DNA of 36,882 nucleotides from Streptomyces purpureus (lineage in GTDB: Bacteria; Actinomycetota; Actinomycetes; Streptomycetales; Streptomycetaceae), in assembly GCF_014648195.1 (NCBI RefSeq), contig NZ_BMQQ01000001.1:87902-124783 (forward strand). Reading direction: 5' to 3'. Below are positions 1 through 36,882 of the stretch, in pieces (position 1 is the stretch's first letter; each line of letters begins with the position of its first letter). A model generated the notes under the pieces. It had not been told where the DNA came from. It worked only from the letters and a program-made list of their open reading frames with translations, and did no database searches. The translations under genes and the position numbers were made by a program.

Positions 1-16
1 TTTTCGAAGTCGCAGG

Positions 17-56
17 TCAAGGGGCCGTTTCAGAGCAATCTGAAACGGCCCCTTGA
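17..56 (+). terminator. Strong Rho-independent terminator, perfect 18-bp stem
   Basis: Bases 17-34 and 39-56 are exact reverse complements (18 bp) around a GCAA tetraloop at 35-38 (a GNRA loop). The right arm is followed by TCGTTTT, so it should terminate plus-strand transcription coming from a gene left of the window. The opposite direction has no T-tract. Its quality contrasts with the broken genes that follow, so it probably closes an intact gene upstream of the decayed region. Confidence 0.85.
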
Positions 57-246
57 TCGTTTTGGGGGCCGGCCGGGGCCCACCCCCGCCCTGGTGCCGC
101 CGACCGTGGGCTCCAGCTGGGGCGGAGGCCGTTCGGGCGATGGTCCTGTCGGCACCTGCGGCCACCTCACGTAGCGTCGTCATCAGTGGGGCGCGCCGAC
201 AGCTGTTCCTCCACCGCTCCACCGGTGGCATGTAAAGGGGTGCTGG

Positions 247-1238
247 ATGTCGATGACGAGTCGGCGCGCTCTGCTGGCGAGATCCGCGGGAGCGGTGGCG
301 GCTTCCCTCGTGACCAGCTCCTGCGTGGCAGGGGCAGGGGCGGACACATCACGGGCGCGGCCGGTCACCACGGTCGACGGGCGCGTGGACTGGGACGCCC
401 TGGGCGCAGTTCCGTCTGGAGCCGGGGTGGGCGAACCTCGCGTTGTTCTACCTGGCCTCGCATCCGAAGTCGGTGCGTGACGCGGTGGATCATCTGAGCG
501 CACAGGTCGACGCCAATCCTCTGGCAGTGCCCACCGGGCTGGCGCTGCCCGACGGGCCGACCGGATGGCCCCGGGTACGCCACGCGCTCGCGGTCTGTCT
601 GGGAGGTCGGGCCGAAGACATCGCGATGACGGCGAGCACAAGCATCGGGCTGGGCGTCGTCTACAACGGCGTCGTGACCCGTCCAGGGCAAGAGTTCCTG
701 TTGACGGAACACGACCACCTCTCCCATCTCACCGCCGCCCGGTTGGCCGCCGACAGGCAACACGGTGCGGCTGGTCTCCTGGTTCGACGATCCGGCCACC
801 GCGACGGCGGAAGGCATCGCAGCGGCGGTCGGCGAGGCGATTCGCCCGACGACGCGAGTCGTGGGGATCACGTGGGTGCAGTCCAGCACCGGGCTTCGGA
901 TGCCGGTGCGCGCGGTGGCCGAGGTGGTGCGCCGGGCCAATGAAGGGCGTAGTCCTGGCGACCGGTGCCTGTTGGTCGTCGACGGCGTGCACCTGCTGGC
1001 GGCAGTCGACGAGGATGGTGCTGGGCTGGGCGCGGACGTGGTGGTCGCCGGAACGCACAAGTGGCTGTTCGGACCCAGGGGAACGGGGCTGATCTGGGTG
1101 GCGCCGCACGTCCTGGAGCAGCTGCGGCCCACGTTCGTGAGCTTCATCGCGGGCGGGGGAGCGGTGCCCCTGTCGCCCGGCGGGTTTCTGGCATTCGAGC
1201 ATGCCTTTGCCCTGCCGGTGGCGGTGGCGCTGCATGAG
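247..1238 (+). pseudogene. Class V aminotransferase-fold protein with Tat signal, frameshifted and 3'-truncated
   Basis: Three plus-strand frames in succession encode pieces of one PLP-dependent class V aminotransferase (isopenicillin-N-epimerase-like). Frame A starts at ATG 247 with a Tat-type leader (TSRRALLARS, then a hydrophobic stretch ending LVTSSC) and runs to about 400. Frame B then gives WANLALFYLASHPKSVRDAV and continues to about 755. Frame C gives the second half, including LLVVDGVH and GTHKWLFGPRGTG, which holds the expected PLP lysine. The breaks look like single-base indels near 400-405 and 752-762. Family similarity stops at ALHE (1236-1238); the following codons are antisense RHS sequence, so the C-terminal third is gone. 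Two frameshifts plus a lost 3' end make an inactive gene the best reading. Sequencing error could explain the frameshifts but not the joint. Confidence 0.8.
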
Positions 1239-1245
1239 CAGCCAC

Positions 1246-4245
1246 GTACCGCCAGCGGGTGCCGTCCGGGGTGGTGACGGCGATCAGCCGGTCCTCGGCG
1301 TCTCAGTCGTAGCGCCAGGTCTCCGGCTTGCGTGAGAGCCGGGTCTTCCGGCGCAGCACCACGCGGCCCTGCGCGTCGTGCTCGTAGCGGATCGAGCCGG
1401 CGCGGCCGATGCGGGTGCCCGCGTACTCCCGGGGGCCTTCGGCCGTGCCCGCGCCGGTCCAGGAGGCGTGCGTCTGGTTGCCGGCCTCGTCGTAGGCGTA
1501 CCGCTCGGTCCAGTTCTCGGCCGTGACGGCGGTGACCCGCCCCTGGCCGGTCAGTTCGAGCTGACGCGGGCCGGTCAGGCGGTCGTCGACAGTGGTGAGG
1601 TGACCGTCCGGGCGGTAGGTGTACGTGCGCTGCTGGACCGGCCGGTCTCCGGCGGCCCGGACGTGCTGGCCGGTGAGGCGGCCCATGGCGTCGTAGACGT
1701 GGTCCATGGTGAGGGCGGCGCCGACGCGGCGCGTGATCTCCCGGCCGGACGCGTCGAACTCGAAGTCGACCAGGTGCCCCGAGGCGTCCAGGCGTGCGGT
1801 GGAGTCGCCGGGGTAGGACCAGGTGCTGACCGCCCCGGACGGGGTGGTGCGCCGGACGCGGCGGCCCGCCTCGTCGTACGTGCGGGTGAGGGTCCGGCCG
1901 TCGACCGTCTCCTGGAGCACCCGGCCGGAGACGTCACGGACGTAGCTCAGCTCGGTGTCCGGGCCGCTCGCCCCGGAGAGGTGGCCATGGGCGTCGTAGG
2001 TGAAGCGGGTGACCGCCCCGTCGGCGTCCTTCAGGAGGAGACGACCGTCGGCGTCCCGCTCGTAACGGACCGTCCGGCCGGCTCCGTTGGTCCGCGAGGC
2101 GATCCGTCCGAGTGCGTCGTGCGTGTAGGTGAGGGGTGCGCCCGTCGAAGTCGGTCTCGGCGGTCAGCAAACCGGTTTCGTCGTACGTGTAGGACCAGGT
2201 GAGACCCTGCGGGTTCGTGACGCGTGTGATGCGCGGTTCGGTGTCGTGCGCGAACTCGTGGCGCACCCCGTCCGGTGTGGTCCGGGCGGCGACCAGGTCG
2301 AAGTGGGTGTACTCGAAGCGGGTCTCGCCGCCCATGGCGTCGGTGTGCAGGACGCAGTTGCCCTCGCCGTCGTACGCCCAGGACTGGGTGGCCCCGTCGG
2401 GGTCGGTCCGGCGGGCGAGCCGGCCCTCGACGGTCCACTCCAGTTCGGTGCTGCCGCCCTGCGGGTCGGTGATCCGCACGGGCCGGCCGAAGGCGTCGCG
2501 GACGTAACGGGTGACCCCGCCGTGCTGGCCGCGCACGGCGAGCGGGAGGCCCGCCGCGTCGTTCTCCACCCGGTCCACGGCGCCCAGGGAGTCGTCGACC
2601 CCGGTGAGACGGCCCCGGGTGTCGTAGGTGAGCCGGGTCGTCGTCCCGTTGGGGCGGGTGAACAGGACCGGGTTGCCGTCCTCGTCGTACTCCTGCCGGG
2701 ATACCGCACCGTCCGGGCCGGTGACGACGGTGATCTGGTTCCGCTCGTTGTACTCGACACCGGCCGAGCTGCCGTCCGGGTGCGCGATGGCGGTGAGGTT
2801 GCCGCGGTCGTCGTAGGTGTACGTGGTGGTCCGCCCGGCCGGATCGGTGCGGGACAGCAGCCGGTCGTAGCGGTCCCACGTCTGGCGGACGGTGTTGCCC
2901 CGCGGGTCCGTCACCGACACCACCTGGAGGCCCAGCTGGGCCCGAACCAGTGACCGTAGCGGTACGTCGACAGGTGGGTGCGCCGCAGGACCAGCGGCAG
3001 GACGCCGGCCAGGGACAGGTCCACCTGTTCCAGCGTCATCTCGCCGGAGGCGATGTCGACGGGGTCGCCCTCGCAGGTGCGGTCGCCCATCTCGACGCCC
3101 TTGCCGCGCGGGTTGGACTTGCTGTCGTCCAGGGAGTCCGGCTTGACGTGTCCGTCGGTGCGCGGCCCCTTGGCGTTCGGTTTGCCGTCGCCCCGTTTCC
3201 CGCCGTCGTGGTCGTCCTTCTTGCGTTCCCGGGCGAGGCGTTCGCGGGTGTCGGCGTCGTTGTTCTTGTGGTCGGTGGATATGCGCTTGACGGCCTTGGG
3301 CAGGGTCTCGCCGACGTGGTCGCCCATGGTCTTGGCCGACTTCACCAGGGCGCCCATCGCCTTTTCGATGACGGGGTCCAGGGCGTTGGCGATGTCGTCG
3401 CGGCCCTTGTTGCGGCCCTGGGCCGTCTTCGCCTTCGTCAGCTTGCCGGCGGTCTTGCCGTGGATTCCGACGCTGACGCCGTTCAGTTTGGTGCCGGCGT
3501 TGTCGTGTTCGTCGTGCTCGATGTGGAACCCCTTGCCCTTGGGGCCACCGCCACCGCCACCGCCGCCGGCGGAGGCGAGGTTCATGCCTTCCTTCGCCCC
3601 TTGCACGCCCTCGTGGAAGCCGTCCTTGCCGGCCTGCTTCGTCTGGTCGAGGTCCACACCGTCCTGGACGCCCAAGGCGTCCATGCTGACCTGGACGACG
3701 AGATCGGCGGCCATGTTCTCCAGGGCCGCCACGGCCGGTTCGGTCATCACCCCGACGATGTGACCGACCGCCTCCTCCATCGCGCCCGTGATGAGCTTCA
3801 GCAGCTGCTTCTTGGTGAACGCGATCGCTCCGGCGCCGAGCAGTGCGGACAGGCCACCGGTCACCGGGATCAGCGCCATGGCGAGGCCCGTCTGCCCGGC
3901 CAGGATCCCGAGTTCCGCGACCGCCTTCCACTTCATGGCCTCGATCGCGCCCGCCGCCATGTCCAGCGCGCCGGCGATCGTCCGGGCCGCGGAGACCATG
4001 TCCTTCAGGTGTTTGCCCTTGACCTTGCCCTAGTGCTCGTTCAGCGCGTCCATCGCCTCGCCGTGACCCGACGACAGCAGACGTTCCATATGGTTGTTGG
4101 CGAGCTGACCGTCGTCGGCGAGGTCGTCCGCGAACTCCCGTAGCGCGTCGGCCATGTCCCGGTAGGCGTCCTCGTCGACGTTGGGCCAGTTCACCCCCAC
4201 CAGATCCAGCAGCGTGTCAGCCCAGTCCGGCACCGTGACAGCCAT
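1246..4245 (-). pseudogene. RHS/YD-repeat polymorphic toxin with WXG100-like N-terminus, multiply broken
   Basis: Read leftwards from ATG 4245 (GGGGA upstream), this is one RHS protein in pieces. Residues 1-70 form a WXG100-like helical start (NWPNVDEDAYRDMADALREF), which in actinobacteria suggests type VII export. A hydrophobic alanine/glycine region, a charged linker and the DUF6531-type start (GDPVDIASGEM) follow, then many YD repeats (TYTYDDRGNLT, EYDEDGNPV, YTYDETGLL). Lesions: in-frame TAG at 4033-4031 within EH*GKVKGKH, probably a former Trp; a frame break at about 2930, where GPSWAS runs straight into LGLQVVSVTDPRG, indicating a deletion; a one-base frameshift near 2139 (DFDG to APLTYTHDALGRI); TGA at 1305-1303 within WRYD*DAEDRL, again probably Trp; and loss of everything after TRWRY at about 1246. 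No toxin domain or immunity gene remains. Intact relatives are roughly 1500 residues or more. Confidence 0.85.
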
Positions 4246-4271
4246 GATGGAAAGTCCCCGGTGTGGCAAGT

Positions 4272-4298
4272 GTGTTCGCAGAATGCGTGTGCGAACAC
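4272..4298. promoter_or_regulatory. Inverted repeat upstream of the RHS pseudogene
   Basis: GTGTTCGCA (4272-4280) and TGCGAACAC (4290-4298) are exact reverse complements separated by 9 bases. The repeat begins 27 bases upstream of the RHS start and lies between that start and the deacetylase stop at 4361. It could be an operator for a dimeric regulator of the former toxin gene, or a weak terminator for transcription entering from either side. The short arms, spacer and position favour an operator, but no regulator is identifiable. Confidence 0.4.
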
Positions 4299-4360
4299 CT
4301 TGTCATGGGGGGCCGTAGTCGATCAAAGGGACTTCTCCCTCGGCCGGTTGGGCCGCTCGG

Positions 4361-5116
4361 TCATTTTCCGGGGGCGCTCCCGGCGGGTACGAGGAAGTCC
4401 CGGAGGTCCACGACCTCGTATCCGGCTGCGCCGACGGTGTCCGCGATGCGGGGGAGCGCCTGGGCGTCGAGGACGGTGCCGTCTCCGGTGCTGCTGCCCA
4501 CGTGCATCTGGATGATCGCGCCCGGCGCCAGGGCGGCGACCACCCGCTCGACGACGCGGTCCACCGTCATGCCGCGGCCCGGGCCGAGGTAGCCGTTGGT
4601 GTCGGTGGTGAACTCGATCGCCGCGTAGCCCAGGTCGTTCACGTCGGCGACGGAGTCCGTCGTGGTGGAGCTGTAGGGGAAGCGGAAGTACGGCAGCGGC
4701 TCGGTTCCCGCCGCCGCGCGGATCGCCGTGTCGGCGCGGAGGATCTCCCGCTGCCGTTCCTGGGTGCTCAGGCCGTCGAAGTACGGGTGGCTGTAGGAGT
4801 GGTTGCCCAGCCCGTGCGCGGCGGCCATCGCCCGTACGGCCGCCGGGCGGGCCTTCGCGAACGCGCCGGTCGGGAAGAACGTGGCCGGCAGACGGCGGCG
4901 CCGCAGCTCGGTCAGGACGGCGTCGACCCCGCTCGTGTCCCAGGCCGCGTTGAAGGTGAGCGCGACCACCTTGCGTGCGGTGGGCAGGCGGCGGATCACC
5001 GCTCCCATGAGTGAGGCGGGGGGCCGGGGCATGGCGGTCGCGGCCCACGCCGCCCGGCCGGGCGTCAGGGCGACCGCGGCCAGTCCGGCCAGCAGCGTGC
5101 GTCGGGTGGTGTGCAT
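4361..5116 (-). CDS. Tat-exported polysaccharide deacetylase (NodB-fold, CE4-like), 251 aa
   Basis: Likely an extracytoplasmic enzyme removing acetyl groups from peptidoglycan or another N-acetylated polysaccharide. The N-terminus HTTRRTLLAGLAAVALTPG is a Tat-type leader ending near AWA. The NodB fold follows: TFNAAWD (about residue 65), the metal-binding GNHSYSHPYF, and RFPYSS with the conserved Arg and Pro. The usual TFDD motif reads TFNA, so both acidic residues (catalytic base and metal ligand) are changed, although an Asp lies three residues further on. Related proteins with this variant exist as I recall, so activity is uncertain rather than excluded. ATG 5116 is chosen because the Tat motif follows immediately; the ribosome site is weak (CAGG). 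It is divergent from the small gene at 5216 across 99 bases that probably hold both promoters. Confidence 0.85.
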   Translation of the reverse strand: MHTTRRTLLAGLAAVALTPGRAAWAATAMPRPPASLMGAVIRRLPTARKVVALTFNAAWDTSGVDAVLTELRRRRLPATFFPTGAFAKARPAAVRAMAAAHGLGNHSYSHPYFDGLSTQERQREILRADTAIRAAAGTEPLPYFRFPYSSTTTDSVADVNDLGYAAIEFTTDTNGYLGPGRGMTVDRVVERVVAALAPGAIIQMHVGSSTGDGTVLDAQALPRIADTVGAAGYEVVDLRDFLVPAGSAPGK

Positions 5117-5215
5117 GGCCTGATTCTGGGGTTCTCCGTTTGCGGGCCCCGCGTGCCGCGCCGAGACTGAAGCGATGCGTGCACACCCGATACCCCTCAG
5201 TAGCTGGGAGTGGAC

Positions 5216-5551
5216 ATGGCAAAACCGACGAACGACTTCGCTTGCGAGGCCGGAGCCCAGGACTTCATCGCCGTCGCGTACCGGGAGCCCAAGGCCGGGC
5301 GACGGGTCACCGTGAGGGGCACCTGTTCGTGCAACACCGAGGGGTTCACCCTCACTCTGGAGCTCGCCTCGCCGCCCATCGTCGCCACCCCCGAGGAGCT
5401 CCATCTGATGCTGGTGGAGACCGCGCCCACCGGCACCGTGGCGCAGGTCGTCACGCCCACCCCGGTGGAAGGCACGTTCCCGATCGCGGACGAGGTCGAG
5501 CGGGTCGTGATCCGTAACCGCGGGTTCAGCGTGCCCGTCAAGGAGGAGTGA
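5216..5551 (+). CDS. Small hypothetical protein, 111 aa
   Basis: I do not recognise this protein. It is a soluble polypeptide of about 12 kDa with no signal peptide or membrane segment. It has a Cys in FACEAG and a CSC pair in GTCSCNTEGFTL. The predicted character is beta-rich (alternating hydrophobic stretches such as FTLTLELA and HLMLVETAP), and it ends in acidic residues. ATG 5216 is preferred over GTG 5210 because GGGAG at 5206-5210 sits five bases before it and overlaps the GTG. It diverges from the deacetylase and converges on the protease at 5595, with a hairpin between, so it is probably monocistronic. Base composition and codon use look like its neighbours, supporting a real gene. 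Confidence 0.75.
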   Translation: MAKPTNDFACEAGAQDFIAVAYREPKAGRRVTVRGTCSCNTEGFTLTLELASPPIVATPEELHLMLVETAPTGTVAQVVTPTPVEGTFPIADEVERVVIRNRGFSVPVKEE

Positions 5552-5572
5552 CACCGGCCCCTCGGGCCGTGT
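5551..5572. terminator. Hairpin between convergent genes
   Basis: ACACCGGCCC (5551-5560) pairs with GGGCCGTGT (5564-5572) over a CTC loop, giving nine base pairs with one bulged C. It begins at the last base of the small gene's TGA and lies before the protease stop at 5595, so it can serve both directions. No T-tract follows, as is common in Streptomyces. Confidence 0.6.
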
Positions 5573-5594
5573 CAGACTCGGTCGATGCCCGCGG

Positions 5595-6650
5595 TCAGGC
5601 CCAGTTGATGCCCGCGCGCGCCAGCAGCGGGTCGTCGGTGAGCTGCCACAGGGGCACGGCGAAGTTGCCCGAGCGGTAGCGGCCGCCGTAGTGCAGGCCG
5701 AGGACCCGGTGGTCGGCGAGGTCGAAGACCGGGGAGCCGCTGTTGCCGCCGAGGGTGGAGCAGTCGTGCTTCATCGTCAGCTGACCGGGCAGCAGTTCCG
5801 TCGCCGTGCCGGGCTGGAGCCGTTTGACGTTGTAGACGTCCATGAAGATGCGGCGCATGGACTCCGGTTCGTTGCGGCGGCCGTCCCAGGCCGGGTAGCC
5901 GATCACGTAGACCGGCCGTCCCACCACCTCGCCGGGGGGCTCGGCGGCCACCGGCAGCGGGGTGGGCAGCGGGCCCGCCGAGGGGGTGACCCGCAGCAGG
6001 GCGAGGTCGACGTCCGCGTGGATGCCGAGCACCTCCGTGACGTCGTAGCTGAGCGCGCCGTCGCCGGTGACCGGGCCGCCGAGCTCCTCGGCCAGGTCGA
6101 CGCGGGCGGCCAGCCCCTGCCGGAAGGTCCAGCCCGCGCCGTCACTGCGGGTGAACTCGGTGGCGACATGGCGGTTGGTCATCACCACGTCCGGGCCGAC
6201 CAGGAACGCCGTCCCCAGCCAGTCCAGGTCGGGGTGGCCCGAGACCTCCACCCGGCCGACGCGGGCGATCGAGGCGCGGATCGCGGTCCGCGCGCCGTCC
6301 AGGACGGCCCAGTCGCCCTGCTGGGAGGGGAAGTCCTGGCCCTGGATCAGGATCGCCGGGCGCCCTTCGAGCAGCACGATCGCCTCGACGCCGAAGTACT
6401 CGTCCTCGTCGATGTCGGCGCCGCGTCCGGCGGCCATCTTCTCCAGGCCGCTGACCCCCGCCTCCAGGACCCGGGCCCGTTCCTCCTGGGCGAACCGGGC
6501 GATCTGGCCGGCCGGTGCCTCACCGCCCGGGCTCTCCACGGACGACTCGGAGATCTCCCACTCCAGGCCCTTGCGGACCCGTTCGGCGACCGCCAGCAGA
6601 TTCCCGAAGACCTGCTCGGGACCGGTCGCCACCGGTGAACCGTCGCGCAT
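5595..6650 (-). CDS. Intracellular trypsin-like (S1/V8-like) serine peptidase, 351 aa
   Basis: A chymotrypsin-fold protease with no signal peptide, so likely cytoplasmic. The triad is readable: His161 in TNRHVA, Asp215 in DVDLALL (or Asp213), Ser304 in GGNSGSPVF. The first 120 residues are not protease; they contain a helical, charged segment (QIARFAQEERARVLEAG) and a short beta segment (VEAIVLLEGRPAILIQG), plausibly an adaptor. It is the last gene of a three-gene operon: its ATG lies one base after the upstream protease's stop (TGAGATG), so translation is probably coupled. Context with a STAND NTPase and a second protease suggests a regulated effector rather than a digestive enzyme. The substrate is unknown; the fold call is firm and the role is inference. 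Confidence 0.85.
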   Translation of the reverse strand: MRDGSPVATGPEQVFGNLLAVAERVRKGLEWEISESSVESPGGEAPAGQIARFAQEERARVLEAGVSGLEKMAAGRGADIDEDEYFGVEAIVLLEGRPAILIQGQDFPSQQGDWAVLDGARTAIRASIARVGRVEVSGHPDLDWLGTAFLVGPDVVMTNRHVATEFTRSDGAGWTFRQGLAARVDLAEELGGPVTGDGALSYDVTEVLGIHADVDLALLRVTPSAGPLPTPLPVAAEPPGEVVGRPVYVIGYPAWDGRRNEPESMRRIFMDVYNVKRLQPGTATELLPGQLTMKHDCSTLGGNSGSPVFDLADHRVLGLHYGGRYRSGNFAVPLWQLTDDPLLARAGINWA

Positions 6651-6651
6651 C

Positions 6652-7833
6652 TCATGCCACCTCCGGTTGCTGGGCCCACGTGTCGGCGGGCCGTGTGGTC
6701 GAGGGGGACTGGGCCGCCGTGATCTCGGCGTGGATATCCGGGCGGTGATCCCGCAGGTGGGCGAGGACGCTGCTCATCTGGGTGCCGACGTTGACGAAGG
6801 CCGTGTTCTTGCCCTGGAAGCTGACGTCCTCCACCCGCCGGGTGCCGCGGTGCAGGGCGACAACGGTCCAGTCGTCGGTGAGAACGGGGGAGCCGGAGGA
6901 GCCGCCCCGGGTGTCGGTGAAGTAGCGCACGTCCCGCTCGTCGGCCTCGTAGACGAGGTTGTTGCGCAGGGCGACCCGTTTCGGCAGCCCGCCGGGGTGC
7001 TGGATGATGTTGACCGCGACCGGTTCGGCCGGGGTCACCCGCAGCGGCTCGCTCGCCACCCGCAGGACGGGCCGCTCGGGCGGGGTGCTCAGGCGCACGA
7101 TCGCGTAGTCGAGCTCCTCGTCGAAGGCGACCAGCTCGGCCCCGCCGGCCTCCTCGGTCTCCGTCTCGTCGGAGAGGTAGTCGAAGCGTGAACGCGAGCC
7201 GCGCACCTGGAGGTCCAGGTCGGACCGGGCGACCTCGACCCGGGGGACGGCGGCGGTGCGGGTACGGGCGTTGATCACATGGTGGTTGGTGATCAGCAGG
7301 CCGGGGGCGATCAGCCAGCCGGTGCCCGAGTGCGGGAAACCGTTCGGCTGGAGCGGGGCGCCGCCCTGGAACGGGGGCACCTTGATCCGGGCGACCGCGG
7401 TACCGGCCAGTTCGCCGCCGCGCAGGAACTCGAAGGGGACCGTGTCGTCCCGGAAGATGATCTCCTCCTTGGTCTCGCCGGCCGGCACGTCCGGTGCCAC
7501 GTCCGGCTCGCCGGCGGCGTTGCGGGTCACCTTGTCCAGGGCCCGCTGGAAGACCTCCAGCGGAGCGGTGATCCCGGCGCTCTGCACGACGGCGTTGCGC
7601 AGCCAGATCTCCAGCGGTACGGAACTGTCGACCAGCCGCTCGACCTTGTTCATCTCGTTGAGGTCCGAGTGCACCTGCGGCCCGGGCGCCGCGAGCAGCG
7701 GCAGCGTTCCGCGGTAGCGGGGGAGGATCCCCTCCAGCAGCAGCTTGCGCATCGACGGGTCCGCGAGACCCGCCTCCAGCGCGGCGTCCTTGATCTGGAC
7801 GATCTCGTCCGGCGGGAGATAAGGCTCGCTCAT
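6652..7833 (-). CDS. Trypsin-like serine peptidase with helical adaptor-like N-terminus, 393 aa
   Basis: Residues 1-105 form an all-helical, leucine-rich domain (QIKDAALEAGL, DPSMRKLLLEGILP, DLNEMNKVERL, PLEIWLRNAV). This resembles the effector-associated (EAD-type) adaptor domains that couple proteases, caspases and STAND NTPases in bacterial conflict systems; I cannot assign a subtype. Residues 165-350 are a V8/trypsin-fold peptidase with His185 (TNHHV), Asp242 (ELDYAIVRL) and Ser313 (GGSSGSPVL), all retained. No export signal is present. The ATG lies six bases downstream of the STAND gene stop, and the next protease starts one base after this gene ends, so the three are one transcription unit. 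The likely model is recruitment or activation by the upstream NTPase through the N-terminal domain. Confidence 0.85.
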   Translation of the reverse strand: MSEPYLPPDEIVQIKDAALEAGLADPSMRKLLLEGILPRYRGTLPLLAAPGPQVHSDLNEMNKVERLVDSSVPLEIWLRNAVVQSAGITAPLEVFQRALDKVTRNAAGEPDVAPDVPAGETKEEIIFRDDTVPFEFLRGGELAGTAVARIKVPPFQGGAPLQPNGFPHSGTGWLIAPGLLITNHHVINARTRTAAVPRVEVARSDLDLQVRGSRSRFDYLSDETETEEAGGAELVAFDEELDYAIVRLSTPPERPVLRVASEPLRVTPAEPVAVNIIQHPGGLPKRVALRNNLVYEADERDVRYFTDTRGGSSGSPVLTDDWTVVALHRGTRRVEDVSFQGKNTAFVNVGTQMSSVLAHLRDHRPDIHAEITAAQSPSTTRPADTWAQQPEVA

Positions 7834-7839
7834 GGTCGC

Positions 7840-10800
7840 TCAGGCCGCTTTCGGGCCGTTCCTTTCCGGTGCGGCCGCCGCCGGGGACGGCGGCGGGGCC
7901 ACCTTCGGTACGGCGCCGGACGTCCCGGCGCCCAGCGCGGCCGCCACCCCGGACAGCAGCTCCCCGCTCCTGTCCCGTACGACCAGCAGCCGGCGGGCCA
8001 GCCCGTCGAGGGTGCCGCGCCGCCGGGCCTCGCGCAGGATGCCCGTCATGCTGGTGTGGGTGGAGCCGGTGGCGGGTTCGCCGGGCGGCCGTTCCGGCTC
8101 GCCGACGGCGCCCTGGAGGATCCTCAGCAGGGCGGCGCGCAGCTGGGGCTGCTCGGCGGCCGCCCGTCCGATGGACTCGGCGAGTGCCTCCACGACGCCG
8201 TCGTCGGCCTGCGGCAGTCCCACGACCTCCAGGGTGCGGTCGAGCGCCGCCGGGTCCTGGTCGCACACCTCCGCGGCGACCGCCCGGACCAGTACGGGCT
8301 GTTCGGCCAGCGCGCTGTCGGGCAGCAGGCGCAGCCTGCGGGCGAGCCGGTCGTCGACCTCGGCGCGGTCCGGGTCCCCGGGCGTCCGCTCCGCCAGCCG
8401 GGCGCGGGCGAGCAGGGCGCCCATCGCCTCGAAGTCCCGGCCGAGGAGGGTGGCGATGTCCACGGCCTCCGCCAGATCACGGTCGGCGGCGCTCGCGTCA
8501 CCGGCCGCCTCGGCGAGCCGGGCGGACAACAGCAGCAGCTCCAGCTGGAGTTCGGCGCAGCCCGCCTTGTCGGCCCGGTCGACGGCCGCTTCGGCCGTCT
8601 CCAGGGCGAGCGTGGTGTGTCCCTGCCGGGCGAGGGTCTCGACCAGCAGCGGATGCAGTGGGCTGCCCGGGGTCCACGGCCGGCGCTCGGCCAGCCTGGC
8701 CGCGGCCGCCTCCGTGTACCCCTGGGCCAGCAGGTCCTCGACCTCGCGGGCGGCGATCCGCTCCCAGTCCTCCTGGTCGGCCTCGGCCATCACCTGTTCG
8801 GGGAGGTGCCCGCCGATCAGACCGGTGAGGAAGGCCGCGGACCGCGGGGACATGTCCTGGTCGGCGCCTTCGAGGTACCGCTCGATCCCGGTCGTCCAGC
8901 GCCGCTCCACCGAGCGGGGGTTCTCGTTGAGGCGCAGCCGGTGGTAGATCTCCTCGGCGCGTGCCTCGGGCCCTTCGCGGGCCGCGTAGTACACCACCGC
9001 CCGCCGCCCGACCGCGCGCATGACGTCCGTACGGGCGTTGTCCGCGAGGCGGAGCATGATCGCGCGCAGGTCGGAGCGGTGCCGTACGGCATCGGGGCCG
9101 GCCGGTTCGACCAGGTCGAGCCGGGACAGCACGCCGAAGAGCCGGCGGGCCCGCTCGGCCGAGTCGATCCGCAGGCCGCACGGCTCGGCGAGGACCTCCG
9201 TGATCAGCTCGGGGGTGATGACCCGCAGCGCCAGTCCGGCCTGGGCCAGTTCCCGCACCTCGGGGTCGGGGATGTGCTGGAGGATGCGTTCGTACAGGGC
9301 GCCCTGGACGAGCATCTGGTCGACCTTGCGGTAGAAGTAGCGGCGCCGCGCGGGCAGGCCTTCGACCAGTTCGCCGAGCGTGTCGGCCGCGCCGCCCGCC
9401 AGGACGGCGGCCCGGGCCGCCAGCTTCAGGCTCAGCGGATGGCCGCCGACCCGCTCGGCCAGCTCGTCGGCGATGTGCGGATCGCCGACGCCGTCGGCCG
9501 TCAGGAGCGCGACGGCCGCCTTGTGGTCGAGGTCGCCCAGCGCGATGGCCCGGGGGGTGGTGATCCGGGCCGGGTGGTCCACCGGGGCGCGGCCGGAGAC
9601 GATGAACCGCAGTCGTGGGTAGGCCTGCTGGAGCGCGGCCCAGATGGCCCACATCCGGCCGAGTACGGGCGAGCCGCGGTACTGCGCCTTCTCGAAGGAG
9701 TCGACGGCGATCACCAGCGGCGGGCCGGGCTGCCCGGCGGGGGTGCCCGCGGCCCGTACGACGACGTCGGCGACCTTCCGTACCAGCTCCGTGTCCCGGG
9801 CGCTCGCCCGGTCGTGGAAGCCGGATGAGGAGATCCGGCCCAGGGTGGGACGGGTGGTGGACAGCTCGTACAACTCGTCGACCTGGTCCTTCTCCTGCCG
9901 CTGGTGCCCGGCCGTCGCCTCGCACTCGTGGGCCAGCGCGTCCAGCTCCGCGCCGTGGGCGGGGTACTGGACCGCGAGCTGCCGGGCGATCTCGGCGATC
10001 AGCGTGGCCGGTTCCTGGATGGCGAGCGTGGGCCGTTCGAAGTCGGCGTACACGAAGGGGAACCCGGCGGGGAAGTCGCGCAGGCTGTCCAGGAGGAACT
10101 TGGCGATCAGGGTGCTCTTGCCGATGCCGCCGAGGCCGTGGACGACCAGGGGCGGTTCGGGGGCGCGGGTCATCACCCGCCGCAGCCCGTGCCCGGCCTG
10201 CCGGATACGGGCCTGCGGGGAGTCGGCCGGCAGACCGACGTAGGCGCGCAGCTGGTCCAGCTCCTCGGCGCGGCCCTGGAAGGGGCCCTGGACCAGGCGT
10301 TGCAGCGGCTGGAGGAGCCGGGCGCGCTCCAGCAGCCGCTGGACGTGCTCCGCGTCGGGCAGGCCGGTGACGCCGGGGATCTGCTCCAGCCACAGCACGG
10401 CCTGGAGGGTGTCGGCGAGGGCGTCGACGCCCTGCCCCTCCAGACGCGGTGGCTCGTCCGGACGCGGTGGCGCGCCGGAGAGATGGGCGAGGGCGGTGCG
10501 CTCGGGGCCCGGGCCCTCGGGGAACTGGTCGGCGTTGGCGGCGAGCGCGGCGAGGGCGGCCTCCGGCCCGGCAAGTCCGCGCAGCGTCGCCTCCCGTATA
10601 CCGGACTTGAGGGCCCAGCTGGTGGTGAGCGCGGCGAGGTCGGCCTCCGGCCCGGCAGTTCCGGGCGGCGCCGACTCCCCTGCGCCGGGCTCGGGGGCCC
10701 GGCCGGCGGGGTGCGCGCTGCCCAGCGCCCGGCAGTCGTGCACGAGCTCCATGGCGGCCCGGCCGGTGGCCCGCTCCTCGCCCGGAAGTCGCAGCCGGGC

Positions 10801-12054
10801 CGGGTCGAACCGCGAGAGCAGGCAGGCGGCTTCGCGGTAGCGCCGCCGGATGTCCGGCATCGGGGGCGGCCCGCCGCCGCCCTCGGCGGGCCGCAGCTCG
10901 GCCTGGAGCCGCGCGGCGAAGTCCTCGCCCTCGGTCAGGGAGCGGTAGACGCGGACGGTGCCTTCCACCGCCGTACAGACCCGGCGCATGTAGCTCTCGT
11001 CGCCGTCGGCCTCGGCGGCGCCCAGCACCGCGGACAGCGCCGTGTCCACGAGGGCCGCGACCCGGTCGGGCGGAGGGCCGGCGCTCTCACCGGGAGGCGG
11101 CTGGGCGGCGAAGAACTGGCCGAAGAACTCGGCCAGATCGTCCGCCCCGAGCGTCCGGGCGGTGTCCAGGCACTCGTTCTTCCGTATCTCGTAAGGGAGC
11201 TGACGTGTCGTCGGGGAGTAGCCGAGGAGGACGAGCCGGGGCACGGTCTCCCGGCGCACCGGCGCGTGCTCGTAGATGGCCAGGGCGAGCTTCCCGATGC
11301 AGTCCCAGACGTCGGAGGTGACGTCAAGCCTGTCGCAGTCGTCGAGCACCAGCCAGAACTGCTCGTCCGCCGCGGTCGCCAGCCGGACCACGCTGTGTAC
11401 GGCGTCGTCGAGCGTCGGCAGTGGATCGTTCAACTGTGTCGGATTCAAGGGCGTGATCGGGGTGCGCGGGTCGGCGACGAACTCGGTCAGCCGCCGGACC
11501 ACAGCGGCGGCCGTGGACGTCCGGGAGAGTGTGACCCGCACGGGGCGGAAGCCGCAGTGCTGCCCCAGGTGCCGGATCAGGTGGTACGTGTAGGAGCGGC
11601 CGCTGTCCGGTTCGCCGTCGACCACCAGCACGGTCTTCTCGGGGTCCGAGACGAACTCACGCAGCTTCCCGCGCAGCTCCGCCCGGTCGATGAAGACCTC
11701 GGTGCCGTTCTTCAGCACACTGCTCAGGAAGTGGTCCTGGGGCGAGGCGTGCTCGGCCTGGTCCTGCAGCAGCGCGGCCCGCAGTTGCTCCGCCGTGGTC
11801 CCGGCCTCCAGCGAGCTCAGCGCGTCGTTGTGGACCAGCCCGTCGAGGAGCAGCAGCTGGGCGGAGATGGTCCGGCGCGCCGCCCGCACCAGTGCGACCG
11901 CGTTCTCGCCTGCCCTCGTGGTCAGCGGGAGCGCGCCGATGAATTCCGGGGCGAATCCGAGCTGTTTGATCGGCGTGTACGGGTCGGGGGTGTCGAGGAG
12001 GAAGTCCCGCACCCAGCCGGTGACCATGTCCCATTCGGTATCGGTGAGCGGCAT
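7840..12054 (-). CDS. Giant STAND-family NTPase with two P-loop modules and helical repeat C-terminus, 1404 aa
   Basis: Probable signal-sensing switch of the protease operon. Residues 1-105 are helical (EWDMVTGWVRDFLL), possibly an adaptor. A first ATPase-like module has P-loop GEPDSGRS (147-154, Arg replacing the usual Lys) and Walker B FWLVLDDCD (233-241). A helical, alanine-rich linker (about 400-580) contains a near-repeat, AGPEADLAALTT and AGPEAALAALAA. A second canonical module follows: F-GR-EL entry motif near 590, P-loop GLGGIGKST (639-647), Walker B PLVIAVDSFE (778-787), and STAND-type GGHPLSLKLA (869-878). The last 400 residues are TPR-like helical repeats. No membrane segment or export signal is seen. 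ATG 12054 has only a weak upstream GCAGGTG. It is head of the operon with both proteases and divergent from the caspase gene. The STAND call is secure; the ligand is unknown. Confidence 0.85.
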   Translation of the reverse strand: MPLTDTEWDMVTGWVRDFLLDTPDPYTPIKQLGFAPEFIGALPLTTRAGENAVALVRAARRTISAQLLLLDGLVHNDALSSLEAGTTAEQLRAALLQDQAEHASPQDHFLSSVLKNGTEVFIDRAELRGKLREFVSDPEKTVLVVDGEPDSGRSYTYHLIRHLGQHCGFRPVRVTLSRTSTAAAVVRRLTEFVADPRTPITPLNPTQLNDPLPTLDDAVHSVVRLATAADEQFWLVLDDCDRLDVTSDVWDCIGKLALAIYEHAPVRRETVPRLVLLGYSPTTRQLPYEIRKNECLDTARTLGADDLAEFFGQFFAAQPPPGESAGPPPDRVAALVDTALSAVLGAAEADGDESYMRRVCTAVEGTVRVYRSLTEGEDFAARLQAELRPAEGGGGPPPMPDIRRRYREAACLLSRFDPARLRLPGEERATGRAAMELVHDCRALGSAHPAGRAPEPGAGESAPPGTAGPEADLAALTTSWALKSGIREATLRGLAGPEAALAALAANADQFPEGPGPERTALAHLSGAPPRPDEPPRLEGQGVDALADTLQAVLWLEQIPGVTGLPDAEHVQRLLERARLLQPLQRLVQGPFQGRAEELDQLRAYVGLPADSPQARIRQAGHGLRRVMTRAPEPPLVVHGLGGIGKSTLIAKFLLDSLRDFPAGFPFVYADFERPTLAIQEPATLIAEIARQLAVQYPAHGAELDALAHECEATAGHQRQEKDQVDELYELSTTRPTLGRISSSGFHDRASARDTELVRKVADVVVRAAGTPAGQPGPPLVIAVDSFEKAQYRGSPVLGRMWAIWAALQQAYPRLRFIVSGRAPVDHPARITTPRAIALGDLDHKAAVALLTADGVGDPHIADELAERVGGHPLSLKLAARAAVLAGGAADTLGELVEGLPARRRYFYRKVDQMLVQGALYERILQHIPDPEVRELAQAGLALRVITPELITEVLAEPCGLRIDSAERARRLFGVLSRLDLVEPAGPDAVRHRSDLRAIMLRLADNARTDVMRAVGRRAVVYYAAREGPEARAEEIYHRLRLNENPRSVERRWTTGIERYLEGADQDMSPRSAAFLTGLIGGHLPEQVMAEADQEDWERIAAREVEDLLAQGYTEAAAARLAERRPWTPGSPLHPLLVETLARQGHTTLALETAEAAVDRADKAGCAELQLELLLLSARLAEAAGDASAADRDLAEAVDIATLLGRDFEAMGALLARARLAERTPGDPDRAEVDDRLARRLRLLPDSALAEQPVLVRAVAAEVCDQDPAALDRTLEVVGLPQADDGVVEALAESIGRAAAEQPQLRAALLRILQGAVGEPERPPGEPATGSTHTSMTGILREARRRGTLDGLARRLLVVRDRSGELLSGVAAALGAGTSGAVPKVAPPPSPAAAAPERNGPKAA

Positions 12055-12101
12055 ACCGCACCTGCCCGGCCGCCCCTTGGGGGAGCCTGAGAGGGACTAC
12101 C

Positions 12102-12113
12102 TGACATCTGTCA
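12102..12113. promoter_or_regulatory. Inverted repeat in the divergent STAND/caspase promoter region
   Basis: TGACA (12102-12106) and TGTCA (12109-12113) flank TC, inside ACCTGACATCTGTCATGGT, where symmetry extends imperfectly further out. It is 48 bases upstream of the STAND start and about 190 bases upstream of the caspase start, in the 250-base gap between these divergent genes. A shared operator or overlapping promoter elements are plausible: CTGACA at 12101 could be a -35 box for the caspase gene, with a poor GGTATG -10 some 18 bases on. Confidence 0.3.
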
Positions 12114-12304
12114 TGGTTTCACTCGGTATGTGACGTCGCAAGGTCGGGAGCGTGCGGGGACCCGGGCGCGCGCGGGGCCGGGACCCGGGCGGGGAGCAGC
12201 GCAGGGGACAGGACCGATCGGGCGGCGCTGTCCGGCACCGGGTTCGGCGCGGCGGCGGTCACGGAACGGATTTCCGTGACACCCCCCTGCCGAAGGAGCG
12301 CCAC

Positions 12305-13159
12305 ATGCCCACCGGTCTCTCCCTGCACATCGGACTGAACAAGGTCGACCCCGCCCGCTACGACGGCTGGGACGGCCGGCTCCTCGCCTGCGAGAACGAC
12401 GCCCGCGACATGGCGGAGCTCGCCCGGCGCGCCGGATTCGGCGACACGACCCTGATGACTCCCGACGGCACCGTCGACAACGTCACCGCCGAACTCCGCA
12501 AGGCGGCCGCCAGGCTCACCGACGGGGACATCTTCCTCTTCACCTACTCGGGCCACGGCGGCCAGGTCCCCGACCGGACCGGCCCCGACGACGAGCCGGA
12601 CGACTTCGACGAGACCCTCGTCCTCTTCGACCGCCAGTTCCTCGACGACGAGCTCCACGAGGAGCTGCGCCGCTTCGACGAGGGCGTACGGATCCTCGCC
12701 CTGCTCGACTGCTGCCACAGCGGCAGCGCGGTGGAGAGCGTCCAGGGCGTCATCAGCCCGATGGCGATGGAGGCCCATTTCCAGACAAGCGACCCGCAGC
12801 AGCTGGAGGCGGCCTCCCGGCTGATGCCGGTCGTCCGCCAGCAGCAGATCTACGACCGCGACCAGGGCTTCTTCGACGAGCTCCAGCGCACCCTGAAGAA
12901 CCGCGACGGGCAGAAACCCGGCCCGGGCGTCGTCCTCATCTCGGCCTGCCAGGACAACCAGCTCGCCTCCGACGGGCCGGTCAACGGCGCCTTCACCGAG
13001 ACGCTGCTGCGGGTCTGGGACCGGGGAGCCTTCCGCGGCGGCCACCGCGCCTTCCACCGCACGATCCAGAGCCGGATGCCCGCCACCCAGAGCCCCAACT
13101 TCTACACCACCGGCGCGCCCGCGGCCGGCTTCCTGCGCCAGCGCCCCTTCACCGTGTGA
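12305..13159 (+). CDS. Caspase-like (C14 family) cysteine peptidase, 284 aa
   Basis: Bacterial metacaspase/orthocaspase-type protease, expected to cleave after basic or acidic residues depending on subtype. The caspase haemoglobinase fold is visible: GLNKVDP strand, LLACENDARDMAELA helix, DIFLFTYSGHGGQ with catalytic His84, and RILALLDCCHSGS with catalytic Cys137 next to Cys136. A later VVLISACQDNQ strand matches the conserved C-terminal core. No signal peptide or extra domain is present, so it is a stand-alone peptidase that would need activation in trans. ATG 12305 is preceded by GAAGGAG (12291-12297) at a good distance. It is divergent from the STAND-protease operon. Caspases are a standard effector class in STAND-linked conflict systems, which supports a joint role but does not prove it. 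The short gap to the membrane protein at 13215 leaves co-transcription possible. Confidence 0.88.
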   Translation: MPTGLSLHIGLNKVDPARYDGWDGRLLACENDARDMAELARRAGFGDTTLMTPDGTVDNVTAELRKAAARLTDGDIFLFTYSGHGGQVPDRTGPDDEPDDFDETLVLFDRQFLDDELHEELRRFDEGVRILALLDCCHSGSAVESVQGVISPMAMEAHFQTSDPQQLEAASRLMPVVRQQQIYDRDQGFFDELQRTLKNRDGQKPGPGVVLISACQDNQLASDGPVNGAFTETLLRVWDRGAFRGGHRAFHRTIQSRMPATQSPNFYTTGAPAAGFLRQRPFTV

Positions 13160-13214
13160 GCCGTCCGCACGGCCCTGGGTGGCGCCCCGGCGGCGGGGAC
13201 GCTGCCATGGAACG

Positions 13215-14201
13215 GTGAACGTCCCCGAAGCCGCCGCGCCCGCCCGGTCCGCCGCGCCGGTCCCCTTCGGCTGGGCCGGTCTCACCCCGGCGGCCGGGGC
13301 CGCCGTGATGGCCACCGGCATCCTCTCGGTCGGCCTCCACCTCGCCGGCCACGAGGTCGTCTCCCTGGTCGCGCTGGTCCTCGCGGGGGCGCTCTGGGTG
13401 GTGCTCGCCGTCCACTTCACCGGCCGGCTGCTGCGGGCCCGGGCCGAGTGGAGCGCACAGGCCCACACCCCGCCGGCGCTCACCGCCGTGGCCGCCACCA
13501 CCGTGCTCGGCACCCGCCTCGCCCTGCTGGGATGGCACGGCCTCGCCCAGGCGCTGCTCGCCCTCGCCACGGTGCTGTGGGCGGTGCTGCTGATCTCCGT
13601 CCTGCGGCACCTGACGCACCGGATGTCCGGCGCCGTCTTCCTCGTCTGCGTGGCCACCCAGGGCCTCGCCGTCCTCGCGGCCACCGAGGCGCTCGCCGGG
13701 AGCGGCGAATGGCTCGCCCGGGCCGCGCTCGTCCTGGTCGGCCTCGCACTGCTTTTGTACGCCGACGCGTTGCGCCGCTTCGACGTCAGGCAGGTCCTCA
13801 CCGGCGCGGGCGACCAGTGGCTCGCGGGCGGCGCCCTCGCCATCTCCGCACTGGCCGCCGCGGCGCTGGCCGCCTCCCCGCTGTGGAGGGGCGACCTCCA
13901 CGACGTCCTGCGCGCCCTCACCCTGGCGCTGCTCACCCTGGATCTGGCCTGGTACGTGGTGCTGCTCGCCGCGGAGGCGCTGCGCCCCCGCCCGGCCTAC
14001 GACGTCCGCCGCTGGGCCACGGTCTTCCCTCTGGGCATGTCGGCCGCCGCCTCACTCGCCGCGTCAAACGCCACCGGCATCCGTTGGCTCTCGACCCTGG
14101 GCCAGACCCTGCTGTGGATCGCGGTCACCGCCTGGCTGCTCACCCTCGCGGGGGCGCTGCGCGCGTACGGGCCGGCCGGGCGGCGGGTTCCCCGGCGCTG
14201 A
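13215..14201 (+). CDS. TehA/SLAC1-type (TDT family) multi-pass membrane transporter, about 328 aa
   Basis: A very hydrophobic protein with about ten membrane helices (for example VVSLVALVLAGALWVVLAV, LARAALVLVGLALLLYADA, TLLWIAVTAWLLTLAGAL). The first helix carries the GAAVMATGILSVGL element typical of the tellurite-resistance/dicarboxylate TDT family, also related to the SLAC1 anion channel. It would export a small anion or dicarboxylate across the cell membrane; the substrate cannot be read from sequence. GTG 13215 is my preferred start because it leaves a short N-terminal tail before helix 1, but GTG 13179 in the same frame is possible and neither has a clear Shine-Dalgarno. It lies 55 bases after the caspase gene on the same strand and converges on the LuxR regulator, with a compact hairpin spanning both stop codons. 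Confidence 0.75.
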   Translation: MNVPEAAAPARSAAPVPFGWAGLTPAAGAAVMATGILSVGLHLAGHEVVSLVALVLAGALWVVLAVHFTGRLLRARAEWSAQAHTPPALTAVAATTVLGTRLALLGWHGLAQALLALATVLWAVLLISVLRHLTHRMSGAVFLVCVATQGLAVLAATEALAGSGEWLARAALVLVGLALLLYADALRRFDVRQVLTGAGDQWLAGGALAISALAAAALAASPLWRGDLHDVLRALTLALLTLDLAWYVVLLAAEALRPRPAYDVRRWATVFPLGMSAAASLAASNATGIRWLSTLGQTLLWIAVTAWLLTLAGALRAYGPAGRRVPRR

Positions 14202-14220
14202 CCGTCACCGGGTCGGTCAG
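14198..14220. terminator. Symmetric hairpin spanning two convergent stop codons
   Basis: CTGACCG (14198-14204) and CGGTCAG (14214-14220) are exact reverse complements with a nine-base loop. The stem includes the TGA of the plus-strand transporter (14199-14201) and the TGA of the minus-strand regulator (14219-14217). It is the only spacer between the genes, so it probably limits read-through both ways. With seven base pairs and no T-tract it is a modest terminator. Confidence 0.5.
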
Positions 14221-17057
14221 TCCACCGGCTCCCCCGCCCCCTGCGGGCGGTGGGTGAGGGCCGTGGCCAGTTGGGCGCGGGAGCGGACGTCGAGCTTCTG
14301 GTAGATGCGGGTCAGGCGCGCCTCGACGGTCTTCACGCTCAGATAGAGCTTCGCCGCCGCCTCCTGGTTGCTGGCGCCCTGGCCGACCATCAGGGCCAGC
14401 CGCAGCTCAGCCTCGGTCAGCGCGGAGACGGCGTCCGCGCGTGACGGCGCCGGTTCGTGGTTGCGGACCGGGGTCTCCGTCGTCAGCGCCAGCCAGGGCG
14501 CCGCCCCGGCCCGTTCGAACACCCCCGCCGCGGTGTGCAGCGCGTGCTGCGCCGCCGAGCGGCGGCGACGACGACGCTCGACCCGGGCCAGCGCCACCAG
14601 GGCCCGGCCCCGCTCCAGCGGCAGACCCGCCTGCCCGAACCGCTCCGCCGTCGCGCCCAGCAGCTCCGCCGCCTCGTCCGCCTTGCCCGACGCCGCCAGG
14701 TACAGCCCGTACGCCCGGTCGCACCCCAGCAGCACCGTCGTACGGCCCAGCCGCTCGGCGACCGGCCGGACATCGGCGAGCACGGCCGCCGCCTCCTCCG
14801 GGCAGTCGCCAGCGAGCAGGGCCTCGGCCAGCTCCTCGTGCCAGCGCAGCATGGACGGGTCCACGGCCGACTGGTCCCGCTCGCCGCTCTGAACCCGGCG
14901 CAGGGTCTCCAGGGCGGCCGCCACGTCGCCGGTGACCAGCTGGACGCGGCCGAGCGCGTACAGGCTGCGGGAGAGGAAGACATGGTCGCCCTCCTCCTCG
15001 GAGGCCCGCACGCTGCGCCGCGCGTAGCTGAGCGCCCGGGCGAAGCTGCCGCCCGCGGTCTCGGCGAGCGCCAGCGTGTACCAGGCGGGGCCCGGCGACA
15101 GACCGGCCTCCAGCGTCAGCGCGAGCGCCCGCCCGGCGTGCGCCAGGGAGGCCGCGCACTGCCCCTGGCGGGCCTCGACCGTGGCGAGGGTGGAGAACAA
15201 CTCGATGGTGTCCTCCACCGATCCGCGCCGCTCCACCAGCGGCAGCAGCGCCTGCAGCTGGTCACGCGCCTCCACCAGCCGGTCGTCGAAAAGGGCGTGG
15301 CGGATGGTCAGGATCTGGGCGGCGTTGCGGATGCCGAGCGGCCGCTCCACCATCTCCAGCGCCCGCGCCTCGGTGAGCACCGCCTCCGCGTCCGGCGAGC
15401 CGAGGAACCGGTCCATGCGCGCCTGGACGGTCAGCGCCTTGGCGGCGGTCTGCCGGTCGCCGACGGAGGCGGCCAGCGCCGCCGAGGTGACCGCGGCCGC
15501 CCGCGACCGTACCGGATCGCCGTCGGCGAGCACGTACTTGACCGCGAGCCGCAGCTGGACGGCGGCCCGCAGGGCGGTGTCGCCCTCGGAGTCCTCCATC
15601 GCGTGCACGTAGATCTCGTCCAGGCCGGTCAGCCCCTGCCCGGCGGTGTCCAGGACGGCGAGCCGGGCACGGACCCGCTGGGCGGGGGTGGCGTCCCGGG
15701 CCAGCAGGTCGGTCGCCGCCCGCATCGCCAGATCGGCGCGGGCCGCCCGGGCCGCCTCCTCGGCGGCGTCGAGCAGGCGGGCGATCCGCCGCTCGCCGTG
15801 CTGCACGGGCGTGGACTCGGCGGCCAGCAGGGCCAGTTCTGCGGCGAGTGCGCTGTTGCCCCGGCGCCGGGCCGTCTCGGCGGCCCGGGCGACCTCGGCG
15901 GCGAGCTCCTCGTCGGGGACGTCGGTGGCGAGTGCCCGGTGCCGTACCGCCTCGACCGGGTCGTCGACGACACCGGCGAGCGCCGCGTGTCCGGCGCTGC
16001 GCTGGGTCCAGCAGGCGTCGTGGATCAGCGTGGAGGGCAGCACCCCGGCGGTGAAGCCGACCGTGCCGTCCTCCTTGAGCGAGATCAGATTGGCCCGCTC
16101 GGCGGCGGCGAGGTCCGCCTCGGCGGTGGGGCGGCCGGTGCGGCGGATGAGGGACGCCGTGGGCCGCAGCGCCAGCGCGGCGAGCAGCAGGGTGGCACGT
16201 ACGGCGGGTGAGGTGGCGCCGAGGAGCTGGCGGGCCACGTCGCGGGCCCGGCCGGAGAGCGACAGCGCGTCGGCGTGGTGCACGGGCGTACGGGCGTCGG
16301 CGAGCGAGCGTCCGACGGCGAGGGCGAGCCGGGGGTTGCCGCCACTGGCCTTGTGGATCCGGCCGGCCATCCGGGACGGCAGCCGGTGGTGGATGAGCAG
16401 TTCGGCGATCTCGTCGGCGTGCAGCGGCGGGACGAAGAGCACATCGGCCTCGGAGGGCACCCACAGCCCCTCCGGCTCGCCGGCCTCGCCGGGCGTGAGC
16501 GGCTCGGAGCCGTATCCCGACGGTGTCTCCACGGCGACGGCGCGCAGCGCGGCCGGGGCCAGGTGGAGGGCGAAGCGCAGCAGGTCGGCGCTGTCCGGGT
16601 CGATCCGCTGGACCCCGTCGACCACCAGCAGGACCGGGCCGCGGGCGGCGAGGGTCCGCAGGATCTGGGCGAGGGCGAGCCGCAGCGCGATGGGGTCCCA
16701 GCCGCCGTCGGGGATGGGCGCCTCGCGGCTGAGCATGGCGACCGCGGTGCGCTGCGGGCCGGGCAGTCCGGCCAGGACGTCGTACTCCTCGGCGGAGCAG
16801 GCGGCGGCCACCGACGCCACCAGCGCGGCGGCGGCCGCCCCGGGTATGCCCCGGTCGGCGGGGAGCGTGGCGAGCCACAGCACGGTCTCGCCGCGGGCCT
16901 CGGCGCGGGCGGCCGCGGCCAGGGCCAGTTCGGTCTTGCCGACTCCGGCGGGGCCGGTGAGCAGGGCGCGGCCCCGGGTGTGCAGGACCCGGTCGAGTCG
17001 GCCGAGGAGCTCCGCGCGGCCGACGGGCGCGGGGCGGTACGCCGTTGTCGTCGTCAT
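14217..17057 (-). CDS. LAL-type LuxR-family transcriptional regulator with N-terminal AAA/STAND ATPase, 946 aa
   Basis: A large ATP-dependent regulator of the MalT/LAL class. Near the N-terminus is an AAA/STAND module with Walker A LLTGPAGVGKTELAL (about residues 30-45) and Walker B GPVLLVVDGVQRIDPDS. The middle 500 residues are alanine-rich TPR-like helices (for example DELAAEVARAAETARRRGNS). The C-terminal 65 residues are a GerE/LuxR DNA-binding domain: LTEAELRLALMVGQGASNQE, then KLYLSVKTVEARLTRIYQKL. ATG 17057 opens directly into MTTTTAYRPAPVGR; a run of GTG codons just upstream with GGAAGG offers alternative starts within 15 bases. The target is unknown. Its nearest same-strand neighbour is the secreted S8 protease, but a strong terminator lies between, so it is probably transcribed alone. 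Confidence 0.88.
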   Translation of the reverse strand: MTTTTAYRPAPVGRAELLGRLDRVLHTRGRALLTGPAGVGKTELALAAAARAEARGETVLWLATLPADRGIPGAAAAALVASVAAACSAEEYDVLAGLPGPQRTAVAMLSREAPIPDGGWDPIALRLALAQILRTLAARGPVLLVVDGVQRIDPDSADLLRFALHLAPAALRAVAVETPSGYGSEPLTPGEAGEPEGLWVPSEADVLFVPPLHADEIAELLIHHRLPSRMAGRIHKASGGNPRLALAVGRSLADARTPVHHADALSLSGRARDVARQLLGATSPAVRATLLLAALALRPTASLIRRTGRPTAEADLAAAERANLISLKEDGTVGFTAGVLPSTLIHDACWTQRSAGHAALAGVVDDPVEAVRHRALATDVPDEELAAEVARAAETARRRGNSALAAELALLAAESTPVQHGERRIARLLDAAEEAARAARADLAMRAATDLLARDATPAQRVRARLAVLDTAGQGLTGLDEIYVHAMEDSEGDTALRAAVQLRLAVKYVLADGDPVRSRAAAVTSAALAASVGDRQTAAKALTVQARMDRFLGSPDAEAVLTEARALEMVERPLGIRNAAQILTIRHALFDDRLVEARDQLQALLPLVERRGSVEDTIELFSTLATVEARQGQCAASLAHAGRALALTLEAGLSPGPAWYTLALAETAGGSFARALSYARRSVRASEEEGDHVFLSRSLYALGRVQLVTGDVAAALETLRRVQSGERDQSAVDPSMLRWHEELAEALLAGDCPEEAAAVLADVRPVAERLGRTTVLLGCDRAYGLYLAASGKADEAAELLGATAERFGQAGLPLERGRALVALARVERRRRRRSAAQHALHTAAGVFERAGAAPWLALTTETPVRNHEPAPSRADAVSALTEAELRLALMVGQGASNQEAAAKLYLSVKTVEARLTRIYQKLDVRSRAQLATALTHRPQGAGEPVD

Positions 17058-17177
17058 GCCCACCACCACCTTCCGGCGTGCGGGCCCCCTGCCCGTTCGA
17101 GCAGAGAATACGAAGGACATGCCCGCCGTCCAGGCCCCACGTCCGGCATACGGACAGGTACATACCGCGACGAGGGC

Positions 17178-17214
17178 GGGGCACGCCCGCGGCATATGCC
17201 TGCGGACGCGCCCC
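17178..17214 (-). terminator. Terminator for the S8 protease gene
   Basis: Arms 17178-17190 and 17202-17214 form a 13-bp stem with an 11-base loop. In the minus-strand transcript all positions pair, with two G-U wobbles; on the plus strand those two positions become A-C mismatches. That asymmetry assigns it to minus-strand transcription, 31 bases after the protease stop. The loop contains the palindrome GGCATATGCC. Confidence 0.7.
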
Positions 17215-17245
17215 TGACCAGCGACGATGCTTCTGACAGCTCGTC

Positions 17246-19081
17246 TCAGAAGGTGAGACTCCAGGAATCGATGTAGCCGGTGTCACCCGAGGCGACGTCG
17301 CGGACCTGGAGCTTCCAGGTGCCGTTGGCGACCTCGCTGGACGCGTCGACCGTGTAGGTGGCCAGCACGTTGTCGGCGCTGTCCGAGCCCGAGGAGGTCT
17401 TCAGGTTGCGCACGGTGCCGTCCGGGGCGATCAGGTCGATGACCAGGTCGCCGCGCCAGGTGTGCTTGATGTCCACGCCGACCTTGAGGGCGGCGGGGGC
17501 GTTGCCGGTGCGGCCGGTGACGGCGAGCGACGAGGAGACGGTCGCGTTGTCGGAGATCGTCACGTTGGTCGCGTTGGTGAAGACGTTGCCCGCCGGGGGA
17601 GTGGTGCCGGTGACCGCGTTCACGGTCTTCGTGGCGTCGGCGATACCGGTGCCGCAGCCGCCGGAGCAGGTGCCGGGCAGCGGACGGGCGTTGGCCTTGA
17701 TCGCGGACTCGATCTCGGCCGGGGTCAGCGTGGTCTTCGCGGACTTCAGCAGCGCGGCGAGGCCGGCGATGTGCGGGGCGGCCATCGAAGTGCCCTGGTA
17801 CGGCTTGTAGTTCTCGCCCGCCTGGACGGTGGAGCCGGCGTTCAGGGTGGAGAGGATGCCGTTCTCGGGCGTGGTGACGGTGCCCGGCGTGTCGGTGCCG
17901 CGACGGGTCTCGCCGCCGGGGGCCGAGACGTCGATGACCGAGCCGAAGTTCGAGTAGAACGAGCGGTTGCCCTCACGGCTGGTGGACGCCACGTTGATGA
18001 CGTTGGCACAGTTCGCGGGCGTGAAGCCGGAGGCGTTGGCGTTGCTGTTGCCGGCGGCGACGACCACGGTGGTGCCGCGCTGGACGGCGCCGTTGATGGC
18101 GTTCTGGTAGACGCTCGGGCAGGTGGAGCTGGCGCCGCCGAGGCTGAGGTTGATGACCTTCGCCGGGGTCGCGTTGGCCGCGACGCCCGGGACGTTGCCG
18201 CCGGAGGCCCAGGTGATCGCGTCGGCGATGTCGGCGGAGGAGCCGCCGCACTTGCCGAGGACGCGCACCGGCTGGATCTTCGCGTTGTACGCGATACCGG
18301 CGATGCCCTTGGCGTTGCTGGTCACCGCGCCGATGGTGCCGGCGACGTGGGTGCCGTGCCAGGAGGAGTTGCTCGCCTTGGAGCCGAGACCGCACTCGTT
18401 GTCGGTGGCGTTCCAGTCGCCCTCGTCCTTGGCGTCGGCGTCGCGGCCGTTGCCGTCCCGCGCGTCCGCGGAGGTGGAGATGAAGTCGTAGCCGGGCACG
18501 ACGTTGGCGGCCAGGTCGCTGTGGGCGGCGTAACCGGTGTCGATGACGGCGACGGTGACCCCGCTGCCGGTGCCCTTGTCCCAGGCGCCCGGGACGTTCA
18601 TGCCGCCGGTGGGCTCGAACAGGTCCCACTGCTTGGCGTAGTCGGTGTCGTTGGGCGTGACCGCCATCGGGTAGGCGCGGATGTCCGGCTCCGCGACCGC
18701 CACCGACGGGTCGGCGCGGAAGGCGGCGAGGACGTCGGTCACATCCTGCTTGGTGGCCGTGTCACCCAGGTCGACCAGGGCGGCACCGCCGGCCAGGCGG
18801 CGCTCGAAGGTGAGCGCCTCACCGGTCTGCTTGGCCTTGGCGGCCGTGTCGCTCTTCGCGGCGGCGTTGGAACCGGCCTCGGCGGTACGCGACTTGTAGG
18901 TGACGATGACCTTCTCGACCGGCGCCGAGGGCAGAGCGGCCATGGACTGCGAAGCCGGTGCGGGCTTCGGCGAGGGCTCCGCCGGGGCGGCGGCGAACGC
19001 CACGGTGGAGGTGGCGACGACACCCGCGAGCGTGGCGGCGGCGGCCACGGCGGATATGAGTCTGCGCCTGGAACCGTTCAA
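17246..19081 (-). CDS. Secreted S8 (subtilisin-like) serine protease with I9 prodomain and C-terminal P domain, 611 aa
   Basis: Exported protease. A signal peptide (RRRLISAVAAAATLAG, cleavage near AFA-AA) is followed by an I9-type inhibitory prodomain (KVIVTYKSR to EPDIRAYPM, about 57-139), then the subtilase domain with Asp181 (AVIDTGYAAHSDL), His242 (WHGTHVAG) and Ser432 (GTSMAAPH). The last 110 residues are a proprotein-convertase P domain (IKHTWRGDLVIDLIAPDG, WKLQVRDVASGDTGYIDSW), a beta-sandwich usually stabilising the enzyme. All catalytic residues are present. The start is either TTG 19081, with AAGGGAA properly spaced, or GTG 19096, five codons earlier and without a ribosome site; I prefer TTG. 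It shares a 448-base divergent region with the beta-helix gene. A housekeeping-like nutrient or developmental protease is likely. Confidence 0.9.
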   Translation of the reverse strand: MNGSRRRLISAVAAAATLAGVVATSTVAFAAAPAEPSPKPAPASQSMAALPSAPVEKVIVTYKSRTAEAGSNAAAKSDTAAKAKQTGEALTFERRLAGGAALVDLGDTATKQDVTDVLAAFRADPSVAVAEPDIRAYPMAVTPNDTDYAKQWDLFEPTGGMNVPGAWDKGTGSGVTVAVIDTGYAAHSDLAANVVPGYDFISTSADARDGNGRDADAKDEGDWNATDNECGLGSKASNSSWHGTHVAGTIGAVTSNAKGIAGIAYNAKIQPVRVLGKCGGSSADIADAITWASGGNVPGVAANATPAKVINLSLGGASSTCPSVYQNAINGAVQRGTTVVVAAGNSNANASGFTPANCANVINVASTSREGNRSFYSNFGSVIDVSAPGGETRRGTDTPGTVTTPENGILSTLNAGSTVQAGENYKPYQGTSMAAPHIAGLAALLKSAKTTLTPAEIESAIKANARPLPGTCSGGCGTGIADATKTVNAVTGTTPPAGNVFTNATNVTISDNATVSSSLAVTGRTGNAPAALKVGVDIKHTWRGDLVIDLIAPDGTVRNLKTSSGSDSADNVLATYTVDASSEVANGTWKLQVRDVASGDTGYIDSWSLTF

Positions 19082-19529
19082 GGTGTTCCCTTTCACTGAC
19101 GACGTTGGTGCAGCGGAGCGCGGGCCGGCGGCGCGGGAAACGCGGTGCGTGTGGGGGTGCATCCGCGGTTCCCTCGGGCCGGAGGCCCGCGCGCCGCCGC
19201 CGACGCGACGGCCCCGGGTGTGGGCCGTCCCCGGCGGGCGCCTTCGCATGCACCTGACAGATACATCTGACGGGCAACAGGCGAAGGATGGGATGCGCCG
19301 GTGCGGCAGACAGTAGGGAACGTGCTGGTGAACTCGATACGGGGAAAACCCTTGTCACCCCCGCCCGGCCCCCGGCCCACCCTCGCGGCCCCCGTGCGAG
19401 CGGCGGCGATTGGCCCATTCCGCTGCTTCATCGCGGTGCGTCATGTCATTGGACGGGTCGGCGTCCCGCCCTCTGGCAGGCTGCGAGATCACCGTTGACC
19501 GACGAGGCAGCCAGGGAGTACGAGCGCCG
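19082..19529. other. Divergent intergenic region, no gene seen
   Basis: These 448 bases separate the S8 protease (-) from the beta-helix lipoprotein (+). Open frames here are short and arginine/proline-rich, with no family signature. The region is more AT-containing than its flanks around 19255-19345 and should hold both promoters. The only ordered element seen is the inverted repeat at 19258-19269. I see no RNA gene. Confidence 0.5.
19258..19269. promoter_or_regulatory. Short inverted repeat upstream of the S8 protease
   Basis: CAGAT (19258-19262) and ATCTG (19265-19269) flank AC, about 180 bases upstream of the S8 start. In the minus direction a TTGCCC lies just before it, so it may overlap a -35/-10 region. 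The similar TGACATCTGTCA element in the STAND/caspase gap is a weak resemblance only. Confidence 0.25.
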
Positions 19530-21248
19530 ATGCGGAAGATGAACACGTCGTACGTCAGTGTGGCGCGGCCGTCCCCGCCGCCGGTGCGCCGCGGGCGCGC
19601 CACGGCGTGCGGGGTCGTGACGCTGCTGCTGATCTGCGCGGCGGGCTGCGATCTGCCCGACCCTTTTGTCCCGGCCCGTCCCAACGCGGAGCGTGGACAC
19701 ACCTACTACGTCAGCCCGGACGGCGACGACGAGAACGACGGTCTCTCTCCCGCCCGGCCCTGGCGCACCCTCGCCCAGGCCGACACCATCCGGTTCAAGC
19801 CCGGCGACCGGCTGAGGCTCAAGGGTGGCGCCCGGCACCGCGGCACCCTCACCATCGGCGCGGGTGACGCGGGCAGTGCCAAGGCGCCGGTCGTCATCGA
19901 GTCGTACGGCAAGGGACGCGCCACCATCGCCGCTCCCGGCACGGCCGGCATCTCCGTCCACAACACCGCGGGCATCGAGGTGCGGGGCATCGTCCTGGTC
20001 GGCGACGCCCGTTCCTACGCGCGCAAGGACGGCATCCGCTTCTTCAGCGACCTGCCGCGCGACCGCAAGCTCGACCACGTCGTCATCTCCGCCGTCGACG
20101 TCAGCCGCTTCCGGCACGGTGTACGGATCGGCGGCGGCCGCGGCGCCACCGGCTTCAGCAACGTGACCGTCAAGGACGCGAAGCTGCACGGCAACAAGGA
20201 CGCGGGGCTGGTCACCTACGGCCCCGACTTCGAACCCGACGACCCCGCCTACGCCCACGAGAAGCTCAAGCTGGTGCGGATCCAGGCCTACGAGAACCCC
20301 GGCGACCCCCGGGCCGGGACCCGCAACACCGGCAGCGGCATCGTCCTCGGCAGCGTCCGCGGCGGTCTCGTGGACCGCTCCACCTCCCACCACAACGGCG
20401 CGCAGTCCTCGGCCGTGGCCCAGGAGGGTCCGGAGGGCATCTGGACCTACGACTCGACCGAGATGGTCATCCAGCGCAGCGTCTCCTACGCCAACCGCAC
20501 CGGCTCCCGGGTGGACGGCGGAGGCTTCGGCCTCGACAACAACGTCTCCTCGTCCGTCCTGCAGTACAACCTGTCCTTCGACAACGACGGCGCGGGCTAC
20601 CTCATCTACTCCGCCAACGGCAACGGCGCGCACCGGGACAACACGGTCCGCTTCAACCTCAGCGACAACGACTCCCGCAAACTCCCCTGGTACGGCGGGA
20701 TCGTCGCGTACGGGGCCCGGGTCAAGAACCTGAACCTCTACCACAACACCGTCGTGACCAAGAAGAACCCGCGCCGCGTCCAGCAGGCCCCCGCCCTGCG
20801 GCTGGAGCAGGGCCTGCGCAACGTCAAGATCCGCAACAACATCTTCGTCACGGACGGCGCGCCGCTGATCGACTCGGAACACGCCTACAAGCCGACCGCG
20901 GTGCGCTTCCAGGGCAACGACTACTTCAGCACCGACACCTGGAAGGTCAAGTGGGGCCCCGGGGTCTACCCGACCCTGCGGGAGTGGCGCGCCGCGGCGG
21001 TCGGGCAGGAGCGGCTCGGCGCCCAGCCGACCGGCACCGACGCCGACCCCTGCCTGGAGAGCGCGGCCACACCGATCCGGAGCGTGGCGGGCGCCGACAC
21101 GATGGTGCCCGGCTGCGGCGAGGCGCTGGAGAACGCGGCCCTGGACCTCAGGGTGCTCGGGGTCGACCTGGGGTCCGTGGACTACTTCGGCGAGCGCCTC
21201 GCCCCGACCGTCGCGGCGGGTGCGGCTCAGCCCAGGTCGGCGGAGTAG
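19530..21248 (+). CDS. Secreted right-handed parallel beta-helix lipoprotein (pectate-lyase-like), 572 aa
   Basis: A probable cell-surface polysaccharide-binding or -cleaving protein. The N-terminus has basic residues, a hydrophobic core and a lipobox (GVVTLLLICAAGC), so it is predicted to be lipid-anchored outside the membrane. The mature part begins YYVSPDGDDENDGLSPARPW, the usual opening of secreted beta-helix proteins, followed by many short coils rich in Asn/Gly (NNVSSSVLQYNLSFDNDG, KNLNLYHNTVV, NVKIRNNIFV). No catalytic set can be named with confidence. ATG 19530 is chosen (GGGAG at 19513-19517); ATG 19539 is also possible. Its last 22 bases overlap the 3' end of the convergent UDP-glucose dehydrogenase gene. 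With the sugar-nucleotide and GT2 genes opposite, it may process or modify that polysaccharide. Confidence 0.82.
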   Translation: MRKMNTSYVSVARPSPPPVRRGRATACGVVTLLLICAAGCDLPDPFVPARPNAERGHTYYVSPDGDDENDGLSPARPWRTLAQADTIRFKPGDRLRLKGGARHRGTLTIGAGDAGSAKAPVVIESYGKGRATIAAPGTAGISVHNTAGIEVRGIVLVGDARSYARKDGIRFFSDLPRDRKLDHVVISAVDVSRFRHGVRIGGGRGATGFSNVTVKDAKLHGNKDAGLVTYGPDFEPDDPAYAHEKLKLVRIQAYENPGDPRAGTRNTGSGIVLGSVRGGLVDRSTSHHNGAQSSAVAQEGPEGIWTYDSTEMVIQRSVSYANRTGSRVDGGGFGLDNNVSSSVLQYNLSFDNDGAGYLIYSANGNGAHRDNTVRFNLSDNDSRKLPWYGGIVAYGARVKNLNLYHNTVVTKKNPRRVQQAPALRLEQGLRNVKIRNNIFVTDGAPLIDSEHAYKPTAVRFQGNDYFSTDTWKVKWGPGVYPTLREWRAAAVGQERLGAQPTGTDADPCLESAATPIRSVAGADTMVPGCGEALENAALDLRVLGVDLGSVDYFGERLAPTVAAGAAQPRSAE

Positions 21249-22609
21249 ACCGGCGCGAACTGGGTGGCCGTGTGCTGGCTGGGCACCGCGGGCGGCTGCG
21301 GCCGCCCCAGCGCCCGTACCGTCCAGCCGGCCGCCCGCCACAGCGGATGGTCGAGCGCGTTGCGGGCGTCGAGGATCCGGCGGGCCGGGGTGAGCTGGGC
21401 CAGCCGCGCGGGGTCGATCCGGCGGTAGTCGATCCACTCGGTCAGATGCAGGACGAGATCGGCGTCCTCGCAGGCCTTGTCCACGTCCGGGGCGTATTCG
21501 AGCTGCGGCAGCACGGCCCGCGCGTTCTCCATCGCCTGCGGGTCGTGCAGCCGGACCTCGGCGCCCTCGCGGTGGACCGCCGCGGCGACGGCCAGCGCCG
21601 GCGAGTCCCGTACGTCGTCGCTGTCCGGCTTGAACGCCGCGCCGAGCACCGCGACCCGGCGGCCCGCGAGATCCCCGCCGGTCATCTCCCGGGCGATGTC
21701 GACCGTACGGCGCCGCTGCCGGGCGTTGATCTCGTCGACCTGGTGGAGGAAGGAGACGGCCGGACCCACGCCCAGCTCCTCGGCGCGGGCCATGAACGCC
21801 CGGATGTCCTTGGGCAGGCAGCCGCCGCCGAAGCCGAGCCCGGCGGAGAGGAACCGGCGCCCGATGCGGGTGTCGTGGCCGAGCGCGTCGGCCAGCGTGG
21901 TCACGTCCCCGCCCGCCGCGTCGCACACCTCGGCCATCGCGTTGATGAAGGAGATCTTGGTGGCGAGGAACGAGTTCGCGGCGACCTTCACCAGCTCGGC
22001 CGTGGCCGGGTCGGTGCTGATGTAGGGGACCTCGGCGTCCAGCATCGGCGCGTACACCCGGCGCAGCACCTCGTCGGCCCGGGCCGAGGTGACCCCCGCC
22101 ACCAGCCGGTCCGGCCGCAGGGTGTCCTCCACGGCGAAGCCCTCGCGCAGGAACTCGGGGTTCCAGGCGACCTCGGCGTCCGTGTCCTCGGGGGCGAGCG
22201 CCCGTACCCGCGCGGCGAGCCGGGATGTCGTACCGGCCGGGACGGTGGACTTGCCCACGATCAGGCAGCTCCCGCGCAGGTGCGGGGCGAGCCCGTCGAC
22301 GACGGCGTCGACGTGGCGCAGGTCGGCCGCGGGGGAGTCCTGGCGCTGCGGGGTGCCGACACAGATGAAGTGGACCTCGCCGAAGACGGCCGCCTCGCGC
22401 AGCGAGGTGGTGAACCGCAGCTGTCCCGAGCCGACGTTTCTGGTCAGGAGCTCCTGAAGCCTTGGCTCGTAGAAGGGGGTCCTGCCGTCGGCGAGCAACG
22501 CGATCTTCTCGGCGTCGACGTCGACGCCGAGGACCTCGTGTCCGATCTCTGCCATGCACGCGGCGTGCACGGCTCCCAGGTATCCCGTTCCGATGACGGT
22601 CAGCCGCAT
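21227..22609 (-). CDS. UDP-glucose 6-dehydrogenase, 460 aa
   Basis: Oxidises UDP-glucose to UDP-glucuronate with two NAD+ in the cytoplasm. The NAD-binding start MRLTVIGTGYLGAVHA, the WNPEFLREG motif with Glu152, the KVAANSFLATKISFIN helix (Lys208, Asn212) and catalytic Cys264 in GFGGGCLPKD are all present, and length is normal for the family. The C-terminal UDP-binding domain (LGAAFKPDSDDVRDSP) is complete. ATG 22609 begins the Rossmann strand, leaving no extra leader. It is last in the minus-strand operon, 26 bases after the epimerase stop. Its product is the substrate of the UDP-xylose synthase at 25689-26681, which heads the same gene set. Its 3' end overlaps the beta-helix gene by 22 bases. 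GDP-mannose dehydrogenase is the main alternative, but the UDP-xylose synthase supports UDP-glucose. Confidence 0.9.
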   Translation of the reverse strand: MRLTVIGTGYLGAVHAACMAEIGHEVLGVDVDAEKIALLADGRTPFYEPRLQELLTRNVGSGQLRFTTSLREAAVFGEVHFICVGTPQRQDSPAADLRHVDAVVDGLAPHLRGSCLIVGKSTVPAGTTSRLAARVRALAPEDTDAEVAWNPEFLREGFAVEDTLRPDRLVAGVTSARADEVLRRVYAPMLDAEVPYISTDPATAELVKVAANSFLATKISFINAMAEVCDAAGGDVTTLADALGHDTRIGRRFLSAGLGFGGGCLPKDIRAFMARAEELGVGPAVSFLHQVDEINARQRRRTVDIAREMTGGDLAGRRVAVLGAAFKPDSDDVRDSPALAVAAAVHREGAEVRLHDPQAMENARAVLPQLEYAPDVDKACEDADLVLHLTEWIDYRRIDPARLAQLTPARRILDARNALDHPLWRAAGWTVRALGRPQPPAVPSQHTATQFAPVYSADLG

Positions 22610-22635
22610 GATGTGTACTCCTGTCTGTTCGCGGG

Positions 22636-23664
22636 TCAGTTCGGGTAGCCGGAGGGGTTGAGCTCCTGGAACCGCCAGGCGTCCTCGCACATCGCGGCCA
22701 GATCCCTCGTCGCGGTCCATCCCCAGGCCCGGGCCACGGCGGAGGTGTCGGCGACGAGCGCGGCCACGTCGCCCGGGCGCCGGCCGGTGATCTCGTACGG
22801 GATCGGCGCGCCGCACGCCCGGCCGAACGCCGCGGCCAGTTCGAGCACCGAGGTGCCCTGGCCCGTACCGAGGTTGAAGACGCGCAGGCCTCTCTCGTCG
22901 TCGAGGTGCTCCAGCGCGACCCGGTGTCCTTCGGCGACGTCCATCACATGGAGGTAGTCGCGTACGCCCGTGCCGTCGGGGGTCGGATAGTCGTCGCCGA
23001 AGACCCGAAGCTTCACCAGGCGGCCGGAGGCGACCTGGGCGAGGTAGGGCATCACATTGTTCGGCACACCCGGCGGCACCTCGCCGAGGAGTCCCGAGGG
23101 GTGTGCGCCGACCGGGTTGAAGTAGCGCAGCGCGAGGACGGAGAACTCCGGCAGCCGGCGGCAGATGTCGCCGATCACCCGCTCGCACAGCCACTTCGAG
23201 GTGGCGTACGGATTGGTCGGGCGGGCCGGGTCGTGCTCGGTCAGCGGCACCTTGGTGGCGTTGCCGTAGACCGAGCAGGAGGAGGAGAACACCAGCCGGT
23301 GCACCCCGTGCTCGCGCATCGTCCGCAGCAGCGCCGTCGTGCCGCCGACGTTGATGTCGTAGTACTCGGCGGGGATCTCCACCGACTCGCCGACCGCCTT
23401 CTTCGCGGCGAAGTGCACGACGGCGTCGAAGGAGTGCTGCTCGAAGACCTCGCCGAGCGCGCGCCGGTCGAGCAGGTCGATCTCGTGGACCGCGGCCGGC
23501 GGGCGGCCGGCGACCTTCACGACGCGCTCCAGCGCGCCCGGCGAGCTGTTGGAGTAGTCGTCGACGACGACGACCTCGTAGCCGTGGTCGAGCAGTTCGA
23601 CACAGGTGTGGCTGCCGATGAAACCGGCACCACCGGTCACCAGCACGGTGGGGGGACCGGACAT
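22636..23664 (-). CDS. galE: UDP-glucose 4-epimerase (GalE-type extended SDR), 342 aa
   Basis: Interconverts UDP-glucose and UDP-galactose, or possibly UDP-xylose and UDP-arabinose in this context. The NAD-binding TGGAGFIGSH (10-19), FSSSCSVYG with the catalytic Ser region, and Y153-x3-K157 (NPYATSK) are present, followed by ALRYFNPVGAHPSGLLGE and DGTGVRDYLHVMD, hallmarks of GalE. Length is typical. ATG 23664 has AGAGG at a good distance. It lies 47 bases downstream of the GT2 gene and 26 bases upstream of the dehydrogenase on the same strand, so all belong to one polysaccharide operon. It may be a pathway-dedicated copy rather than the galactose-operon galE; the sugar specificity is inference. 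Confidence 0.9.
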   Translation of the reverse strand: MSGPPTVLVTGGAGFIGSHTCVELLDHGYEVVVVDDYSNSSPGALERVVKVAGRPPAAVHEIDLLDRRALGEVFEQHSFDAVVHFAAKKAVGESVEIPAEYYDINVGGTTALLRTMREHGVHRLVFSSSCSVYGNATKVPLTEHDPARPTNPYATSKWLCERVIGDICRRLPEFSVLALRYFNPVGAHPSGLLGEVPPGVPNNVMPYLAQVASGRLVKLRVFGDDYPTPDGTGVRDYLHVMDVAEGHRVALEHLDDERGLRVFNLGTGQGTSVLELAAAFGRACGAPIPYEITGRRPGDVAALVADTSAVARAWGWTATRDLAAMCEDAWRFQELNPSGYPN

Positions 23665-23711
23665 GGATGCACCTCTCTTCGGGGGACCGGGCGGCGGGCC
23701 GAGCTCTTCGC

Positions 23712-25583
23712 TCACCAGCCCATGACGCCCTTGAGATAGATCGGGAAGAGCAGGACGGCGAGCGCGAGCGGCAGCAGCGTCGCCGCGCCCGCCAGCAGGG
23801 GGAGCCCGGCGGTGCGCAGGGCCCGGTGGAAGCGGACCCGCGCCGCGCGGGCCGTCTCGGCGACGTGCAGCAGCGAGACGGTGAGGGTGACGACGGAGTA
23901 CGACAGCGAGCCGAGGATGCACAGGAAGACATAGCCCGCCGCCGGGCCGGTCAGCTCGCCGTACACGGCCGCGCACGACAGCGCCGTGGTGATCAGCAGA
24001 TAGGGGGCGACCAGCCGCAGCGGCAGCGGTTCGAGACCGTCACGGGTCTTCGGGGTGACCTTGAACGTCACCGGCCGCGGCCGCAGCTTCTGCACCAGCG
24101 CGGCGCCCACACCCCAGGCGACGAACGGCCAGCGGGCGAGGCCGAACAGCCAGCTCTCCCAGCTCAGCACAGGCGCGTCGACCGGCCGCAGCAGCCCGCG
24201 GCGGCGCATCACCATCGTCAGCAGCACCAGCCACACCGACATGGCCCAGAAGTGCACGAGGAAACCGAAGTAGTTGACGTTGATCCAGGGCAGTCCGGTG
24301 ACAGCGGCGATCGGCGGCAGCGCGAGACCGGCCGTGGTGGTGACCGCGAGCAGCGGGTAGTACGAGAGGGCGAAGCCGAAGCGCAGCCGCAGCCGGCCCG
24401 GCATCCGGCTCAGATGGCGCGGCAGCATCCCGAAGAGCATCACGGCGAGAGAGCGCGACCACTGGAACTCCTGCGTCGCCATCGCGGCGAAGGTGATCGG
24501 CCCGTCGCCGTGCGCCTCGGCGTCGATGGCGAACGCGCCGTGCCAGCCGGCCGAGTTCAGCAGGAAGGTGGTGGAGAAGTCCTCCGCGAGCTCGGGCCCG
24601 AGACCGCCGATGTCACGCAGCGCCCGGGTGCGTACGGCGTAGTGGGAGCCGATGCAGAGCGGGGCGAGGCCCTCGGAGTGGCCGAGCTGGACGGCGCCGT
24701 GGAAGACGGCCTCGCGGTGCAGCCGGCCGCGCGCCGACCACGAGGCGTCGGCGTTGGCGTCGCAGATGCTGGGGGCGGCGACATAGCCGATCGCCGGGTC
24801 GGCGAAGGGGCGGATGATCTCGCTGAGGTAGTGCGGGTGGGGCACGTGGTCGCAGTCGAGCTGGGCGACGACGTCGTAGTCCTCGTAGCCCCAACGGTCG
24901 TAGAAGTAGGCGAGGTTGCCCTCTTTGCAGCGGGTGCGGCGGGGCCAGGTCGCCCGGTGGTAGTCTGCCAGGCCCCGGCGGCACGACAGGCCGACGCCGC
25001 GCTCGTGGCACCAGGCGATGATCTCGTCGTCGGGGTCCTCGTCGCACAGCCAGACGTCGTAGCTGTACGGGAAGGACTGGGCGAGCATCGCCTCCAGGGT
25101 GGTCCGGGCGATCGGCCACCCCTCCGAGGGCGCCCGGGTCACCACGAAGGCCGTGCGCAGCTGCGGTACCGCCACGGCCGGGTTGAAGTGGCGCAGCCGC
25201 ACGGCCGCGACCAGGAAGTGCAGCGGCAGCAGGGCCAGATAGAGCAGAAGGGCGCTGTTGACGGCGAGACCGACCCAGCCCACCCGGTGCTCGGGCCGCA
25301 GCCACCAGGTCCAGAACCAGACGAGGCCGACGAGCCACCCCGCGGTCAGCACCGTCACCGTGACGCGGTCGAGGCGGGAGAGCCGCGGGACGAAACTCGT
25401 CGGCCCGGTCCGCAGACTGCGCGGAGGGAGCGCGAACGTGGGCCCGTCGGGCGGGACCCGGACCACGTTGCCTTCGGACAGGCGGTGGATCTGGTCGGCG
25501 AGTGAGCCGGGGGGCCGCTCGTCGGTCGTGGTGGTCGTGGGGGGAACGGTGGCGGGGACAGGACGGGGGGCGGCCTGCGTCAT
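23712..25583 (-). CDS. Cellulose-synthase-like family 2 glycosyltransferase, membrane-bound, 623 aa
   Basis: Probable processive synthase of a beta-linked exopolysaccharide at the cell membrane. Two membrane helices (about 75-95 and 108-128) precede the GT2 domain. Acidic motifs are readable: CDEDPDD (180-186), QLDCDH (241-246, the DxD) and LAEDFSTT (332-339, equivalent to TED). The usual QxxRW product-binding motif reads QEFQW (371-375), so Gln replaces Arg. At least five further helices follow, ending IYLKGVMGW. The N-terminal 60 residues are Pro/Thr-rich and cytosolic. ATG 25583 has GGAG upstream. It is second in the operon after the UDP-xylose synthase, with a 12-bp hairpin in the gap. 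No PilZ domain is seen, so cyclic-di-GMP control through this protein is unlikely. The polymer's identity is not readable. Confidence 0.88.
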   Translation of the reverse strand: MTQAAPRPVPATVPPTTTTTDERPPGSLADQIHRLSEGNVVRVPPDGPTFALPPRSLRTGPTSFVPRLSRLDRVTVTVLTAGWLVGLVWFWTWWLRPEHRVGWVGLAVNSALLLYLALLPLHFLVAAVRLRHFNPAVAVPQLRTAFVVTRAPSEGWPIARTTLEAMLAQSFPYSYDVWLCDEDPDDEIIAWCHERGVGLSCRRGLADYHRATWPRRTRCKEGNLAYFYDRWGYEDYDVVAQLDCDHVPHPHYLSEIIRPFADPAIGYVAAPSICDANADASWSARGRLHREAVFHGAVQLGHSEGLAPLCIGSHYAVRTRALRDIGGLGPELAEDFSTTFLLNSAGWHGAFAIDAEAHGDGPITFAAMATQEFQWSRSLAVMLFGMLPRHLSRMPGRLRLRFGFALSYYPLLAVTTTAGLALPPIAAVTGLPWINVNYFGFLVHFWAMSVWLVLLTMVMRRRGLLRPVDAPVLSWESWLFGLARWPFVAWGVGAALVQKLRPRPVTFKVTPKTRDGLEPLPLRLVAPYLLITTALSCAAVYGELTGPAAGYVFLCILGSLSYSVVTLTVSLLHVAETARAARVRFHRALRTAGLPLLAGAATLLPLALAVLLFPIYLKGVMGW

Positions 25584-25610
25584 GGGTGCGTGCTCCGGAG
25601 GGTGTCTGCT

Positions 25611-25643
25611 GCCGGGGCCGCCGGGTCCGTCGGCGGCCCCGGC
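25611..25643 (-). promoter_or_regulatory. Perfect 12-bp hairpin between UDP-xylose synthase and GT2 genes
   Basis: GCCGGGGCCGCC (25611-25622) and GGCGGCCCCGGC (25632-25643) are exact reverse complements with a nine-base loop. It lies in the 105-base gap, 28 bases upstream of the GT2 start. No T-tract follows on the minus strand. It may be a partial terminator or mRNA-stabilising element that sets different levels for the two genes. Confidence 0.55.
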
Positions 25644-25688
25644 GGCTCTTCGGGGCGGTGGGCCCGGCCGGGACCCGCCGCACGGGGC

Positions 25689-26681
<993 letters not shown>

Positions 26682-26892
26682 GGTCCATCTCCATGAATGC
26701 GGGAGGCGAAAGGGAAAGCGGCTCTCGGGGAACCGCATGAAAAGCATATGGGCGGATATGAGGTCAGCCCGGAACGCAATCGGAGACGTGCGCTGTTCGG
26801 CCGCTACCCGAAAGGGTGGGTGCGGCATCCGCCGTGCCGCCCGGGCCCCGGAGTTTCGGGGCGCACGGGCGGCAGGGGTCTGTGACGCCTAT

Positions 26893-26913
26893 ACGAGCGC
26901 ATCACCCGCTCGT
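26893..26913. promoter_or_regulatory. Inverted repeat in the non-coding region
   Basis: ACGAGCG (26893-26899) and CGCTCGT (26907-26913) pair exactly around a seven-base spacer, about 210 bases upstream of the UDP-xylose synthase start. It could be an operator or a small hairpin; nothing nearby identifies a regulator. Confidence 0.3.
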
Positions 26914-27192
26914 GTGAAGAGACGCCTTGCGCGCGTCGCGCGAACGGCGGCGGGCCGGGCCCGGACCGGTGCGGCGCGGGCCCGCAGGGGCGGTCTCTGA
27001 GGGGGCCATGGGGCGTGCGACAGCACGGGGCACCCAGGGCGTCCAGGGCCCCCACGGCGGCCGTCGCGTCGCCACGGCGTTCCCAGGGCGTTCACTGCGG
27101 CCGCCGGGAAACCGTCGTCCAGGCACGGGAATCGAACGGCTCGTCATCGGCGGCGGGGGCGCGGGCGGCCCGGCGGGCGGGAGGTGCGACGC

Positions 27193-27212
27193 GGCGCTGA
27201 GCCCTCAGCGCC
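27193..27212. terminator. Strong hairpin, 8-bp stem with GCCC loop
   Basis: GGCGCTGA (27193-27200) and TCAGCGCC (27205-27212) are exact reverse complements around GCCC. It is about 175 bases beyond the GNAT stop in the minus direction, downstream of the hairpin at 27357-27383, so it may be a back-up terminator. The 12-mer GGAGGTGCGACG lies directly beside it, as it does beside the other hairpin. Confidence 0.5.
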
Positions 27213-27356
27213 ACGACCGCCGGCTCGCCGAGGCGGTGGCGCCGGCCGCGGCGTTGGGCGACTGCCTCGCGGCCGCCGAGGCGGTGCCCCGGCCTGGGCG
27301 GCGGGGACGCGGGCGGCCCCGCGCGCCGCCGCCGGCCCGGCTCGCCGGAGGTGCGA

Positions 27357-27383
27357 CGGAGGCGCTCGGCCCTCGGGCCTCCG
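27357..27383 (-). terminator. Terminator directly after the GNAT gene
   Basis: CGGAGGC (27357-27363) and GCCTCCG (27377-27383) pair exactly over a 13-base loop that can fold further (GGCCC/GGGCC). It starts three bases after the GNAT stop codon in the minus direction, so it most likely ends that transcript. Confidence 0.6.
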
Positions 27384-27386
27384 GCC

Positions 27387-28250
27387 TCAGCCCAGTTCGA
27401 GCGTGGTCACCCCGAAGACCCGCTCGGTGGCGACCGGGCGGATCGGGCCCGTGTACATCCGGGCCGTCGCGAACGAAGGCTCCAGGCCCCTGGACGTGGC
27501 GAGGCGGACCGCCGCGGTGTGGGGGTCCGGCACGTCGACCGCGATACCCGGCACCCCCCACACGGCCGCCTCCGCCGCCAGCGCGTCCAGGAGCGCCGCC
27601 GCGTCGTCCGCCGTGTCGGCGAACAGCGGGCCCACCCGGGCCTCCGTGCGGGCCGGGCGGATCACCCCGTACCCGGTCAGCCGGCCGCCGGAGATCCGGG
27701 CCAGCGCGCGGTGCCCGGGGGCGGTGAGCCACGACTTCAGGAAGCGGGCGCGTTCGCCGGGGTGGCACACGCTGTCGTACGCGGCGACGGCGTCCAGGCC
27801 GGCCTCCTTCGCCGGGACGACGCCCGGCGCCGCCGCGACGGCCGGGAACGAGCCGACGTACCGGGTCGTGCGGTAGGCCAGTTCGAACCCCGAGCGGCGG
27901 TAGTTGTCCTGCTGCGCGGGGACCCCGTCCAGGCCGACCGTACGGTCCCCGGCGTGGCGCAGCGCCGCCCGCCAGGTGGCCAGGCCCAGGCCGCGGCCCC
28001 GCAGGTCCGGGCGGACCAGGTAGAAGCCCAGGAAGGCGTAGGTGTCGGTGTAGTTGACGACCGAGACCGCGGAGACCGGCTCTCCGTCGATCCGGCCGAG
28101 GAAGAAGCCCTCGGGGTCCTGCGCGAAGAAGGACTCCGCGTCGAGAAGACCGGGGTTCCAGCCCTCGTCCGCCGCCCAGGCGGTGACCTGGGCCCAGTCG
28201 CCGGGCGTCGCCCGGTCCACGGTGAGCGGTGCGGGGGGTGTACGCGTCAT
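27387..28250 (-). CDS. GNAT-family N-acetyltransferase with YitH/HolE-like C-terminal domain, 287 aa
   Basis: An acetyl-CoA-dependent acyltransferase of unknown substrate. Residues 8-125 form a GNAT domain: the acetyl-CoA site is visible as FYLVRPDLRGRGLGLATW, followed by NYRRSGFELAYRT. The second half (SWLTAPGHRALARISGGRLT, RPARTEARVGPLFADTADDA, VPDPHTAAVRLATSRGLEP) matches the C-terminal GNAT-like domain found in YitH/HolE-type proteins, so it is a two-domain enzyme. ATG 28250 has GGAGG eight bases upstream. It is transcribed away from the biosynthetic cluster, sharing a 248-base divergent region with it. It could be self-resistance or tailoring for that cluster, but orientation and its own terminator make an unrelated gene equally likely. 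Confidence 0.82.
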   Translation of the reverse strand: MTRTPPAPLTVDRATPGDWAQVTAWAADEGWNPGLLDAESFFAQDPEGFFLGRIDGEPVSAVSVVNYTDTYAFLGFYLVRPDLRGRGLGLATWRAALRHAGDRTVGLDGVPAQQDNYRRSGFELAYRTTRYVGSFPAVAAAPGVVPAKEAGLDAVAAYDSVCHPGERARFLKSWLTAPGHRALARISGGRLTGYGVIRPARTEARVGPLFADTADDAAALLDALAAEAAVWGVPGIAVDVPDPHTAAVRLATSRGLEPSFATARMYTGPIRPVATERVFGVTTLELG

Positions 28251-28400
28251 GGTGATCGCCTCCGCCCGGATCGTCGCAGAACGGCCCGTCACCGGACCAC
28301 CGCCCGCCCACCGGAGGGTCGGTCTTTCGGCCATTTCCGCTCCCGAAGCGGGTCGCCGGGAAGCCACCGGCCGTCCATGCCCGGGTCACGACCAGCGCGT

Positions 28401-28422
28401 AACCGGCCCACAACCGGCCCAC
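28401..28422. repeat. Tandem 11-bp repeat in the divergent promoter region of the biosynthetic cluster
   Basis: AACCGGCCCAC occurs twice back to back (28401-28411 and 28412-28422), and a third copy begins (AACCAGCG, from 28423). It lies about 80 bases upstream of the monooxygenase start, close to where a -35 box would be if TACGCT at 28436-28441 is a -10. Direct repeats with a period near one helical turn upstream of cluster genes are typical of SARP-type activator sites, so this may be an activator binding site; that is inference. Confidence 0.4.
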
Positions 28423-28498
28423 AACCAGCGGTTCTTACGCTCACGGCACATTCCTCGGCGGACGCTCTGCCGCCGGCTCTCCACACAGAGGAGATGTC

Positions 28499-29857
28499 TT
28501 GAGCCACAGAGATATCGAGCTGCTTGCCATCGGCGCCGGCCCGGCCAACCTCGCCCTGGCCGTCGCGCTGGAGGAAATGGCTCCGGCGAGTCTGGCCCGC
28601 GACTCGCTCATCATCGAGCAGCAGGACGGCATCGTCTGGCAGCCGGGCATGCTGCTGCCCTGGAGCCAGAGCCAGGTGTCCTTCCTGAAGGACCTGGTCA
28701 CCCTCCGCAACCCGGTCAGCAAGTACTCGTTCATCAACTACCTGCACGACCAGAGCCGGCTGGACGACTTCATCAACCTCGGTACGTTCACCCCGTACCG
28801 CAGCGAGATATCCCAGTACCTGCGCTGGGTCGCGGAATCCCTCGAGAAGGTCCGCATCGAGTACGGCCGGCGGGCCGTGCGCGTCGAGCCGCTGCTCGAC
28901 GCCGACGGGACGCCCGGCAGCTGGCTGGTGCACCTCGCCGACGGCTCCACGATCGCCTGCCGCTACCTCGTCATCGGCGCCGGACGTGACGCGAACATCC
29001 CCGACGTCCTCAAGGACGTCGACCCGGGCCGCTACATCCACAGCACCGAGTTCCTCACCCGCACCGACGAGCTCGACGCGCTGGCGCCCAAGCGGGTGAT
29101 CGTCGTCGGCGGCGCGCAGAGCGCGGCCGAGATGCTGTGGACGGCGTACCAACGCTACCCCGAGGCCGAGTGCACCATGGTGATGCGCTCGATCGGTCTG
29201 TCCACCTACGACGGCAGCAAGTTCACCAACGAACTCTTCTACCCGTCCTTCATCGACGAGTTCCACGCCTCGCGGCCCGAGGCGCGGGCGCAGATGCTGT
29301 CCGAGATGCACCGGGCCAACTACGCCGGTCTCGCGCCGTCGCTGCTGGACTCCATGTACCGCCAGATGTACCTGGAGAAGCTGGACGGCACCCAGCGGCT
29401 GCACATGGTCACCCTCTCCGACATCACGGCCGCCCGCTCCGACGAGGACGAGGTCGTGCTCACCCTGTCGGACCGGCGCGACGGATCCGTCAGGGAACTC
29501 GCTGGCGACGTGGTCCTGCTCGGCACCGGATTCGTCCGGGACATGCCGGCGATGGTGCGCGGCTTCGGCGCGGCCCTCGGCCTGGACTCCCTCACCGTGG
29601 ACCGCAACTACCTGCTGCAGACCGGTGCTTCCGGCCCCACCTCGGCGCTGTGCTACCTGCAGGGCGTCAACGAGGCCACCCACGGCATCGCCGACTCGCT
29701 GCTCAGCGTGCTGGCTGCCCGCTCGGGCGAGATCACCACCGACATCCTCCGCCGCCGCGCGGGCGTACGCCCCACCTCGGCGACCCCTTCCCACACCTCC
29801 GCGGACGCGGACGAGAACACCGAAGAGGAGGCTCCGGCATGGAGCTACGCGGGCTAG
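28499..29857 (+). CDS. L-lysine/L-ornithine N-monooxygenase-type flavoenzyme, 452 aa
   Basis: FAD- and NADPH-dependent N-hydroxylase of the SidA/IucD/PvdA family, hydroxylating the side-chain amine of lysine or ornithine. FAD motif GAGPANLALA (12-21), the family-typical WQPGMLLPWSQSQVSFLKDL, NADPH-binding VIVVGGAQSAAEML, and the late GTGFVRDMP are present; the length is normal. The start is TTG 28499, preceded by GAGGAG; the nearby ATG 28494 hits a stop at once. A disordered tail (about 425-452) overlaps the next gene by 19 bases. Without siderophore synthetase genes next to it, and followed at once by a cupin and a MetRS-like enzyme, it corresponds to the lysine-N6-hydroxylases of hydrazine pathways (Spb38, Tri26, PyrM). 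Lysine is inferred from that context, not read from residues. Confidence 0.9.
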   Translation: MSHRDIELLAIGAGPANLALAVALEEMAPASLARDSLIIEQQDGIVWQPGMLLPWSQSQVSFLKDLVTLRNPVSKYSFINYLHDQSRLDDFINLGTFTPYRSEISQYLRWVAESLEKVRIEYGRRAVRVEPLLDADGTPGSWLVHLADGSTIACRYLVIGAGRDANIPDVLKDVDPGRYIHSTEFLTRTDELDALAPKRVIVVGGAQSAAEMLWTAYQRYPEAECTMVMRSIGLSTYDGSKFTNELFYPSFIDEFHASRPEARAQMLSEMHRANYAGLAPSLLDSMYRQMYLEKLDGTQRLHMVTLSDITAARSDEDEVVLTLSDRRDGSVRELAGDVVLLGTGFVRDMPAMVRGFGAALGLDSLTVDRNYLLQTGASGPTSALCYLQGVNEATHGIADSLLSVLAARSGEITTDILRRRAGVRPTSATPSHTSADADENTEEEAPAWSYAG

Positions 29858-30207
29858 ACCGTCAGAACCTGAAGCACGAGAACGGCCTGGACGCCCAGCG
29901 TCTGGTGCCCTGGCCGGCGCTCAACGCCCCCTTCGAGGGCTCCTGGTGTGTGATCCGCCCCGGCACCGCCTCGACGCCGCACGCCCACCACGAGTACGAG
30001 ATATTCATCGCGGTCAAGGGCGAGGCGTTCCTGGAGTCCCAGGGCGAGCGCACCCCGTTCGTCACCGGCGACATCGTGCACTTCCCGCCCGGCATCGAGC
30101 ACCGCGTGGTCAACGAGTCCGGTGAGGACTTCGAGATGTACAGCGTCTGGTGGGACCTGGAGATGACCGAGAAGTTCGCCGCCCGCCACGGGGAGAGAGC
30201 GTCATGA
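29839..30207 (+). CDS. Single-domain cupin, probable N-N bond-forming component, 122 aa
   Basis: A small metal-dependent beta-barrel. Metal ligands read as His48, His50 and Glu54 (TPHAHHEYEIF) and His88 (FPPGIEHRVVN), matching both cupin motifs. In known hydrazine synthetases a cupin domain rearranges the ester of N6-hydroxylysine and a second amino acid to form the N-N bond, and it is fused to a MetRS-like domain. Here it is a separate protein whose stop overlaps the MetRS-like start (ATGA), so equal, coupled synthesis is expected. ATG 29839 lies inside the monooxygenase 3' end. No signal peptide is present. A generic cupin isomerase or dioxygenase is the alternative, but the neighbours favour the hydrazine role. 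Confidence 0.8.
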   Translation: MELRGLDRQNLKHENGLDAQRLVPWPALNAPFEGSWCVIRPGTASTPHAHHEYEIFIAVKGEAFLESQGERTPFVTGDIVHFPPGIEHRVVNESGEDFEMYSVWWDLEMTEKFAARHGERAS

Positions 30208-31832
30208 CCGACGGCAGCCAGCGCCGTACCGTCATCATCGCCCCGCCTCCGACGCCCAACGGCGACCTGCACACCGGACACCTCGCCGGCCCCTTCCTCG
30301 CCGGCGACGTCTACGCCCGCTACCTGCGCGCCTCCGGCCGCCCGGTCATCTACACCAGCGGCACCGACGACAGCCAGACCTATGTCGTGGCGAGCGCCCG
30401 GCGCGCCGGTACGACCCCCGAGGCGCTGGCCGCCACATCCTGGGAGCAGATCCGCACCACCCTGGACGCGGCCGGGATCTCCGTCGACGGGTTCGCCCCC
30501 TTCGACAAGGGCTACCGCCAGACCGTCCTGGACTTCGTCACGGACCTGCACACCGCCGGCGCCTTCAAGCTCAAGACGGTCCGGCTGCCCTACGTGGAGG
30601 CCACCGGCGAGTTCCTGATGGAAGGCCTCGTCGCCGGCGACTGCCCGGTCTGCCTGCTGGAGAGCCGCGGCGGACTGTGCGAGTCCTGCGGCCACCCGAA
30701 CAACTTCGACGAGCTGCTGCGGCCGCGCTCCACCACCGACCCGGACGCCCAGGTCACCCACCGCGAGGTGGAGATCCTGGTGCTGCCCATGGAGGAGTAC
30801 CGCGTCCAGCTCGCCAACTACTACGCCAAGCACCGCCACATGCTGCGCCCGCACACCGCGCAACTGGTCCGCGAGGCGCTCGCCCGGCCGCTGCCGGACT
30901 TCCCCCTCACCTACCCGACCCCGTGGGGCATCGAGGCGCCGTTCCCCGAGACCCCCGGCCAGACCCTCAACGCCTGGGCCGAGGGCATGGCCGCCTCGAT
31001 GTACTGCACCTGGTGGGCCGCCGAGCAACTGGGCGACCACACCGACCGGTACGACGAGCACTGGCTCTCCGAACACGGCATCGATCTCGTCTACTTCCTC
31101 GGCTTCGACAACGTCTACTTCTGGGGAATGACGCACCTCGCCCTGCTGATGGCGCACGGGGACCGCTACATCGAGCCGCACGCCATCGTCTCGAACGAGT
31201 TCTACGAGCTGGAGAACGAGAAGTTCTCCACCAGTAAAGGCCATGTCGTCTGGGCCCGGGACCTCGTCGCCGAAGTCCCGCGCGACCTGGCCAAGTTCTA
31301 CCTCGCGCTCACCGCGCCGGAGCACTCCCGCACCAACTTCAGCCGCGCTGCCCTCGACGGCCTGGTCACCTCCCGGCTCGTGGACCCGTGGAACCGGCTC
31401 TCGGCCCGGCTGGACACGCTGCTCGCCGGCGTCTCCCGCGACGAGCCGCTGCCGGTCTCCCCGACCGGCGCCAAGGAAGCCGGCACCGTCGTCGAGCGGT
31501 TCCGCTCGCACTACGAGCTGCAGAGCTTCAGCCTGCACCGGGCGGCCGACCTGATCGTCGTCCACGTCGACCGGCTGCTGCAGCAGGCCGACCGTACGGA
31601 CGCCGGATCCCAGGTGGCGCTGGGCGACTTCACGCTCGCCGTACGGACACTGCTCGCGTGCGCCGCGCCGATCCTCGCCGACGTCGCGGCCCGGGCCGCC
31701 GAAGCCGGTGTGGATCTGGCGATCCCGGCCCGCTGCACCACCACGACATCGGTCCCGGCGCTGCACCTGCCGACCCTGTCCACCACCGTCGGGGCCGACG
31801 CCCCGGCCGCCCTGGCCGACGCCAGGGTCTGA
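30204..31832 (+). CDS. Methionyl-tRNA-synthetase-like enzyme, probable hydrazine synthetase adenylating/ester-forming part, 542 aa
   Basis: A class I aminoacyl-tRNA synthetase paralogue. The HIGH motif reads HTGH (23-26, in PNGDLHTGHLAG), GTDD (53-56) matches the MetRS GTDE element, the zinc knuckle has Cys147, Cys150, Cys159 and Cys162, and the KMSKS loop is KFSTS (340-344) followed by Lys. The C-terminal 170 residues are divergent from the usual anticodon-binding helices. In Spb40, Tri28 and PyrN the MetRS-like part activates an amino acid with ATP and esterifies it to N6-hydroxylysine; the adjacent cupin and monooxygenase point to the same role here. ATG 30204 overlaps the cupin stop. A resistant housekeeping-type MetRS is possible in principle, but the drifted KMSKS and the neighbours argue against it. 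Confidence 0.85.
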   Translation: MTDGSQRRTVIIAPPPTPNGDLHTGHLAGPFLAGDVYARYLRASGRPVIYTSGTDDSQTYVVASARRAGTTPEALAATSWEQIRTTLDAAGISVDGFAPFDKGYRQTVLDFVTDLHTAGAFKLKTVRLPYVEATGEFLMEGLVAGDCPVCLLESRGGLCESCGHPNNFDELLRPRSTTDPDAQVTHREVEILVLPMEEYRVQLANYYAKHRHMLRPHTAQLVREALARPLPDFPLTYPTPWGIEAPFPETPGQTLNAWAEGMAASMYCTWWAAEQLGDHTDRYDEHWLSEHGIDLVYFLGFDNVYFWGMTHLALLMAHGDRYIEPHAIVSNEFYELENEKFSTSKGHVVWARDLVAEVPRDLAKFYLALTAPEHSRTNFSRAALDGLVTSRLVDPWNRLSARLDTLLAGVSRDEPLPVSPTGAKEAGTVVERFRSHYELQSFSLHRAADLIVVHVDRLLQQADRTDAGSQVALGDFTLAVRTLLACAAPILADVAARAAEAGVDLAIPARCTTTTSVPALHLPTLSTTVGADAPAALADARV

Positions 31833-31842
31833 CGGCCGCGCC

Positions 31843-31874
31843 GGGCCCGGACCGCCTCCACCGGTCCGGGGCCC
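31843..31874 (+). terminator. Intercistronic hairpin between MetRS-like and MFS genes
   Basis: Bases 31843-31854 pair with 31862-31874 in a 12-bp stem with one bulged G (31871) and a seven-base loop. It starts 11 bases after the MetRS-like stop in a 132-base gap, the only sizeable gap within the cluster. It may end most transcripts after the first three genes or act as an attenuator; the MFS gene has its own strong ribosome site. Confidence 0.55.
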
Positions 31875-31964
31875 CGTCCCGGCCGGCCCGCCCGGCGCCC
31901 GGGCCCCCGCCCTGGTGCGCCCGCACCACCGTCCCCCCACCTGATGACCCATCCGAGGAGAAAC

Positions 31965-33242
31965 GTGTCCAGCACCAAGGCTTTGGGCGAGAATCCCACC
32001 GCGCCGCGCGCCAATCGCGCCGAGAGGCTGCTCATCCCGGCGACCTTCATCACCAACCTGGGCAACGGCATCCAGCTGACCGCCGCCGCCTACCTGGTCT
32101 TCACCGAGGCGAGCACGATGCTCGCGGTCAGCTGGCTGATGATCGCCGTGACCATCCCGCAGGTGGCGCTCTCCCTCTGGTTCGGCAAGATCGCCGACCG
32201 CTTCGACCGCCGGACGCTGGCGCTCATCTCCGACCTGATCAGCGCCGCCGCCGCGGTGGCCCTGCCGCTGTGGCTGTACCTCGACGGTGAGCCGACCACC
32301 GTCTCGTACGTGGCGAGCTTCGTCCTCGCCCTGTCCGCCGCGCTGTTCTTCCCGGCGAGCAACGCCCTGATCAAGGAGCGGATCCCGGAGTCCCGGCTCG
32401 CGCAGTTCAACGGCAACGCCGAGATCGCGATCCAGGCCGGTACGCTCGCCTCGGCCGCCATCGGTGGCTGGGTCATCGCCTGGGTCGGCGTCAACTCGCT
32501 GTTCTACTTCAACGCCGTCACCTTCCTGATCTCCGCCGCGATGCTGTTCGCCCTCGGCCGCCGCCCGGCCGCCGCCCCGCAGACCGCCGAGGAGAAGGCC
32601 GCCTCCGCCGCCTCCGCCGCCGCCGCGAAGAAGGCCGGCGTCCGCCCGCCGCTGGCCCGTCTCGGCCTGCTCTACGCCATCGGCAACATCGTCATCATCG
32701 TCGGCAACAGCATCCTGCTGGTCCTGGTCATCGACGGCTTCAACAGCAGCGTCGGCATCCTCGGTGTGGTCGACGCCCTGTTCGGTATCGGCGCCCTGTT
32801 CGCGGCCGCCGCCTTCAAGAAGTTCTCGGCCCGCTCCACCGTCACCAAGGCCGCGCTCATCGGCTACCTCGCCTTCGCCGTGATCCTGGTCCTGGAGACC
32901 ACCCACCTGTGGATCATGATGGCCGTCATCCCGCTGGCCGGTCTCACCTTCGGCATGGCCCGCATCTCGGCCCGTACGGCCCTGATGACCGCCTCGCCCG
33001 AAGAGCGCACCGGCTTCGTCTTCGGTGCCACCAACGCCTTCGGTCTGGCCGCCGGTACCACCGCGACCGTGCTGATCTCCCTGCTCGTCGACGCGACCGA
33101 CGTGCGCTACGGCTTCTACGTCCTCGCCGGCCTGGTCGCCGTCATCGCCGTGGTCACCGTCACCTCGCTCACCCGCACCGAGGCCCGTATCCGCAAGGCG
33201 GAGGCGGCCGGTTCCCCGGCCGTCGCCGAGACCACGGCCTGA
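31965..33242 (+). CDS. MFS-family efflux transporter, 425 aa
   Basis: A twelve-helix major facilitator protein, probably exporting the cluster's product and giving self-protection. The N-terminal half has LLIPATFITNLGNGIQLTAAAYLV and the cytoplasmic A-like loop FGKIADRFDRRTLALISD (the DRxxRR element); a long Ala/Lys-rich cytosolic linker (RRPAAAPQTAEEKAASAAS) splits the halves; the second half ends TVTSLTRTEARIRKAEA. The family resembles drug and macrolide-type exporters. GTG 31965 is chosen for GAGGAG (31955-31960) just before it; the in-frame ATG 31944 would overlap the ribosome site. It lies 16 bases before the ATP-grasp gene, same strand. The substrate is not readable. Confidence 0.85.
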   Translation: MSSTKALGENPTAPRANRAERLLIPATFITNLGNGIQLTAAAYLVFTEASTMLAVSWLMIAVTIPQVALSLWFGKIADRFDRRTLALISDLISAAAAVALPLWLYLDGEPTTVSYVASFVLALSAALFFPASNALIKERIPESRLAQFNGNAEIAIQAGTLASAAIGGWVIAWVGVNSLFYFNAVTFLISAAMLFALGRRPAAAPQTAEEKAASAASAAAAKKAGVRPPLARLGLLYAIGNIVIIVGNSILLVLVIDGFNSSVGILGVVDALFGIGALFAAAAFKKFSARSTVTKAALIGYLAFAVILVLETTHLWIMMAVIPLAGLTFGMARISARTALMTASPEERTGFVFGATNAFGLAAGTTATVLISLLVDATDVRYGFYVLAGLVAVIAVVTVTSLTRTEARIRKAEAAGSPAVAETTA

Positions 33243-33258
33243 GAAGGAGGCGGCCCCA

Positions 33259-34512
33259 ATGAAGCTGCTCGCCCTGGAAGCCCGCCAGAACGCCACCTAC
33301 TACGTCTCCCGCTACCAGCAGCTCGAGGCGCTCGGCGCGACGGTCCACGTCCTCAACGGCGTCGGCACCGACGACTTCTGGCCCGCCGACCGCTACCGTG
33401 TCGCCGGCTCGCAGCACATCGACGACCTGATCGCGGCGGCCCGCACCTGGCACGCCGAGACCGGCTTCGACGGCGTGCTCACCTTCTCCGAGTCCGGAGT
33501 CGTCGCGGTGGCCGCGGTCGCCGAGGCGCTCGGACTGCCCGGCGTCGGCCTGGAGGCCGCCCGCACCAGCCGCAACAAGCTCCTCATGCGCGAGGCCCAC
33601 AGGAGCGGCGGCGCACCCCACCCCGACTTCCGCTACGTGCCGGACGTCGAGGCCGCGCTCGCCGCCGGGGAGGACTTCGGCTACCCGCTGATCCTGAAGC
33701 CGACCCTGGGCGCCGCGTCCAACTTCGTCTTCAAGATCGACGACGCCGAGGAGCTGCGGACCCGGTTCGCCGACGCCGCCAAGGGCATCGAATCGATGTC
33801 GTGGGCCCTGATGGAGGCCGACGGCCTCGAACTGGGCCCGCACGGACTGCTCGTGGAGTCCTACCTCGACGGGCACGAGCACCTCATCGAGGCGCTCGCC
33901 TGGGACGACGAGGTCTACCTCGGCTCCGTCGTCGACCGGGTCACGGTCGAGGGCGGCACCTTCGACGACGACGTCCACCACGCCCCGAGCGCCCTGACCG
34001 AGGAGCAGCTCGCCGAGGTCCAGCGGGTCGTCAAGGCCGCCGCCCACGCCCAGGGCCTGCGCCGGGCCGTCCTGCACGCCGAGGTCCGCTTCCACCAGGG
34101 CCGGCCGTACATCCTGGAGATCGCGATCCGCCCCGGCGGCGGAGGCCTCGACCACATGGCCCGCATCAGCGCCGGACACGACCCGATCCGGTGCGTGGTG
34201 GACGTCGCCTCCGGAGTCCGCCCCGACGTCGGGCACTACGCCCCGACCGAGGTCCACACCGCGGCCATGTGCCTGATCAGCCAGGCCGGCAAGGTCGAGT
34301 CGGTGCACGTCCCCGAGGACGTCGCCGCCTCGCCCGACATCTTCTTCCTCAAGATCACCGCACATCCGGGGGACGTCATCAAGCGTCCCCCGCACGGCAA
34401 CAACATCCTGGGCTTCCTCGGTACCACCGGGACCTCCCTGGACGACGCACTCGGCAGCGCGACCCGCCTCGCCGACCGCATACACACAGAGATGAGCGAC
34501 ATCCATGTCTGA
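33259..34512 (+). CDS. ATP-grasp amino acid ligase, 417 aa
   Basis: An ATP-dependent carboxylate-amine ligase that would join two amino acids or acylate an amine through an acyl-phosphate. The N-terminal pre-ATP-grasp region (FDGVLTFSESGVVAVAAVAEAL, GLEAARTSRNKLLMRE) and the central fold with YPLILKPTLGAASNFV, LLVESYLDGHE and the metal site RPYILEIAIRPGGG are typical of BacD-like L-amino acid ligases. AAGGAGG at 33245-33251 precedes ATG 33259. It overlaps the DDAH-like gene by eight bases, so the two are coupled. As a stand-alone peptide former it may attach the hydrazine amino acid to a partner, since no NRPS is present in the window. The substrates are inference. Confidence 0.85.
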   Translation: MKLLALEARQNATYYVSRYQQLEALGATVHVLNGVGTDDFWPADRYRVAGSQHIDDLIAAARTWHAETGFDGVLTFSESGVVAVAAVAEALGLPGVGLEAARTSRNKLLMREAHRSGGAPHPDFRYVPDVEAALAAGEDFGYPLILKPTLGAASNFVFKIDDAEELRTRFADAAKGIESMSWALMEADGLELGPHGLLVESYLDGHEHLIEALAWDDEVYLGSVVDRVTVEGGTFDDDVHHAPSALTEEQLAEVQRVVKAAAHAQGLRRAVLHAEVRFHQGRPYILEIAIRPGGGGLDHMARISAGHDPIRCVVDVASGVRPDVGHYAPTEVHTAAMCLISQAGKVESVHVPEDVAASPDIFFLKITAHPGDVIKRPPHGNNILGFLGTTGTSLDDALGSATRLADRIHTEMSDIHV

Positions 34513-35326
34513 GACCACCCGGCGTCAGGCCACCCCGCGCCACTTTCTGATGTGCCGTCCGACCCACTTCGAGGTCAGCTACTCCATCAACCCCTGGATG
34601 GACCCCACCAAGCCGATGGACCACCAGCTGGCCATCGCCCAGTGGGAGCGCATCCGCGACCTGTACGTCGACTTCGGTCACCAGGTCTCGTTCATCGACC
34701 CGGTCGAGGGCCTGCCCGACATGGTCTTCTCCGCCAACGGCGCCACCGTGATCGACGGCAAGGTGCTGCTGGCCAAGTTCCGCCACCAGGAGCGCGCCGC
34801 CGAGGCCGACGCCTACCAGAAGTGGTTCACCGCGGCCGGCTACGAGCACGTCCTCGCGCCGGAGTACGTCAACGAGGGCGAGGGCGACTTCCTCGCCGCC
34901 GGTGAGCGCATCTTGGCCGGCACCGGCTTCCGCAGCGACCCGGGCGCCCACGAGGAGCTGGCCGCGTTCTTCGGCCGCCCGGTCGTCGGGCTGACCCTGG
35001 TCGACCCCCGCTTCTACCACCTGGACACCGCGCTCAGCGTCCTCACCGACGACCTCGTCATGTACAACCCCGCCGCGTTCTCCGAGGAGAGCCGGCAGAC
35101 CCTGAGCGAGCTGTACCCCGAAGCGATCCTGGCCACCCAGGCCGACGCCGACGTGTTCGGCCTCAACGCCATCAGCGACGGCCTGCACGTCGTCCTGCCG
35201 GAGGCCGCCACCCACCTGATCGGCGAACTGCGCGACCGCGGCTTCGAGCCGCACGGCGTGGACATGTCCGAACTGCTGAAGGCCGGTGGTGCCGTGAAGT
35301 GCTGCACTCTGGAGATACGCCGATGA
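34505..35326 (+). CDS. Dimethylarginine dimethylaminohydrolase-like (amidinohydrolase fold) enzyme, 273 aa
   Basis: A penta-fold guanidine-modifying enzyme that hydrolyses a guanidino group through a Cys thioester. CRPTHFEVSY start, LPDMVFSANGA, the acidic EGEGDFL (124-130), His172 in FYHLDTALSVL and the C-terminal GGAVKCCTLEIRR with nucleophile Cys266 (or 267) are all intact, at normal length. Close relatives occur in actinobacteria beside rocD in arginine catabolism, so this looks like a paralogue recruited to the cluster. It suggests an arginine-like or amidine substrate in the pathway, or supply of ornithine/citrulline. ATG 34505 overlaps the ATP-grasp gene, and its TGA overlaps the next ATG (ATGA). 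The physiological substrate is not known. Confidence 0.85.
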   Translation: MSETTRRQATPRHFLMCRPTHFEVSYSINPWMDPTKPMDHQLAIAQWERIRDLYVDFGHQVSFIDPVEGLPDMVFSANGATVIDGKVLLAKFRHQERAAEADAYQKWFTAAGYEHVLAPEYVNEGEGDFLAAGERILAGTGFRSDPGAHEELAAFFGRPVVGLTLVDPRFYHLDTALSVLTDDLVMYNPAAFSEESRQTLSELYPEAILATQADADVFGLNAISDGLHVVLPEAATHLIGELRDRGFEPHGVDMSELLKAGGAVKCCTLEIRR

Positions 35327-35655
35327 CGATCGACTACGACGGCCGGCGGTTCCGCAACACCGCCTACGGCGACGACGCCCCCGTCGCCCGCTACCGCCAG
35401 GAAGGCTCCCTGCTGTGGGCCGACTTCGCCGGCGGAGACGTCAAGAAGGGCGCCCTGACCGGGCACGCGGCCGACGACGGCACGCTGGAGTTCACGTACA
35501 CCATGGTCCTTGCCGACGGTGAGGTGATCGCCGGCCGCTGCTGGAGCACCCCCGAGGTCCTGCCCGACGGGCGGATCCGGCTCAGCGAGCGCTGGGAGCG
35601 GTACGGCGAGCGCGCCGACAGCGGCATCTCGGAGCTGGAGGAGGTCCCGGCATGA
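35323..35655 (+). CDS. Small lipocalin-like protein of unknown function (often mis-named N-acetylglutamate synthase), 110 aa
   Basis: A short beta-rich protein: DYDGRRFRNTAYGDDAPVAR, LLWADFAGGDVKKGALTG, TMVLADGEVIAGRCWSTPE, and IRLSERWERYGERADSGISE. This pattern matches a small bacterial family that databases sometimes label N-acetylglutamate synthase without evidence; it has no GNAT or kinase motif. A single compact beta-barrel that binds a small ligand is plausible from the alternation. ATG 35323 overlaps the DDAH-like stop and its own stop overlaps the next start (ATGA both times), so it is tightly coupled and probably needed by the pathway. No catalytic residues can be named. Confidence 0.78.
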   Translation: MTIDYDGRRFRNTAYGDDAPVARYRQEGSLLWADFAGGDVKKGALTGHAADDGTLEFTYTMVLADGEVIAGRCWSTPEVLPDGRIRLSERWERYGERADSGISELEEVPA

Positions 35656-36882
35656 CCAGCACCGAGACCCCGCGCCGCGGCGGCACGGTCACCTGGGCGT
35701 GCACCAACGGCTTCAGCCCGGTCTTCATCTTCCCTTTCACGCCCGGCGACTACTACGGCATCGCCAATCTGCACGAGTTCCAGACGCTGATGTACCGGCC
35801 GCTGTACTGGTACGGCAGCGGCGGCTCCCCGACCGTCGACTACGAGCGCAGCCTCGCGCTGCCCCCGGAGTGGGACGAGGACGGCCGCACGGCGACGATC
35901 ACCCTCAAGCCGTACCGCTGGTCCAACGGTGAGATGGTCAACGCCGACAACGTGATGCTGTGGATGCATCTGCTGGAGGCGGAGAAGAGCAGGTTCGGCG
36001 GCTACTCGCCCGGCTTCTTCCCGGACAACCTGGTCCGCTACGAGAAGGTCGCGGAAGACAAGGTGAGCTTCACCTTCGACCGCGCCTACTCGCACAACTG
36101 GGTGCTGATGAACCAGTTCTCCACCATCACCCCGCTGCCCAGGGCCTGGGACCGCACCGCCGACGACGCCCCCGCCGACGCCACCCACGACCCGTCCCAG
36201 GCCTCCGCCGTCTACGCCTACCTGCGGGCCTGCAACGACGAGCGCAAGACCTGGGACAGCAGCCCCGTCTGGGGTGTCGTCAACGGCCCCTGGAAGCTGC
36301 ACACGTACACCATCGACGGCACCTCGGGCGAGGCCGTGCTCGTGCCCAACGAGCACTACTCCGGAGCGGACAAGCCCCACCTCGACGCCTTCCGGCTGGT
36401 GCCGACCGCCTCGGACGACGACCAGTACGAGAAGCTGCGGCAGGGCCCGGACTCGCCCGAGGGCGTCCAGATCGGCTTCCTGCCGTTCGACGAGGTCACC
36501 GAGCCGGCCGAGGACCCGATGACCGGCGGCCCGAACCCGCTGGGCGAGCGGTACCGTCTCGTGCCCCAACTCACGTACAAGATCCACTACTTCCCGATCA
36601 ACTTCAACAACCCCACGGTCGCCGGGAAGATCTTCAAGCAGCTCTACTTCCGCCAGGCCCTGCAGTCCTGCCTCGACTCGGACGGCGCGATCCGCGACGT
36701 CTACAAGGGCTACGGCTACCCGACGACCGGCCCGGTGCCGGCCCTGCCCGAAAGCCCGCTGCTCTCGCCGGCCCGCCGCAAGGACCCCTACCCCTTCGAC
36801 GTCGAGCGGGCCCGCGCCCTGCTCACCGAGAACGGCTGGGACACCAGCACCACCCCGGCGCGGTGCGTACGCCCGGGCACCG
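35652..36882 (+). CDS. Family 5 oligopeptide solute-binding-protein homologue lacking a signal peptide (3' end outside window)
   Basis: At least 410 residues are present, with the frame open at the window end. The sequence begins PRRGGTVTWACTNGFSPVF, the usual first strand of a mature DppA/OppA-type protein, and continues with HEFQTLMYRPLYWYG, ITLKPYRWSNGEMVNADNVM, NGPWKLHTYTIDG and FRQALQSCLDSDGAIRDVYK, all characteristic of the family. There is no hydrophobic leader, lipobox or Tat motif; ATG 35652 overlaps the previous stop (ATGA), and no longer in-frame leader fits. Either it acts in the cytoplasm, binding a peptide-like pathway intermediate, or it is an enzyme built on this fold. An ABC importer partner would have to lie to the right of the window. 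Confidence 0.85.
   Translation, partial: MTSTETPRRGGTVTWACTNGFSPVFIFPFTPGDYYGIANLHEFQTLMYRPLYWYGSGGSPTVDYERSLALPPEWDEDGRTATITLKPYRWSNGEMVNADNVMLWMHLLEAEKSRFGGYSPGFFPDNLVRYEKVAEDKVSFTFDRAYSHNWVLMNQFSTITPLPRAWDRTADDAPADATHDPSQASAVYAYLRACNDERKTWDSSPVWGVVNGPWKLHTYTIDGTSGEAVLVPNEHYSGADKPHLDAFRLVPTASDDDQYEKLRQGPDSPEGVQIGFLPFDEVTEPAEDPMTGGPNPLGERYRLVPQLTYKIHYFPINFNNPTVAGKIFKQLYFRQALQSCLDSDGAIRDVYKGYGYPTTGPVPALPESPLLSPARRKDPYPFDVERARALLTENGWDTSTTPARCVRPGT

Follow-up and report, generated by a model that had tools for sequence, protein, structure and literature searches.

The question raised by this locus is whether a Streptomyces purpureus operon encodes a hydrazine synthetase in the form of two separate proteins and, if so, how it stands among the systems already published. 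Three plus-strand genes lie at the centre of the question. The first (28499-29857 of the window, by which we mean the whole 36,882-nucleotide stretch analysed, whose contig is part of a 7.54 Mb genome) encodes a lysine/ornithine-type flavin N-hydroxylase (NMO; PF13434, E 8.2e-87) and starts at a TTG preceded by GAGGAG. It adjoins a stand-alone zinc-type cupin (29839-30207; PF07883, E 4.8e-16), the predicted N-N bond former, and this in turn a stand-alone MetRS-like ligase without an anticodon domain (30204-31832; PF09334, E 6.7e-64), the predicted maker of an O-aminoacyl hydroxylamine ester. The cupin ATG at 29839, with AGGAGG upstream of it, lies inside the hydroxylase gene, giving a 19-nt overlap, and an ATGA at 30204-30207 serves as both cupin stop and MetRS-like start; the two genes overlap in different frames and the fused state was not found here. 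All of this agrees with a preliminary description of the DNA, which had read the genes as those of a hydrazine synthetase. That function is predicted from sequence, and we consider it very probable that the three genes form the core of a hydrazine-making operon in which the synthetase is split into a MetRS-like ligase and a cupin.

The operon extends beyond these three genes, as adjoining genes on the same strand reach 35655 and run beyond the window end. They encode an MFS exporter (31944-33242; PF07690, E 2.8e-35), which is 74-75% identical in the related loci L036 and L034; a first ATP-grasp L-amino acid ligase (33259-34512; PF13535 and PF18603); a dimethylargininase-like hydrolase (34505-35326), whose predicted activity follows from a score above the curated NCBIfam cut-off (NF045659, 443 bits against 300), with H172 and C266 present in 31 of 31 rows; a small protein of 118 codons, u118 (35299-35655); and a family-5 peptide-binding protein (35652-36882; PF00496, E 2.5e-31), whose gene starts here and continues past the window. 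Directly at the window end this last gene is interrupted by an assembly gap of 34 Ns (L004:2285-2318), and the peptide-binding protein of a relative, at 85% identity, aligned on both sides of the gap. Downstream of the window, L004 carries genes for a YbaK-like protein (2883-3386), a second ATP-grasp enzyme (about 3386-4714) and an FAD oxidase (4707-5780) that ends the operon, with a BTAD-domain regulator farther downstream. The oxidase thereby lies on the far side of the gap, although collinearity with the relatives supports the join.

Elsewhere in the window, at 5598-13156, the minus strand encodes two trypsin-like proteases, one bearing the effector-associated domain EAD5, as well as an AAA-type ATPase-domain protein of 1404 aa, and the plus strand encodes a protein with a caspase domain; this block may serve in bacterial conflict or cell death. 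RHS-repeat and DUF6531 matches were found on the minus strand at 1303-3999.

The residues on which the predicted chemistry would depend were compared across relatives. Among solved structures the hydroxylase came closest to an L-ornithine 5-monooxygenase (3s5w, E 3.2e-75), followed by MbtG, an L-lysine N6-monooxygenase (E 1.9e-64); with an ornithine enzyme as the best match, lysine is only a candidate substrate. K64, N244 and N274 were present in 78, 79 and 76 of 79 rows, respectively. Residues 1-118 of the 122-residue cupin matched the solved cupin 4rd7 (E 4.3e-48), and the fact that the match begins at residue 1 supports the choice of ATG. The metal ligands H48, H50, E54 and H88 were invariant (74/74 rows), and their pattern, H-x-H-x3-E followed by a third His, has the spacing of PyrN His50, His52, Glu56 and His90, the residues mutated in PMC8664883. 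The preliminary description had allowed that the cupin might group with unrelated isomerases; this was not found, and the protein gave a weak match to the cupin RHS1 (5uqp, E 1.4e-5).

For the MetRS-like protein, H23, G25 and H26 of the HTGH motif, the four cysteines C147, C150, C159 and C162, and K340 and S342 of KFSTS were invariant in all 81 rows. Metal ligands, HTGH and zinc cysteines had all been pointed out beforehand and held up, whereas GTDD, listed with them, does not mark the family: residue 55 differs by clade, and 49 of the 81 rows have D there, 19 have Q and 13 have H. This variation may reflect which amino acid is used, and residues of the amino-acid pocket also differ among relatives. 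The concern that the best match might prove to be a housekeeping methionine--tRNA ligase was dispelled. The protein is 79-82% identical to its nearest database relatives, a domain scan at E<=1 detected no anticodon family in it, and the best NCBIfam MetRS model gave 215 bits against a cut-off of 587; the genome's own MetRS is a separate protein, 23-25% identical, that does carry an anticodon domain (PF19303). By these comparisons the MetRS-like protein is distinct from the housekeeping enzyme.

The split state itself is not new. The preliminary description had taken the known pathways to use one fusion protein, but separate genes have been in print since 2010 (PMC2922099), were reported active in 2021 (PMC8664883) and occur in the albofungin cluster too, and novelty on this ground was rejected; the window is a further member of a published two-protein form. 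Among the cases in PMC2922099 (Aravind et al., 2010), MetRS paralogs without a fusion always had a neighbouring stand-alone cupin gene, a lysine hydroxylase accompanied them, and several operons added ATP-grasp enzymes, a citrulline-generating dimethylargininase and peptide-binding proteins. These are the kinds of gene seen in the window operon, which differs in its avidin-like protein, a component not named in that paper's account of the operons. The product proposed in the same account was a Met-Lys peptide, with no hydrazine.

According to the results given in PMC8664883, the cupin and MetRS-like enzyme work as separate proteins and yielded hydrazine in engineered Rhodococcus and in the gene pairs tested. 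Rhodococcus jostii RHA1 there has the same three-gene set and split architecture as the window, and its cupin, RHS1, is homologous. The RHS1 residues are Asp63, His65, Glu69 and His103, whereas the window cupin has the PyrN-like His-x-His-x3-Glu; and the RHS1 cluster was mined for its saccharopine dehydrogenase, while the window operon has an FAD oxidase, ATP-grasp ligases and a dimethylargininase-like gene. The didomain synthetases Spb40, Tri28, PyrN and AzsN, with which the window was compared by description rather than by sequence, would be expected to have the same two activities and likewise stand beside an N-hydroxylase, but are fused where the window has two genes. An FAD oxidase also lies beside the spb, tri and azs synthetases. 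In the albofungin cluster, as described in PMC9469721, orfDEF encode a cupin, a tRNA synthetase and an FAD oxidoreductase, and abf6 a lysine monooxygenase; the review PMC11705231 gives afn8, afn9 and afn18 as separate genes. The cupin and MetRS-like genes are thus apart there as in the window, although that is a polyketide cluster and the window operon carries ATP-grasp ligases instead.

Each reaction of the proposed pathway is assigned by homology to published relatives. The flavin enzyme would hydroxylate lysine (or ornithine) on its side-chain amine, after which the MetRS-like protein would use ATP to activate a second amino acid, which it would then esterify onto the N-OH. The zinc cupin would rearrange this labile ester to form the N-N bond, and the FAD oxidase would then release a hydrazino acid by cleaving one C-N bond. 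Coupling of this acid into a small peptide would fall to the ATP-grasp ligases, with the MFS protein as the predicted exporter. The hydrazine reading is supported by the family matches, the conservation of residues, the PyrN-like spacing of the cupin ligands, the kept gene order and the activity of the published pairs.

The same genes could be read otherwise. As proposed in 2010, the MetRS-like protein might be an amide ligase giving a peptide or hydroxamate, with the cupin carrying out an unrelated modification. This is improbable. In its favour are the prediction of PMC2922099, made before the chemistry was known, and the conversion of the ester to an N-acyl hydroxylamine when the cupin is not working; against it, the separate pairs in PMC8664883 made hydrazine, and the cupin ligands are intact in every row. 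Still less credible is a siderophore-type operon in which the hydroxylase would supply a hydroxamate, with the cupin and MetRS-like protein as accessories, for while the hydroxylase family includes siderophore enzymes and the operon has an MFS exporter as well as a peptide-binding protein, no siderophore synthetase family appeared among the operon genes scanned and the hydroxylase is kept directly before the cupin in 62 of 80 relatives (best 80 of 91).

The hydrazine synthetase reading leaves the question of where the two-gene form came from. A MetRS-like match at E<=1e-40 was present in 94 of 392 genomes of the genus, with three such matches in G269 and two in G199. The sample contained 121 rows, made up of 80 loci (best 80 of 91), 40 distant loci chosen by hand and the window, of which 83 were split, 16 fused and 22 unclear, the last comprising 13 with a cupin elsewhere in the stretch examined and nine showing none. 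In the same best 80 of 91, the cupin stands directly before the MetRS-like gene in 65, with a 4-nt overlap in 47 of these. The fused rows required three changes on the MetRS-like tree, and the window fell inside an 81-row clade (SH-aLRT 100, starred) with one row scored fused. The Frankia locus L077 was scored fused on an open frame that spans 152 aa between cupin and MetRS and may be chance. The window lies so deep in a split clade that a recently broken fusion is unlikely. Thus, of the two origins put forward in the preliminary description, 'split from the fusion' finds little favour, and 'ancestral' is compatible, though the root is weak; as the trees were of the 'quick' type with SH-aLRT support only and the outgroup branch was very long (3.4 changes per column), we make no claim on the ancestral state.

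Two other arrangements were seen among the relatives. In L092, L095, L097 and L101-L104 the hydroxylase and MetRS-like genes occur without a nearby cupin, and a search to E 10 detected none in the surrounding DNA. Loss of the cupin was rejected as an explanation, as all seven of these genomes, and that of L105, contain one (E 9.8e-43 to 4.9e-41 in the eight); there it lies elsewhere in the genome, directly beside the avidin-like gene. In L069, L076 and L110 the cupin, MetRS-like and O-type oxidase (see below) genes are consecutive, and some 4 kb (approximate) from them lies a distant hydroxylase (27-29%), giving a gene set that resembles the one reported for albofungin.

The protein u118 is predicted to form an eight-stranded avidin-like barrel. 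Across the 392 genomes, 23 of 25 strong u118 matches had a MetRS-like gene no more than 20 kb away, and a match was found within this distance at 21 of 47 split loci as against none of 15 fused loci. We found no description in the literature of an avidin-like gene near split synthetases, and the association seems to be new.

A second feature of the operon concerns its two ends. The FAD oxidases fall into two subfamilies, D and O, assigned by a bit-score rule; among the 80 loci (best 80 of 91) there were 51 O, 8 D and 21 of neither type, and the window is D. On the oxidase tree, from which one O locus was omitted as too short, D and O each formed one clade (97 and 99, both starred). The MetRS tree joined the window to L034, L035, L036 and L059 (99, starred) and then to Hamadaea L037 (99-100, starred). 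These four, the nearest of the relatives compared, have a MetRS 80-82% identical to that of the window, but their operons open with a divergent hydroxylase and close with the O oxidase, whereas the window and Hamadaea have D. On the hydroxylase tree (75 of the 80 loci plus the window, five being omitted for short or weak matches) the D/O distribution needs one change, rows of neither type being uncounted. On the eight other gene trees it needs two for u118, three for MRS, SBP and MFS, four for AG1, AG2 and DDAH, and five for the cupin, the cupin and u118 alignments being short and the MFS tree including three D rows. Hamadaea was nearest to the window on the cupin tree, without starred support. 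AU tests rejected two groupings, both of them named after the trees were seen: a hydroxylase clade of the window with L034, L035, L036 and L059 (p 6.4e-6), and a MetRS clade of the nine D rows (p 1.8e-5).

Pairwise identities gave a similar picture. Between the window and L036 the hydroxylase is 59% identical and nine other genes 71-85%. Between L036 and L038 the values are 76% for the hydroxylase, 72% for the oxidase, 76% for the cupin, 63% for MetRS and 54% for the second ATP-grasp enzyme; in the comparisons with L038, L041 and L042 the hydroxylase stands at 76% and the oxidase at 72-74%, with MetRS, AG1, DDAH, u118, YbaK and AG2 at 51-66%. The cupin, at 76-80%, does not separate the groups. 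The spacing of the hydroxylase-cupin junction agrees with an exchange of the hydroxylase, being a 19-nt overlap in the window and Hamadaea but a gap of 54 nt in L034-L036 and of 33-55 nt in L038-L042. An O-type oxidase was not seen in the window's genome, in a search without a positive control, nor a D-type in G269, G227, G199 and G039 (G000 as control). A class-wide search of 394 genomes gave five further ones at E<=1e-120, among which a second switch may occur.

It looks as if the hydroxylase and oxidase were exchanged as a pair in the one event found, a proposal made because both replaced genes point to the same donor-like group; such an exchange seems to be new. That they were replaced in two unrelated events, with no functional pairing, is only a little less than an even chance. 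There is a single informative switch, D-grouping oxidases also occur with very different hydroxylases (L149 and L150, 27-28%), and just one alignment column, L213 versus F or Y, tells the two hydroxylase sets apart; against this, the replaced genes lie at opposite ends of the operon and yet both lead to L038, L041 and L042.

A more speculative suggestion, which we hold to be rather unlikely, is that the avidin-like protein is a third part that would carry the labile ester or hydrazine between ligase and cupin in place of a fusion, and that hydroxylase and oxidase would be a matched cassette setting the diamine and the C-N bond that is cut. Should the avidin-like protein prove to be a true partner of split synthetases, it would be a component absent from the published reconstitutions consulted here. 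If the hydroxylase and oxidase do travel together while the synthetase stays, they would be natural handles for altering hydrazine products.
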